A stretch of 56,937 bases of DNA from Candidatus Cryptobacteroides merdigallinarum (GCA_017694655.1 JADIMQ010000128.1:1-56937); one strand, 5' to 3'. Counted from the stretch's first letter, positions 1 to 56,937 are shown. The notes: generated by a model not told the origin, from the sequence alone. A program made the numbers and translations.

Positions 1-1
1 G

Positions 2-733
2 CAGGACTTCATCTTCGAGGTGATGGCCGACGGTACACCGCATGACGCCGCCGCTTCTGACCACAGGATAGTGGACCCGGGCGAGAGCTACACTGTATGC
101 TGCGCCGGATACGATAACGGTGGCGGCCTGTTCTTCAGCCATGCCGAGATTTCTTCGGAACCGAAGGTTGTGCCTCCTGCACTTTCAAGCACAAGGATAA
201 TCGACCTTCTGAAAGGCTCATCGTGGACAGGTACCCAGACCCTGGTGGACGCAAACGGGGTCCGTACCATCACGAGCTTTACCGCCGAGATAATAGACAG
301 GGCCTGGAGCATGGATTATACCAGGTACAATGAACTCGCCCTGATGCTGTACCAGTACGGCAGCACCGAGTACGTGTCCATAGACGACATGAGCCTGCAT
401 GACCTCCCGGAAAGGGAGCTGCTCAAGCAGTACGGCCCGAAGCTCATACTTACAGTCGGGGATGACGACAGCATATCCGTGGACGTGACAGAGTACCAGA
501 CTCCTGTATTCGAACCTCTCGGGCCGGTGTACATGAAGGCCTTCAGATACGAGGACCTCGAGGTTTCCGACGACAAGTCCCTGGAGGTCACCCTTTCCCC
601 TGACGGGAACACCATGACCATCTCGGCCAGGACCCAGGGCTTTTATCCGAACATGATGCTCTATTCCACCGGATGGGTGGCATACCAGTGCGCAGTGTCC
701 GACATGGTTCTCACCCGGGATACAGCAAATTGA
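2..733 (+). CDS. 3' part of an unrecognised, probably exported protein
   Basis: The reading frame is open from base 2, so the listed ATG at 20 is probably internal and the gene begins upstream of the window. About 243 residues are visible. I do not recognise a family. The chain is rich in Ser, Thr, Asp and Gly and looks like beta-sandwich segments of a Bacteroidota surface lipoprotein; a region from about residue 60 ('LLKGSSWTGTQTLVD') may begin a second domain. It ends 25 bases before the ATG of the subtilase gene on the same strand, so the two are probably co-transcribed. Function is unknown. Confidence 0.6.
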   Translation, partial: QDFIFEVMADGTPHDAAASDHRIVDPGESYTVCCAGYDNGGGLFFSHAEISSEPKVVPPALSSTRIIDLLKGSSWTGTQTLVDANGVRTITSFTAEIIDRAWSMDYTRYNELALMLYQYGSTEYVSIDDMSLHDLPERELLKQYGPKLILTVGDDDSISVDVTEYQTPVFEPLGPVYMKAFRYEDLEVSDDKSLEVTLSPDGNTMTISARTQGFYPNMMLYSTGWVAYQCAVSDMVLTRDTAN

Positions 734-758
734 CCGAGACTTGCGGAGGTTCTGGAAC

Positions 759-2771
759 ATGGGGATTTTTCCGAGAATATTATCCGTGCTGGCGGCTGTG
801 CCCGTGATACTTTCGTGCACGGCCGGCCTTGACGGCATGGCCCCGGAAGGGGGCATGGCGGGAACGGCCGACAGGATATTGAACACTTCTGTGGACGCTG
901 TCCCCGGAAAGCTCATCTTCTTTGTCGAGGACGGGTCTGTCCCCGGCTCGGAGGAGATGGCAGAGGCACTTTCCGCCATATCCGCCACGTCCGTGGAGAA
1001 GGTGTTCCCTTCCGCGGGTGAGGCCGGACGCGGAGTCCTGGACAGATGGTATTCCGTGGCATTCGACACCTCTGTGGGCCTGGAGTATGCGGCGGAGCTC
1101 CTTGCCGGTGTGGACGGGGTGACGAAAGTCCAGTTCAATTCCCGTCTGCACAAGGCTTCTGACGGCCTTTCCTGGCCGGCGCCACGGACGAAGGCGGCTT
1201 CTGCAGGACGCTTCAACGACAGCGGCCTCGGCCTTCAGTGGAACTACCGCAACACAGGCAGCCTCAGCATTGCCTCCACGGCCATGCCCGGGGCGGACAT
1301 CAATGTCTACGATGCCTGGAGGGTGACCGGAGGAGACCCGAGGGTGATAGTGGCAGTCGTGGACGAGGGAGTCCAGTACGATCACCCTGATTTGCAGCAG
1401 AATATGTGGGTAAATACTGCCGAGATTCCGGGCAACGGCATTGACGATGACAACAACGGCTATACTGATGACTACTATGGCTGCAACTTCGTGGCTTCCG
1501 TATCGAATGCCGGAGACGTCTCTTTCAACAGGCCGGGCGACAGCGGGCATGCCACCCATATCGCCGGCACCATAGCCGCCGTCAACAACAATTCCACCGG
1601 GGTCTGCGGGGTGGCGGGCGGTACCGGTTCCGGGGACGGGGTCAGGATAATGTCCTGTCAGGTCTTCGACGGGATGTCCGGCGGGGATGTCCTGACCTGC
1701 GCCAAGGCCATAACCTATGCAGCGGACATGGGCGCTTCTGTCCTGTCCTGTTCGTTTGGTTTCGCTTCCGGAGTATTCACCGACGATGCGCAGTTCCGTT
1801 CGGGGGAGGAGTGCGTGGAGGCCGACGCGCTGGACTATTTCATGGGCAGGAGCAACTGCAGTGCCCTGGATGGAGGAATAGTGGTCTTTGCCGCAGGAAA
1901 CGACCATTCCGCGATGGTGACATATCCCGGGGCATACAAAGGCTGTATTTCCGTGGGCTCCATCTCCTGTGACAACCTGCCGGCCTGCTATACCAACTAC
2001 GGTCCCGGCTGTGACATAAGCGCTCCGGGCGGGGACCGCTTCACCGGAGGTGTGGAATATCCCGGGACAGATTCCCCGTGCATTTACTCCACGATGCCGA
2101 CCGAGTCCATCCCTCTCTATACGAACGGGGCCCCGAACGGCCAATACCGTGCGGCGGAATACGGCTATATGGACGGCTCGTCGATGGCCTGTCCTCATGT
2201 GGCCGGTATTGCGGCCCTCGGCCTCTCCTACGCCCTGCAGACAGGGCGTCACTTCACGAGGGAGGAGTTCATATCCATGCTCCTTTCCTCGGCGGACGAT
2301 ATCGACAGTTATCTTGAGGGCACGAAGCGTACGGTCGTGGACTGGACCTACTACACCATAGGTTCCCTCCCTCTCTCCCCTTACCGGTACAATATGGGGA
2401 CGGGGGTCGCCGACGCCTGGAGATTCCTTATGAGGATAGACGGTGTGCCGTGTGTTTCCGTCCCTGTCGGCAAGGTCTCGGAAATAGACCTTACCCCTTA
2501 TCTCGGGGGAAATGCCGGATGGATAAGGAATGTCCGTGTTACTGTCTCCGATGATGATTACGGAGCTCTCGGCCTGGAATCCATGCCGGAGGTTGCCGGA
2601 GGTGTACTCAGGATTCATCCGCAGCGGACCGGGTCCGCAAGGATAGGTCTCAGCTACCTTGCCGGGGGCGATTCCGAGAATCCGGACGGGGCTCCGTCCG
2701 GGATGCCTGTGGATGTCGTGGTCTCGGTAATCTCCAGGGTGAATGTCTCCGGGAACGGGGGCTGGCTCTGA
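759..2771 (+). CDS. Subtilisin-like (S8) serine protease lipoprotein
   Basis: Predicted surface or periplasmic lipoprotein endopeptidase of 670 residues. I chose the ATG at 759 over the track's TTG at 741 because it gives a clean lipoprotein signal peptide with lipobox 'VILSC' (Cys20). Residues ~45-130 resemble an S8 propeptide. The peptidase domain has Asp in 'AVVDEGVQYDHPD' (Asp202), His in 'GHATHIAG' (His264; family consensus HGTHVAG, here Gly to Ala), oxyanion Asn in 'FAAGN' (Asn381) and Ser in 'DGSSMACPHVAG' (Ser475). Residues ~550-670 form a C-terminal beta domain. All catalytic residues are present, so it should be active. It is followed 73 bases later by a BACON lipoprotein on the same strand. 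The substrate is not predictable. Confidence 0.9.
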   Translation: MGIFPRILSVLAAVPVILSCTAGLDGMAPEGGMAGTADRILNTSVDAVPGKLIFFVEDGSVPGSEEMAEALSAISATSVEKVFPSAGEAGRGVLDRWYSVAFDTSVGLEYAAELLAGVDGVTKVQFNSRLHKASDGLSWPAPRTKAASAGRFNDSGLGLQWNYRNTGSLSIASTAMPGADINVYDAWRVTGGDPRVIVAVVDEGVQYDHPDLQQNMWVNTAEIPGNGIDDDNNGYTDDYYGCNFVASVSNAGDVSFNRPGDSGHATHIAGTIAAVNNNSTGVCGVAGGTGSGDGVRIMSCQVFDGMSGGDVLTCAKAITYAADMGASVLSCSFGFASGVFTDDAQFRSGEECVEADALDYFMGRSNCSALDGGIVVFAAGNDHSAMVTYPGAYKGCISVGSISCDNLPACYTNYGPGCDISAPGGDRFTGGVEYPGTDSPCIYSTMPTESIPLYTNGAPNGQYRAAEYGYMDGSSMACPHVAGIAALGLSYALQTGRHFTREEFISMLLSSADDIDSYLEGTKRTVVDWTYYTIGSLPLSPYRYNMGTGVADAWRFLMRIDGVPCVSVPVGKVSEIDLTPYLGGNAGWIRNVRVTVSDDDYGALGLESMPEVAGGVLRIHPQRTGSARIGLSYLAGGDSENPDGAPSGMPVDVVVSVISRVNVSGNGGWL

Positions 2772-2844
2772 TTCCTGATGGTTGCTGCCGACTTATACGA
2801 TTTATTTACAAGAACTTGACATTTAACTATTAAACCCCAGAATT

Positions 2845-4290
2845 ATGAAAAGGAATTTTTATTTTGCTGCAGTCCCGGCGATGATGGTCGCCTTCGCTGC
2901 ATTCAGCCTTACAGGCTGTGAGGAAACTAACCCTGACGATCCTTCAGACGGGACCGGAGACGTTGTGCCTGTACTTGCCATTGAGAAGGGCGAAATCAAT
3001 GTTGATGCGGAAGGAAAGGCATATACAGTCAAATATACTGTCGAGAACGGTGTGGAAGGGGCCGAGGTCTCGGCATCGGCCACCGGTTCGCAATGGATAA
3101 CCGGCCTTGATACGGAGACAGCCGGTGAGATAGGCTTCACTGTCACTTCCAATGAAGGTAGTGAATCCAGGACAGGAACTGTCACAGTGACCTATTCTTA
3201 CGGTGATGGCGAGTCCGTGACTGCCACGTTCGATGTGGTGCAGGCTGCTGCAGATGAACCCGATACTCCGGCCGTAGATCCTGTGCTGACCCTGAAGCCT
3301 GACACTTTCGAGACCTTCCCGGCTGACCCGGAGGATGATGCTGAATTGTCTGCCACCCTCGCGGTCTCTGTTGAGAATGAAGTGGCCGGCGGAGTGCTTT
3401 CGGCTGATTCCGATGCCGATTGGCTGCACCCGGCTGTCAATGGCAGCAATGTGGATATTTCCCTTGACAGGAACCTGACGACTGACGCCCGTAAAGCTAC
3501 CCTTACCGTGACCTATACCTATGGAGAGGAAGGCAAGACCGTGAATGCCACCGTTACCGTATCCCAGGCCGCTACAGAGCTTGTCCCTACGGAAATAATT
3601 TTGGTGGGACAAGACAATATTGAGGTCCAGGCCGAGGGCGACCAAATCGAGCTTATGGTCAGTGTTGACAACGGTATACAGAATGGGGCATTCTCTTTTG
3701 ATGCGGATGCGGACTGGATTGTCCTGGACAAAGAGAATTCTTCAGGAAGTTTCAGGGGAGCGACTTTTTTCTGTACGGCATTGGCAAACGATTCGGAATC
3801 CGTAAGGAACGCGACGATTACCATCACCTATACTTACAATACCAATGTCACCCTTACTAAAACCATATCGGTGGCCCAGGCAGGCAAGGAACCTGACACC
3901 GGAGGGGAAACCGGGGATTATAATGTACAGGCAGACAGTTTCACTGCGGCATTCTTCGGCGCAGATGGAAATAATGGTGAGAGTGGTTTCAATGTAACAA
4001 TGACAGGAACTGCCGGAGGCGTTTCGGTAACTTACTTTTTCGAGCTTTACAGCACTGTAGACGATAACCATACACTGGTGACAGGCACTTATAATTACGA
4101 CTCGGATGCATACAGTGCAATGACATTGGCATCCAATTCAGGCGTTGAAATTGGGGAAGAAACTATTGATCTTGCTTCCGGTTCCCTTGAAATAACGGCT
4201 GATGGTGACAATTACACTTGTGTTGCGGATCTTGTAGATGAGTCCGGCAGATCACATCATGTCACTTATACAGGTCCGGTATCATTCTAG
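2845..4290 (+). CDS. Lipoprotein with three BACON-like repeats
   Basis: 481-residue lipoprotein: signal peptide 'MKRNFYFAAVPAMMVAF' with lipobox 'SLTGC'. Three ~100-residue repeats (about 45-145, 150-245, 250-350) share the pattern of an inward 'VENGV/VENEV/VDNGI' strand, a 'W' core ('QWITGL', 'DWLHPA', 'DWIVLD') and a closing 'TVTYTYG...VSQAA' strand. These are BACON domains, known in Bacteroidota as spacers or glycan/mucin-binding modules on surface proteins. A separate ~120-residue C-terminal beta domain follows; I do not recognise it. Co-directional with the S8 protease, possibly as a surface display or substrate-binding partner (inference). Confidence 0.8.
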   Translation: MKRNFYFAAVPAMMVAFAAFSLTGCEETNPDDPSDGTGDVVPVLAIEKGEINVDAEGKAYTVKYTVENGVEGAEVSASATGSQWITGLDTETAGEIGFTVTSNEGSESRTGTVTVTYSYGDGESVTATFDVVQAAADEPDTPAVDPVLTLKPDTFETFPADPEDDAELSATLAVSVENEVAGGVLSADSDADWLHPAVNGSNVDISLDRNLTTDARKATLTVTYTYGEEGKTVNATVTVSQAATELVPTEIILVGQDNIEVQAEGDQIELMVSVDNGIQNGAFSFDADADWIVLDKENSSGSFRGATFFCTALANDSESVRNATITITYTYNTNVTLTKTISVAQAGKEPDTGGETGDYNVQADSFTAAFFGADGNNGESGFNVTMTGTAGGVSVTYFFELYSTVDDNHTLVTGTYNYDSDAYSAMTLASNSGVEIGEETIDLASGSLEITADGDNYTCVADLVDESGRSHHVTYTGPVSF

Positions 4291-4320
4291 ATATTATACC
4301 CAATGCAAATATAAAGAGGG

Positions 4321-4352
4321 AGGGTGACACAAAAGAGATTTTGTGTCACCCT
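4321..4352. terminator. Strong perfect hairpin, candidate terminator
   Basis: Arms 4321-4334 and 4339-4352 are a perfect 14-bp inverted repeat around a GAGA loop, 30 bases after the stop codon of the BACON lipoprotein. There is no clear U-tract, so it may act as a processing or 3'-end stabilising hairpin, or as part of the repeat element that contains it. Confidence 0.5.
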
Positions 4353-4586
4353 CAAACGTCTTTCTTCGAAACCATTGACGAACAGAGAGCAATTGTGCTT
4401 TCACAAATTGCCGAGGTGAGGATATGGAAAAACTTCAGTTTAACCTGGACCCATCCTAACCCCCTGCACCCCCTATTAAGCAATTTCATTGCTTTTCCTC
4501 GTTACGCCTCGGACATATCGGAATACATTCCGATATGCCACTCGGCTTACCACTCGGTTAGGGGGATCTCGCACCTACCCGGTGCG

Positions 4587-4605
4587 GTCCCTACGGGACT
4601 TTTTT
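4587..4605 (+). terminator. Intrinsic terminator-like hairpin with T6
   Basis: Stem gtccc (4587-4591) and gggac (4595-4599) with loop TAC is followed directly by six T residues at 4600-4605. This is the canonical arrangement for rightward transcription. It lies about 300 bases past the nearest rightward gene, so it may be part of the repeat element rather than a dedicated terminator. Confidence 0.5.
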
Positions 4606-4656
4606 GGGGCTTTTGGGTCACCCTCTCTCTTTTATTGCTGGGGTCATGTACCTGCC

Positions 4657-6090
4657 TTATCCCAGCATAGATTCCTCGACGTCGGAAGCTTCTATAGGCA
4701 GCCTGTGAGGCCCGAGCCTCCTGCACCCGTCTTCAGTGACAAGCAGGTCGTCTTCCAGCCTTATCCCGCCGAAATCGAGGTATTTCTCCACGGCCGCGTA
4801 GTTTACCATCCCCTTGTCCGTCCCTTCGGCCTTCCACTTGGCGATGAGGGCAGGTACAAAGTAAATCCCCGGCTCGTCCGTGATGACATGACCCGGTTTC
4901 AGCCTCCTGGCCATACGCAGGGAGCCGAGTCCGAGCTGGGAAGAACGCTTCTGGTCATCGTCGTAGCCCACGAGATCTTCCCCGAGATCCTCCATGTCGT
5001 GGACATCGATACCCATGTTGTGCCCGAGCCCGTGCGGCATGAACAGCCCGGCTATGCCTTCCTTCACCATGTCATCGATATGCCCGTTCACGAGCCCGAG
5101 CGCTTTCAGCCCGTCGAGCATCTTCGCCGCTACCGCTATGTGAACTTCCCTGTATGCGACACCCGGCGCGGCAAGCTGGTAGGCCAGCTCGTTGCATCCC
5201 GCCACGATGTCGTAGATGTCTCGCTGCTTCTGCGTGAACCTGCCGCTGCACGGAAGGGTCCTCGTGAAGTCAGATGCATAGTGGGTATTGCTTTCCGCCC
5301 CGGCGTCTATAAGGAGCATCCTGCCTGGGGTGATGACCTGGTGGTGGGAGTGGTTGTGCAGGGTCTCCCCGTTCTGCGACAGGATGGTGGTGAACGATAC
5401 TCCCCAGCCTTTTGAGATGGTGACCCCTTCCATCAGCCCTACGATGTCCTGCTCCTTCACTCCTGGCTTGCAGGCGTTCCTTGCCGCTGTGTGCATCAGG
5501 TAGCCTATCTCGCAGGCCTTGTCAATCTCCTCTATCTCGCAGGCTTCCTTGATGAGCCTCATGGATATTACCGCCCGCGTAAGCGCAAGCGAGGCGGAGG
5601 GTTTCCCCGACGAGGCTATGTCTGCTGTCCTGCGGACGTTTTCCGGAGGACAGCCCATGAGCCCGGCCAGAAGCATTGTGTTGTAGTATCTCGACGGCGG
5701 GAGGAAATGTATGTCCCGCCCGGAGGCCTTCGCCTTTTTCACTTCAGCGGAGAATCCTTCATACGGTCCCGTATGGCTGACCCCGGTATTTTCTCCTTTG
5801 GATGCCACAGTGGGCTGGGTGCCCATCCAGATGATGTCGTCGATGTCCACATCGTCCCCGAAGAGGGTCTCCTGCCCGCTGTCAAGGTCGAGTATTGCCG
5901 CGAATCGCGGTTCATCTATTCCCCAATAGTACAGGAACGAGCTTTCCTGACGGAACTTGTAGTCGTTCCCCCTGTAGTTCTGCGGCGCCTCCGCGTTTCC
6001 CGCGAATATCGCCAGCCCGCTCTGCCCGGCATCCTTCATCAGCCCCAGCAGCCTTCTGCGCCTTCCGGCATATATTTCCTTTCCAAACAT
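4657..6090 (-). CDS. pepP: Xaa-Pro aminopeptidase (aminopeptidase P, M24B)
   Basis: Cytoplasmic metallopeptidase that removes an N-terminal residue preceding proline. 477 residues, the normal length. Residues ~1-140 are the aminopeptidase P N-terminal domain; ~175-450 is the pita-bread M24 domain. All five dinuclear metal ligands are visible: Asp262 ('LLIDAGAE'), Asp274 ('SDFTRT'), His357 ('HGLGHNMG'), Glu406 ('TDEPGIY') and Glu446 ('GIRLEDD'). No signal peptide. It lies 33 bases after ahcY on the same strand, so they are probably co-transcribed from the ahcY promoter. Confidence 0.92.
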   Translation of the reverse strand: MFGKEIYAGRRRRLLGLMKDAGQSGLAIFAGNAEAPQNYRGNDYKFRQESSFLYYWGIDEPRFAAILDLDSGQETLFGDDVDIDDIIWMGTQPTVASKGENTGVSHTGPYEGFSAEVKKAKASGRDIHFLPPSRYYNTMLLAGLMGCPPENVRRTADIASSGKPSASLALTRAVISMRLIKEACEIEEIDKACEIGYLMHTAARNACKPGVKEQDIVGLMEGVTISKGWGVSFTTILSQNGETLHNHSHHQVITPGRMLLIDAGAESNTHYASDFTRTLPCSGRFTQKQRDIYDIVAGCNELAYQLAAPGVAYREVHIAVAAKMLDGLKALGLVNGHIDDMVKEGIAGLFMPHGLGHNMGIDVHDMEDLGEDLVGYDDDQKRSSQLGLGSLRMARRLKPGHVITDEPGIYFVPALIAKWKAEGTDKGMVNYAAVEKYLDFGGIRLEDDLLVTEDGCRRLGPHRLPIEASDVEESMLG

Positions 6091-6123
6091 ATCCCCTCTT
6101 GTTTTAATTGGTTGATTGAGTTG

Positions 6124-7380
6124 TCAGTCGTTGCCGTACAGGTATGCCTTCTGTTCCGGGGTGAGCTCGTCTATCTCGCAGCCCCAGCTGGCGAGCTCCC
6201 GTACGGCCACCTCGTGGTCTATCTGTTCCGGTACTTCGTTTATCATCCTGCCAGGCTCCCTCGGGATGGAATCCCTGTGCTCCACGAGGTATTTCGCGCT
6301 CAGGCACTGGATGGCGAAGGACATGTCCATTATCTCCGCCGGATGCCCGTCTCCCGCAGCCAGGTTCACAAGCCGTCCTTCAGCTATTATGTATACCGTG
6401 TTCCCGTTTGCGAGCCTGTAGCCCATGATGTTCTGCCTGGCAGGCCTGGCTTCAACGGCAATTCGCCTGAGTGCCGCGACGTCCACTTCCACGTCGAAAT
6501 GCCCGGCGTTGCAGCAGATGGCCCCGTCTTTCATCTTCAGGAAGTCCTGCTCCGTGATGACCGACTTGCATCCGGTCACTGTAACGAAAATGTCACCCTC
6601 CGATGCCGCTTTGGACATCTTCATCACCTTGAACCCGTCCATGACGGCCTCCATGGCCTTTATCGGGTCCACTTCCGTGACAATGACCTCCGCACCGAGA
6701 CCTTTCGCCCTCATCGCCACTCCTTTCCCGCACCAGCCGTAACCTGCCACTACCACGTTCTTCCCTGCGACAATCAGGTTGGTGGTGCGGTTTATCCCTG
6801 TCCATACGGACTGTCCCGTGCCGTAGCGGTTGTCGAACAGGTGCTTGCAGTCTGCATTGTTCACGAGCATCATCGGGAACATGAGCTTCCCTGCCTTGTC
6901 CATGGCCTGCAGCCTGAGGATTCCGGTGGTGGTCTCCTCGCAGCCTCCTATCACGCCAGGGATCAGGTGAGGGAACTCGGCGTGCATCAGCGACACAAGG
7001 TCACCCCCGTCGTCGATTATGATGTTCGGCCCTGCTTCGAGAACCTTGCGGATGTGATGCCCGTATTCTTCTGAAGTGGCCCCGTACCAGGCGAACACGT
7101 TCATCCCTTTGTGGACGAGGGCCGCCGCTATGTCATCCTGTGTGGACAGGGGGTTGCTTCCCGTGACATACATTTCCGCGCCTCCGGCGGCAAGGACTTC
7201 GCAGAGGTATGCCGTCTTTGCCTCGAGGTGTACCGAGAGGGCAATTTTAAGCCCCTCGAACGGTCTGGTTCCGGAAAATTCCTTTTCAAGACCGTTCAGG
7301 AGGGGCATATTGTGTCTTACCCATTCTATCTTCAGCCTTCCGTCAGGCCAAAGTTCCGTGTTTCTGATTTCGTGCGACAT
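6124..7380 (-). CDS. ahcY: Adenosylhomocysteinase
   Basis: Hydrolyses S-adenosylhomocysteine to adenosine and homocysteine in the activated methyl cycle, using bound NAD+. I start it at the ATG whose complement is 7378-7380 ('MSHEIRNTELW'), giving 418 residues; the 26 extra N-terminal residues of the track ORF fall over the promoter. The NAD-binding loop 'GYGWCGKGVAMRAKG', the substrate motif 'NNADCKHLFDNRYG' and the C-terminal 'AYLYGND' are present. The length fits the shorter form of the enzyme. First gene of a two-gene unit with pepP. Confidence 0.95.
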   Translation of the reverse strand: MSHEIRNTELWPDGRLKIEWVRHNMPLLNGLEKEFSGTRPFEGLKIALSVHLEAKTAYLCEVLAAGGAEMYVTGSNPLSTQDDIAAALVHKGMNVFAWYGATSEEYGHHIRKVLEAGPNIIIDDGGDLVSLMHAEFPHLIPGVIGGCEETTTGILRLQAMDKAGKLMFPMMLVNNADCKHLFDNRYGTGQSVWTGINRTTNLIVAGKNVVVAGYGWCGKGVAMRAKGLGAEVIVTEVDPIKAMEAVMDGFKVMKMSKAASEGDIFVTVTGCKSVITEQDFLKMKDGAICCNAGHFDVEVDVAALRRIAVEARPARQNIMGYRLANGNTVYIIAEGRLVNLAAGDGHPAEIMDMSFAIQCLSAKYLVEHRDSIPREPGRMINEVPEQIDHEVAVRELASWGCEIDELTPEQKAYLYGND

Positions 7381-7418
7381 GACTGTTGTTTTTCTGGGCC
7401 CCCGCAGGGGATTTTCTG

Positions 7419-7426
7419 CAAAAATA
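7419..7426 (-). promoter_or_regulatory. Bacteroidota -7 box before ahcY
   Basis: Read on the minus strand the sequence is TATTTTTG, an exact match to the Bacteroidota -7 consensus TAnnTTTG, about 39 bases upstream of the chosen ahcY start. An overlapping TTTATTTG lies just upstream. No clean -33 TTTG is visible at the expected spacing, so confidence is moderate. Confidence 0.5.
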
Positions 7427-7482
7427 CAAATAAACTGTTCTTCTGCAGTAAAAAACAACCCGGAAAAACAATGCAGCTGTCT

Positions 7483-10443
7483 TTATTCCACCTTCGTAGG
7501 CTGGGGACCGAGATAGGAGCGTTTCATCCCTCCGAAATCAATCACCACCTTCTGGAGTACCGTGCCGGCATCCCCGCATAGAATCTTCAGGGTGTGCTTG
7601 CCCGGCTTGCCGATATGGAGGGTGGTCTTGTTCACCCTGCAGTTCATCAGGACGCTCTCATACCAGATCTGGGCGTATTCTATCGAGGATGTGGAAGGGT
7701 TCATGACTGGAACCTCGTCGATGCATACCCCGTACTGGGTCTCGAGATTCGTGGCCTCATGCCCTGCATAGCCCCTGTCGGCGTTCAGGACGAAGGTCGG
7801 GAGAACGTAGGTATAGACGTCCACGGAACCCTGCTCGAAAGTATAGAAGTCGTATTCCACGAGCGGACAGTTCCTGCCGCGGGTATTCTGTTTCGGCTTC
7901 ATCGGGTCCCCGAGCTGGATGGCGGTGTTCTCAACCCCGAGGTTCGGAATCGTAATGATCTTAATATCATCGTTCTCCTTCTTCCGGTGGAAGCCGGCCG
8001 CATCGATGGAGATTACCCCGTTGTCCTGCATGTACATGCCTGAGACTTCTTCAACGGACGGCGATTCCGGGTTGAATACGGACACAAGCACCTGTGCGCT
8101 GTTGCCGTCGGCGTCCTTGATGCTGACTGAACCTTGCACACGCTCTCCGGAAGGGACTGAATCCCAGTCCACGGAAACCTCTATCCTTTCCTCCGTGGCG
8201 GTCCTGCCGGACTTCTTGTCGAGCAGTATCCAGCCGCAGTCTGCCGAAGCTGTCCAGGAAAGCTCCCCCTTACCCTTGTTGAAAACATCTATGAAATAGC
8301 TCTTTGGCAGATACTTGTTGAATGCCGGCAGGAGATGGTAGCTGCTCACTCCGTTCAGCGAACCTTCGTTCTCTGTCATTATGCCCATTTCAGGCTTTCC
8401 GGCCAGTTCCGTTGTCCGGAGTTCCGGCATCTTGAAATAGGATGAGGCGAAGCCCTGACCCATGGTCATTATATGGTCCCATTTCCCGTCCAGAAGCTTG
8501 TTGTAGCCGTCGGTTATGGTCCGCAGGCTGTCGTAGCACTCTTTCACGGTGGCGGCAAGCCCGTCCGTGGCGGCACGGTGCTGTATGGAGTACCATCTGT
8601 TCTTCTGCCCGAGAAGTACCTGCCGGTTCAGCAGCTCGCAGGCCTTTACAGGATAGTAGACGGCTTCATAGAAGCAGGCCTTGTGGCTTTCCGGCATGTC
8701 TTCCAGCAGGGCAGTGGCCTCGGATGCAATCCTTCCGTATGCGGCAAGCCGCCTCTCGGCCTCCCGGTAATTGGCGAAGGAGAAGTCAGTGTCGGAATTC
8801 CTCTCGTTGCCTATCTTGTCGGTGGTCCACTGATAGCCCCAGCCCATGAATTCCGGCTTGCGGACGAAGGCCTGGTGGTAGAATTCGTCGAAGATAGGGA
8901 CCAGGGCATCGTAATATTGCCCGCCGAGCATGCCGGCGAGCCATTCAGCCCGGTATGTGGCGGCCCGGCTGTAGTCGAAGGCATCTATGTCGTAGGCCAT
9001 GGCAAGGAAGAAGTCCACTGCGAACTCGCAGGACTTTATGTCCCCGGAGTTGAGGAGCCAGATCCTGTCCGCAGTGGCGTCGTAGGCCTTGCGGAGTTCC
9101 TCGTACATCACTGTAGGGGATGTGGTGTTCATCCACAGGTAATCGTGCGGACGTCCCAGGTACGAGGAGTGGTAGTAGACTCCCGACCTGCCGGAACGCA
9201 GCTGCTCCTTGGGGCTGCTGAGCCGTTTCATGTAGCCGTAGTTGTCGTCCGGCCATATTATGGTGACGTCGTCCGGGAGCTCCAGCCCCCTGTTGAAGAC
9301 GTCCAGGACTTCCTTGTAAGGAGTGAAAGCCTGCGGAATATCCTCCGCGTCTTTTCCGAGCACATCGGAGAGTATCTGCCTCTGGGCGTCGAGGGCCCTC
9401 TGCATTGTCTCTTTCCTGGCGTCCATGTCCCCGTCCCCGCTCATGGCCTTGTCGTGCAGCCCGCGCAGGGCCAGGGTATATACATTCTCGTAAGGGGCGG
9501 CTTCGGTCACCCGCGCTTTCAGTACGCTGTCGACCCTCTCCTTGTTGGTATTGTAGTTCCATTCCCCGTATCTGTCGGAATGCCACTCGCTTGCAGTGTT
9601 GAGGAGCAGCGGCTCGCAGTGGGAAGTGGTTATTATCACAGCGTAACGGTCCGCTATCTCCTTGTTTTCAGGAATCTGGTAGAAGGCGGTGGAGGCCTCG
9701 TGCATTGCCGGTGCGAGCATGTTTGCCTTCAGGCGCAGGATAAGCTCGCAGACCTTGTCGTAGGTCTTCGGCCCTATGTTGCCTCTTTCCTTCTCGAAAT
9801 TGTTCTTCGCCCAGCGCAGGATTCCCCAGTCCTCGTCGTTGATGAAGATGCCGCGGTACTTGACCGACGGGGTCTTCGAGTCGAAGCCGGCCACTTCCAC
9901 GGCTAACCTGTCCCTGTGCTCCACAGGTGCGTCGAGCCACCAGTACCACGGGCTCACGCCTATTTCCCGGCTTATGTCCATGAGGCCGTAGGCCGTACCC
10001 CTGCGGTCGCTGCCGGCTATCACCACCGCCTTCCTGATACCTTTGAAAGGGTTGTCGACAAGGCGGACCGCATAGCGTTCCCATCCGCCCTCGACGGAAG
10101 ATACGTCAATCTTCCCTTTCTCCGAGAGGGCGTCAATCCATGAAGAGGAGTCTATCGTCCCGGCTATTATCGCATACCTGGCACCGGCGGCAGTTTCTTC
10201 GTCCTCTGCCAGGAGCAGCTTCTGGCCGGTGACCTTTTCCACATCGGAGGCAAGGAGTTCCGCCGCGGTCCTGACTACGGCCGCGTCCTCGCTGTCGTAG
10301 CACAATACTGCCGCGTTCTTCCCGTCAGCAAGGACCACTGTTGCCTTGCCGGAGCCGTTTTCCGACAGGGTGACCTGTGCCGTGGCTGTCCCGCAGAGCA
10401 GCAGGCAGGCGGCTGCAGCTGAAATCAATCTTGATATTTTCAT
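7483..10443 (-). CDS. GH115 alpha-glucuronidase
   Basis: Predicted exported glycoside hydrolase of family 115, which removes (4-O-methyl-)glucuronic acid side chains from polymeric glycans such as xylan. 986 residues, typical for the family. Signal peptide 'MKISRLISAAAACLLLCG' ends near 'ATAQ'. Recognisable GH115 segments include 'GTAYGLMDISREIGVSPWYWW', 'KYRGIFINDEDWGILRWA', 'LILRLKANMLAPAMHE', 'ITTSHCEPLLLN' and 'WPDDNYGYMKRLS'; the C-terminal ~250 residues are beta-rich. I prefer the ATG complement at 10441-10443; an in-frame ATG nine bases upstream lies inside the 29-bp tandem repeat. Last gene of the fimbrillin-DUF1080-oxidoreductase operon, 44 bases after the oxidoreductase stop. Confidence 0.88.
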   Translation of the reverse strand: MKISRLISAAAACLLLCGTATAQVTLSENGSGKATVVLADGKNAAVLCYDSEDAAVVRTAAELLASDVEKVTGQKLLLAEDEETAAGARYAIIAGTIDSSSWIDALSEKGKIDVSSVEGGWERYAVRLVDNPFKGIRKAVVIAGSDRRGTAYGLMDISREIGVSPWYWWLDAPVEHRDRLAVEVAGFDSKTPSVKYRGIFINDEDWGILRWAKNNFEKERGNIGPKTYDKVCELILRLKANMLAPAMHEASTAFYQIPENKEIADRYAVIITTSHCEPLLLNTASEWHSDRYGEWNYNTNKERVDSVLKARVTEAAPYENVYTLALRGLHDKAMSGDGDMDARKETMQRALDAQRQILSDVLGKDAEDIPQAFTPYKEVLDVFNRGLELPDDVTIIWPDDNYGYMKRLSSPKEQLRSGRSGVYYHSSYLGRPHDYLWMNTTSPTVMYEELRKAYDATADRIWLLNSGDIKSCEFAVDFFLAMAYDIDAFDYSRAATYRAEWLAGMLGGQYYDALVPIFDEFYHQAFVRKPEFMGWGYQWTTDKIGNERNSDTDFSFANYREAERRLAAYGRIASEATALLEDMPESHKACFYEAVYYPVKACELLNRQVLLGQKNRWYSIQHRAATDGLAATVKECYDSLRTITDGYNKLLDGKWDHIMTMGQGFASSYFKMPELRTTELAGKPEMGIMTENEGSLNGVSSYHLLPAFNKYLPKSYFIDVFNKGKGELSWTASADCGWILLDKKSGRTATEERIEVSVDWDSVPSGERVQGSVSIKDADGNSAQVLVSVFNPESPSVEEVSGMYMQDNGVISIDAAGFHRKKENDDIKIITIPNLGVENTAIQLGDPMKPKQNTRGRNCPLVEYDFYTFEQGSVDVYTYVLPTFVLNADRGYAGHEATNLETQYGVCIDEVPVMNPSTSSIEYAQIWYESVLMNCRVNKTTLHIGKPGKHTLKILCGDAGTVLQKVVIDFGGMKRSYLGPQPTKVE

Positions 10444-10449
10444 AATTGT

Positions 10450-10507
10450 CATCTGATGCTATAGTTTATAATATTCTTCATCTGATACTATAGTTTATAA
10501 TATTCTC
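10450..10507. repeat. 29-bp tandem duplication over the oxidoreductase stop codon
   Basis: Units 10450-10478 and 10479-10507 are identical at 27 of 29 positions. The second unit encodes the end of the oxidoreductase (residues EYYKL and its stop); the first is a non-coding copy of that end that now forms the leader of the GH115 gene and supplies its upstream ATG. This looks like a replication-slippage duplication. Confidence 0.9.
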
Positions 10508-11927
10508 TCCAGGCTTCCCTCGGTATGGCTCCCCAGAGCAGCTGGTTTGCAAGAGGGTTGTTCGTTATCTGCTTTTTCTCCCGGTCGAACACGATGCGCT
10601 CGCCAGTCCACTGGCTTATTACACCGAGGCAGAATACCTGGCTGAGCGGTCCGGCGACGGAGAATGGTGAACGTGGCTTTTCCTTGCCGATGACGGAGAG
10701 CAGGAAGTTCGCGTAGTGGTTCGACGTGCTTTCCGGGACTTCCGGAAGCTTCCCGGCCATGTCCCTGGCCTTTTCTTCCGGGATTATGGACAGGGTGCTG
10801 CCGTGGGTCCCGCCCTTGAAGGTCAACTCCTTGGAGTATATCTCTTTTCCAGGGTTCACTTTCATCGACTCGATTTTCCCTCCTGCCACTGACGGGATGT
10901 TCGGGTCGAGTTCCGAGACACCGTATCCTGCAGGGAGTTCCGGGATGTTGTCCAGGCCGTCGTACCAGGTTATGTCCACAGCCGGCATTTCCTTCCTTTC
11001 CGGGAAATGGAACTTGAGGGTAGAGGACATCGGATAGAAGAACCTGTTGTGCCCCTTGAGGTAGAGAGGTTCCACCTCTGTCGGCAGCCCGAGCTCGAGG
11101 AATTCGTGGACGGTGTCCAGGATATGGGCTCCCCAGTCTCCGAGGACACCCATGCCCATGTCGTACCAGCACCTCCACTGTCCGTTCACATAGTCATGGT
11201 TGTAGGCGTGTTCCTGTATGCCGCAGAGCCAGGTATCCCAGTCGAGTGTGGACGGGACAGGCTCTGCTGCCGGGTATGAGCTTATCGCCGGGTCCCAGCC
11301 ATGCCAGCGGCGCGGGTTGTTCATGTGGGCGGTCACTGCGGTCACATCCCTGATGATGCCAGCTTCTTTCCAGGCCTTGAACTGGAAGTAGTTGGCTTCG
11401 GAATGCCCCTGGTTCCCCATCTGGGTCACGACCCCGTATTTCTTCTCGGCCTCCATCAGCAGCTCGCATTCATAGAATGTCCTGGCGAGCGGCTTTTCCA
11501 CATAGACGTGAATCCCTTCCCGCATGGCTGCCATGCAGATAGGGAAGTGGCTGTGGTCCGGAGTCGCCACCATGACGGCATCTATCTCCGGAGACATCTT
11601 GGCGAACATCTCGCGGAAGTCCCGGAACTGCGGGACACCGGGGCACAGCGACATTACTTCCCGTGTATGCTTGGCCCCCATGTCCGTGTCGCAGAGCGCG
11701 ACTATGTTGCACAGTCCTGTGGCCATGAGCTGTTTGGAAACCTCGTTTCCCCTGTTGCCTATGCCGATGAGCGCAAGGTTCACCTTGTCATTTGCCCCTA
11801 CTGTCCTGGGGCCTGCAGTCCTTTTTCCGTTGCTGCACGCGGCCAGGGAAGGCATCAGGAGGGCTGCGCTTCCTGCCACGGCCGCTGTCTGCAGGAAGCT
11901 CCTGCGTGATATTTTCTTGTCAGACAT
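10488..11927 (-). CDS. TAT-exported Gfo/Idh/MocA family oxidoreductase
   Basis: 479-residue NAD(P)-dependent sugar oxidoreductase. The N-terminus is a twin-arginine signal ('SRRSFLQTAA') followed by 'SLAAC' (Cys31), so it is probably a TAT-exported lipoprotein. The Rossmann loop 'LALIGIGNRGNEV' and the family motif 'EKPLAR' with its conserved lysine are present. Exported members next to DUF1080 proteins are known from pathways that oxidise glycosides at C3 to 3-keto intermediates. Its start follows the DUF1080 stop by a single base (TAG-T-ATG), indicating translational coupling. Confidence 0.87.
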   Translation of the reverse strand: MSDKKISRRSFLQTAAVAGSAALLMPSLAACSNGKRTAGPRTVGANDKVNLALIGIGNRGNEVSKQLMATGLCNIVALCDTDMGAKHTREVMSLCPGVPQFRDFREMFAKMSPEIDAVMVATPDHSHFPICMAAMREGIHVYVEKPLARTFYECELLMEAEKKYGVVTQMGNQGHSEANYFQFKAWKEAGIIRDVTAVTAHMNNPRRWHGWDPAISSYPAAEPVPSTLDWDTWLCGIQEHAYNHDYVNGQWRCWYDMGMGVLGDWGAHILDTVHEFLELGLPTEVEPLYLKGHNRFFYPMSSTLKFHFPERKEMPAVDITWYDGLDNIPELPAGYGVSELDPNIPSVAGGKIESMKVNPGKEIYSKELTFKGGTHGSTLSIIPEEKARDMAGKLPEVPESTSNHYANFLLSVIGKEKPRSPFSVAGPLSQVFCLGVISQWTGERIVFDREKKQITNNPLANQLLWGAIPREAWREYYKL

Positions 11928-11928
11928 A

Positions 11929-13266
11929 CTACAGTTCCTTGATTTTTATGTTTTTGTACATTACTTCATTCCCGTGGTCCTGGATAAGGATGTGCCCGCT
12001 TTCGAAGTTGCCGAAGTTTACCCAGTTCCTGTATTTGCTATAGGCCACCAGGGCGTTGAACATCTGCGTGTTCCTTTCATATTCGAGAAGTTTGGTCCCG
12101 TTGAGCCAGTGCTCGACGTGATTTCCCTTCACGACGATGACTGCATTGTTGAAGAATCCGCTGCGGAAAGGCTTGTCGGCAGGGGCAGGGATGAGGTCGT
12201 AAAGAGAGCCGAGGGTACGGTTGCCCTTTACACCGAGCTTTGCGTCGGGATGCCTGAGGTCGTCGAGAATCTGGTATTCGCAGCCTATGGCGGAACCGGC
12301 GTTGGCGTTGTTTACGTCAGGGTTGACGAAGTATTTGATACCGCTGTTGGCTCCTTCGGTAATCTTGAAGTCTACAGAAAGTATGAAGTCGGTATATTTT
12401 TCCGTGGTGATGATGTCTCCGCCGTTGCCGGATTCCGCCCCGTCAGCCGCTTCCACCACGAGTATTCCGTCCTCTATGTGCCAGCCCTTTGCCGGGAATT
12501 CCGGTTTGTTGTGGCTCCTCCATCCCTTGGTGGTCTTGCCGTCCCAGAGCAGTTTCCAGCCTTCGGCGGCCTCCCGTTCTGAAATGGTATTCGGGATGCA
12601 GTTGTGCTGGGCAATGCCGGTTTCCGGCAGGATTTCGTATTCGAGGCCTTCCGTCATGATTCGTATGTCTTTCCAGCAGACCTTTTTCCCGGCCATGGCC
12701 TCGTTTTTCCCGATGGAGTGTACCTGGAGGGCGATGAATCCGGAAGCATTCTGTGCATCAAGCACATCGGCTGCCGGGACTCCGTTTATCCATGTGCGGA
12801 GTCTGTTGCCGACAGCTTCGATGCGTACCTTGTTCCAGTCTCCGTGGCGGAATGCTGCCTGGGCCTCATGGTTGCACGTGAGGGGATACAGCCATCCGAG
12901 CCTTGCTTCGTCATAGATACCTGCGGACCATGCCCTCTCGGAAGGGTCGATTTCGCACTGGTATCCGTAGACCCTGCCTTTTTCATTGGTGTGGCTGCGG
13001 AACTGTACTCCGGAGTTCAGTCCTTCGTCCACCTTGAAAAGGTACTCAAGGATGAAGTCTCCATATTCCTTTTCCGTCCGCAGGAATGTATTTGGGGTCC
13101 CGGTCTTGCTGATGCCGACTATGGCCCCGTCGGTGATTTCATATACGGCGTCGCCGCCGGCTTTTTCCCAGCCTTTGAAGTTTTTGCCGTTGAACAGGCT
13201 CTGCCATTGAGCTTGCGCCCCGAATGCGAAGCCCATGGAAATGATTACAAGTAGTAATTTTTTCAT
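11929..13266 (-). CDS. Tandem DUF1080 protein (3-keto-glycoside hydrolase-like)
   Basis: 445-residue exported protein with two DUF1080 (concanavalin-like) domains, about residues 20-200 ('[15 protein letters not shown]') and 220-445 ('[15 protein letters not shown]'). I use the ATG complement at 13264-13266, giving signal peptide '[20 protein letters not shown]' rather than the 11-residue longer track ORF. DUF1080 enzymes include hydrolases or lyases acting on 3-keto-glycosides; the adjacent oxidoreductase supports that role. A two-domain arrangement could pair a catalytic with a binding domain (inference). Same operon as the fimbrillin-like gene, 40 bases downstream of it. Confidence 0.82.
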
Positions 13267-13306
13267 GTTATCTGTGATTATCCTGGTATGTAGTGCCAAT
13301 TATATG

Positions 13307-14962
13307 TCAGAATGCGAGGATGGGACGGACTGCATACGCACCATCCTTGTTCTGCCAGTTCGCATCCCCGAAACTCATGCTCGTCGGTATGGCCACATAT
13401 ACCCCGTAGGCCTGCAGCGGCTGGTTGCCGTATTCTGTCGACGTCCATACGTACGTCAGTGGGGACGGGATCCAGCCGATATAATCCCGGGCAGGGTCGC
13501 TTTCTGGGATACTTTCCTTGACTTTCTGGATTTGTCCGGTCAGGAACTCCTGGTTTTCACACAGGAATGATACCTGCCCGGCGGAAGGCAGGAACCATCC
13601 GCTACTTCCGGACGGGGCTGCGAACCGTGTCTGCCACCCGTAGTCACCGGTAGGGTTACCGTCCTGGTCGACAGTTCTTTGTCCGTATGTCTCTGCAGCG
13701 AGAGCTGCCGGGAAGAATGTCATCGGGAAATTATCCGGATACCGGTCAGAGAAGGCATGTATCTGGCAGGAGTTGTAATACCCGTTCCAGTCTGTCTTGT
13801 CAACACTTGTTCCCTGGCTCAAGGTAGGGTTTTCGCCTATGACCACCCGTTCCCGGGCCCACTTCAGGCTTCCGGACGCACCGTTCTGTGCATCCGTGAG
13901 TGCCATTACATACCCGTGTATACCATCCCCGGGTACAGGCCTGTCCGCTGCGATGGCCTTTGTGTAGTCGGAAAGGTTGTCCTGTTCATGCCGGCCTGTA
14001 TGGAATACTACGCCTATTACCTGCGTCTCCTCATCCATGGTGGATGCGGCTGTCTGTGGTATTACATAGCCGTTCCCGTCCTTGTCCCTGCAGTAGTAGT
14101 CTCCTGCCGTAAGTGTGCAGTTGGTGGTTGATGATATCCCGAAGGTTCCGTAAGTCCCTGCGGCGTTGTTCCCGGCCTGTACTGTCCTGCTCCGGTCTTC
14201 CCCGAAGGAAAGCTGGATTTCAGTCACGCCGCCGGGCTTGACTATGCAGATGTATTTTCCGTTGTACGCCATCGGTTTTACACCGGAAAATTCCGGGGTG
14301 TAGGTGACGGTATAGTCAGGGATTGACTCTTCTCTGAAGTCGTATATATCCTGCGGCTTTGTTATGACAGCCAGGGCCATCGTGTGCCCGAGTATGAATG
14401 AAACCTGTACGGTGTTGTCATCTGCCTCGGAGGCTGTGCCTTCGGCAATCATCAGGTCCGATGTTGTGAAGCCGTCTCTGCTGCTCTGGTCCCCGGCAGG
14501 TGTCCAGGACGATACGAGTCTTGCAAAGAACTCTTTTGCCGAGGCCCCTTCTCCGACACCGGATTCTGTCTTGTCTGACATATGTATGTCTTCCAGATAA
14601 GGATAGTAGATGAAATATCTGCTACCTTCTTCAAAAACCGGTTCTTCTCCGCTTGCGGCATTCCACTCAAGGGTTCCGCCGGAAGTCGAGGCCGAAATTT
14701 TCAGGTTGGTACCGGATATGCTGCCGTCTTTGATTATATAGAGGCCGCAGGCGTCGCCTTCGGAAAATTCCGGTATTGCCACAGTACCGTCCGCTTCATC
14801 ATTTCCGTCAGGGATGAATCCTTCTGCCGATATTGAGATGGAGATTGCCTGAGGTTCAGGAGAAGGTCCCGGCTCCTGCCCTGGTGCGGTGACGGTGTCT
14901 GTTTTCCTGCAGGCTATGGCTGCAACGGAAAGTGCTAGGATGAGGGTTGTAGTCTTTTTCAT
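13307..14962 (-). CDS. Fimbrillin-family (Mfa-like) lipoprotein
   Basis: 551-residue lipoprotein; lipobox 'AAIAC' near residue 18. Residues ~40-300 match the Mfa1/FimA-like fimbrillin pattern: 'ISISISAEGF', 'FSEGDACGLYI', 'SRYFIYYPYL' and a 'FILGHTMALAVI' segment. The last ~150 residues ('SGWFLPSAGQVSFL', 'YVWTSTEY', 'YAVRPILAF') resemble the DUF1566/paralogous C-terminal domain of other Bacteroidota surface lipoproteins. It is the first gene of a CAZyme operon with a predicted HTCS operator, so it may be a glycan-binding surface protein rather than a pilin. No adjacent fimbrial assembly genes are seen. Confidence 0.78.
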   Translation of the reverse strand: MKKTTTLILALSVAAIACRKTDTVTAPGQEPGPSPEPQAISISISAEGFIPDGNDEADGTVAIPEFSEGDACGLYIIKDGSISGTNLKISASTSGGTLEWNAASGEEPVFEEGSRYFIYYPYLEDIHMSDKTESGVGEGASAKEFFARLVSSWTPAGDQSSRDGFTTSDLMIAEGTASEADDNTVQVSFILGHTMALAVITKPQDIYDFREESIPDYTVTYTPEFSGVKPMAYNGKYICIVKPGGVTEIQLSFGEDRSRTVQAGNNAAGTYGTFGISSTTNCTLTAGDYYCRDKDGNGYVIPQTAASTMDEETQVIGVVFHTGRHEQDNLSDYTKAIAADRPVPGDGIHGYVMALTDAQNGASGSLKWARERVVIGENPTLSQGTSVDKTDWNGYYNSCQIHAFSDRYPDNFPMTFFPAALAAETYGQRTVDQDGNPTGDYGWQTRFAAPSGSSGWFLPSAGQVSFLCENQEFLTGQIQKVKESIPESDPARDYIGWIPSPLTYVWTSTEYGNQPLQAYGVYVAIPTSMSFGDANWQNKDGAYAVRPILAF

Positions 14963-15000
14963 TCTACGGTATTGTCAGTGTATAATTATGTAACCTCAAA

Positions 15001-15008
15001 TAAAGGTA
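15001..15008 (-). promoter_or_regulatory. Predicted -7 box of the fimbrillin-GH115 operon
   Basis: Minus-strand TACCTTTA matches TAnnTTTG at seven of eight positions and lies 39 bases before the fimbrillin start codon. It sits in a context (GGCATT then CCTTTA) that resembles the predicted PUL promoter at 30410 (GGCATT then CCTTTG). Confidence 0.45.
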
Positions 15009-15036
15009 AAAATGCCGGACCTGTATTGTACAATCA

Positions 15037-15064
15037 TCTCAAATAATAGCAGAATCTTCTCATA
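15037..15064 (-). promoter_or_regulatory. Operator-like direct repeat, second copy of PUL operator
   Basis: Half-sites tctcaaa (15037-15043) and tctcata (15058-15064) are spaced 21 bp start to start. The 30-base stretch from 15037 matches 23 of 30 bases with that from 30450 in front of the PUL, at nearly the same distance from the start codon (75 versus 72 bases). This suggests binding of the same AraC-type HTCS output domain. Confidence 0.6.
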
Positions 15065-15185
15065 TCGCTGTCTGGACCGCAAAAAAATGGTAAAAAGGAG
15101 CAATTCGTGAGGTTTTTCTCTTTTTTAAAGCTTATTTCGGGAAAATGTGTCTTATTTGCTGCCGGAAATTTTTCATTCAGATATT

Positions 15186-16064
15186 ATGGAGCAGCCGGCA
15201 ATCATTGTGCAGAGATATGTTGACATCCTTTCGGACGCTGGGTTCAAAGCCGTGTTCGGCGATCACAGGAACAAGGATGTCCTTATTGACCTCATCAATG
15301 TCCTGCTTCCGGAAAGCAGGAGCGTGAAGGACATCTCCTATGCCACCACGGAAATCCCGGGGTTTAGCCTCTCGAACAAGAGTGTGCGGCTGGACCTGCG
15401 GTGCACCGGGGATGAAGGGTCGGAGTTCATAGTGGAGATGCAGTGCTACAGGCAGGAGAACCTGTTCAGGAGATGTGTGCTGTATTCTTCCCTGGTTTAT
15501 TCTTCCGGCAGCAGGAAAGGCGACAGGCAGGAGTATGAGCTTCCCCCGGTTTATTTTATCTGCCTGTTGAGCGGAGATGCCGAGATTTCCGGCAGGACGG
15601 GGCAGGAATGGGAAGAGCATGTGGTGACGGAGTACACTTTCAGGGAAAAAGCCATGGGCGATGTTCCGGATGAGACAATTTCTTGTATCTTTGTAGAGTT
15701 GAACAGGTTCAGGAAGCCTCTCGAGGACTGTGGGACACTGGTTGATAAATGGTGCTATGCCCTGAAGCACATCGGGACTCTGGACAGGCTTCCGGAGGAC
15801 CTTCGGGTAGAGGCGCTCGAGAGGTTGTTCCGGGCGTGCGAGATATCGAAATTCGACAAGGCGCAGAAACTAAGCTACGAGAAGAATATGATAACGGAAC
15901 GCGACTATTACAACATCATCAACACCGCGAAGAAAGACGGTATCCGGGCCGGCCTGCAGGAAGGGAAGGCTGAAGTTGCCGGAGCGATGAAAAGGATGGG
16001 CATCCCGGTGGAGACAATAATGCAGGCCACAGGACTTCCGCGCGAGGAGATAGAGCGGATATAG
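15186..16064 (+). CDS. PD-(D/E)XK nuclease family protein (Rpn/transposase-like)
   Basis: 292-residue member of the Rpn/PDDEXK_2 group, often annotated as 'nuclease family transposase'; members are recombination-promoting DNA endonucleases. I start at ATG 15186 ('MEQPAIIVQRYVD'); the track start is a weaker upstream GTG. The nuclease core shows Asp70 in 'SVRLDLRC' and Glu84/Gln86 in 'EFIVEMQ', the D...ExQ form typical of this family. The C-terminus is helical and ends in a short 'GLPREEIERI' tail seen in many paralogues. It stands alone between two minus-strand operons, flanked by a strong terminator pair downstream. These genes are frequently multi-copy and mobile within genomes. Confidence 0.85.
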   Translation: MEQPAIIVQRYVDILSDAGFKAVFGDHRNKDVLIDLINVLLPESRSVKDISYATTEIPGFSLSNKSVRLDLRCTGDEGSEFIVEMQCYRQENLFRRCVLYSSLVYSSGSRKGDRQEYELPPVYFICLLSGDAEISGRTGQEWEEHVVTEYTFREKAMGDVPDETISCIFVELNRFRKPLEDCGTLVDKWCYALKHIGTLDRLPEDLRVEALERLFRACEISKFDKAQKLSYEKNMITERDYYNIINTAKKDGIRAGLQEGKAEVAGAMKRMGIPVETIMQATGLPREEIERI

Positions 16065-16094
16065 CTGTAGCCTGTGCCGGTGGTATAAAGTGTA

Positions 16095-16134
16095 AGGGGT
16101 GCCCGGAAGACCGTCCATGGTCACGGGCACCCCT
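16095..16134. terminator. Hairpin after the PDDEXK gene
   Basis: An 11-bp perfect stem (aggggtgcccg 16095-16105 with 16124-16134) carries an inner gacc/ggtc stem. It lies 31 bases after the nuclease stop codon, between convergent genes. There is no strong T-tract. Confidence 0.6.
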
Positions 16135-16160
16135 GTGCTATGTCAGCCAGCTATATGAAG

Positions 16161-16190
16161 GAGGGGCGGGAATCGCAGGTCCCGCCCCTC
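16161..16190. terminator. GC-rich hairpin between convergent genes
   Basis: An 11-bp perfect stem (gaggggcggga 16161-16171 with 16180-16190) with an 8-base loop is followed on the plus strand by tcttgt. Its position between the nuclease and the last PUL gene suggests bidirectional termination, and it may mark the end of the PUL transcript. Confidence 0.6.
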
Positions 16191-16244
16191 TCTTGTGGAT
16201 TTACATTGATGGAATCCGGCAGGGTCCATCAGTGTGTTGTTATG

Positions 16245-17774
16245 CTATTCTGCAGCTTCGTAGCCGAGGTAGAACTCTTCGATCTGGGCTGTTGCACCTG
16301 CTTGGCCGTCAGGTCCGAAGCATTCGGTTCCCTTGAATGTAAATTTCAGGTATCTGTAGTTGGATTCAGGTATCGTAATATTTCCGCTGTTCCTGTTTTC
16401 AATGACAGCCTGGACATCTTTGAAATTGAGTTCTGTCACGATTGATGTAAAGGAATTACCGTCGTTGCTGCCTTCTATCTTGTTGAATTTATAAAATCTT
16501 GTACGGACATCATCCTTGTGTGTACTGATATTGCTGATACGGAAATAGTTTACTAGTTGTGGCCGTCCCATATCTATGGTGAAATATGCCTCGTGGTCGG
16601 CAGCCGTACCCCTGTTTTTCACACAGAACGCGGTTCCGTTTGTCAAAGCAGCATCATCGGTGCCGCCTCGAGTGGCTACAGTTCTGCCGTCAAGCATTGC
16701 AGTAAGACTGTTGTTCCTTCCGTTTACCAGCTTCTCGACATCTGGGGTCAGGAGTTCATCAGAGAACGTCATTGTCCAGTACCAGTTTTCTTCAGAAAGC
16801 GGTAGGCTAGCCTGCTCGTCATTCTCGTCCCCTTCGAAGCGAGGGTAGTCGCCTACATACTGGTTGACGGTCACGGAGATGGTGGCATTGACCTCGGAAT
16901 TGCTCTCGGCAGCCACTGTGATGGTGGCTGTACCTGCTGCTACGATGGTAAGCTTCCCGTCTTCGGAAACAGTTGCCACTTTCTCGTCTGAAGAGGAGTA
17001 GGTGAGCCCGTCGGTGTGCTCTGCAGGAGTCGTGGTGATGAACTGTGCAAGGTCAGTAGTCCCGCGTACTTCAGAGGTGTAGGTAAGGGCCTTTCCTTCC
17101 TCGGAAACAGTGATTCCGGTAATGTTCCCTGCAGGTTCGGCAGCAGTGACGGTAAGTTTGAAGGAAGCCGAGACTTTGGCGTCGCTCGCGGAGGTCACTG
17201 TGATAGTTGCCTCCCCGGCAGCTACAGCTGTGATTACACCGGCATCAGAGACTGTGGCATATTCTTCAGCTGAAGAAGAGTATTTCACGCTCTTGTCCGT
17301 GGCATTTTCCGGAAGTACGGTGATGAGGTTGGAGATGTCGAGGGTCTTGCCAGTCTCGAGCGTTGCACCTTCTGCGATGCTCTCGTCAAGGGTGATGCTT
17401 TCGACAGGCACTGTCCCGGCAGGTTTAGGCTTCACTGTTACAGTGAAAGTAGCGGTCTTGTCGCCGGCAGTGACTGTAATGTCTGCTGTACCCTCCGCAA
17501 CTGCGGTGATTACACCTTCTTCAGACACGGCAGCCTTTTCAGTGTCCGAGGAAGAATAGGTGACGGTCTTGTCGGTAGCGTTTTCCGGCAGGACTGTGAC
17601 AAAGTCGGCGATCTCGTAAGTCTCGCCTTCCGTGAGGGTGATGCCCTCTGAAATGGCTTCATCGAGAGATATGGACTCGACCGCAACGGTCTGGTCCTCT
17701 GTCTCTGCCTGTTCGCAGGCTGCGGCCATGAGGCCGGCAGCTGCAAACAGCAATAAAAGTTTCGTAGTTTTCAT
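16245..17774 (-). CDS. PUL surface lipoprotein, three Big_2 domains plus F5/8C-like domain
   Basis: 509-residue lipoprotein, lipobox 'MAAAC' (Cys20). Three Big_2 Ig-like repeats (about 30-110, 120-205, 210-300), each with a 'VTYSSSD...VATVSEDG.ITAVAAGTATITV' pattern, hold out a ~190-residue C-terminal domain ('WYWTMTFSDELL', 'FTIDMGRPQLVNYFRISN', 'YRYLKFTFKG') that looks like an F5/8-type C (discoidin-like) sugar-binding domain. This is the usual position of a surface glycan-binding protein (SusE/F-like role). It is paralogous to the neighbouring gene, with one more Ig repeat. Last gene of the PUL operon. Confidence 0.82.
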   Translation of the reverse strand: MKTTKLLLLFAAAGLMAAACEQAETEDQTVAVESISLDEAISEGITLTEGETYEIADFVTVLPENATDKTVTYSSSDTEKAAVSEEGVITAVAEGTADITVTAGDKTATFTVTVKPKPAGTVPVESITLDESIAEGATLETGKTLDISNLITVLPENATDKSVKYSSSAEEYATVSDAGVITAVAAGEATITVTSASDAKVSASFKLTVTAAEPAGNITGITVSEEGKALTYTSEVRGTTDLAQFITTTPAEHTDGLTYSSSDEKVATVSEDGKLTIVAAGTATITVAAESNSEVNATISVTVNQYVGDYPRFEGDENDEQASLPLSEENWYWTMTFSDELLTPDVEKLVNGRNNSLTAMLDGRTVATRGGTDDAALTNGTAFCVKNRGTAADHEAYFTIDMGRPQLVNYFRISNISTHKDDVRTRFYKFNKIEGSNDGNSFTSIVTELNFKDVQAVIENRNSGNITIPESNYRYLKFTFKGTECFGPDGQAGATAQIEEFYLGYEAAE

Positions 17775-17797
17775 TACTTGTAAGTTTTTTTGTTATT

Positions 17798-19057
17798 CTA
17801 TTCTCCGTAATTCTTTTCCTGATATCCCATATAGAACTCTTCGATCTGGGCCGACCCGCCATATTTGCCTGCCGGTCCATAGCATTCGAGACCTTTCATT
17901 GAAAATTTCAAATATCTGTAATTACTTTCGGTAATTGCAATATTGCCGGTAGTCCTGTTGGCTGCATCTTCTTGTACTGTTGTGAAATCAACATCGTTCG
18001 CGATGGTGGTGAAAGAATTGCCGTCATTACTTCCGGAAATTTCAGTAAACTTCTTGAACCTGACGAGCACATCATCGGTAACAGTGCTTATGTTGCTGAT
18101 ACGGAAGTAGTTTACTTTCTGTTGTTTTCCCATATCTATTATGAAGTAAGCAATGTGGTCTTCTGCTGTACCCCTGGCTTTTGCACAGAAAGCGGAACCA
18201 TTTGTAATGTTTTCATCATCTTTTTGCCCAGGATTCCTGTTTACGATAGGACGACCGTCAAGCATTGCGTATAAACTGTTGTTTCTTCCACCTACGGACA
18301 TCAGATCATCCGAGAAAGTCATTGTCCAATACCATGTCTCGTCTGTATAAGGGACAGCCGCCTTCTCTCCTCCAGCATCGCCTTCGAAACGCTCGTATTC
18401 GTCGATATCCCATGTGAAGATACCTACTTCCATTTCATCGGTGAGCTGGGGGTTAGCTTCAGCAGTTGCGGTGATGGTCGTCTTGCCGATTTTGTGGATA
18501 GTCAGCTGACCGGTATTTGCGTTTACAGAAGCTACTTCCGTATTAGACGATATGAAATTAACGCCTTCAGTGTGTTCTACTGGAACTACAGTGAGATATG
18601 TCATAAGGTCGATAGTCTGACCGTCTTCTTCAAATTCGAATTCGGCAGTCTCGCTGCGGAACTGCAGTGAAGTGATAGCTACAGGCGGCACGTCATCGAC
18701 ATTTACGTCGAAACTTGCATAAAGACCTTTGGAGCCTACATAAACATCTATCGTACAGTCACCTTTACCGACAGCGGTAAGCACTCCCTGAGCTGTCACC
18801 GTAGCGACGGTTTCATCGGAGGAAAGATAGGTCTGGGCCCTGTCGGTAGCGTTTTCAGGAAAAACCGTCACCAAGTCCTCGAGCTCTACGGTCTGGCCGA
18901 TGTATATCTGAAGCCCGTTTGCGAGCCCGTCGGCAAGAACTATGCTTTCAGCATCTACGTCCATCGTCCCGGCTTCCGGGATGTTGGATTCGCAGGCGGC
19001 AGCCGTCAGGACGACGGCCATGCCTGCTATAAAATATTTGATATTCATTTTCTTCAT
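17798..19057 (-). CDS. PUL surface lipoprotein, two Ig-like domains plus F5/8C-like domain
   Basis: 419-residue lipoprotein with lipobox 'TAAAC' near residue 22. Two Big_2-like domains (about 30-125 and 130-220) precede the same C-terminal domain as in the next gene ('WYWTMTFSDDLM', 'GRNNSLYAMLDGR', 'KVNYFRISNIST', 'AQIEEFYMGY'). It sits 28 bases after SusD, the classic place of SusE-type surface glycan-binding proteins. The two paralogues probably arose by tandem duplication and then diverged in repeat number. Confidence 0.82.
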   Translation of the reverse strand: MKKMNIKYFIAGMAVVLTAAACESNIPEAGTMDVDAESIVLADGLANGLQIYIGQTVELEDLVTVFPENATDRAQTYLSSDETVATVTAQGVLTAVGKGDCTIDVYVGSKGLYASFDVNVDDVPPVAITSLQFRSETAEFEFEEDGQTIDLMTYLTVVPVEHTEGVNFISSNTEVASVNANTGQLTIHKIGKTTITATAEANPQLTDEMEVGIFTWDIDEYERFEGDAGGEKAAVPYTDETWYWTMTFSDDLMSVGGRNNSLYAMLDGRPIVNRNPGQKDDENITNGSAFCAKARGTAEDHIAYFIIDMGKQQKVNYFRISNISTVTDDVLVRFKKFTEISGSNDGNSFTTIANDVDFTTVQEDAANRTTGNIAITESNYRYLKFSMKGLECYGPAGKYGGSAQIEEFYMGYQEKNYGE

Positions 19058-19085
19058 AATAAATCTGATTCAACAGTTCTGTCTG

Positions 19086-21023
19086 TTACCAGCCCGGATT
19101 CTGTACGAGGACGTCGCTACGCTTGATCTCGTCGAGTGGAATAGGGTAGAGGTAGCATTTGTCTCCGAACCATCTTGTGGTGTAGTACGTGCGGGTGAAG
19201 AATCCGCCGCTTCCGATAGCCTCAGGACCGGCAGGATTCATACCGGTGAATTCTCCTCCCTGACGTCCTGACTCGTCTTCAGCGATGAGCCAGCGGCGCA
19301 CATCGAAGTAACGCTGTCCCTCGGTCGCAAGCTCGATACGGCTTTCTCTCTGGATGACTGCGCGGAGCTCCTCCTGGTTTCCGAGAATATCCGGATTCAG
19401 CTCTTCGATATCAGGAATGCCGGCACGATTACGTACTTTGTTCAGATATACGAGGATGTCCGGATTGTCAGGATTTTGCTCGTTCAGCATTTCAGCATAG
19501 AGGAGGTAGAACTCCGCAAGTCTGAAGATGATGGACGGTCTGTAGTCGGTAAGCACCTCGCTCGAACCTCCTTCTCCGTAAAGTTCTCTCGAATAGCGCT
19601 TGAAAAGCAGGTATCCGGTGTAAGGACGTCCGTCGACAACGGTCATGTCCGATAGACCGCCATAGTAGAACTGGATTTCATCATGGTTGACCTGCCAAAC
19701 CTTTCCGGAGAATGTCACGGTGTTGTAGAAACGAGGCTCGCGGTTTACGTACATGTTGAATACCTCGATGTCTTTTATGGCACCGGTTTGATCGCTCGTC
19801 TGGTTTATATCTCCTACACCAGGGAATGCAGCCCATCTGTCAGGATCTTCTGCATACATCTTCGTGAAACCTGTTTCGTTGTAAGTCGGAGATCCGCTGA
19901 GTCCTAGTTCTCTTCCCTCCTCATCAGAGATAGGCAGGCCGTCTGCACAGTAGAAGTCATCCACGAGTTCCTGCAGTACTTCCATACCGCCGAGGCCGTT
20001 AATCTGACGAGGGGTGCAGTGCTGGTCGAAGTTTTCCGAATTCAGTCCGCCCCACATCTGTGCGGAATTGGCCCAGATTATCTCGGAGTTGTCACCCATG
20101 AAGACATTGTAAAGGTCTGCATCAGGATTTCCTTTATCTACGAGGCTGTAGTTGCCGGCCTCTGCATAGTCGATGAATTCCTTGATTTTGCTGACTGCGG
20201 TATTTATCTTATTTTCTTTAGTGGCAGGGTCAGGGAAAAGAGCCTTTCCGTCCTTGTTGACTACACTTGCTCCTGAAGGCCAGCTGCCGTTATAGAGAGG
20301 GCTTGCCGCGTATGCCCAGAGTTTCGCCCTAAGGGCGAGGGCGGTGCCTTTGGTAGGAACGGCGTTGTAGTTTTCGTTGCCGGTATACGGTTTCTGTTCC
20401 ATGCCTTCCATACACTCGGTCAGTTCCTTGTCTATCCAGTTTACGACTTCGTCCACCGAATTACGCGGCTGGTCAAGGTCATCCTCGAGGGTGAAAGAAT
20501 GCTCTATGATAGGAATAGGCCCGTACTGTTCGAAGAGCCAGAAGTGGTATGCGGCACGCATGAAGCGGGTATTTGCCTTGTATCTGTTTACTTCCTCTTC
20601 AGAGAGCCTGTCCGCTCCCGTACCGGTATCTTCTGTGATGGCATGAGCCTGCTCGAGGAAGATATTGCACTGACGGATGGATTCATACAGGTCGTACCAG
20701 CGGTGGGAAGTGGTGCTGGCTGAGTTCCATTCGTTGTATTTGCCCGAAGTTGCGCCCTGACGGCACCATACTTCGTCGGCATAGAACGACCAGCAGTTTC
20801 CCATGGCAGCCGTGCTCCACATACGCGAAGACTGTGGAAGATTATCATAAATCTGTCCGTACCATCTCTTGGTATAGTCGACATTGTTGAAGACCTCGTC
20901 GAAACTCGTAAGACCTCCGGCAAGTTCGTCGGAGACATCGAGATAGTCGCATGAGACTACTGTGCCTGCGGCCATTGCCGCTGCCAATATTGTCTTTATT
21001 ATGTTGTTTTTCATTTTTTCCAT
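19086..21023 (-). CDS. SusD/RagB-like nutrient-binding lipoprotein
   Basis: 645-residue outer-membrane lipoprotein that caps the SusC channel and binds the imported oligosaccharide. Lipobox 'TVVSCDYLDV' (Cys25), the characteristic SusD start. The helical TPR-like core and family motifs ('RFMRAAYHFWLFEQYGP', 'ALRAKLWAYAASPLYNG', 'RLAEFYLLYAEMLNEQ', 'RESRIELATEGQRYFDVRRW') are all present. Starts four bases after the SusC stop. Confidence 0.95.
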   Translation of the reverse strand: MEKMKNNIIKTILAAAMAAGTVVSCDYLDVSDELAGGLTSFDEVFNNVDYTKRWYGQIYDNLPQSSRMWSTAAMGNCWSFYADEVWCRQGATSGKYNEWNSASTTSHRWYDLYESIRQCNIFLEQAHAITEDTGTGADRLSEEEVNRYKANTRFMRAAYHFWLFEQYGPIPIIEHSFTLEDDLDQPRNSVDEVVNWIDKELTECMEGMEQKPYTGNENYNAVPTKGTALALRAKLWAYAASPLYNGSWPSGASVVNKDGKALFPDPATKENKINTAVSKIKEFIDYAEAGNYSLVDKGNPDADLYNVFMGDNSEIIWANSAQMWGGLNSENFDQHCTPRQINGLGGMEVLQELVDDFYCADGLPISDEEGRELGLSGSPTYNETGFTKMYAEDPDRWAAFPGVGDINQTSDQTGAIKDIEVFNMYVNREPRFYNTVTFSGKVWQVNHDEIQFYYGGLSDMTVVDGRPYTGYLLFKRYSRELYGEGGSSEVLTDYRPSIIFRLAEFYLLYAEMLNEQNPDNPDILVYLNKVRNRAGIPDIEELNPDILGNQEELRAVIQRESRIELATEGQRYFDVRRWLIAEDESGRQGGEFTGMNPAGPEAIGSGGFFTRTYYTTRWFGDKCYLYPIPLDEIKRSDVLVQNPGW

Positions 21024-21026
21024 GGT

Positions 21027-24000
21027 TTAGAAGTCAATTTGAACTCCGAAGGTAAATGTACGCGAACGCGGATAACTCATACCTCCGTTTCTGTTACCCA
21101 TTTCAGGGTCCCAGTATTTGATATGATCCCAGACGCAGAGGTTTTCTCCGAGTACGTAGAAGCGTACTCCGTCAAGCCGTATCGCATCGAGAGCCTTCTT
21201 AGGCAGTTCATATCCTATCTCGACATTTTTCAGACGGAGGAAGCTGCCATCGCGCAGCCACCATGTGTTAGGCTCTTTGTTCACGTTGTAGTTGTAGTGA
21301 GAGTGGATTCTCGGCATGGTGACATCCTGGGAAGGATTCTCGGCTGTCCATCTGTCGAGGAACTGGGTGCGGTAGTTTCCTTTGTCGATACCCCAGTTGA
21401 ACGGCCAGAAGTGGTTGTTTCCGCTGGCGAGAAGGACAGAGGTGTTGGCTACTCCGGTGAAGAATACGCTGGCATAGATGCCTTTCCATTCCACGTTGAA
21501 ACCGAAACCGTAGTTGATTTCAGGAGTGTAAGGGTGACCTACTCCGCGGACCTTGTCGTTCGAGTCGATGATGCCGTCGTTGTTCATGTCCCTGTACTTG
21601 ATATCTCCAGGTCCGAGGGTACCGGCGAGAGCTACGTCAGGAAGTCCCGGTTTGAGTTCGTAAGAGTACGTGCCGTTGTTATTCTCGGTCACGATGAAGT
21701 CTTCCACTGTATAGAGTCTTTCGGCGATGTAGACTGTCTGCTCGTTTACCCTCGTGCCGGTGATTCTCTGGTAGTCGTACAGAGGGGTGAGCTCGTCGTA
21801 CTCGAGAATCTTGTTGCGTGCGAAGGTGAATGTTCCGCGGGCGCTTACTGTCCAGTCTCCGAATTTCTTGTAGAGCTCGAGGCTGGCATCCAAACCCTGG
21901 TTTCTCACGATACCGTAGTTCTGCCACGGTTTCTCGTGGAATCCGGCTACTCCCGGGATGGTGTTCCTCTGGAGGAGGATGCCGGTACGTGTGTTGTTGA
22001 AGTAGTCGATGGTCAGCTGGATGTTCCTGGTGAAGAAGCCAAGGTCGATACCTATGTTGCGTTTGGTCTCGATTTCCCATCCGAGGGTCATGTTCTCGAA
22101 GAGTTCGTCGTAGATACCTTCTCCAATATTGCTGGAGCTGGTACCTCCATTTGAGCCGTAGCCCTGGTAGAAGTTGAATCCGTCACCTTCGAAGAACTGC
22201 GCCCTGTAGAGGAAGCGGTCGCCTCCAGTGTCGTCGTTACCTGTACGTCCGTACGAGAGTCTTATCTTGGCGTTGCTCAGGACTTTTTTCAGGTCTGCCG
22301 GATAGAAGCTTTCGTTCGAAATCAGGTAGCTGACGCCGACAGCAGGGAAGAAGCCGAAACGGCGGCCTTTTGCGAAGGTCTCGGAGCCTGTATAACCGAA
22401 GTTGGCTTCGATAAAGTAGCGGTTGTCGTATCCGTAGGTGGCACGGCCTACCAGACCTTGTTTCCTGTACGGAAGTACCGGGTTGTTGAGCTGTCTTTCC
22501 TTCATGTTGTAAAGGAGCATGGCTCCGACGGCGTGCTTGTTGGCGAATACGCGGGAGTAGTTTATCGAGCCTTCGATGTAGATTTTCCTTGTGTAAGTAT
22601 TCGATTTGAATTCAGGGTCTTCGAGATTAGGCGAACCTGAAGAAATGGTAGTGTACTGGAGGTTGCCGTATTCGTCCCTGCCTGTAGCATGGTAGAGGGA
22701 AGGCCAGTAGTCGCGAAGAGTCTCTGCATCGGCATTGTAGTCGAAGCTGACGATACCCTTGGCGCTGAGACCAGGGGTGATGAAGTTCAGATCCTGGTCG
22801 ATGGTCACCTTGGACTGTATCTGGGTCGAGTAGAATTTGCGGTAACCCTGGTTGTAAAGCATGTTGTAAGGGTTACGGTTGTTGGAGTCGCCCTCTGTAG
22901 GGTAGGTGGCGAAAGTACCGTCACTGTATATGGCAGGGAAGAGGTACGGAGGAGTGTGCAGCATGAATCCGAAGATATCGTCCGCGCTTCTGTTGGAAGT
23001 GCGTCTGTTCACATACTGTCCTGCCAGGTCGATGGAGAGGTTAGTGGTCTTGCTGACTTTCAGGTCTATGTTGCTTCGGAGGCTGTAGCGCTCGTAGCTG
23101 AAGTTGCTGTTGTACCTTGTGTCCGGGTTCTTCTTCCAGATACCGTCGGTCTGGTAATATCCTCCGGATACGAAATATTTGGCGTTTTCAGCACCTCCCC
23201 TGAAGTTCATGGTATAACGCTGGCTGTGGACGGCTTTGTTTATGAGTTCGTCCATCCAGTCCACGTTAGGATAAAGGTCAGGATCGGCTCCGGTGCGGTA
23301 AAGTTCTATCTCTGCATCGCTGAACTGAGGCGCGAAGCCGTCGTTCATGAGGGCCTCGTTGGCAAGCTCCATGTATGTCCAGGAATCGACGAATTCAGGA
23401 AGTCTGTACGGTGAAGCAACGGATTGTTCCACGCGGAGAGAAATCTCCGGCTTGGATATCAGGCCTCGTTTGGTGGTTACGAGGATAACGCCGTTAGCAC
23501 CTTCCGCTCCGTACACTGCAGTAGCGGCAGCGTCTTTCAAAAGGCTGAAAGAGTCGATTTCATCCGGCTCGATATCAGCGATGTCGCGTGGAATACCGTC
23601 CACGAGTACGAGAGGAGTGCTGCCTCCCTTGAAGGTGGATACACCGCGGATCCAGAACTCTGCGTCATCCCTGCCCGGTTCGGCGGAACGCTGTACGGAG
23701 ATAAGTCCCGGGATCTGACCCTGAAGGGCGGATGTGATGTTGCTGCTGGTGACTTTTATGTCATCTGTAGTGATGGTGGAAAGCGCACTGACGACTGCCT
23801 CGCGTTTCTGTGCACCGTAAGCGATGACCACTGCTTCTTCCGCCATCAGGGCGTCAGGCTGGAGTTTTACATTGAGAGTGTTGCTCGTAGCCTTAGGCTT
23901 TACGGTCTGCTCAAGGAAGCCCACGAAGCTGAAAGTAAGCTCGTCATCGGGGTCGATGTCGATCACATAAATACCATCGAGGTTGGTCGTAGTTCCCACC

Positions 24001-24164
24001 TGTGTGTCTTTGATGTAGACATAGGCTCCTGTCAAAGGTTCGCCATTGTCGTCGGTGACGGTACCGGAAATTCTCCTTTTCCCGTCATCCTGGGCGTAGA
24101 CGCTGCTGATACCTGCCGATACGAGCAGCGCCATGGCCATGAGAAATTTGTACAAATGATTCAT
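21027..24164 (-). CDS. SusC/RagA TonB-dependent outer-membrane transporter
   Basis: 1045-residue TonB-dependent channel for oligosaccharide uptake. After the signal peptide comes a carboxypeptidase-regulatory-like domain ('ISGTVTDDNGEPLTGAYVYI', residues ~30-110), then the plug with the SusC signature 'PLVLVDGIPRDI...LLKDAAATAVYGAEGANGVI' (~185-225) and the 22-stranded barrel ending 'TFTFGVQIDF' with terminal Phe. Length and ending are normal. It follows the GH105 lipoprotein gene by 20 bases, so in this PUL the importer genes lie downstream of the enzymes. Confidence 0.96.
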   Translation of the reverse strand: MNHLYKFLMAMALLVSAGISSVYAQDDGKRRISGTVTDDNGEPLTGAYVYIKDTQVGTTTNLDGIYVIDIDPDDELTFSFVGFLEQTVKPKATSNTLNVKLQPDALMAEEAVVIAYGAQKREAVVSALSTITTDDIKVTSSNITSALQGQIPGLISVQRSAEPGRDDAEFWIRGVSTFKGGSTPLVLVDGIPRDIADIEPDEIDSFSLLKDAAATAVYGAEGANGVILVTTKRGLISKPEISLRVEQSVASPYRLPEFVDSWTYMELANEALMNDGFAPQFSDAEIELYRTGADPDLYPNVDWMDELINKAVHSQRYTMNFRGGAENAKYFVSGGYYQTDGIWKKNPDTRYNSNFSYERYSLRSNIDLKVSKTTNLSIDLAGQYVNRRTSNRSADDIFGFMLHTPPYLFPAIYSDGTFATYPTEGDSNNRNPYNMLYNQGYRKFYSTQIQSKVTIDQDLNFITPGLSAKGIVSFDYNADAETLRDYWPSLYHATGRDEYGNLQYTTISSGSPNLEDPEFKSNTYTRKIYIEGSINYSRVFANKHAVGAMLLYNMKERQLNNPVLPYRKQGLVGRATYGYDNRYFIEANFGYTGSETFAKGRRFGFFPAVGVSYLISNESFYPADLKKVLSNAKIRLSYGRTGNDDTGGDRFLYRAQFFEGDGFNFYQGYGSNGGTSSSNIGEGIYDELFENMTLGWEIETKRNIGIDLGFFTRNIQLTIDYFNNTRTGILLQRNTIPGVAGFHEKPWQNYGIVRNQGLDASLELYKKFGDWTVSARGTFTFARNKILEYDELTPLYDYQRITGTRVNEQTVYIAERLYTVEDFIVTENNNGTYSYELKPGLPDVALAGTLGPGDIKYRDMNNDGIIDSNDKVRGVGHPYTPEINYGFGFNVEWKGIYASVFFTGVANTSVLLASGNNHFWPFNWGIDKGNYRTQFLDRWTAENPSQDVTMPRIHSHYNYNVNKEPNTWWLRDGSFLRLKNVEIGYELPKKALDAIRLDGVRFYVLGENLCVWDHIKYWDPEMGNRNGGMSYPRSRTFTFGVQIDF

Positions 24165-24184
24165 TTGATGGTTGTTTAGAGTTA

Positions 24185-25693
24185 CTATTTGATGCCTGCA
24201 GCACCGTCATTGGCGGATACCGCATCATTTTCAAGTTGGGTCAGTGCATAGCAGCACCACATCATGGCTGCCTGTCCGTGCGTGTCGCCTGGATAGCGTT
24301 TTGCGTTGTAGTAGTGCTCGGCAGTCTTGCCTGCACCTGTACCTTCGCATACTTCGTTGACGTCGTAGTTCGCCAGAAGATAGAAGTCGGTCAGCTGCTC
24401 CCAGGCTTTACGGGCTGCAGCTCCGTATTTTTCCTGGTCCAGCCAGCCGTTCTTCACCCCTGTGATGAAGGCGAAGGCGAACATGGCGCTGCCGGAAGAT
24501 TCTTCCCAATAGTTGGACTTGTCCACGAGCTGGGCCCATCCTCCCGTAGGCAGCTGGTACCTGAGGAGTGCCTCCATCATAGTCTCGTATTCTTCTCTAA
24601 GCAGGTCGGCTTCCTCCTTGTATGCCGGGATGTCCTTTATGAGTTCGAGGACAAGCGGCATTCCGACTGCCATCCAGCCGTTTCCGCGGGCCCAGTAGAA
24701 CGGGGCGGAAGGGGCATGGTAGTACAGCCCGTCCCCGCCCGGGAGCTCTTCGATGTAGAGTTTCATCTCCCTGACGGCGCGGTCAAGGAAGCAGTTCTGG
24801 CTCTGGTCTATGTTGGAAGCGGAGGAGCCGCCGTACGGGAAGTCATCCCCGATATAGGAAGCATCGTTTTTGGTCGCCTGGTATGCCTGCATCTGGAGCG
24901 CTGTAATCATGAACATGTCGTCTATCCAGAGACGGGTCTGCCATGAATAGCCCTGGTCCATGTAGTTCTTCCAGCTGTTGTAGTCACTTGTGCTCATGGT
25001 GAACAGGTTGCCGGTGATATTGTAGTCCGGGCTGTTGAATCTGGCATCGAACTCACTTCTGGTGTAAGGATAGAACTGGTTCTCGGCATATTCGAGACCG
25101 AATTCGAGGTACTCCTCGCGGGTCTGTTTCCAGGCTACTCCGGAGTATTTCGGATCATCCATTATGGAGGCGATGTGCAGTGATATGGCACCGAAAAGGT
25201 AGTAGTCCACCCTGTTGCTCTCGTGTCTCCAGAGCAGGTCGGTAAAGACAGGCCGGACCTCACCTGCATCTGTCGTGTAGGTTGTCTTGCCGGTGATTAC
25301 GTCGTCGTACTTGTCCACCATTTCCTGCATCAGGGTGATGGCTTCCTGCTTGGCTTCATCGTCGCCGGTCAGGATGGCGTTGTCTATCGCAGCCTCGAGA
25401 AACCAGAAGGCCCCGAGATAGGCGCAGACGTCCGGGTAGGTTATGAGAGAGCTCGGCTTCTTCCCGGCATCAGTCCTTCCCCAGTTGGACTGGGGAGTCT
25501 CGATGAAATGTGCGACAAGGTTTCTTCCGCACTCCAACGGCTCGGCCTTGCCTGTAAAATTCAGGAGGTCCGAGCTTCCCGGTTTAGGTGTCCAGTTCCC
25601 GTTACCACCAGGATTCTCCTTCTCTCCGCATGCGGAAAGAAGGAGACTGCATGACAACAGGAGAGACAGTATTGCTGTGAATCTAATCATCAT
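24185..25693 (-). CDS. GH105/GH88-type unsaturated uronyl hydrolase, lipoprotein
   Basis: 502-residue lipoprotein (lipobox 'LLSAC') with an (alpha/alpha)6-barrel of the GH88/GH105 group, which removes 4,5-unsaturated uronic acid from lyase products. Conserved segments: 'TYPDVCAYLGAFWF', 'YSWQTRLWIDDMFMITALQ' with the likely catalytic Asp in IDDMFM, 'FYWARGNGWMAVGMPLVL', 'SSGSAMFAFAFITGVKNGWL' and 'YPGDTHGQAAMMWCC'. Paralogue of the adjacent upstream gene but membrane-anchored and ~110 residues longer, mostly from an N-terminal extension and an insertion near residues 180-240. No polysaccharide lyase is in the window, so the unsaturated substrate must be made elsewhere, or this subgroup acts on saturated ends. 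Confidence 0.85.
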   Translation of the reverse strand: MMIRFTAILSLLLSCSLLLSACGEKENPGGNGNWTPKPGSSDLLNFTGKAEPLECGRNLVAHFIETPQSNWGRTDAGKKPSSLITYPDVCAYLGAFWFLEAAIDNAILTGDDEAKQEAITLMQEMVDKYDDVITGKTTYTTDAGEVRPVFTDLLWRHESNRVDYYLFGAISLHIASIMDDPKYSGVAWKQTREEYLEFGLEYAENQFYPYTRSEFDARFNSPDYNITGNLFTMSTSDYNSWKNYMDQGYSWQTRLWIDDMFMITALQMQAYQATKNDASYIGDDFPYGGSSASNIDQSQNCFLDRAVREMKLYIEELPGGDGLYYHAPSAPFYWARGNGWMAVGMPLVLELIKDIPAYKEEADLLREEYETMMEALLRYQLPTGGWAQLVDKSNYWEESSGSAMFAFAFITGVKNGWLDQEKYGAAARKAWEQLTDFYLLANYDVNEVCEGTGAGKTAEHYYNAKRYPGDTHGQAAMMWCCYALTQLENDAVSANDGAAGIK

Positions 25694-25699
25694 CCTTTG

Positions 25700-26866
25700 T
25701 TATTTTTTGATCTTGTAAGGTTTGACGTCACCTACAAGGGCCTGGCAGCACCATATCAGGGCAGCCTGTCCGTGAAGATCTCCGGTGAGGCGGCGGCGGT
25801 TCTGGTACCATGAAAGGCTGTTCTTGGCCCCGGTGCCTTCGCAGACATTGCGCAGGTCATAGTTCTCGTCCAGGTAGGAGAGAAGGCGGAGGTAGCCTTT
25901 GCGGGCGGCTTCCCCGTACACCTTCTTGTCGAGCCAGCCGTTCTTGACGCCTACGATGAAGGCGTAGGTGAACATTGCCGTGGAGGATGTTTCCTTCCAG
26001 GTGTCAGGGTTGTCGATGATCTGGTGCCACATGCCGTCTGCATCCTGATAGCGGAGCAGGGTGGACATCATAAGTTTGTATGCCTGTTCGATGCGTGGAC
26101 GGAATTCGCTGTCCTTAGGCATAAGCCTGAGCATCTCGGCCATCCCGACTGCCATCCAGCCGTCGCCGCGGCCCCAGAAGTACGGGGTGCCGGTGTGGTG
26201 GTAGAACAGTCCGTTAGGCCTCTGTATCTTGTCTAAGTAGAGGCACATCTCCTCGGCTGCGCGGTCGATGTATTTTCTGTCTCCGGTCACTTCGTAGGCC
26301 TGGGCCTGAAGTTCAGTGATCATGAACATGTCGTCCACCCAGAGACGGGTCTGCCACGAGTAGCCTTTTTCCTGCCATCCGCGCTGTTCCTCGGTAGGCT
26401 TTGGAGGCATCACCCACTGTCCGTCGGCATATTTCATACCGAGGTCGAGGTATTTCTTGTCCTGCTCTCTTTTGTATATTTCGAGAGGAACTGCTCCGAA
26501 TACGTAGAAGTCGACTACATTGTGAGCGGTAGGGAACATTTCCGGCTGGAGATGTTTCTGCTCGCCGAAGAGCGGCTCGAATCTTTCCACGAGACCCTCG
26601 TAGAGAGCGTCGTTTTCAGTGGCCTGGGCAAACCAGAGCGAGCCGAGCCAGGCGCAGACATCAGGGTAGGTGACGAGAGTGACCTTGTATTTGGAGTTGA
26701 TGTCTCCCCAGTGCGAGTGAGGGGTGTCGAGATAGTGCTCGACGAGTTTTGTCCCGATTTCTTCCGGGGTGCTTCCCTCAGGAAAGTTTTTCAGGTCCCA
26801 GCTTTTCTGGGCGAACATCGCCGTGGAGACGATGAGGGCTGCAAAAGTCAGTGCTGTTTTTTTCAT
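25700..26866 (-). CDS. GH105/GH88-type unsaturated uronyl hydrolase, periplasmic
   Basis: 388-residue exported enzyme, standard GH105 length. Signal peptide 'MKKTALTFAALIVSTAMFAQ' without a lipobox Cys, so it is probably free in the periplasm. Shared motifs: 'TYPDVCAWLGSLWF', 'YSWQTRLWVDDMFMITELQ', 'FYHHTGTPYFWGRGDGWMAVG', 'SSTAMFTYAFIVGVKNGWL', 'LTGDLHGQAALIWCC'. Its stop is six bases before the start of its lipoprotein paralogue, so the two are translated from one message. The differing anchoring suggests action on the same linkage at two stages. Confidence 0.88.
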   Translation of the reverse strand: MKKTALTFAALIVSTAMFAQKSWDLKNFPEGSTPEEIGTKLVEHYLDTPHSHWGDINSKYKVTLVTYPDVCAWLGSLWFAQATENDALYEGLVERFEPLFGEQKHLQPEMFPTAHNVVDFYVFGAVPLEIYKREQDKKYLDLGMKYADGQWVMPPKPTEEQRGWQEKGYSWQTRLWVDDMFMITELQAQAYEVTGDRKYIDRAAEEMCLYLDKIQRPNGLFYHHTGTPYFWGRGDGWMAVGMAEMLRLMPKDSEFRPRIEQAYKLMMSTLLRYQDADGMWHQIIDNPDTWKETSSTAMFTYAFIVGVKNGWLDKKVYGEAARKGYLRLLSYLDENYDLRNVCEGTGAKNSLSWYQNRRRLTGDLHGQAALIWCCQALVGDVKPYKIKK

Positions 26867-26922
26867 TATGATTATCGGTTTTTATTGTTTTTAATCAGTT
26901 TCCTTGTTGATACAAAGTCATT

Positions 26923-28323
26923 TTAGAGAGTTTCTCCGGAAGGGAGGACTACCGGCTCGCCCCAGCCGACAGGCTCTCCGAAGTCAGGCGTCCCGTCTTC
27001 GTTCCAGTTGACCTTCTGCGCGAATGCCCATCTGTTGCTCCAACCTCCGCTCACTGACTGTATCGTATGATAGATGATCCAGTCTTCCGTACCGTCTGGA
27101 GATTTTGTGAATGAGCAGTGTCCGACTCCATTCACGCCGTTGCCTGTCTGGTTGTTGTCAAATCTGTAGAATACTTGGTTCTTGGATTTTGTCCAGTCAT
27201 TCGGATTCATAGGGTCTCCGGTTTCCATGTCGAGCATCAGGTAGCCGAGGCGGTAATTAGTCGTCCATGAGCCGTTGCAGGAGTAGACACAGAAAAGTTT
27301 TTTAGCTTCTTCATTGATGAGGATGGCCGGACCTTCGTTGATAGAGTTGGATGTGGTTATCATTTCCCACGGCTGGTCGGCGCGGGAGATTTCCACACGC
27401 GGGCTGTTGATGGTCCACGGGTTGCTCATGGTAGCTATGTAGATGTCCTGTTTTGAGCCGTCTTCACGGGACCTGTTGCCGGACCATACGGCATAGCGCT
27501 GGTCGTTGAGTTCGAAGGTGGTCATGTCTATGGCGTAGACAGTGTTGTCGACGTTGTTGGTGCTGTTGTCGCCTACGGTAACTTTCTTGAAGTCTTCCTC
27601 GTCTCCGGTGAATATCATTCCCATGTCTTCCCAGCCTCCGACCACGGTAGGATCGTCGGTAGTAGATCTCAGAACTCCTGTCCTTTGTGTGCCGTAGCCG
27701 TTTTCACCTCGTCCTGCAGCGTAGTATATGTACCATTTCCCGTCGATGTGGAACAGTTCGGGTGCCCATACGTCTTTGATATTCCATATATATGGGGACG
27801 TATCGCCCGGCATGGTGAACACTTTAGGTGTTGTAGACTGGATTTCGGTGAGTTTGTCTGATCTGGATACTCCTATCCCATTGCCCATAGCTTTGCATGC
27901 GTAATAATAGCTGCCGTCTTTTACGATGTACGGATCCGGCATGGTCCATGGGGAAATCGGGTTGGCAAACGTCTGATAAGACTGCGTTATGGAAATAGTG
28001 ACAGGAGTAGTGCCTTCTGCCGTTATCCTTACACTTCCCTTACGTTCTTCGGTACTTCCGTCATATTTGATAGTGACAGCTCTGTTTCCTTTGCCTGTTT
28101 CCGGCTCGACAGTGAGCCAATCTACTTGCGACGACGCAGTCCAGGAAGTATTCGAAGTGATATAGATTTCGAATTGGCCTGCGCTGCCGGAAACGGTCCG
28201 TTCGCTTATGTTGGCCTTTACGAAAGGTGCGGAGTTGTCCTCGTCAGTCTCGGCCTTGCTGCAGCTGCAACCGACAGCAGAGACCATCGCAATACCGATG
28301 AGTATGTGATAAAATTTCTTCAT
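26923..28323 (-). CDS. BACON-GH43 family glycosidase lipoprotein
   Basis: 466-residue lipoprotein (lipobox 'SAVGC', Cys19). Residues ~33-115 form a BACON domain ('SNTSWTASSQVDWLTVEP...VRITAEGTTPVTISITQ'). Residues ~120-466 form a five-bladed propeller of GH43 type (arabinofuranosidase/xylosidase/galactanase clan): base Asp130 in 'TMPDPYIVKDGSYYY', 'KDVWAPELFHIDGKWYIYYA' and the acid Glu in 'SINEGPAILI'. This is an inverting enzyme if active. The substrate cannot be chosen from sequence alone; in this set an arabinose- or galactose-containing side chain is plausible. Second gene of the PUL operon. Confidence 0.82.
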   Translation of the reverse strand: MKKFYHILIGIAMVSAVGCSCSKAETDEDNSAPFVKANISERTVSGSAGQFEIYITSNTSWTASSQVDWLTVEPETGKGNRAVTIKYDGSTEERKGSVRITAEGTTPVTISITQSYQTFANPISPWTMPDPYIVKDGSYYYACKAMGNGIGVSRSDKLTEIQSTTPKVFTMPGDTSPYIWNIKDVWAPELFHIDGKWYIYYAAGRGENGYGTQRTGVLRSTTDDPTVVGGWEDMGMIFTGDEEDFKKVTVGDNSTNNVDNTVYAIDMTTFELNDQRYAVWSGNRSREDGSKQDIYIATMSNPWTINSPRVEISRADQPWEMITTSNSINEGPAILINEEAKKLFCVYSCNGSWTTNYRLGYLMLDMETGDPMNPNDWTKSKNQVFYRFDNNQTGNGVNGVGHCSFTKSPDGTEDWIIYHTIQSVSGGWSNRWAFAQKVNWNEDGTPDFGEPVGWGEPVVLPSGETL

Positions 28324-28329
28324 TGTATT

Positions 28330-30378
28330 TTATTTTTTATTGAAATAATTTTCTGCTCTTCCCGGGGACAGCATCTGCCACAGCGAGGCTACCGTCCATC
28401 CCGGAGCGAATATGTCGTTGTAGAATCCTTTCCCGTTCTTCCCGTAGTCCCAGGCAGTGTGCTGCACCACTTCCGGGCAGTAGCCCTCGAGGGCGATGTC
28501 GTACATCGAGCCCTTTTCCGGGAGCAGCTGGAGCATCGAGGTCCTTATCACTTCCGTGAACTCCGAGAAGCGGGACTCCCCGAATTTTTCCGCCAGATAG
28601 TCGAGAACGTCGGCGAACTCGAAGATGAACACGTCGATGTGGTTGTTCTCCACGGACACATTGCCCCAACCGCGGGACTTGAAACCCACGTCCCCGAGCA
28701 TCTGCCCCTGGGCAAACGGTACATCCCAGAGGTAGTACCAGGAGAGGGCGAAGTATGCGGATTCGAGGCACAGGCTGTCATAGTGGCTGCGTTTTTCCTT
28801 GTCTTTCTCCGCCAGGCTCATATAATACATGGCCGTGGATGCGTACAAGGAGGCTTCCTTGTCCTCGCAGTTGGCGTCGAGGGTCGACGAGAAATAGTCG
28901 GCCTTGGATATGAGTTCCCTTTCTATATAGCCTGCGGCAAGTTCGGCTGCCGCGAGATAGTCCTTGTCCTTGAAATACCTGTATCCCATGGCTAAAGGCA
29001 GAACTGCTGAAGATGTGCTTCCTCCGGACGGGTCCTTTATCTCCAGGGCATCGTCGAATTTACGGGGAAAACTGCCGTCAGTGCTCTGGAGTACGGTGAA
29101 GCGGTCGAGTACAGTCTTTATTCTGGATTCCCACTCAGGGTGTCTGCGTCCGTTGTCTTTTTCGTAGTCCAAATATGTCAGGATAGCACAAACGGCTTCC
29201 GACTGGCGGCGGATGCTGTATATTCCATCTTCGTAGCCTGAAGGGTCTTTTCTGAAGTCCACGTTTTCACGGAAAAGTCCTCCGGCGGTGAATCCATGTT
29301 CCAGATAGCTGGCGAATACTGATTCTGCCTGGAGCACGAGGTCTTCACGAGAGTGTTCCAAGCCGTATTCGAGGGCGTTGAAAGCATTCAGAAGCACTCT
29401 GCCGATGAATCCGAGTTCTGCTTTTCCGTTAGGTTTGCAGTCTGCCGTGCGCAGTTCGACTCCCGAGTAATATTTCAGAGGGAAATCTCCTACATAACTC
29501 TGCTCGAAAAAGCGCGAAAGCAGGTCCTTGGCTTCTTCCGGACCATATTTCGGCTTTACCGGCTGCGGGGCTGACATGTCGAAGGAATATTTCCAGACTT
29601 CAGCCACGAAATCGGACCAGGAGCCGGCCTTGCCGTATCTTATTTCCCAGACTACGGTGTCCGTCTCTCCTGCGTCCAATCTTGCAAAGGCCTGGACGGC
29701 CGGTGCAAGCGTGAGCTTTCTTATATATGATTTAGGTTCTTCCTTATATGGAAATCCGAATACGACAGCTGATTCGCCGCTATGGTTGTCGAAGCCGGTG
29801 TAGCCTATGGAGGTGTCGTCCGAGAGTATGACTTCTCCGTAAGTATGGCATGGCTGGGCGTCAGATCCGAAATCGTCGATGCGGAGTACGGTGCAGTATT
29901 CTCCGGTTTTTGTGTTATAGATTCCCGTCAGAGGAGTGCTGAGCCTGTCTTCCCTGACTGCCCAACTGTCGCTCGTATGGAATGAAGGCGCTGATTTCGG
30001 GGAACGCATGTTGTCCCTGTACCAGAATCCCGGCATATAGTAAAGGCAGTCATCGGAGTCGAATCCTGTCCCGAGACATTGCCCTATATTATAATATAGG
30101 AGTTGCTCTGCTGTTACCGAAATCTCGATGCGGGTAACTTCGTTTTCGGATGAGGTGCGTTTCACTATGGAAAGCGGCAGATCGCGTTCCGGAGTCAGGA
30201 CTCCGTTTCCGGATTCCGTCAGGGAGAAAGTTTCTGCCGGATTCCCCGGGGTTTTCAGGGAGATACTTCCTGTCACGGAAATCCCGTCCGCCTGTGTGCC
30301 GCTTTTCGCCGGGACTATTGCCGCTGTCGCGAAGACCGTGATGCCGAGAAATGATATTATTGCCGGAATGTTTTTCAT
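28330..30378 (-). CDS. Unassigned exported protein, candidate six-hairpin glycosidase
   Basis: 682-residue exported protein, first gene of the PUL operon. I use the ATG complement at 30376-30378 ('MKNIPAIISFLGITVFATAA' signal); the 59 additional residues of the track ORF run through the promoter and operators. Residues ~30-265 are beta-rich ('DDCLYYMPGFWYRDN', 'GEYCTVLRIDDFG'); residues ~290-680 are helical with repeated aromatic helices ('NAFNALEYGLEHSRED', 'ALSWYYLWDVPFAQGQ'), like an (alpha/alpha)6 barrel glycosidase. I do not recognise the CAZy family. Seven bases separate it from the GH43 start. Confidence 0.6.
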   Translation of the reverse strand: MKNIPAIISFLGITVFATAAIVPAKSGTQADGISVTGSISLKTPGNPAETFSLTESGNGVLTPERDLPLSIVKRTSSENEVTRIEISVTAEQLLYYNIGQCLGTGFDSDDCLYYMPGFWYRDNMRSPKSAPSFHTSDSWAVREDRLSTPLTGIYNTKTGEYCTVLRIDDFGSDAQPCHTYGEVILSDDTSIGYTGFDNHSGESAVVFGFPYKEEPKSYIRKLTLAPAVQAFARLDAGETDTVVWEIRYGKAGSWSDFVAEVWKYSFDMSAPQPVKPKYGPEEAKDLLSRFFEQSYVGDFPLKYYSGVELRTADCKPNGKAELGFIGRVLLNAFNALEYGLEHSREDLVLQAESVFASYLEHGFTAGGLFRENVDFRKDPSGYEDGIYSIRRQSEAVCAILTYLDYEKDNGRRHPEWESRIKTVLDRFTVLQSTDGSFPRKFDDALEIKDPSGGSTSSAVLPLAMGYRYFKDKDYLAAAELAAGYIERELISKADYFSSTLDANCEDKEASLYASTAMYYMSLAEKDKEKRSHYDSLCLESAYFALSWYYLWDVPFAQGQMLGDVGFKSRGWGNVSVENNHIDVFIFEFADVLDYLAEKFGESRFSEFTEVIRTSMLQLLPEKGSMYDIALEGYCPEVVQHTAWDYGKNGKGFYNDIFAPGWTVASLWQMLSPGRAENYFNKK

Positions 30379-30409
30379 TTGTGCTCCTGTATGTGGTTTT
30401 TGACGGATA

Positions 30410-30417
30410 CAAAGGAA
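30410..30417 (-). promoter_or_regulatory. Predicted -7 box of the PUL operon
   Basis: Minus-strand TTCCTTTG matches TAnnTTTG at seven of eight positions, 32 bases before the first PUL start codon and ~30 bases downstream of the operator-like direct repeat. The preceding GGCATT block is shared with the fimbrillin operon promoter. Confidence 0.45.
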
Positions 30418-30445
30418 CACAATGCCCTCCAATGCGAATCGAACG

Positions 30446-30477
30446 ATTTTCTCAAATAATGGTAAAATTTTCTCAAA
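30446..30477 (-). promoter_or_regulatory. HTCS operator: perfect 11-bp direct repeat, 21-bp period
   Basis: attttctcaaa occurs exactly at 30446-30456 and 30467-30477, 21 bp apart, which puts both copies on one face of the helix (two turns). AraC-type output domains bind such direct half-sites. It lies in the 176-base divergent gap between the HTCS and the PUL, upstream of the predicted PUL promoter, and recurs upstream of the fimbrillin operon. Confidence 0.7.
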
Positions 30478-30524
30478 CTTGCACTGACGGGCCTGAACAG
30501 GTGTCTCATACATTAAAATATGTA

Positions 30525-30532
30525 TATATTTG
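30525..30532 (+). promoter_or_regulatory. Predicted -7 box of the HTCS operon
   Basis: TATATTTG is an exact match to the Bacteroidota -7 consensus TAnnTTTG, 22 bases before the HTCS ATG at 30555. This would give a very short leader. No convincing -33 TTTG is visible. Confidence 0.5.
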
Positions 30533-30554
30533 CCTCCGCAACCACATATCCGCA

Positions 30555-33500
30555 ATGAGAATATCCGATATAAAAATACTTTTGATTCTTCTGTCTGTCC
30601 TGTCCGCAGTGCAGGTTCCCGTGAATGCCCAGAACCTGTATTTCGACCGGATAGACATCAAGAACGGGCTTTCGCAGAATACCGTCAGCGAGATTATCCA
30701 GGACAGCAGGGGTTTCATGTGGTTCGGGACAAAGGATGGCCTGAACCGGTACGACGGCACGCATTTCAAGGTCTTCAGGCATGTCCCGGGCTCAGGGGCA
30801 GGACTCGGAAACAACAATATCAGGACTCTCATAGAGGACGATTCGAACAGGATATGGATAGGGACCAATTCCGGGCTGTACGTCTACGATATGGAGTACG
30901 ACCGCTTCAGCGAGATTCCTGTTTTTGATGTGGGGGGGGTAGGTCTTACAGTCCTGTGCTTGCCCTTGAGAAAGACTTGAAAGGCAGGATATGGATTTCG
31001 GTGGAAGCCTGCGGCATCTATTGTCATGACCCGGCAACCGGTCTTACCGAATGCAGGTACGGTACGAGAAACCCTGTCAGTACAATGGCCGTGGACGTAA
31101 GGACAGGCACGGTGTGGTTTTCCTGGGCTGCCGCCGGCCTGTACTATACCGACGATGATTTCAATACTGTCCGGCCTTTTCTCCTTGACAACGGGAAAAA
31201 GGTCTTTCCTGAAGATGTCATAACTTTCATAGAGGCCGACGACTATGACTGCCTGTATCTCGGATTCGAGAAAAACGGCGTGATGGAGCTCGACAGGAAT
31301 ACAGGCGCAATCCGCAGCATCAGGCTTTCCGACGAGCCCCTTTTCGTGAGGCAGATACTGCGGTATTCTCCTGAAGAGCTGTGGGTGGGGACCGAGACGG
31401 GCCTGTACATCTATAACACGAGGACCGGCACGCACCAGCATCTCGTGCATTCCCCTTATGACCGGTATTCGCTGTCGGACAATGCCATTCATTCCATCTG
31501 CAAGGACAGGGACGGCGGGATATGGCTCGGGACGTTCTTCGGAGGCATCGACTATCTGCCCGAGAGAATCCCTGATTTCAGAAAATACTACAGCACAGGC
31601 ACTCCGGGCTCTCTCGGCGGCATGAGGGTCGGCGAGATATGTTCCGACGGCAAGGGGGAGATATGGGTCGGTACGGAAGATGCCGGCCTGTACCGGTTTT
31701 CTCCAAAGACAGGCAGTTTCGAGTTTTTCGGGCCGAGTGCGGAATTCAGCAACATCCAGTCGCTTCTTCTGGACGGTGACGACTTGTGGGTAAGCACTTT
31801 TTCCAACGGCATCAGGGTCATAGACACGGCCACGGGGAAAGTCCGGAAATACGAGTTCGTCAAGACTCCCGGACCAAGGCTTTTCAGCAACAATGTTTTC
31901 GCCCTGGAGCAGGGGTGTGACGGGCGCATCTGGATAGGGACAATGCACGGGCTGCAGTACTACAACAGGGAGACGGACGATTTCGGCTTTGTCCCGCAGA
32001 TAAACGGCGGCATGATGGTGAATGACATCTTCTCCGACTCCGACGGCAATCTCTGGGTAGGGACCCTTTCCAACGGGCTGTTCATGCAGGATGCTTCCGA
32101 CAGGCGCTGGACGCAGTTCCTGCACATCCCTTCGGACACTTCCTCGATTCCGATAAACAACGTGCTGAGCATCTTCGAAGACAACACCGGACAGTTGTGG
32201 ATAACTACGGACGGAGGCGGGTTCAGCCGCTATGACGCGAAGAGCAGGACTTTCAAGACTTTCACCACGGCTGACGGCATGCCGAGCGACGTGGTCTACA
32301 GGATAGTGGAGGATGATTCCGGGAAGTTCTGGATATCCACGAGCAACGGGCTGGTGAGGTTCAATCCCCTCAGGGGCAAGGTTCTCAGGGTTTATACTTC
32401 CGGCGACGGACTCCTTTGCAACCAGTTCAACTATGGCTCCGGATACAAGTCCGAAGACGGGCGCATCTTCTTCGGCAGCATAGAGGGCCTGATATCCTTC
32501 AATCCGGAGTCCCTGATGCGGGACAATGCAGACAAGAATCCTCCGGTGTTCTTTACGGGATTTTCCATCCAGGACGAGGATGTGGCCGTGGGCGGGAAGG
32601 ATTCGCCACTGCAGAAGGACATCTCTTTCACGGAGAGCATAGAGCTGAACTATGCCAGGAACGGGTTTTCCATAGAAATGGCGGTCCTGGAGTACCGGGC
32701 CGACCCTCAGATATGGTTCATGCTGGAAGGCGTGGACAGCAGGTGGAGGTCCTACAAGGGCAATTCTGTCAATTACTCCAACCTCGCTCCCGGACATTAT
32801 ACCTTCCTCGCCAAGTCAAGATATACAGGCTCTACGGTGAAGACCCTGGACATCCGGATTCTTCCGCCGTGGTACGGCTCCACAACGGCAATATCGGCAT
32901 ATCTGATCCTTCTGACTCTGTCGCTGATAGCAGGCGTGAACATCTACCACAGGCGGGCTGTCCTGAAACGCAAGAAATACATAATGGCCTACGAAAGGAA
33001 GAAGGAAAAGGAGGTCTATGACTCCAAGATAGCCTTCTTCACGAGCATCACACATGAGATAAGGACTCCGCTCACCCTCATAAAAGGTCCTCTGGACAAC
33101 ATCCTCGCCAAGGACAGGCTTGACCCGAGGATCGCGAGGGACCTCAACATCATGAGCCGGAACACCGACAGGCTGCTGGTCCTTGTGAACCAGCTCCTCG
33201 ACTTCCAGAAGATAGAGAAGAAGAACCTGTCCCTCGACCTCACGAAACAGAATGTGGCCTCCATCTTGGAGGATGTCTATTCCCGGTTCAGCACCTCCAT
33301 TGCCCAGCAGCAGAAGGACTGCTCCATCGATATCCGGGACCGGGACCTCTACGCCCTGGTGGACGCCGAGGCATTCACGAAGATCATCAGCAACATGCTG
33401 TCCAATGCGATGAAATACTCGGACAGCAGGATAAGGATAGCCCTCTACCGGTCCGGGGAGTATTTCTGCCTTTCCGTAAGCAATGACGGGGAGCTTATCT

Positions 33501-34615
33501 CACCGGACAAGCGGGAGGCCATTTTCGCACCGTTCTTCAGGGGCACGAGGGTGAGCGACAAGACAGGGACGGGAATCGGTCTGTATCTTGCCAGGTCGCT
33601 GGCGGAGCTTCAGCACGGCACCCTGACAATGGGTCCGGACACCGGGGAGAACGAATTTGTCCTGAAGATGCCTCTGTGCCCTGACTCTGAAAAGGATGAT
33701 GTGGAAGAAGACCGTACCGGGCAGGTGGAAGAGGCTCTTCAGGAACTTTCTGCAGAGAAGGATGAAGTGGCCGGAAGCCGAGGGGAGATAATCCTCGTGG
33801 TGGAGGATGACATGGAGATGTGCGACTTCATACGGGACCAGGTGGCCGAGAAATGGTCGGTGCTTGTGGCCCATAACGGAAAGGAAGCCCTCAAGGTCCT
33901 GGAAAAGAATTATGTCACCCTGATCGTGAGCGACATAATGATGCCGGAGATGGACGGTATGGAACTTTGCCGGCGGGTGAAGACAGATCCCCGGTACAGT
34001 CACATATCCTTTATCCTCCTGACTGCGAAGACAAGCCTGGAGTCCAAGATAACCGGGATGAACAGCGGTGCGGACATGTACATCGAGAAACCGTATTCGA
34101 AGTCATACCTGATGGCCGTCATCACGAACCAGATAAAGAGCCGGCAGGCCCTCAGGGAGGCATTCCTCAACAACCCTCTCGCGACAATGGACACCGAAGG
34201 CCTCAATTCGTCCGATACCGAGTTTATCCGGACCCTGCAGGAGGTGATCCAGGAAAACCTGAGCAACTCCGAACTGAAGATAGACGACATTGTGAGACAG
34301 ATGCATACGAGCCGGGCCAACCTTTACCGCAAGATAAGCGGTGTCCTCAACATGAGCCCGATGGACTATCTGAGGGTGGAGAGGCTCAAGCAGGCGGCCC
34401 GGATGCTGGCCGAGAACAAGTACCAGATAAGCGAAGTCTGCTACATGGTAGGCTTCAATTCCCCGACATATTTCACGAAGTGCTTCCAGAAGCAGTTCGG
34501 GGTGCTTCCTAAAGATTTTATCAAGACCTTGTCCGAAGGTCAGGAAACCCCGGAGGAAAGCGGGGACGGCAGTGAAGGTGGTGAAGAAAAAACTGAAAAT
34601 ACTGATAAGCAATGA
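30555..34615 (+). pseudogene. Hybrid two-component sensor/regulator (HTCS), frameshifted at a G8 tract
   Basis: One-protein two-component system that senses a glycan breakdown product and activates the PUL. It is split here: frame 1 runs from ATG 30555 ('MRISDIKILLILLSVLSAVQ' signal) to a stop at 30978-30980; frame 2 is open from 30956 to 34615. Adding one G to the G8 tract (or removing two) joins them into about 1353 residues, a normal HTCS length. Order: ~14 periplasmic Reg_prop propeller repeats ('RGFMWFGTKDGLNRYDG'), Y_Y_Y domain, one TM ('AISAYLILLTLSLIAGVNIY'), HisKA ('SITHEIRTPLTLIKG'), HATPase ('NMLSNAMKYS', 'DKTGTGIGLYLARSL'), receiver ('SDIMMPEMDGMEL') and AraC-type HTH. All domains are otherwise intact, so the break is recent, phase-variable or a sequencing error. 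Confidence 0.9.
30932..30939 (+). other. G8 homopolymer at the HTCS frameshift
   Basis: Eight consecutive G bases lie between the two HTCS frames. With eight G the protein stops after 'FDVGGVGLTVL'; with nine (or six) the frame continues as 'GRSYSPVLALEKDL' into the next propeller repeat. Such a tract is a classic slippage site and also a classic sequencing error site. Confidence 0.95.
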
Positions 34616-37353
34616 AGAATTTACTGAAAGCCGCGACTGCGGTGTTCCTGGCAGCTGCGGCTGCCATGTTTTCACACGGGGCGTATGCCTCGGTATCCGT
34701 TCCTGCCGGGGACGGGAGGAACTATCTCTTTTCCCTACAGTCGGCCGACGGGCATGGCGGAGACAGCCGCTGGGAGATGAAGAAGGCGTCGGAGGTGCCT
34801 GACAGGGCGGAGGACCTTTCCCGGTCCGGGTACGGTACAGAGGGCTGGATGCCGGCCGTCGTCCCGGGGACAGTCCTCAATTCGCTTGTCTACAACGGGG
34901 TCTATCCGGAGCCCTACTTCGGCCTGAACAACAAGCTCACTTCCGGGAAGATACCGGACATAAGCGTCGCAGGCCGGGATTTCTATACATACTGGTTCAG
35001 GACCGAGTTCGGCCCGGTGCCTTGCGGCAAGGATGAGCGTATATGGATGCAGGTGGACGGGGTCAACTACAGGGCCGAGTTCTGGCTCAACGGCAAGATG
35101 GTCTGCTTTGTCTCCGGAATGTTCAACCAGCAGTTCATAGATGTGACCGACTATGTAAGCCGCGACGCCGGGAACGCCCTGGCAGTCAAGGTGTACCCTA
35201 TAGATGAGCCGGGAGGCCCGCGCAAGGGCACGTCCAAGTCCTGGGGAGCCGCCGGCGAATTCCGTAACGGCGGGAACGGCGAGATCGGCAAGAACGTCAC
35301 CATGCTCATGACCGTGGGCTGGGACTTCACCTACCTCGACGGCATAAGGGACCGCAATACCGGCATCTGGAGAGACATCCGCTTCTTCAAGAGCGGCAAG
35401 GTCATGCTGAACCACCCGTTTGTAAAGAGCAGGCTCAGCCCCGGTTACGACAGCGCCGCACAGACAGTGAGCGTGGAGGTGCGCAACCCCGGCTTCGGTA
35501 CGCAGAAAGTGAAGGTTACCGGTGAAATCCTCGGAGAGGGGATAACCTTTTCCAAGGACCTGACGGTGCTTCGCGGGATGACGGGCACGGTGGAGTTCAC
35601 CCCGGAGGAGTTCCCGCAGCTTGTCATTGGGAACCCGCGTCTCTGGTGGCCGGTGAACAAAGGCAGCCAGGAGATGTACACCGCCGTCCTGAAGGTGGAG
35701 CAGAAGGGGATTGTCCAGGACTCCGTCTCGGTCAGGTTCGGGATAAGGGAAATAACTTCCGACACCGACACCCCTGACAAGTCCCGCAGGTTCTATATAA
35801 ACGGCAGGCCGATTTTCATCAAAGGAACCAACTGGATACCAGAGAACATGCTCAGGAACTCCGACGACCGCACTTACGCGGAGCTCAGGTACACCGCCCA
35901 GTCCGGTGTGAACCTTATCCGCCAGTGGGGCGGCGGAATCACCGAGTCCGACAGGTTCTATGACCTGTGCGACTCTCTCGGCATCATGGTGTGGACAGAG
36001 TTCTGGATGACCGGCGACACGAAGCACCCGGTAGACAAGGGGCTGTATCTGCAGAACGTGGAGTCGACGGTGAAGCGTATCCGCAACCATCCTTCCCTCG
36101 CATACTATGTCTGCTCCAACGAGTCCACCGAGATGGACGGCATCAAGGACCTGATAACGTCCCTCGACGGGACCAGGGGATACCAGATGCAGTCGGAGTG
36201 CGCCGGGGTCCATGACGGGAGCCCGTACAAGACTGTCAACCCTATGCGCCACTACGAGAATACCGCCTCCGACAGGGGAAGCCGCGTGGACGGGTTCAAC
36301 CCGGAATACGGGGCCCCTTGCCTCCCGACTGTGGAGTGTCTCCGTGAGATGATGCCGGAAGAAGACCTCTGGCCTATCAACAAGGAAGTATGGGACTACA
36401 GCGACGGCAACGGTTTCCATCAGATGTCCACCCTGTATGCGGACCTCGTGGATATGTACGGGAAATCTGAGAGCATCGACGAGTTCGCAATGAAGGCGCA
36501 GTTCGTCGGGGCGATGAACTACAAGAGCATCTGGGAGGTATGGAACTACAACAAGTTCGGATACGGGGACCGCTGGACTTCCGGCTTCCTCTACTGGTAC
36601 CACAACTCGGCGGTCCGTCAGGTGAGCGGACGTATGTGGGACTGGTCCCTGGAGCCTACCGCAGCCCTCTATGCCGCCGCCAATGCCTGCGAGCCTCTGC
36701 ATCCGCAGTTCGACTATCTGAAAAATACGGTCTCTGTAGTCAACGACTATTATCGCAGTTTCAAGGGCTTCAAGGTCATTGCCGAGGTCTGGAACATAGA
36801 TTCGAAAAAGGTATGGAGCAAGTCGGTGGCAGTGGACCTGCCTGAAGACGGGGTTGCCAACGATGTGTTCACGATAGATTTCCCGGAGGACATCTCCCCG
36901 GTGCATTTCATCAGGCTCAGGCTGCTGGATGACAAGGGCAAGCAGGTTGGAAGCAATTTCTACTGGCGCTCCAATGACAAGTACGAAGGAAAGAATACCC
37001 TGACCGGACCGGCGACTTCAGGCTTTGAAAGCATAGAAGACCTCGGGCAGGCCCGGGTTGCTGTAGACGGGATAGCCCTGCGTGATGATGACAGGTCGTA
37101 TTATATCGACCTGACAGTGAAGAACAGCGGCAAGGCGATTTCCTTCTTTACCCAGCTTCAGTGGCTGGATTCGGAGGGAAAGCCGGTGCGTCCTTCCTAT
37201 TATACCGACAACTTTTTCAGTCTTCTGCCGGGAGAGAGCCGGGATATTACCATAGAGACTGCCGGGAAAGACCTTCCTGCAGGAGAGTACACATTGGTGC
37301 TGAAAGGCTTCAATACGCCTCGCAAGGAATTCAAGGTCAAGGTGAACAGATAA
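34612..37353 (+). CDS. GH2-family exo-beta-glycosidase
   Basis: 913-residue exported glycoside hydrolase of family 2, closest in look to the mannosidase/exo-glucosaminidase-like branch. Signal peptide to about residue 26. Sugar-binding jelly roll ~60-225 ('GWMPAVVPGTVLNSLVYNGV', 'MQVDGVNYRAEFWLNGKMV'), Ig-like domain ~225-370, TIM barrel ~380-700 with acid/base Glu in 'YVCSNESTEMDG' and a likely nucleophile Glu in 'FNPEYGAPCLP', then two C-terminal Ig-like domains. Its ATG overlaps the HTCS stop (ATGA, 34612-34615), so it is translationally coupled to the regulator. Which sugar it releases is not decided by the sequence. Confidence 0.83.
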   Translation: MKNLLKAATAVFLAAAAAMFSHGAYASVSVPAGDGRNYLFSLQSADGHGGDSRWEMKKASEVPDRAEDLSRSGYGTEGWMPAVVPGTVLNSLVYNGVYPEPYFGLNNKLTSGKIPDISVAGRDFYTYWFRTEFGPVPCGKDERIWMQVDGVNYRAEFWLNGKMVCFVSGMFNQQFIDVTDYVSRDAGNALAVKVYPIDEPGGPRKGTSKSWGAAGEFRNGGNGEIGKNVTMLMTVGWDFTYLDGIRDRNTGIWRDIRFFKSGKVMLNHPFVKSRLSPGYDSAAQTVSVEVRNPGFGTQKVKVTGEILGEGITFSKDLTVLRGMTGTVEFTPEEFPQLVIGNPRLWWPVNKGSQEMYTAVLKVEQKGIVQDSVSVRFGIREITSDTDTPDKSRRFYINGRPIFIKGTNWIPENMLRNSDDRTYAELRYTAQSGVNLIRQWGGGITESDRFYDLCDSLGIMVWTEFWMTGDTKHPVDKGLYLQNVESTVKRIRNHPSLAYYVCSNESTEMDGIKDLITSLDGTRGYQMQSECAGVHDGSPYKTVNPMRHYENTASDRGSRVDGFNPEYGAPCLPTVECLREMMPEEDLWPINKEVWDYSDGNGFHQMSTLYADLVDMYGKSESIDEFAMKAQFVGAMNYKSIWEVWNYNKFGYGDRWTSGFLYWYHNSAVRQVSGRMWDWSLEPTAALYAAANACEPLHPQFDYLKNTVSVVNDYYRSFKGFKVIAEVWNIDSKKVWSKSVAVDLPEDGVANDVFTIDFPEDISPVHFIRLRLLDDKGKQVGSNFYWRSNDKYEGKNTLTGPATSGFESIEDLGQARVAVDGIALRDDDRSYYIDLTVKNSGKAISFFTQLQWLDSEGKPVRPSYYTDNFFSLLPGESRDITIETAGKDLPAGEYTLVLKGFNTPRKEFKVKVNR

Positions 37354-37366
37354 TCATACGGTTTTT

Positions 37367-40300
37367 ATGAAAAGACGTGTTTTTTCTGCCGCAGCGGCTG
37401 TCATTCTGGGGATTTTCTCTTTTACCTCCGCCGCTGCAGCACCCGGGGCCCCCGCAGGGACCTATGATGTGGTGATAGTCGGGGGTACCCCTGGCGGAAT
37501 CATGGCCGCCATTTCGGCTGCGCGCGAAGGGAAGGACTGCCTTGTCCTGGAGAGGTCCGGACATATAGGCGGGCTCCCGTCGAACGGGCTCGGGGCTACA
37601 GATATCGCTACAAGGGGAGCCACTACAGGGCTGTTTGCCGAGTTCATCGAACTGAACAGGCAACATTACATCTCCGAATACGGGCCTGACTCCGAGCAGG
37701 TGAAGAAATGCAGCGGAGGCTATCATTTCGAGCCCGGCGTGGCCGAACGGAATTTCTGGAAGATGATTTCGGAGGCCGGTCCCGGCAAGATAGACATCCT
37801 TACCATGCGCCAGTTCGACTCCTCTGCCGGCAATCTGGAGATGGACGGGGACAGGATAACCGCAGTTAAGATTCTGGACCGGGAGAACGGGGACACCGAA
37901 GTATATCGCGGAAAGATATTCATAGACGCCACCTACGAGGGCGATCTCGGGGCCGCTGCCGGAGTTCCTTTCCGCCTGGGGAGGGAGTCCGCCTCGGAGT
38001 TTTCGGAGCCTTGCGCCGGGAAGGTCTACCGCTGGTGGAAGCACGGGCCGGACGAGGCCGGTTCCACATACGAGGGGGACGACGCTATCCAGGCCTACAA
38101 CTACAGGGTGTGCCTCACTACCGACAAGGACAATTATGTCCCTATTCCGAAACCGGAGAACTACGACCGGAACGAATATGTCTCACTCATTGAGGATGTG
38201 TACACCGGACGGAACACCGATGTCCGTTTCAAGAAAGTCACTCCGGAACAGATGGAGGCCAACCGCCAGAGAATCCTTGCCGGCGGACGGACTGCTATAC
38301 CCGGGGACCCGTGGGGGATGTGGAAGGTGACGAACATGGTGCATCTGCCGAATGCCAAGACCGATGCCAACAACCAGCACCTCGCCCTCATCTCCACCGA
38401 CCTTCCGGAAGAGAATTGGCCGTGGCCTACGGCTGACTGGGAGTGGCGGGACAAGTTCGCACAGAGGCTCAGGGACTATACTCTCGGCCTTTTCTGGTTC
38501 GCCCAGCACGACGAGGCTCTTCCTCCACAGTTCAGGGAAGCCTGCCTGCAGTACGGGCTGGCAGCCGACGAGTACACCGACAACGGCAATTTCCCGCGTC
38601 AGGTCTATGTCCGCGAGGGGCGCCGTCTTGAAGGCACATATTTCTTTACCGCCAATGATGTCCTGCCGGTTTCCGAGGGCTCCCGTCCTCCGGTGAATCC
38701 CGCCTCGGTGACCGCCAGCCATTACGCCCTCGACTCTCATGCTGTTCACAAGCGAGAGGAAGGACGGGTGCATTTAGACGGCTTTTTCAGTTATCCGTCG
38801 GCCGTCTACACCGTCCCTTACGGGGTTATGGTGCCGAAAAAGGTGGACAATCTGCTCTTTCCCGTGCCTGTGTCCGGGAGCCATGTCGGCTTCTCGACCA
38901 TGAGGATGGAGCCTTGCTGGATGGCTCTCGGAGAGGCTGCCGGTGTGGCTGCTTCATTGGCTATAGATGGCGGCTGCGACGTCAGGAGCATACCCGTAGG
39001 CGATATGCAGAGGATTCTGCTCGAGAACGGGGCCACCCTGATATATTTCAAGGACTTGAAACCGTCGGACCCTGATTTTGAACAGGTGCAGATTCTGGCC
39101 CTGAAAGGCTATTTTCCGGACTGGAACGCTTCTCTGGACAAGCCTCTGGACGAGGAGACTGCCGGGCTCTGGAGCCGGCTTTCAGGAAAGAAGATACCGG
39201 CCGACGGCGGCACCCGCAGGCAGTGGCTCCGTGCCCTTGAAGGCAATGATATCCATGACACTGTCCCTGATTGGGCATGGACTGGATTCAGACGTCCTGA
39301 GGGTGTCAACCCGGTAATATCTCCTGATACCACGACCCGTTTCTTCTGCCCGGTCCAGAAGAAATCCGTGCCGTGGGAAGGGAACGACACGTTCAACCCA
39401 GGGGCTGCAGTGTACAAGGGGGACATCGTTGTCCTGTACAGGGCGGAAGACAATTTCGGCGAAGGCATAGGAAAGAGGACCTCCCGTCTGGGCTATGCCG
39501 TGTCGGGGGACGGCCTGCATTTCAAACGCTCGAAGAAGCCTGTGTTTTACCCTGACAATGATGCCCAGAAGATTCACGAGTGGCCGGGAGGATGCGAAGA
39601 CCCCCGTATCGCGGTGACGGAGGACGGCCTGTACGTGATGTTCTATACCCAGTGGAACCGGAAGACCGCCCGTCTGTCCGTGGCCACGTCGAGGAATCTG
39701 AAAAAATGGGAGAAGCACGGTCCGGCTTTCGAGGAGGCCTATGGCGGCCGGTTCTATGACATGTTCTGCAAGTCGGCTTCCATCATAACCCGCATAAAGG
39801 ACGGGAAGCAAGTGATAGCGAAGATTGACGGGAAATACTGGATGTACTGGGGCGAGAGGTTCGTGAATGTCGCCACTTCGGAGAATCTGGTGGACTGGAC
39901 CCCGATGCTGGATGAAAAGGGTGACCTGCTGAAGATTGTCCGTCCCCGCAAGGGCCATTTCGACAGCGACCTGACCGAGTGCGGACCTCCTGCGGTGATT
40001 ACCGACAATGGGATTCTTCTTATGTACAACGGCAAGAACAGCGGCGGTCCCGGCCGTGACAGGAGATACACGGCTAATTCCTACTGCGCCGGACAGCTGC
40101 TTTTCGACAAGGATGACCCGACCCGGCTTATCGGGCGTCTCGACGAGCCGTTCTTCGTCCCGGAAGCCTCTTTCGAGAAGAGCGGACAGTATCCTGCCGG
40201 TACGGTTTTCATAGAAGGACTCGTGTATCATGAAGGAAACTGGTTCCTGTACTACGGGTGTGCGGATTCCAGGGTCTCGGTTGCGGTGATGCCAGGGACA

Positions 40301-41077
40301 GAAGCTTCCGGCATGGCTTCTGCCGGAGGTTCCGGCATTGGGCCGGATGAGCCCGGCGGGGCCGAGGCTTTCAGAGGAAAGAACCTCGCGGTCTTCGGGA
40401 ACAGCATCACGGCAGCCAGGAACAGCTGGGCGTTCAGGGTCAGGGATTCCCTCGGTTTCGGGGGTTTCTACAACGGCTCTGTCGGGAGTTCCGTGTGGGG
40501 CAAGCGTGAAAGGCCGGACGGCATCACACAGGATTTCGGCACTCCCGGTTTCGCCGGCATCGGCAACAGCAGCCATCCTTCCCTCCAGGCCAGGTACAAC
40601 AACTGCGCTGTGGTCCATGTCCAGAAATTCCTATCTTCGGACTTCGACCCCGATGTCATCATCCTGTCCTACGGGACCAACGACATGCTTTCAGAGAAGA
40701 ATGAGCCGGCTCTCAGGGAGGCTCTTGCCAGGCGGAAACTTTCCACGGATGAAGCCTACGGTCTGGTCGGCGGGATGGTCTGGTGTCTTGACACTTTGAC
40801 GACGAGGTTCCCCGATGCCCGGATAGTCGTCCTGCTGCCTGTCCAGGCCGATGACTCGCTGGAAAAGTACAGGGACAGGAACAAGGACAATCTGAAAAAG
40901 ATGCGGACGATGAAGAAAATCTGCCGTGCTTTCGACGTGGAGTATTTCGACTGCTATCACGGCAGCGGGATAGATGCATCCAATGTCTCGGCCACGCTTC
41001 TGGACGGGCTGCATCCCAACGCCGCCGGGCAGCAGCTCCATGCCGCCTTCGTCATCGGCGAACTTCAGACGGAATGA
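37367..41077 (+). CDS. Triple fusion: FAD oxidoreductase - GH130-like - SGNH hydrolase
   Basis: 1236-residue exported protein with three enzyme modules. Residues ~30-580: FAD-dependent oxidoreductase with dinucleotide motif 'DVVIVGGTPGGIMAAISAA' and 'HIGGLPSNGLGATD'. Residues ~650-985: five-bladed propeller resembling GH130 ('TFNPGAAVYKGDIVVLYRAED', 'GGCEDPRIAVTEDGLYVMFY', 'TECGPPAVI'), a family of beta-mannoside phosphorylases and hydrolases. A Gly/Ser-rich linker ('SGMASAGGSGIGPDEPGG') leads to an SGNH/GDSL esterase ~1005-1236 with 'FGNSIT' (nucleophile Ser), 'SYGTNDM' and 'DGLHPNAAG' (Asp/His). The frame is uninterrupted. It is 13 bases after GH2, and its 3' end overlaps the convergent RND gene by 26 bases. 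The combination suggests oxidation, de-esterification and glycosidic cleavage on one substrate (inference). Confidence 0.8.
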   Translation: MKRRVFSAAAAVILGIFSFTSAAAAPGAPAGTYDVVIVGGTPGGIMAAISAAREGKDCLVLERSGHIGGLPSNGLGATDIATRGATTGLFAEFIELNRQHYISEYGPDSEQVKKCSGGYHFEPGVAERNFWKMISEAGPGKIDILTMRQFDSSAGNLEMDGDRITAVKILDRENGDTEVYRGKIFIDATYEGDLGAAAGVPFRLGRESASEFSEPCAGKVYRWWKHGPDEAGSTYEGDDAIQAYNYRVCLTTDKDNYVPIPKPENYDRNEYVSLIEDVYTGRNTDVRFKKVTPEQMEANRQRILAGGRTAIPGDPWGMWKVTNMVHLPNAKTDANNQHLALISTDLPEENWPWPTADWEWRDKFAQRLRDYTLGLFWFAQHDEALPPQFREACLQYGLAADEYTDNGNFPRQVYVREGRRLEGTYFFTANDVLPVSEGSRPPVNPASVTASHYALDSHAVHKREEGRVHLDGFFSYPSAVYTVPYGVMVPKKVDNLLFPVPVSGSHVGFSTMRMEPCWMALGEAAGVAASLAIDGGCDVRSIPVGDMQRILLENGATLIYFKDLKPSDPDFEQVQILALKGYFPDWNASLDKPLDEETAGLWSRLSGKKIPADGGTRRQWLRALEGNDIHDTVPDWAWTGFRRPEGVNPVISPDTTTRFFCPVQKKSVPWEGNDTFNPGAAVYKGDIVVLYRAEDNFGEGIGKRTSRLGYAVSGDGLHFKRSKKPVFYPDNDAQKIHEWPGGCEDPRIAVTEDGLYVMFYTQWNRKTARLSVATSRNLKKWEKHGPAFEEAYGGRFYDMFCKSASIITRIKDGKQVIAKIDGKYWMYWGERFVNVATSENLVDWTPMLDEKGDLLKIVRPRKGHFDSDLTECGPPAVITDNGILLMYNGKNSGGPGRDRRYTANSYCAGQLLFDKDDPTRLIGRLDEPFFVPEASFEKSGQYPAGTVFIEGLVYHEGNWFLYYGCADSRVSVAVMPGTEASGMASAGGSGIGPDEPGGAEAFRGKNLAVFGNSITAARNSWAFRVRDSLGFGGFYNGSVGSSVWGKRERPDGITQDFGTPGFAGIGNSSHPSLQARYNNCAVVHVQKFLSSDFDPDVIILSYGTNDMLSEKNEPALREALARRKLSTDEAYGLVGGMVWCLDTLTTRFPDARIVVLLPVQADDSLEKYRDRNKDNLKKMRTMKKICRAFDVEYFDCYHGSGIDASNVSATLLDGLHPNAAGQQLHAAFVIGELQTE

Positions 41078-44000
41078 ATACCGGGAAATAGAGCAACAGG
41101 GCTACCAGAGAAAAAACCATTCCTGCTATGGTCCCCACAGCGAAAGGGAACCAGAACACCTCTTTCGGGCCGTCGAACAGGAACGGCACCAGCCCGAGGA
41201 CTGTGGATATTATTGTCAGCATTATGGCGGTTATCTTGTGGTTGAACGCCCGGACATACTTCCTGATGACCGGGCGCCGGCTCTTGTCATTCATGTACGC
41301 GTTGGCAAGATATATCCCGGCGTTGACCACGATGCCGCTGAGCATTACCAATGCAGCGAATCCTCCCTGGTCGAAAATGAAATCCGTGAGACCGAACACA
41401 AGGAATACCCCGATGAACGAGACCGGAATCAAAAAAATGATTATGAACGGCAGCCGCAACGATTCGAAAGTCATGCTGCACATTGTATAGATTACGGCCA
41501 TGACTAAAAGGATGAGTCCCGCGTATTTCATTCTTCCATTCCCGTTCCCCCACCAGGATCCTGGGGCTTCCGCCTTATAGCCGACAGGAAGGATTTCGTC
41601 ATTGAAGTGCTTTACCGTCTCACCGACAAATGATCTGGACAGTTCGTAAGATCCGATGAAATCGAAGCCTGCCGATATTTCGTAGGACTGGTTTTTCTTG
41701 ACGACAGACCTTCCGGTACGCTTTTTTTCGATACTGCCGATTCCCGACAGCTTTACTGATGTGCTGTCGACAGCTGTCGGTGCATTAAGCACATGCCACA
41801 GGTCGAAACTCTCCATCTGCGAAGAACGCAATACTACAGGCGTCACTCCGTCCTGGGTCATGATATCCGGCAAGGACGTGTCGTAGAGGGTAGAGTACAG
41901 TTTCCGGTAATAATTGTACGGACTGACACCGGCAGCGGCCATCCTTCCGAAATCATAGCTCATGTTGAATTCTGTCGCGGCTACGGTGAAGCGGTCCGAC
42001 AGTATCTCAGGAGAAGAAACCCTGCGGTTGGCCGCGAGATAATTCATGAGGCTGTCAGCATAGCCCGTCAGGTCGTCGTAGTTGTACCCTGAAAGGGTGA
42101 TCCGGTGAGTCTTGAAGTCCGATATCACATTGTTGTTGAAATAGCTGTCGTTGATTCCCGCAACTCTCCATGTCGCACCTCCGAGGTTCCCCGCCATGGA
42201 TATGACTTTCGATTTAAGCTCATCCGGAAATGTAGTTTCCTCATATTCCGGCCTGACGGTTATTTCTATCGATGCGTCATCGTAAGATTGGATTTGAGTG
42301 ACAAATGTCTCTATTTCATCGAAAAGGCTGAGGTAGTTTTCCATGCTTTTCACCACCTCGTTGAGCTGCGCTACGGAGCAGCCTTCAGGCATTCCGGCAT
42401 GCACATACAGGACGTCCCGTCCCGGCTCCTGGTAGAAGTTACCCCTGTCAAGAGCCTTGTCGAACAGCGCTAACGAGGTCCCGGCCACCTTGTCTATGAT
42501 GTCCCTGTTGTCAGCGTATGGACCTTTGGATATGACTGCATTGTATATTTTCTGGAATATATTCTGCTCTTCAGGAGGAATATCCCCGGCAACTTTGTCC
42601 GGCAGCAGGAAAAGAGGAATGCCGAAAGCCGCGACAAATGCAGTGATGTACACTGCCCTGTGTTTCCTGCCCCATTTTATAAAGGCTCCGTAGGTGTGAC
42701 TCCATGCGACAATGCGCCTCCTGCGCCTGAATGACCTGGTGGCAGAAGGCTTTCTGACTGGAAATTTGTCTATGAGCGAAGGAACGAACAGGTATGCTGT
42801 CAGCAGGGCGACAGACAGGTTGATCATTATGACTTTGGCGAAGTCCTCGAGATTTGCCCTCTCTCTTTCCGGAAGCAGGATTATCATGCAGAGCGCACCT
42901 ATTGTCGTTGCCGTGGCCCCGAGAAGGGCAGGAAAGACCTTCCTGTCCCTATAGTACGAATAATGGTCCGCCATGACGATTGTCGAGTCTATGATGATGC
43001 CGAGCGAAACCGTGATTCCTGCCAGGGTGTAGATGTGGACAGGAAGGCTGAAAATATTGTAGAATACTATCGAAATGAGGATATTTACAGCAAGTGTGGA
43101 AGCGATGACGAAAAGATACCTCCAGGACCGGCTCACGGCATATACGAAAACAAGGAGAATCAGAAGGCACAGGCCTGTCCGCAGATATATCTTGTCAAGT
43201 TCGGATGAAATGTATTCCGAGGAGTCATAGTCCAATGTCGCGGAGATTTCTTTTGGGAAAGAACGCTGGAGTTCTGACATACAATCTTTTACCGCTGCTA
43301 TTGTCTTGAGAAAACTGGTGCCGTAGGATGTCTCCACGGAGAGCATGACCGTATTCAGCCCGTTCAGCCTGTAATATGACGAAGGACGGGACTCCTTGTA
43401 TCTCCAGATTGCAATATCCCTCAGGTGGATGATACGGCCATGGCTGTTCATTATAGGGATATCCCCTATGTCGTCCGACCTGCGGCATTCCAGCCTCAGG
43501 CTGACGGTCCCGTTCCCTGACCTGACCATACCGAGAACCTCCGATGAGAACCACGAGGTGAAAGCCGCATAGATACGGTCTCCCGTAATGCCGGCAGCCT
43601 TTGCCGCGTCCGTGTCGAAGACTATTTCGAGTTCATAGGGCGAGGCACCCCAGAAAGAAACCCGTTCTACTCCATCCACCGAGGAGAGCGGGATGACCAT
43701 GGCTGCATCGGCATATTTTTCTATCTGTTCTGACGGAAGTGGACTTTTGAGAATATAAGTCAGTGCCTTCCTGCTTCTGCTCCCATGGATATCCACAGAT
43801 ATGGCCGGGTATGATACTCCGTCGGGAAGGGAGCGGTAGATGTTTCTGATGCAGGAGGCTACTTCTAATCTTGCTGCCGCCATGTCGGTATTTTTCCGGA
43901 ACTGCAGGGTAATGCTGCCGGTGCCTTTTCCGGATATGGAAGAGACGGACGATATGTCGTCCAGTCCTGACAGAACACCCTCTATCTTCGAGGTCACTTC

Positions 44001-44168
44001 TGCCTCCATGACCCTTTCCGAGGCGTCTTTCCAGGTGTATGAAATATTTATCGACCGCCCTTGCACGGACGGGGCGTACTGGACATTAAGCATCGGGATT
44101 GACACTATGCCCAGCAGCGCCGCTACCGCCATGAGCAGCAGGACAGTGAATGCCGGCATCCTTTTCAT
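41052..44168 (-). CDS. RND efflux permease subunit (second)
   Basis: 1038-residue inner-membrane RND permease with the usual layout: TM1 ('AFTVLLLMAVAALLGIVSI'), periplasmic loop, TM2-6, second loop, TM7-12. The proton-relay helix reads 'LGIIIDSTIVMADHY', with a single Asp where classical drug pumps have adjacent DD, so the relay is non-canonical. Its start overlaps the stop of the first permease by four bases (ATGA). Two permeases with one adaptor recall the heteromeric MdtBC arrangement. Last gene of the NVEALA operon. Confidence 0.85.
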   Translation of the reverse strand: MKRMPAFTVLLLMAVAALLGIVSIPMLNVQYAPSVQGRSINISYTWKDASERVMEAEVTSKIEGVLSGLDDISSVSSISGKGTGSITLQFRKNTDMAAARLEVASCIRNIYRSLPDGVSYPAISVDIHGSRSRKALTYILKSPLPSEQIEKYADAAMVIPLSSVDGVERVSFWGASPYELEIVFDTDAAKAAGITGDRIYAAFTSWFSSEVLGMVRSGNGTVSLRLECRRSDDIGDIPIMNSHGRIIHLRDIAIWRYKESRPSSYYRLNGLNTVMLSVETSYGTSFLKTIAAVKDCMSELQRSFPKEISATLDYDSSEYISSELDKIYLRTGLCLLILLVFVYAVSRSWRYLFVIASTLAVNILISIVFYNIFSLPVHIYTLAGITVSLGIIIDSTIVMADHYSYYRDRKVFPALLGATATTIGALCMIILLPERERANLEDFAKVIMINLSVALLTAYLFVPSLIDKFPVRKPSATRSFRRRRRIVAWSHTYGAFIKWGRKHRAVYITAFVAAFGIPLFLLPDKVAGDIPPEEQNIFQKIYNAVISKGPYADNRDIIDKVAGTSLALFDKALDRGNFYQEPGRDVLYVHAGMPEGCSVAQLNEVVKSMENYLSLFDEIETFVTQIQSYDDASIEITVRPEYEETTFPDELKSKVISMAGNLGGATWRVAGINDSYFNNNVISDFKTHRITLSGYNYDDLTGYADSLMNYLAANRRVSSPEILSDRFTVAATEFNMSYDFGRMAAAGVSPYNYYRKLYSTLYDTSLPDIMTQDGVTPVVLRSSQMESFDLWHVLNAPTAVDSTSVKLSGIGSIEKKRTGRSVVKKNQSYEISAGFDFIGSYELSRSFVGETVKHFNDEILPVGYKAEAPGSWWGNGNGRMKYAGLILLVMAVIYTMCSMTFESLRLPFIIIFLIPVSFIGVFLVFGLTDFIFDQGGFAALVMLSGIVVNAGIYLANAYMNDKSRRPVIRKYVRAFNHKITAIMLTIISTVLGLVPFLFDGPKEVFWFPFAVGTIAGMVFSLVALLLYFPVFIPSEVRR

Positions 44169-47100
44169 TCGGATACCTCCTTTCTCCGGTATATTTCATA
44201 GTAGAGCGCCGGCACGAAAAACAGACTGACGACTGTTCCTGTAATCATTCCGGCTATTATAACCAAAGACATCGGATACTGCAGGTCGTCGCCCATGCTT
44301 CCACGCGCCAGGAACGGACATACGGACAGTATGGTGGTAAGGGAAGTCATGACTATGGCCTTGAGCCTGCGCTGTCCGGCTTCCATTATCGCCCTGAGAA
44401 GCGGCTTCCCGGCCTTGCGCAGCTTGTTTATGGTGTCTATCTTGAGGATGGAATCGTTGATGACGATGCCGCATATCACCACCAGTCCGATCAGGGACAT
44501 CAGGTTTACCGATACTCCGGATATCCACAGCACGGCAAGGGCCCCGAAAATGTCTATCACGATTTCAGACATTATTATCAGGGGCTGCAGCAGGGATTCG
44601 AACTGGGATGCAAGAATAAGATACAGGAGAGCCAGGGCAATGAGGAGGACGACTGTCATTTCTCCGGTCATTTTCCTGTTTGAAAACCATGCTCCTCCGA
44701 AAGCGACATCGAAATTGCCGTCATCATGAACGACGGACTGCACCCCGTCCATAAGTCCGGAAGGATTGTTTCCCTGATAGTGCATTTCCACCGGATAGTA
44801 GCTTCCTTCCTTTCCGGAAACGATATATTTGAGGTCGGAGCCGTATGTCTGCACGGTAATGGCATTGAGCGGGATTTCATAACCGTCCTTCTTTACGGAG
44901 GATTTCCCGACGATGCTCTCTATGTCCATGACGCCTGTCCCCAATACGACGGGCAGAGTGCTGCTGCCCTGTACTATGTCGAACAGCCCGTTTTCATTTA
45001 TCGAATTCTTCAGGACAGTCATAATATCCTGGTAGGTGACACCGTACAGAGCCATTTTTTCAGGATCAGCCACATAAACCAGGTCTTTTTTCAGCGGCAC
45101 TTCCTGGATGCCGGCATCCGGGAAGGCTGCCGCGAGTTTCCCGACAAGGGAGGTAATCTGCTCTGGCTCTATTTCCGGAGCGGCCAGTGGTCTCAGTCTC
45201 GCCACTATGTCCGCTTCCCTGGATGCAAAAACGACATCGAATATGTTCCCGGAGTTTTCGAATCCGTACAGGCTCGATGGATATGCTTTATCCAGAAAGG
45301 AGGATATGTCTTTTTTCAAGTTGCCAAGGCTTCCGGCATCACTGCATTTCATATAAAGGCTGGTCCCGGATACCGCCTGCTCTCCGCTGTGCCCGAGGAC
45401 GAACTGCTGTGTCCCGACCAGGGATGTGATGTGGTCCGCATACTTCCGTGCCGCATCCTCAATTTCCCCTGTTCTCCGCTCGTTTTCAGCGAGTGATATC
45501 TGGCTGTTCCAGTCTACTTTCAACACTGTGTCGGTATATGTAATCTCGGGCAATTTTTCTTTGGGCATCCAGACAAGGCATGCGGCAGATCCGGCTGCAG
45601 ACAGGGAAAATACGGTCCAGCCGACCCATCTGTGGCGGAAGAGCCATTTCAGTCCGTCCTCGTACCACTTCTCCGCCCGGTCGAATGAAAATTTCTCAAG
45701 CAGTGCGCTTGGCCTGAATGCCGGCTGTCTCCTGTACCAGCACCAGTAATATACAGGTATTATGGTTACAGTCACGATATAGGATGTCATCAGCACAATC
45801 GTCACGGCCAACGCCTGGTCGTGGAACAGTGCACCTGCGGTACCGCTGAGGAAAACAAGGGGGATGAACACGGCGCAAGTGGTAAGGACAGAGCTGAACA
45901 TGGCTCCGGTCACTTCTCTGGTTCCACGCACGACCGCCTGTTTCAGATTCTCGCCTCTGAACCATCTTGCCGTGATGTTGTCCGTGAGTATAATCGTGTT
46001 GTCTACCATCATGCCGACACCTATGATAAGCCCGGACAGCGATATTATGTTGATGGTAAGTCCTGCGGCATAGAATATCAGCATCGAGAATATCAGGGCC
46101 GAAGGGATGGTGAGGGCAACCAGTGCCGGGGATTTGAAGTCTCGCATGAACAGGAAGATGATCAGGCAGGCGAGGATTATTCCGGCTATGATGTTCGACG
46201 CGAGGTTGTCGATGGAGTATTTCAGGAGTTCCGTCTGGTCCCGGGTCACGGTGAATTCCACTTGTGGGTAGTCCCGGCTGAAACGCGAGACAAGATTTCC
46301 GACGCTTTTCCTCATGTCGGCCATCCTTGCGTCGCTCTGCTTTATCACGGCCATGGTCACGGCATCCTTCCCGTCGGACCTGACAAGTCCGCTGCGTTTC
46401 GCGGGATGCTCGATGACCTGTGCAATGTCCTTGACCTGAAGCAGTCTGCCGGAGACATTGATGTATATATCCTCTATGTCCTTCTTGTCTGAAGCGAATG
46501 ACTGGAACTTTACGTTGTACCGGTATTCTCCGTCCCTGATGGAAAGGCTTCCAAGGCGTATGTTGGCTTCTTCTATCAGTGATGCGAAGCTATCCTCCGG
46601 GATACCGAGACTGCGCAGGGCTTTTTCGTCCGGTATTATAAGGATTTCCGGATCGACATATCCACTCAGATCCACCATTGCCACTTCCTCAAGCTGCTCA
46701 AGCCGTTTGGAGACTACTTCCTCGGCGAAGCGGCTCATGTCGCTGAACCTGTCCGATACCGGAAAAAGGTCCCTGTCCGCATTTTCATGCAAAGGAAGAT
46801 CTTCTTTCAGGGTCATGTTTATGTAGAACACAGGAATGTCCGTTGCGTCCGACTTGAATACCTTTGGACGGTCTATGTCTTTCAGCCGGTCCATAGTCCT
46901 GTCTATTTTCTCGTTGACTTCTATGAACAGATAGTCCATATCCGACCCATGACTGAAAGAAAGTCTTATGGTGCAGCTCCCGTCCACGGATTCGCTTGTG
47001 ATATCCTCAAGGAAACTTGTCTGGATCAGTTGCTGACGCAAAGGACGGCTCACTGTCTCGTCGATTTCTCGTGCGGAAAGGTCCGGGGCTGTCACCTGCA

Positions 47101-47233
47101 CTGTTATGTATGGTATGTCCACATCCGGAATCAGGGATACAGGCAGCCTCCGGATACTGACTATACCGAGTACAGCCACTACAAGCAGAATCATGGTCAT
47201 CGTGACCGGCCTGTCCAACATTTGTTTCAGCAT
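44165..47233 (-). CDS. RND efflux permease subunit (first)
   Basis: 1022-residue RND permease, N-terminus 'MLKQMLDRPVTMTMILLVVA', followed by 'RLPVSLIPDVDIPYITVQVTAP', typical of the HAE1/AcrB-like group. TM4 carries 'IGVGMMVDNTIILTDN'; the second Asp of the usual DD pair is Asn. It starts four bases after the adaptor stop. With the adaptor, TolC and the second permease it should make a tripartite pump across both membranes. In this operon the natural cargo could be the NVEALA peptide (inference). Confidence 0.88.
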   Translation of the reverse strand: MLKQMLDRPVTMTMILLVVAVLGIVSIRRLPVSLIPDVDIPYITVQVTAPDLSAREIDETVSRPLRQQLIQTSFLEDITSESVDGSCTIRLSFSHGSDMDYLFIEVNEKIDRTMDRLKDIDRPKVFKSDATDIPVFYINMTLKEDLPLHENADRDLFPVSDRFSDMSRFAEEVVSKRLEQLEEVAMVDLSGYVDPEILIIPDEKALRSLGIPEDSFASLIEEANIRLGSLSIRDGEYRYNVKFQSFASDKKDIEDIYINVSGRLLQVKDIAQVIEHPAKRSGLVRSDGKDAVTMAVIKQSDARMADMRKSVGNLVSRFSRDYPQVEFTVTRDQTELLKYSIDNLASNIIAGIILACLIIFLFMRDFKSPALVALTIPSALIFSMLIFYAAGLTINIISLSGLIIGVGMMVDNTIILTDNITARWFRGENLKQAVVRGTREVTGAMFSSVLTTCAVFIPLVFLSGTAGALFHDQALAVTIVLMTSYIVTVTIIPVYYWCWYRRQPAFRPSALLEKFSFDRAEKWYEDGLKWLFRHRWVGWTVFSLSAAGSAACLVWMPKEKLPEITYTDTVLKVDWNSQISLAENERRTGEIEDAARKYADHITSLVGTQQFVLGHSGEQAVSGTSLYMKCSDAGSLGNLKKDISSFLDKAYPSSLYGFENSGNIFDVVFASREADIVARLRPLAAPEIEPEQITSLVGKLAAAFPDAGIQEVPLKKDLVYVADPEKMALYGVTYQDIMTVLKNSINENGLFDIVQGSSTLPVVLGTGVMDIESIVGKSSVKKDGYEIPLNAITVQTYGSDLKYIVSGKEGSYYPVEMHYQGNNPSGLMDGVQSVVHDDGNFDVAFGGAWFSNRKMTGEMTVVLLIALALLYLILASQFESLLQPLIIMSEIVIDIFGALAVLWISGVSVNLMSLIGLVVICGIVINDSILKIDTINKLRKAGKPLLRAIMEAGQRRLKAIVMTSLTTILSVCPFLARGSMGDDLQYPMSLVIIAGMITGTVVSLFFVPALYYEIYRRKEVSE

Positions 47234-47237
47234 GGCT

Positions 47238-48338
47238 TCACCGTTTTACGCTGACTTCCGATCCGTCCGCAAGATTGAGGTTCCCGGAGACTATCACGCT
47301 GTCTCCGGGGGAAAGTTCCGCCCCGCGTTCCTCGTTGGCGACCACGGCGTATTCAGCACTGTTGGCCATAAGGACGTGGACGTATGTCCACAGGGCCTTT
47401 CCTCCGGATGCCCTGAAGAGAACTTCCTGGTTGTCCCGTATCAGGACGGCGTTCTTAGGTACTACAAGCATATCAGGCACGGTACGCACTACCGTGACCT
47501 TCACGTTCATGCCGTCTACGAGGGTCCCGTCGTTCACTACCCTCGCTTTCACCGATGCCTGGCCGTTCTTGTCTATGGCAGGGTTGACTGATACTATTTT
47601 TCCGTGCAGGGTACGCGGTTCTCCGGAAAATGGCGTTACCATGGCGTCCATCCCTTTCCGGATGAAAGGATATTCAGACTCGAGAATGGTGAAGTCTACA
47701 TCGAAGCTGCTGTCGTCGATTATGGTGCAGAAAGCTTCCGTACCGCTCATGTCGTGCTCTCTCAACTTTATGTCAGCCACTTTTCCTCCGAAAGGAGCAC
47801 GGAGCACGGTGCCGGCAAGATTGAATTCTGCTTTCCTGAGGCCGTTCCATGCATCACCATAGCCGGAGCGTATCCTTGCCATCTTTTTTATATCCGCAGG
47901 GACGGATGCGGTGTCTCTTTCCGGGTAGCCGAGACCTGCAAGGACGTCGAGATAGTCAAGTTCCGCCTTTTCCAAGGCTATTCTTGCCGATTCGGTCTCC
48001 AGTTCCTGTTCCGTGGCGTCCTGGACGGCAAGTTCCGCACCTTTTTCCACCCGCTGTCCGTTTTCTACGGCTATCTCCGATATTATGCCTTGCGATTTGA
48101 AGGCCATAGAGCTCCGTGCCGCTGCGGACAGGCGTCCGTTCGCAATGAGTTCTATCTTGAAATCCTTCTTTTCAAGTCTGATTGCATCAACACTGTTTAT
48201 CTCCGGCTTGTATTTCAGCCGCGCGTTTTCCATATCTCCGCTGCCTCTGTTTCCTGTGCAGCCGGAAACAGTCATGAATATAATAGCTCCGGATACGACG
48301 TGTGTCCCGAAAAATCCTTTTATCATGTCTCGAATCAT
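47238..48338 (-). CDS. Periplasmic adaptor (HlyD/MFP family) lipoprotein
   Basis: 366-residue membrane-fusion protein linking the RND permeases to TolC. Lipobox 'TVSGC' (Cys27) anchors it to the inner membrane. Barrel-sandwich (lipoyl) halves are at 'SQGIISEIAVENGQRVEKGAEL' and 'GTVLRAPFGGKVADIKL', with an alpha-hairpin of ~60 residues between, then a beta-barrel and a membrane-proximal domain. It follows the TolC gene after a 99-base gap that holds no gene. Confidence 0.88.
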   Translation of the reverse strand: MIRDMIKGFFGTHVVSGAIIFMTVSGCTGNRGSGDMENARLKYKPEINSVDAIRLEKKDFKIELIANGRLSAAARSSMAFKSQGIISEIAVENGQRVEKGAELAVQDATEQELETESARIALEKAELDYLDVLAGLGYPERDTASVPADIKKMARIRSGYGDAWNGLRKAEFNLAGTVLRAPFGGKVADIKLREHDMSGTEAFCTIIDDSSFDVDFTILESEYPFIRKGMDAMVTPFSGEPRTLHGKIVSVNPAIDKNGQASVKARVVNDGTLVDGMNVKVTVVRTVPDMLVVPKNAVLIRDNQEVLFRASGGKALWTYVHVLMANSAEYAVVANEERGAELSPGDSVIVSGNLNLADGSEVSVKR

Positions 48339-48437
48339 CGTTGGTATTGTTTTGATATCCGTTCTCTCTTATGATGCTATGTCTCAAGACTTTGTCCTGC
48401 TCCTTAGTTTGACTTGCCGAATCTTGTCGAATTCACG

Positions 48438-49976
48438 TTATTTTATCAGTTCTTCAAAATCCACTTCTATGTCTTTCCCTTCGATGAAGTCGAAGAGTGT
48501 CAGTTGTCTTATTGCGTAATAATAACTCCAATAGCTGCTCAGGTCTCCGATGTATTTCTCCGTAGCCGTGTCGCACTCGCTTTGAGCCGTGTTCAGTTCC
48601 ATAACGGAAGCAGTGCCTCGCCGGAACCTGTCCATGACCAGCGAATACCTTTCCCGGGCTACACGGCTGGCCCTCTCGGATGCCATACACTGCTGTCTCT
48701 GGCTGTTGAACTGTCCTACAGCCGTGTAGACCTGCCTGCGGTAGTCGTTTTCAGCCTGTTCTACCTGTGCCTCTACGGCCTCCGCCTGCGCTTCTGCCTC
48801 CTTTACCCTGCCGCGCCCCAGTCCCCAGTCGAAGATAGGGATGCTGAATGTGATGCCGACCACCTCCTGGTCCACAAGGTTTTTGTATGTCTCCCGGAAC
48901 GCTGCGTCGGAGTTCGACAGTCCGAATTTTGCCCTGAACGACACAGAGGCACCCCTGTCCGCCTTGGCCCTGGCTATGTCGGATTCTGCCGTCAGTGTCT
49001 TTATCTCGTTGTCGAGCCGGAAACTCGAGTTCTTTATGGCTTTCTCCATCACCATATCGTAGTCCATCCATATATCCGGAAGATGAGGTTCAGCTACCGG
49101 GATGATTTCCATCCGCTCGTCATATCCTAAAAGAGAGTTCATCTGCATCTGCGCCTCTTTTACCTTCACCGCGGTTTCGTTTATCGAAATGCTGTCGTTG
49201 AGCATGCGCAGTTCCAGCTGCAGGTATTCGTCCTTTGTCACGCTCCCGAGTACCAGGCGCTGCGCCGCTACCGAAAACATCTGCATGGTGTTCCTGTAGT
49301 TCGACACTGCCGTGTCATGCGCCTTGCGGGCGAGCATAAGGTCGAAATAGCAGGTGACGGCGTCTATCGTGACCTGCTCCATGGATTCTATGTACGCCCT
49401 TTTGGCATACTCGTACTTTTTTGGGGAAATTTTCTTTTCCCACTTGAAGCTGTTGTATGAAAGGAGCGGCTGCTCATACTCGAAAGTCACCGGCTGGGCA
49501 TACCAGGTCTTCCCGAAGTCTGCCCCGAACTGGTCTATCCTCGACAGGTCCGTATAAAGGGATACCGTACCGCCTGTAAAGGGTAGGTTCTGGACTACGG
49601 ACAATCCGAGGCTGTTCTGCATATTGTAGTTGCTGGTGTAGACGAGTTCTCCTGTCTCGTAGTTCTGGAGCTGGCGGAGCGAGCGGTCGAAAGACGCAAG
49701 GTTCCCGTACAGGTTCAGAGACGGCAGCCTGCTTGCCTTGTAGGACCTGTATGCCCAGTAGTCCGACACGAACGATGCCTTTGCCTCTATCGCCGCGACG
49801 GAGTTGCTCCGTGCCACGTCAATTACCTGCTCCAAAGTCATTTCGCTTGTCTGCTGCGCCAGTATTTCGCCGGGAAAGGTCGCCATGGATATCCACAGAG
49901 ATAGCAGCACAGCGAGCCTGTCAGCGTAAAAATTCTTCTGTTTGTTGCAGCCTTTTATTTCCGATACAGTTTTCAT
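48438..49976 (-). CDS. TolC-family outer-membrane efflux protein
   Basis: 512-residue outer-membrane channel component. N-terminal signal region ends near 'PGEILAQQ'. Two repeated halves of long coiled helices are visible ('MTLEQVIDVARSNSVAAIEAK' at the start of the first; Ala/Glu-rich 'VKEAEAQAEAVEAQVEQAEN' in the second) with barrel strands ('VVGITFSIPIFDWGLGRGRV'). It overlaps the signal peptidase stop by four bases (ATGA), tying export machinery and peptidase into one translational unit. Confidence 0.87.
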   Translation of the reverse strand: MKTVSEIKGCNKQKNFYADRLAVLLSLWISMATFPGEILAQQTSEMTLEQVIDVARSNSVAAIEAKASFVSDYWAYRSYKASRLPSLNLYGNLASFDRSLRQLQNYETGELVYTSNYNMQNSLGLSVVQNLPFTGGTVSLYTDLSRIDQFGADFGKTWYAQPVTFEYEQPLLSYNSFKWEKKISPKKYEYAKRAYIESMEQVTIDAVTCYFDLMLARKAHDTAVSNYRNTMQMFSVAAQRLVLGSVTKDEYLQLELRMLNDSISINETAVKVKEAQMQMNSLLGYDERMEIIPVAEPHLPDIWMDYDMVMEKAIKNSSFRLDNEIKTLTAESDIARAKADRGASVSFRAKFGLSNSDAAFRETYKNLVDQEVVGITFSIPIFDWGLGRGRVKEAEAQAEAVEAQVEQAENDYRRQVYTAVGQFNSQRQQCMASERASRVARERYSLVMDRFRRGTASVMELNTAQSECDTATEKYIGDLSSYWSYYYAIRQLTLFDFIEGKDIEVDFEELIK

Positions 49977-50833
49977 ATCTTTTTCATGAACTTTCTTCCG
50001 TTCTTTCCGCCATCCGAAAACATTATTCTCGTCGCTATTCCGACGATATATTCTTCCGGGACAAGTCCTATATAGCGGCTGTCCTTGGAGTTCAAGACAT
50101 TGTCTCCGCCTAAGAAATACCAGTTTTCCATGAAGACATATTCCCTGAGTTCCTGACTACCGAGATACACTCTCCCTTTCCTGACTCGCGGCAGAATGCC
50201 TGTCTCGTATTCTATCATCCGTCCGTACAGTCTTACGGTATTTTTATCCATCGCGACTCTGTCACCCTTGCCCGGAATATACATCGGCCCGAAATCCTTT
50301 ATCGTCCATCCGTAATCCGCTGAAAAAGGATACGCTTTCCATATGCCTTTCATCCGTGCCAATGCCGAATCCGGGGTTTCTTTCAGTTCCTGCTGGTTAT
50401 CCTCCACTCCGAATACCATATCCCCGCACCGTCCGTTCCGGTAATATCCGTCTTCTATGGACACCGTATCCCCGGGACAGCCTATGCATCTTTTTGCATA
50501 GACATAGTTTATCCTGAACTCTATCTTCTTCCGTCCTTGTCCGTACGGATAATTGAACACAACCACATCTCCAGGTCTTATTTTCCTGAGTCCCGGCATT
50601 CTGAAACTTTCGACATCAGGACTCGAAAAATCGTATGAAGTGTATATCCTCGCGCCCATCAGCAGTTTGTTGACCAAGATGCGGTCGCCGGCCTCGAGAG
50701 TAGGGGACATCGACTCTCCTCCGATTCTGAACCGGTCGCATACGAATATCGGTAGGATGACGGCAAAGGCCGCCACGGCAGCCACCGTACAGGCCGTCGC
50801 TTTAAGTATCCTGTATATAAGCCGCTTCTTCAT
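49973..50833 (-). CDS. lepB: Signal peptidase I (S26), extra copy in peptide operon
   Basis: 286-residue leader peptidase with one N-terminal TM (~10-31). Catalytic Ser41 in box B 'GESMSPTLEAGDRILVNK' and general-base Lys114 in box D 'YAKRCIGCPGDTVSI'; box E 'GGDNVLNSKDSRYIGLVP' completes the active site. It is embedded between an O-antigen-ligase-like gene and TolC with four-base overlaps on both sides, so it is probably not the housekeeping copy. It could cleave the membrane leader of the NVEALA precursor at the head of the operon (inference). Confidence 0.87.
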   Translation of the reverse strand: MKKRLIYRILKATACTVAAVAAFAVILPIFVCDRFRIGGESMSPTLEAGDRILVNKLLMGARIYTSYDFSSPDVESFRMPGLRKIRPGDVVVFNYPYGQGRKKIEFRINYVYAKRCIGCPGDTVSIEDGYYRNGRCGDMVFGVEDNQQELKETPDSALARMKGIWKAYPFSADYGWTIKDFGPMYIPGKGDRVAMDKNTVRLYGRMIEYETGILPRVRKGRVYLGSQELREYVFMENWYFLGGDNVLNSKDSRYIGLVPEEYIVGIATRIMFSDGGKNGRKFMKKI

Positions 50834-52437
50834 TCCATCCTGCCGATTTTGTCTTCTACGTTTTGCCGTAGCTTCATCATAGCCCGATTTTTGGGATTCA
50901 CCTCCATTCCGAGTATTTCCCGGCCTGTCTCCAAGGCTTCTTCCCTCCTGCCCTGACTTTCCTGAAGCTCCATCAGCAGGACCAGCGGATACAGCCTTCC
51001 CGGCACCATATAATGCGCTTTCTCCAATGCTTCTGCTGCCTTGCCGTAGTTCCCTGCCGCCGCGTGGTTTTTCCCGATGATATTCCAGAACATCGGATCC
51101 GAAGATATCGTTGTGCCTTCGTAGAGAATCCCGTTGCTTTCCATATAATTGCCGGCTTTATGCAAGGCATAGCCATAGTCGTACAGGTATCTGAAATTCC
51201 AACGCATGGCCGGATAAATCCCCTCATATTCCTCTAACGCGTCCTCGTACTGCTCCATCGAAGCCCGGTATTTTGCCGTTTCCCATATTTCCTTGTCTTT
51301 CTGCCTTTCCTTGTACCGAGGCAGACATAAGATTATAAGAGCCATGACTATGGCGGCGGCCGGAGCATTGGCCGCAATGCCGGTTCTTTCCGTTCCGGAT
51401 TCCCCGGCTGCCATTGCAAACAGCGATACGACAAGTACGGTGGTCTGCCAGACAGACATGGGATATGAGAAAAATCCGAATACGGCTGCAGCCAACAGTC
51501 CGTAACCGAAAACATTCCCGGTCTTCAAAAGAACTGTAATTGCGACTGCCGTCACTGAGACCGCGAGCATAAGCCCGATGATGCCTGTCTCCATCCCGAT
51601 TTTCAGGTATTCGTTGAAAGCGTATTCGGGACATCCTGCCACCTTTACGACAGCTTCGTTCCTGTCCGCACTCCTGAAATAAGCCTCCTGCGCTTTCCCG
51701 TATGAGCCTCCAAACGTCCCGGGACCTGTCCCGGACAACGGGGCAGCTGCTATGGCCCTTGTCTCCATGTTCCAGATATGCAGCCTCCCGAGTGCCGAAT
51801 CCTTTTTCATCATGAAAACACCGAAAGACAAAACCAGAAGCAGGACAGTCAGAGATGCTGTCGTTATCTTATGCTTTCGCAGCCAGAAGCCTGCGCGGGT
51901 CTCTTTAAGGATGCACACAAGGACTGCGGAGGCGTATGCCGCCCATCCTGCCCTGCTCATCGTGGCGGGCAATACCATCAGCCCGAGTACGGCTGTCAGG
52001 ACCGGGATGCACAATGTCCGTATCCCGGAGTGCCTGTGCTGCACGGCAAAGGCAGTCGCTGTGGCGGCGGTCATGGCTATGAAGCCTCCGTAAGGGCCGG
52101 GATTGTCAAAACTTCCTGTCAGACGGAAGAGAAAGTGACCGGACGGCATCCGGCCTAAGACCTGCATGAGACCGGAGACAGATTCAGCGCAGGACCATAT
52201 ACATAAGGACAGGAAGAGCATGGGCAGTACATATTTCCTCCCGAGACTTGCTGCAAGCCGGACTACCGTATAAAGCAGCAGATACGGAAGCATATCCTGC
52301 AGGCATGCGTCCGTCACCGGCTGTCTGTTCACAACTGCCGAAAGGCAGTACATGACAAGCAGCCCAGCCAGCAGCATGTCTACGGGACTGAGTCCGTAGG
52401 GCAAGTCAAATCTATTCCGCAACACTCGAAAGGACAT
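50830..52437 (-). CDS. O-antigen-ligase-like membrane protein with C-terminal TPRs
   Basis: 535-residue polytopic membrane protein; I use the ATG complement at 52435-52437 rather than the track's TTG. About ten to twelve TM segments span residues ~15-370. Segments typical of Wzy/WaaL-type ligases are seen: 'GSFDNPGPYGGFIAM', 'ATMSRAGWAAYA' and 'GTGPGTFGGSYGKAQEAYF' in the large periplasmic loop. Residues ~390-535 are TPR-like helices ('QYEDALEEYEGIYP', 'GNYGKAAEALEKAHYMVPG'). Such proteins transfer or polymerise lipid-linked glycans. There are no sugar-nucleotide genes here, so its role in a peptide/efflux operon is unusual. Overlaps signal peptidase by four bases. Confidence 0.75.
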   Translation of the reverse strand: MSFRVLRNRFDLPYGLSPVDMLLAGLLVMYCLSAVVNRQPVTDACLQDMLPYLLLYTVVRLAASLGRKYVLPMLFLSLCIWSCAESVSGLMQVLGRMPSGHFLFRLTGSFDNPGPYGGFIAMTAATATAFAVQHRHSGIRTLCIPVLTAVLGLMVLPATMSRAGWAAYASAVLVCILKETRAGFWLRKHKITTASLTVLLLVLSFGVFMMKKDSALGRLHIWNMETRAIAAAPLSGTGPGTFGGSYGKAQEAYFRSADRNEAVVKVAGCPEYAFNEYLKIGMETGIIGLMLAVSVTAVAITVLLKTGNVFGYGLLAAAVFGFFSYPMSVWQTTVLVVSLFAMAAGESGTERTGIAANAPAAAIVMALIILCLPRYKERQKDKEIWETAKYRASMEQYEDALEEYEGIYPAMRWNFRYLYDYGYALHKAGNYMESNGILYEGTTISSDPMFWNIIGKNHAAAGNYGKAAEALEKAHYMVPGRLYPLVLLMELQESQGRREEALETGREILGMEVNPKNRAMMKLRQNVEDKIGRME

Positions 52438-52445
52438 ATATTCTG

Positions 52446-53492
52446 TCAAAGTAAAAAGCTCAAGTCGTAACGAACTATCCTGTCTTCAATTCTTTCATGA
52501 CAGTACAGGTACCCCGTACGATTGTCGAATGCCATATTGTCAATATTTTCAGTGACATCGATATCATACAGGAAATGTCCGTTCCAGTCGAATATGTGGA
52601 TCGACGTACCTTGATCCTTATTATATGTGCTGCTTATCGGCACTCCCTTATACGTGGCAAATATATAGTCTTGCGTCGACGTTACACCAGTGTAGTAATC
52701 TATATTGTCTTTCCATATCCTCTTGTATAGAATTGATTTCCACTTCTTGTATGCAGGATCCACGGCAAAAGAGAGTACCTGACCGGATTCGGTATCCATA
52801 ATGCAGAATTGAGGGAAAAGCAGCATGAATCCAGCCACTTTTCCAGAGCAGCCGTCATTTGCCAGAATGTTGCTTAAATGAGTGACATATTGTTTTCCAT
52901 CCGCCTGTTTAAACAAGCTGAATGTCTGAGATATGGCTCCATTGTTTTCGATTAAGTTAAAAACGAATTCATTGTCTTCAAACAGCATGACAAACTGTTC
53001 TTCATCGGGCATAGGCATCCATTCGAGAACGGTTGACGGCAAATCATACTCCCGGATAATGGAAGTATGTCCGGATTCGAGCGATTCATTTACGTCTACA
53101 ATATATGCTTTCCCCATGTCATATAAGTTAATGCCGGGAGTTTGAGAATTGCTTCCAGTCAAACGAGGATCGATCATCTCACCCGGGCCTCGTCCTTTAC
53201 GGATAAAAGCGCCGAGATAGTTGAATGTATTGATAGAATATGCCTTGAAACAATATTGCCCCGGGTCGGCAATTTGCTCCTCAATTACAAGAACAGAATC
53301 ATCTACGATCTGGAGATTGTAGCTTTGAAGGACTTCAGGAAACGAGAAGTTGAAAGCCGTATCGCGGATTTGCGATACGGTTACTTCCGGTCTGACTAAC
53401 TTTACAGGGACATTATATACAATTCCTGTCCTGCTGCAAGATGCAGTAAAAACAGCTGTCAGAAAAAATAAAATTCGCGCAATGCCTTTCAT
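52446..53492 (-). CDS. 6-bladed beta-propeller lipoprotein (BF3886-like) 1
   Basis: 348-residue lipoprotein of the 6-bladed beta-propeller family (DUF5128-like), found in Bacteroidales next to NVEALA peptides. The chosen ATG is five residues inside the track ORF and gives signal 'MKGIARILFFLTAVFTASC' (lipobox Cys19). Typical features: 'GAFIRKGRGPGEMIDP' and the C-terminal blade 'IHIFDWNGHFLYDIDV'. It begins five bases after the stop of NVEALA remnant B, so the two are paired on the message. The ligand is unknown; a peptide or glycan receptor is possible. Confidence 0.82.
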   Translation of the reverse strand: MKGIARILFFLTAVFTASCSRTGIVYNVPVKLVRPEVTVSQIRDTAFNFSFPEVLQSYNLQIVDDSVLVIEEQIADPGQYCFKAYSINTFNYLGAFIRKGRGPGEMIDPRLTGSNSQTPGINLYDMGKAYIVDVNESLESGHTSIIREYDLPSTVLEWMPMPDEEQFVMLFEDNEFVFNLIENNGAISQTFSLFKQADGKQYVTHLSNILANDGCSGKVAGFMLLFPQFCIMDTESGQVLSFAVDPAYKKWKSILYKRIWKDNIDYYTGVTSTQDYIFATYKGVPISSTYNKDQGTSIHIFDWNGHFLYDIDVTENIDNMAFDNRTGYLYCHERIEDRIVRYDLSFLL

Positions 53493-53497
53493 GAAAA

Positions 53498-53749
53498 TCA
53501 ATTGCAAAATGCCACAAAATCCAGTCTGTATTTTTGGGGAGTTTCATTACAGTTTGTACAGCGAGGCATCAGGTGCTTTCCTGGATTGCCGCTTTGCGAA
53601 CACATTACCCCTAAACTTCCTGATTCTCCCCTTGCCAACGCCTCGACATTGGCATTGAACAATTCATTCATGGAGTTGCTTTCGTTTTTGACGTAAACGA
53701 AAGCAGAAACCGCTGCGGCGACCTCATGATCATGACTGTGGAAGAAATG
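53498..53749 (-). pseudogene. Leaderless NVEALA peptide remnant/cassette (B)
   Basis: Not in the ORF track. Directly after the TAG of beta-propeller 2, and in the same frame, an open stretch of 83 codons reads 'VAAAVSAFVYVKNESNSMNE' then 'LFNANVEALARGESG' and a tail with four Cys (spacing C-X13-C-X2-C-X14-C). The leader half matches the intact peptide A closely, but its first ~13 residues and start codon are missing. Only an internal ATG (complement 53669-53671, 57 residues) could initiate. The tail is unrelated to that of A except for the four Cys. It is either a 5'-truncated gene or a silent cassette. Confidence 0.75.
53653..53719 (-). repeat. 67-bp direct repeat, copy in NVEALA remnant B
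   Basis: Matches 56664-56730 in the intact NVEALA gene without gaps, 61 of 67 bases by my count. It covers the leader end and the start of the NVEALA core. The copies are in the same orientation 3,011 bases apart, so recombination between them would replace the tail of the intact peptide and delete the intervening genes, while gene conversion would swap only the tail. Confidence 0.85.
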
Positions 53750-54829
53750 CTATAGTCCCGCTTTCAGCGTATCGGTATTTACGACTGCTGCTGCACCGTT
53801 ATAATGGGTGAGATATAGTTTTTCCCCGTCAAGTGACAGCCCCGAAAACCTCCGGTCCATACTGTACCGGCACAGCAGATGCCCGTTCCAGTCCATGACA
53901 TATAGCTGGTCCGGGACATCCGTACCATCTTCCTTGAACATTTCTTCCCCGGAATACAGCGCATAAATGCAGTCATCATTAGCCTGGATGTCTACAAAGT
54001 GACGATGCGGCTTCTGCAGGTCTATTCCGTCATGGCCTTTCAGCCTGTAGGCACGGGCTTCTCCGGACTTGATGTCCAGGATGCAGAATACCGGCATGAA
54101 ATACATGCCGAATACCAGGCGGGTCCTGTCGGGTTTGATACAGTCCACGTTTGTCAGAAACGTCGATGGCGACAGCAACTGATTCTCGGTCTCCTTTTTT
54201 ACGGCATTGAACAGTCCGTATTGTCTCTGCAGTGTTCCTGATTCGAGATCATACACCTGATAATCAGGAACGCCTACAAGACCATCGGAATATCCGGACT
54301 GCATGGAATTATAGACTATTATATGATTTGAATCTGTTCTGTACAGCGACATCCATGGCTGAAGCGTAGCTTTTTCCTTGCTTTCGAAACGTATGATGCT
54401 TTCGTAAACGTCGCGATTTTCAGATAAGGATTTGGAAATATTCCATACGAAAAGCTTGGTATCCATCGGGGAATATATATCCGCATATATGTCTGTGCCG
54501 TTGATATAGGTTTCTGTCAGAGGCAAGGCTGAAAGCAACTCGTTGCCCGCTCTTCCGCGCCGGCAATATTCTCCGATCAATTCTCCGCCTATCCCTGAAA
54601 TGCTGAAAAGGTGGTCTGTCCGGGATGTGGCTATGATGATACTGTCTCTTACGATACAGTCTGCCGTCATGACACCGGACAAGGTATCTTCGCCGATAAG
54701 CAGACATTCCAGAGGACAGTCTGCTTCGATATTCGTCATCGGGAAACGGAAAAAATCCCTTTCAGCCACACGTGAACATGAAATGCAGATAATCAGTGTA
54801 AAAAGGGCAAAAGCTATAACTTTTTTCAT
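53750..54829 (-). CDS. 6-bladed beta-propeller lipoprotein (BF3886-like) 2
   Basis: 359-residue lipoprotein, signal 'MKKVIAFALFTLIICISC' (Cys18). Propeller features shared with its neighbours: 'GGELIGEYCRRGRAGNELLS', 'FGMYFMPVFCILDIKSGEAR' and the final blade 'QLYVMDWNGHLLCRYSMDRR'. Twelve bases separate its start from the end of NVEALA remnant C, and its own stop runs in frame into remnant B. Paralogous to propellers 1 and 3 but clearly diverged. Confidence 0.82.
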   Translation of the reverse strand: MKKVIAFALFTLIICISCSRVAERDFFRFPMTNIEADCPLECLLIGEDTLSGVMTADCIVRDSIIIATSRTDHLFSISGIGGELIGEYCRRGRAGNELLSALPLTETYINGTDIYADIYSPMDTKLFVWNISKSLSENRDVYESIIRFESKEKATLQPWMSLYRTDSNHIIVYNSMQSGYSDGLVGVPDYQVYDLESGTLQRQYGLFNAVKKETENQLLSPSTFLTNVDCIKPDRTRLVFGMYFMPVFCILDIKSGEARAYRLKGHDGIDLQKPHRHFVDIQANDDCIYALYSGEEMFKEDGTDVPDQLYVMDWNGHLLCRYSMDRRFSGLSLDGEKLYLTHYNGAAAVVNTDTLKAGL

Positions 54830-54841
54830 AAATACAATATG

Positions 54842-55033
54842 TTAGTAGCACTGGCTTGTACTGGACATTCTATCTGAATATGGCTGTGTACATGGATATA
54901 TTTGAGGCGGACGAGTGTCATTGTTGCAATATATTCCATACCTTTGTATGCCCAAAGGGTGATACCTATAACATAATTGAGTTCCACCATCTTCAAATCG
55001 AGCTAACGCCTCGACATTTGCATTTGCATATTT
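54842..55033 (-). pseudogene. Leaderless NVEALA peptide remnant/cassette (C)
   Basis: Not in the ORF track. Starting right after the TAA of the CxxC lipoprotein and in its frame, 63 codons read 'KYANANVEALARFEDGGTQL' and then a tail with four Cys (C-X14-C-X11-C-X13-C) ending 'SQCY'. No ATG, GTG or TTG is in frame before the NVEALA motif and the whole membrane leader is absent, so it cannot be made as a normal precursor. The open frame and spaced cysteines argue against long neutral decay. Confidence 0.75.
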
Positions 55034-55468
55034 TTAATAAACAACCGGTTTTGCAAGAGAGCCATTATTGTCTACAAGCCATAAATCATAGCCTCTATTA
55101 TCATATCCGAAAGGATATTCTTCCGGCGTTTCGATTATCTTGATGCCGACAGGTAGTTCAGATAGAACATCGTTGAGCTCATTTAAATAATAATCAAAAA
55201 TATAACTATAGTTTTCATCTACGAATATGCAGCACTGCATCGTAGTGTTGCATTTTTCATAAATAGTCAGGAACTCGATTACATCTGCTATGCAGGTAGA
55301 GCAGGAGGCATCCAATAAATACAATAAAGTCTTGTTTTCAGCGGATGGTATGCCAACGGATTTTCTCATAATTTTAACTCTCTTTTCGAGAGACCTTTCG
55401 TTCTCTTGTCTACTTGAGCAAGATACCAAAATGAAAAAAAAAAGTAAAAATATTCTTAGTCGTTCCAT
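55034..55468 (-). CDS. Small lipoprotein with CSTC thiol motif (redoxin-like)
   Basis: 144-residue lipoprotein, signal 'MERLRIFLLFFFILVSC' (Cys17); the ATG complement at 55466-55468 is used. Its start overlaps the end of beta-propeller 3 by 13 bases. A thioredoxin-like strand followed by CxxC, 'LLYLLDASCSTCIADVIEFL' (residues ~50-70), then 'MQCCIFVDENYSYIF', is the pattern of the short redox/TlpA-like lipoproteins found near NVEALA genes. The usual C-terminal cis-Pro segment is not obvious. In an operon encoding four-Cys peptides it could handle disulfides (inference). Confidence 0.65.
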   Translation of the reverse strand: MERLRIFLLFFFILVSCSSRQENERSLEKRVKIMRKSVGIPSAENKTLLYLLDASCSTCIADVIEFLTIYEKCNTTMQCCIFVDENYSYIFDYYLNELNDVLSELPVGIKIIETPEEYPFGYDNRGYDLWLVDNNGSLAKPVVY

Positions 55469-56514
55469 GAAGTACAAGTCAGCTTATATAAAACCTTTAC
55501 GCCATCTTTATCATATCCGCTTGCATAAAATGTATTCTCGTCAGACGTTTCCGATATGGCATTCAGTCGCAATGGCACTATTGCCACATCGTGCAGGACA
55601 CAATCCCAGTCATATCGAAGGATGTGTGTATATGGCTTTGGCTTCTCTATAGCATTATCCTTTTGGTTTCCGACATATAAAGCATAAATATTTACATCAT
55701 CAGCGGCCAGGCTCATATATGAATATGCCCCATGATTTTTGAATGCCAGATTTTTATGATATGTTACCTTCATGTCTGTCGGACCGGTAACCTTTTTCAG
55801 ACAATTCAGGTTGAAATCGTACAACTCCATCAGAGGCTCGGCAAATGATGCAAATACTATGAGGCTGTCCCTATGATTTATCTGCATATATCCTTGGGCT
55901 ATATTGTATGTCTGGGCAAGACCATCTCTGAATTTTCTCTCGTTATAATAAAAACGAGGCTCCTTGTTGTCTATCTTCAATTGCTTGGATTCGAAGCAGT
56001 ACGGATTCATCATCAATAATTTTCCAGAATCTGTCGGATAAACGGTGATGGCTTCGAAGTTTCCCTGATATTGGCTCAAATCCTCAAGTTTATATTCTGC
56101 CCCTTCCTCTGCTAACCTGTCCATGTCTATCGATACGAACCGGCTTTTAACGAAATCATCTACGACTAACTTGTCCCCGTATAAATACGCATGACAGTTG
56201 ATTATTTCATTGGGGCCGTTCCCTTTTCTAAGACATTTTGTAATACATTCCTTTGTGTTTATATTATGGAACTCGATGAAATTGTCCGCAGAGTTTGAGT
56301 TTACCACGACAAGAATCGAATCCGCATAGACATAAAAAGAATGAGCGTGAATGAATTTCCTGGAAAAAGGGATCTCTTCATATTCCACGTCAGACACATT
56401 GTAGTCAGCAATGTCGTAATGAAAGGTTTTCACGCCTCCTGTATTATCACTATCCTGACTGCATCCTGAGATAAGCGCAGCGGCAATTGCCGCTGCAAAT
56501 AATTTACATTTCAT
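55456..56514 (-). CDS. 6-bladed beta-propeller lipoprotein (BF3886-like) 3
   Basis: 352-residue lipoprotein; the ATG complement at 56512-56514 gives signal 'MKCKLFAAAIAAALISGC' (Cys18). Propeller segments include 'FIEFHNINTKECITKCLRKG' followed by 'NGPNEIINC', and the last blades 'ADDVNIYALYVGNQKD' and 'HILRYDWDCVLHDVAIVPL'. It lies 12 bases after the intact NVEALA peptide gene, the usual peptide-propeller pairing, so it is the best candidate partner or receptor for peptide A. Confidence 0.82.
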   Translation of the reverse strand: MKCKLFAAAIAAALISGCSQDSDNTGGVKTFHYDIADYNVSDVEYEEIPFSRKFIHAHSFYVYADSILVVVNSNSADNFIEFHNINTKECITKCLRKGNGPNEIINCHAYLYGDKLVVDDFVKSRFVSIDMDRLAEEGAEYKLEDLSQYQGNFEAITVYPTDSGKLLMMNPYCFESKQLKIDNKEPRFYYNERKFRDGLAQTYNIAQGYMQINHRDSLIVFASFAEPLMELYDFNLNCLKKVTGPTDMKVTYHKNLAFKNHGAYSYMSLAADDVNIYALYVGNQKDNAIEKPKPYTHILRYDWDCVLHDVAIVPLRLNAISETSDENTFYASGYDKDGVKVLYKLTCTSWND

Positions 56515-56526
56515 AAGTTCCTGCAA

Positions 56527-56772
56527 TTAACGTTTAACCTGACGTCCATTACAAGTCAAAGTGTGACCAAATTTTTTGATAGTACAAGTCCCCTCATTTC
56601 CCTCGCACGCTTCCTTGATTATCTTCCCGTCGATTTCACACCATGTCAAAGCTTCTACATTTGCATTGAACAATTCGTTCATGGAGTTGTTTTCGTTTTT
56701 GACGTAAACGAAAGCCAGAACCGCTGCGGTGAGGAGTACTGCTCCTGCTGCAATAAGAATGGGTTTCTTCAT
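56527..56772 (-). CDS. NVEALA-family peptide precursor (intact, A)
   Basis: 81-residue small protein at the head of the operon. Residues 1-25 are a hydrophobic leader ('MKKPILIAAGAVLLTAAVLA'), followed by 'VKNENNSMNELFNANVEAL', the hallmark that names the NVEALA family of Bacteroidetes. The tail has four Cys with spacing C-X10-C-X6-C-X10-C and a basic end 'NGRQVKR', which could form two disulfides once exported. Function of the family is unknown. With signal peptidase and a pump in the same unit, secretion of a mature C-terminal peptide is plausible. Confidence 0.85.
   Translation of the reverse strand: MKKPILIAAGAVLLTAAVLAFVYVKNENNSMNELFNANVEALTWCEIDGKIIKEACEGNEGTCTIKKFGHTLTCNGRQVKR
56664..56730 (-). 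repeat. 67-bp direct repeat, copy in intact NVEALA gene
   Basis: Leader-core boundary of the intact NVEALA gene; pairs with 53653-53719 (61 of 67 bases identical, same orientation). Confidence 0.85.
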
Positions 56773-56937
56773 GTTTTTAAAATTTGAATAGTTGATAAAT
56801 TATCATAACTGCCATTGCCGGCAATTTGTTATTCAATAGTGGCTTCTACAATTCATAGAATTTTAAGTTCCTAAATACTGTCGAAATACAATTATGATGT
56901 TATCAGTTTTAATTTGCAGTGAGCACAAACCTACATA
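56773..56937 (-). promoter_or_regulatory. AT-rich upstream region of the NVEALA operon
   Basis: The 165 bases before the intact NVEALA gene contain no gene and should hold the operon promoter. I see no clear TAnnTTTG box. A perfect 12-bp palindrome, ATTGCCGGCAAT at 56814-56825, stands out in otherwise AT-rich sequence about 42 bases before the start codon and could be an operator. Confidence 0.35.

What the first reader, a model, noticed from the sequence alone, without database searches (positions are those of the whole stretch)
53498..56772. One intact NVEALA gene plus two leaderless tail cassettes: possible silent-cassette variation
Only copy A has a start and membrane leader. Copies B and C keep the NVEALA core and a different four-Cys tail in an open frame but have no start for a full precursor. 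B shares 67 bp at 91% identity with A. Intact open tails in copies that cannot be expressed normally resemble silent cassettes that recombine into an expression site. The alternative is decay of former peptide-propeller pairs.
Basis: partly seen in the sequence, partly recalled or inferred. Interest (0 to 1): 0.85.

Follow-up and report, generated by a model that had tools for sequence, protein, structure and literature searches.

The report
Leaderless peptide–propeller orphan modules
A gut-type Bacteroidales genome carries one complete small secreted-peptide gene and two headless copies of it, each still coupled to its own partner gene; comparison with sister species shows that these tail-plus-partner blocks are exchanged behind a common head, much as competing bacteria swap toxin and immunity blocks.

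Summary
Copy A is a complete NVEALA precursor. B and C keep the NVEALA core and a four-Cys tail, have no start for a full leader, and each sits directly before an intact β-propeller lipoprotein gene. The pattern is general. Among 276 propellers from related Bacteroidales, 134 have an NVEALA core and Cys tail upstream; about 19 of these lack a working leader. Tail family and downstream propeller travel together (Mantel r 0.68, null maximum 0.05). The leader does not follow the tail: it is genome-specific, and DNA similarity stops just after NVEAL. Sister species G338 and G377 (about 95% DNA identity) show a tail+propeller swap behind the same leader, and one module leadered in one species but leaderless in the other. 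So B and C are orphan modules, architecturally like CdiA-CT/CdiI, Rhs and MafB orphans. That they act as silent donors is not shown: no donor copy was detected for the observed swap, leader loss can be an in-place deletion or a swap scar, and B's tail is accelerated. C's tail is as constrained as its propeller. Most likely the propeller is what is kept, while the tail is a displaced or decaying remnant. The peptide's function is untested.

The parts
56527..56772 (-). Copy A: intact NVEALA precursor (leader 56772-56662, core 56661-56647, four-Cys tail)
55456..56526 (-). Propeller 1 (lipoprotein, likely ATG at 56514), partner of A tail
   Evidence: (TolB_like 26.8 bits, below cut-off)
55034..55477 (-). 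Trx-like lipoprotein; C-terminal end missing compared with relatives and ends where C begins
54842..55033 (-). Copy C: leaderless orphan NVEALA core (55018-55004) plus four-Cys tail
53750..54829 (-). Propeller 2 (lipoprotein), partner of C tail; 69% identical to the propeller behind the same tail in G114
53498..53749 (-). Copy B: orphan with 5'-truncated leader (homology to A from about 53721), core 53650-53636, four-Cys tail
52446..53507 (-). Propeller 3 (lipoprotein, likely ATG at 53492), partner of B tail
50830..52449 (-). Wzy_C/O-antigen-ligase-like membrane protein with TPR, conserved companion of NVEALA arrays
49973..50833 (-). S26 signal peptidase, conserved companion; candidate to cut the leader at NVEALA
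   Evidence: the cut is inferred
41052..49976 (-). TolC (49976-48438), membrane fusion protein (48338-47238) and two RND pumps (47233-44165, 44168-41052); same order beside other NVEALA arrays

Best explanation
A is the only complete peptide gene found in this genome; B and C (and D on another contig) are orphan modules. Shown: the unit that moves is [end of NVEALA core + Cys-rich tail + following propeller gene]; recombination joins are at the core, leaving a common genome-specific leader in front and an unrelated tail behind; B and C are such units without a working leader. Inferred: the operon exports the leadered peptide by its membrane leader, the dedicated signal peptidase cuts at NVEALA, and the mature Cys-rich tail acts outside the cell; the propeller lipoprotein is its cognate partner, most likely an immunity or binding protein. 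When a new tail+propeller block enters behind the leader, or when a leader is deleted, the older unit becomes an orphan: its peptide is no longer made, its propeller is still transcribed in the operon and kept, and its tail is a remnant that may occasionally be reused. Likelihoods: orphan-module architecture about 0.85; propeller kept as immunity or binding partner about 0.5; tails reused as donors about 0.15-0.2.
For: Tail-propeller linkage: among 127 unique modules the best tail partner is also the best propeller partner for 59 (permutation mean 1.1, maximum 8); Mantel r(tail, propeller) 0.68, null maximum 0.05; r(leader, tail) 0.08; of 80 pairs with similar leaders only 3 have similar tails (also 23). 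Sharp break: 51 of 55 pairs with >80% identity before the core have unrelated tails; identity falls from 0.93 at +6 to 0.28 at +36. Leaders share synonymous codons as well (window A/B 17 of 19; G243 30 of 31). Natural experiment: G338/G377 module 1 shares 380 bp at 96% up to the core, then an unrelated tail and propeller; homology resumes inside the next leader. Module 3 is 95.8% identical downstream, leadered in G377, leaderless in G338. Leadered homologues exist for C (G114) and B (G377, G100, G368). Orphan tails are overall as conserved relative to their propellers as leadered tails (+0.12 in both classes). Propellers 1-3 are intact; propeller 2 is predicted with confidence as a beta-propeller (pLDDT 91.8).
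Against: No expression or activity data. No homologue of the A module with a similar tail was found, so A itself is not placed in a tail family. Detecting orphans needs the core, so losses that removed the core are invisible. All Cryptobacteroides-type genomes are incomplete MAGs; the contig ends 165 bp before A. Immunity function of the propeller is inferred only.
Confidence: 0.72

Rival explanations
1. Plain decay: B and C are dying peptide genes whose leaders were lost by deletion; neither tail has a role, and the propellers are kept for another reason or will follow.
For: G338 module 3 lost its leader in place while the sister keeps it. The Trx-like gene is truncated at the C junction. Frameshifted or stopped orphans exist (G078, G114 5671, G338 8424, P. 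massiliensis 3379). B tail dN to relatives 0.44-0.52 against 0.22-0.36 among them.
Against: About 19 modules have leader lesions with the tail intact, and hardly any have tail lesions with the leader intact. C tail stays constrained (dN 0.15, dS 1.3). Decay alone does not explain tail swaps behind a fixed leader.
Confidence: 0.45
2. Silent-cassette variation: B and C are retained donors that recombine into the A site, a programmed or selected switch of the secreted peptide.
For: Modules are exchangeable and the core gives homology at the join. Expression-site tails differ between sister species. Orphans of one genome are leadered in another.
Against: No donor copy detected for the one resolved swap. 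No universal DNA site at the core. No recombinase sought or identified. Same-orientation copies would be swapped by conversion or deletion, not inversion.
Confidence: 0.17
3. B and C are translated as they stand, from an internal or non-standard start or by coupling to the upstream stop codon, giving leaderless peptides with their own role.
For: Both follow an in-frame stop of the upstream gene at 15 and 99 nt; B has an internal ATG giving 57 aa.
Against: C has no in-frame ATG, GTG or TTG before the core; orphan junctions in other species vary in frame and position. Without the leader there is no export signal.
Confidence: 0.05
4. Assembly or sequencing error in the MAG created the leaderless copies.
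For: Single metagenome-assembled contig without reads to check.
Against: Leader lesions of several kinds recur in many genomes, including one in-frame stop in the Parabacteroides massiliensis isolate; C also involves a truncated neighbour gene.
Confidence: 0.04

Closest known systems
Orphan cdiA-CT/cdiI modules of CDI systems (Poole et al. 2011, PMC3150448)
   Same: Fragment lacking translation initiation but keeping a short conserved peptide motif (VENN there, NVEALA here), followed by its own partner gene, downstream of a full copy; homology between relatives starts at the motif and ends at the next motif.
   Different: CdiA is a very large two-partner-secretion protein; here the precursor is about 80 aa with a membrane leader, the partner is a 350-aa beta-propeller lipoprotein, and toxicity/immunity is untested. 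No sequence relationship seen.
mafB-CT/mafI silent cassettes of Neisseria (PMC4287609)
   Same: C-terminal cassettes without initiation codon, each followed by its immunity gene.
   Different: Large secreted toxins with DUF1020; no relationship in sequence or secretion.
T6SS orphan immunity arrays formed by effector displacement in Vibrio cholerae (PMC5361080)
   Same: Block insertion behind a constant part leaves older partner genes in an array; the G338 right-hand join inside the next leader fits this.
   Different: There the old effector is mostly lost; here the old tail is usually still intact.
NVEALA family PF14055 with TolB_like propellers PF15869
   Same: Family of copies A-C; B passes the Pfam cut-off; propellers 2 and 3 pass theirs.
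   Different: Pfam describes a protein family only; module exchange and leaderless members are not described in any paper found in the open library.

Membership tests
NVEALA protein family (PF14055) | Profile match over the curated cut-off of 27 bits | tested here: met
   Copy B 28.6 bits. A (18.4) and C (19.0) fall below the cut-off; they are assigned by the NVEAL core, tail architecture, the following propeller and, for A, the leader shared with B.
Orphan toxin/immunity module (CDI/Rhs/MafB type), architecture | Fragment lacks initiation and export signal but keeps the motif that separates constant and variable parts | tested here: met
   B and C
Orphan toxin/immunity module, architecture | Variable part linked to its own downstream partner across genomes | tested here: met
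Orphan toxin/immunity module, architecture | Exchange of modules behind the constant part, break at the motif | tested here: met
   G338/G377
Orphan toxin/immunity module, function | Tail inhibits growth and the partner protects specifically | not testable with these tools
   needs bench work
CDI (CdiA/CdiB/CdiI) | CdiB transporter and CdiA filamentous protein | tested here: not met
   Neighbours are propellers, Trx-like, Wzy_C, S26 peptidase and TolC/MFP/RND
Silent-cassette antigenic variation (pilS/pilE type) | Expression-site sequence traceable to a silent copy of the same genome | tested here: inconclusive
   no near copy found in either genome for the one resolved swap, but both genomes are incomplete and no strain series is available
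Invertase-driven shufflon | Silent copies in inverted orientation with a shared recombination site and a nearby recombinase | tested here: not met
   All copies lie on one strand and there is no universal core site; a recombinase was not searched for by profile

The most novel reading that the evidence does not exclude
NVEALA arrays are a recombining repertoire of small secreted Cys-rich peptides with cognate propellers in gut Bacteroidales, in which leaderless modules are kept as reusable stock and are loaded behind a single expressed leader by recombination at the NVEALA core.
Probability: 0.18. Interest if true: 0.86.

Novelty: new variant of a known kind. Interest (0 to 1): 0.68.

Why it matters
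It gives the uncharacterised NVEALA peptides a testable logic: peptide tail and propeller are a cognate, exchangeable pair and the leader is a shared carrier. It extends the orphan-module design known from large toxins to peptides of about 45 residues in Bacteroidales, suggests that these operons are competition or recognition systems, and names concrete tail/propeller pairs for binding and protection tests.

Tried and rejected
A DNA-level recombination site at the core: codons vary between genomes, so no universal site. Another copy of the A leader in the own genome: only B. Silent donors for the G338/G377 swap: none found. Bacteroidetes-type promoter as a discriminator between leadered and leaderless copies: TAnnTTTG is present before both classes, not decisive. 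Sigma-70-type scan: at chance. Anti-phage defence libraries: no match. Single-sequence fold of propeller 2: poor; repeated with 67 relatives, good. Literature on NVEALA: none in the open library. Artefacts removed by hand: apparent leaderless copies caused by contig ends or by the scanned stretch being too short (L101, L164, L087, L108, L208). L211, L206 and L130 remain uncertain leaderless calls.

Full report
Observation. A (56772-56527) has an ATG, a positively charged start, a hydrophobic leader, the core and a four-Cys tail. C (55033-54842) begins, in frame, straight after the stop codon of a Trx-like lipoprotein gene; nothing of the leader is left. B (53749-53498) begins, in frame, straight after the stop codon of propeller 2 and keeps the last part of the leader. 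Both tails are open with four Cys. Each copy is immediately followed by a propeller lipoprotein gene, so the order is A-prop1-Trx-C-prop2-B-prop3, then Wzy_C/TPR, S26 signal peptidase, TolC, MFP and two RND pumps. The same set of genes accompanies NVEALA copies in other genomes. The genus appears to be Candidatus Cryptobacteroides, judged from record titles of the relatives. The window is the whole contig C102 of an 85%-complete MAG; the contig ends 165 bp before A.

The pattern is general. I collected arrays by the Wzy_C companion and by propellers 2 and 3 in up to 400 genomes of the genus and in named genomes. Of 276 distinct propellers, 134 have an NVEALA core and a Cys tail upstream: 115 with a leader and 19 without a working one. 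Three of the 19 are uncertain (L211, L206, L130), and five edge or window artefacts were already removed. The lesions are of every kind: full deletion, 5' truncation, frameshift, and in the Parabacteroides massiliensis isolate a single in-frame stop just before the core (that copy has no propeller of its own and is not among the 19). Modules with an intact leader and a broken tail are rare (L069 is the clear one). This asymmetry is suggestive but not free of detection bias, because the core is needed for detection. The window's own genome has a third orphan, D, on another contig, fused inside a truncated Trx-like gene.

Tail and propeller are one unit, and the leader is another. Across 127 unique modules the best tail partner is the best propeller partner for 59, where permutation gives 1.1 on average and at most 8. 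The Mantel correlation of tail with propeller is 0.68 (null maximum 0.05), of leader with tail 0.08 and of leader with propeller 0.16. Conversely, leaders within a genome are nearly identical, silent sites included, in front of unrelated tails and propellers: G243 30 of 31 shared codons, G100 30 of 31, window A/B 17 of 19. In G368, 182 bp at 97.8% identity precede two unrelated tails. Averaged over 51 such pairs, identity is about 0.9 up to the core, 0.65 at +15, 0.5 at +18 and background from about +27, apart from one conserved Glu codon at +24. So the break lies just after NVEAL. In the window, A and B differ silently at four of the five codons A-N-V-E-A, right where the break is expected.

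A natural experiment. G338 and G377 are sister species (about 95% DNA identity). Module 1: 380 bp of upstream gene end, leader and core are 96.3% identical, then tail and propeller are unrelated, and homology resumes inside the leader of module 2. There the right-hand join has removed the start codon of module 2 in G338. This shows both a tail+propeller swap behind a fixed leader and how a swap can leave a leaderless module as its scar. Module 3: tail and propeller are 95.8% identical over 1368 bp, but G377 has a full leader, while in G338 about 157 bp of spacer and leader are replaced by 12 bp. Neither the incoming nor the outgoing module 1 was found as a near copy in the other genome, so the source was foreign DNA or lies in unassembled sequence. 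Other close pairs (L099/L111, L121/L135, G143/G116) keep the same modules, so swaps are not constant. In a further pair, G395 and G143, tail and propeller are 99.4% identical while the leader is only 87% identical and broken by two single-base deletions.

What B and C are. C's tail and propeller have an intact leadered homologue in G114 (tail about 73-79%, propeller 69-71%). C tail dN is 0.15 and dS 1.3; propeller 2 dN is 0.20 and dS 1.16. If the tail had been free of constraint for long, dN would be much higher, so C was silenced recently or is still constrained. B belongs to a tail family that is leadered in G377, G100, G368, G254 and G310 and leaderless in G338 and G012. B's tail is accelerated: dN 0.44-0.52 to relatives that differ from each other by 0.22-0.36, while its propeller is not unusually divergent. 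All four Cys are kept. B therefore looks like the older orphan, drifting in the tail; over 50 codons an open frame alone is weak evidence of constraint. The Trx-like gene before C lacks the C-terminal end that relatives have, which fits a join or deletion at C.

Mechanism. Shown: modular exchange with the break at the core, and orphan modules with intact partners. Inferred: leader-directed export, cutting at NVEALA (which ends like a signal-peptidase site) by the dedicated S26 peptidase, disulphide formation in the Cys-rich tail, and a cognate role of the propeller. The propeller is predicted with high confidence (pLDDT 91.8) as a beta-propeller and resembles, among many propellers, Bacteroides lipoproteins such as BT1954 and a DUF4221 protein; this supports a binding role but does not decide between immunity and receptor. 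I think the most likely reading is a competition system in which propellers are kept as immunity or binding partners after their peptide is switched off.

Compared with what is known. The architecture matches orphan cdiA-CT/cdiI modules point by point: no initiation, the motif kept, a partner kept, and homology running from motif to motif (Poole 2011, PMC3150448). In CDI the orphan immunity protein is expressed although the orphan toxin is not. Similar designs are mafB-CT cassettes (PMC4287609) and T6SS immunity arrays (PMC5361080). None of these is related by sequence, and the toxin/immunity function is untested here, so this works like an orphan-module system in its architecture but is not a member of CDI, Rhs or MafB. 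The word NVEALA does not occur in the open library that was searched; subscription papers and preprints were not covered.

Verdict. The best explanation and the plain-decay rival overlap (both have B and C as former pairs that lost the leader), so their confidences are not exclusive.

Noticed in passing
L202:3460-3871 (own genome, contig C104): Third leaderless NVEALA copy (D), joined out of frame inside a truncated Trx-like gene; its tail resembles the orphan in G078 (L039).
   Followed up: partly
L186 core 172 against L122 core 159: Tail and propeller 99.4% identical, but the G395 leader has two single-base deletions and the frame in phase with the core instead runs back to an upstream signal peptide (MRKFILLLLLALLSVSNPIYA).
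   Followed up: partly
L118:3269-3544 (Parabacteroides massiliensis isolate): NVEALA gene whose leader is intact except for an in-frame TAA directly before the core; tail open, no propeller of its own before the next NVEALA gene.
   Followed up: partly
L041:about 15380-15520: Tandem repeats of GGCAGATTTGCAATCTGCC-like units upstream of an orphan core in G114.
   Followed up: no
56926-56933 (-): TAGGTTTG, a Bacteroidetes -7-like element about 155 nt before the A start, at the very end of the contig.
   Followed up: no
L197, minus strand 9594-9606: The 12-bp filler at the G338 leader deletion (AATAATGGAGAA) resembles the TAATGGAGAA that follows the core of a neighbouring module (minus strand, just after 3523); possible templated join.
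   Followed up: no
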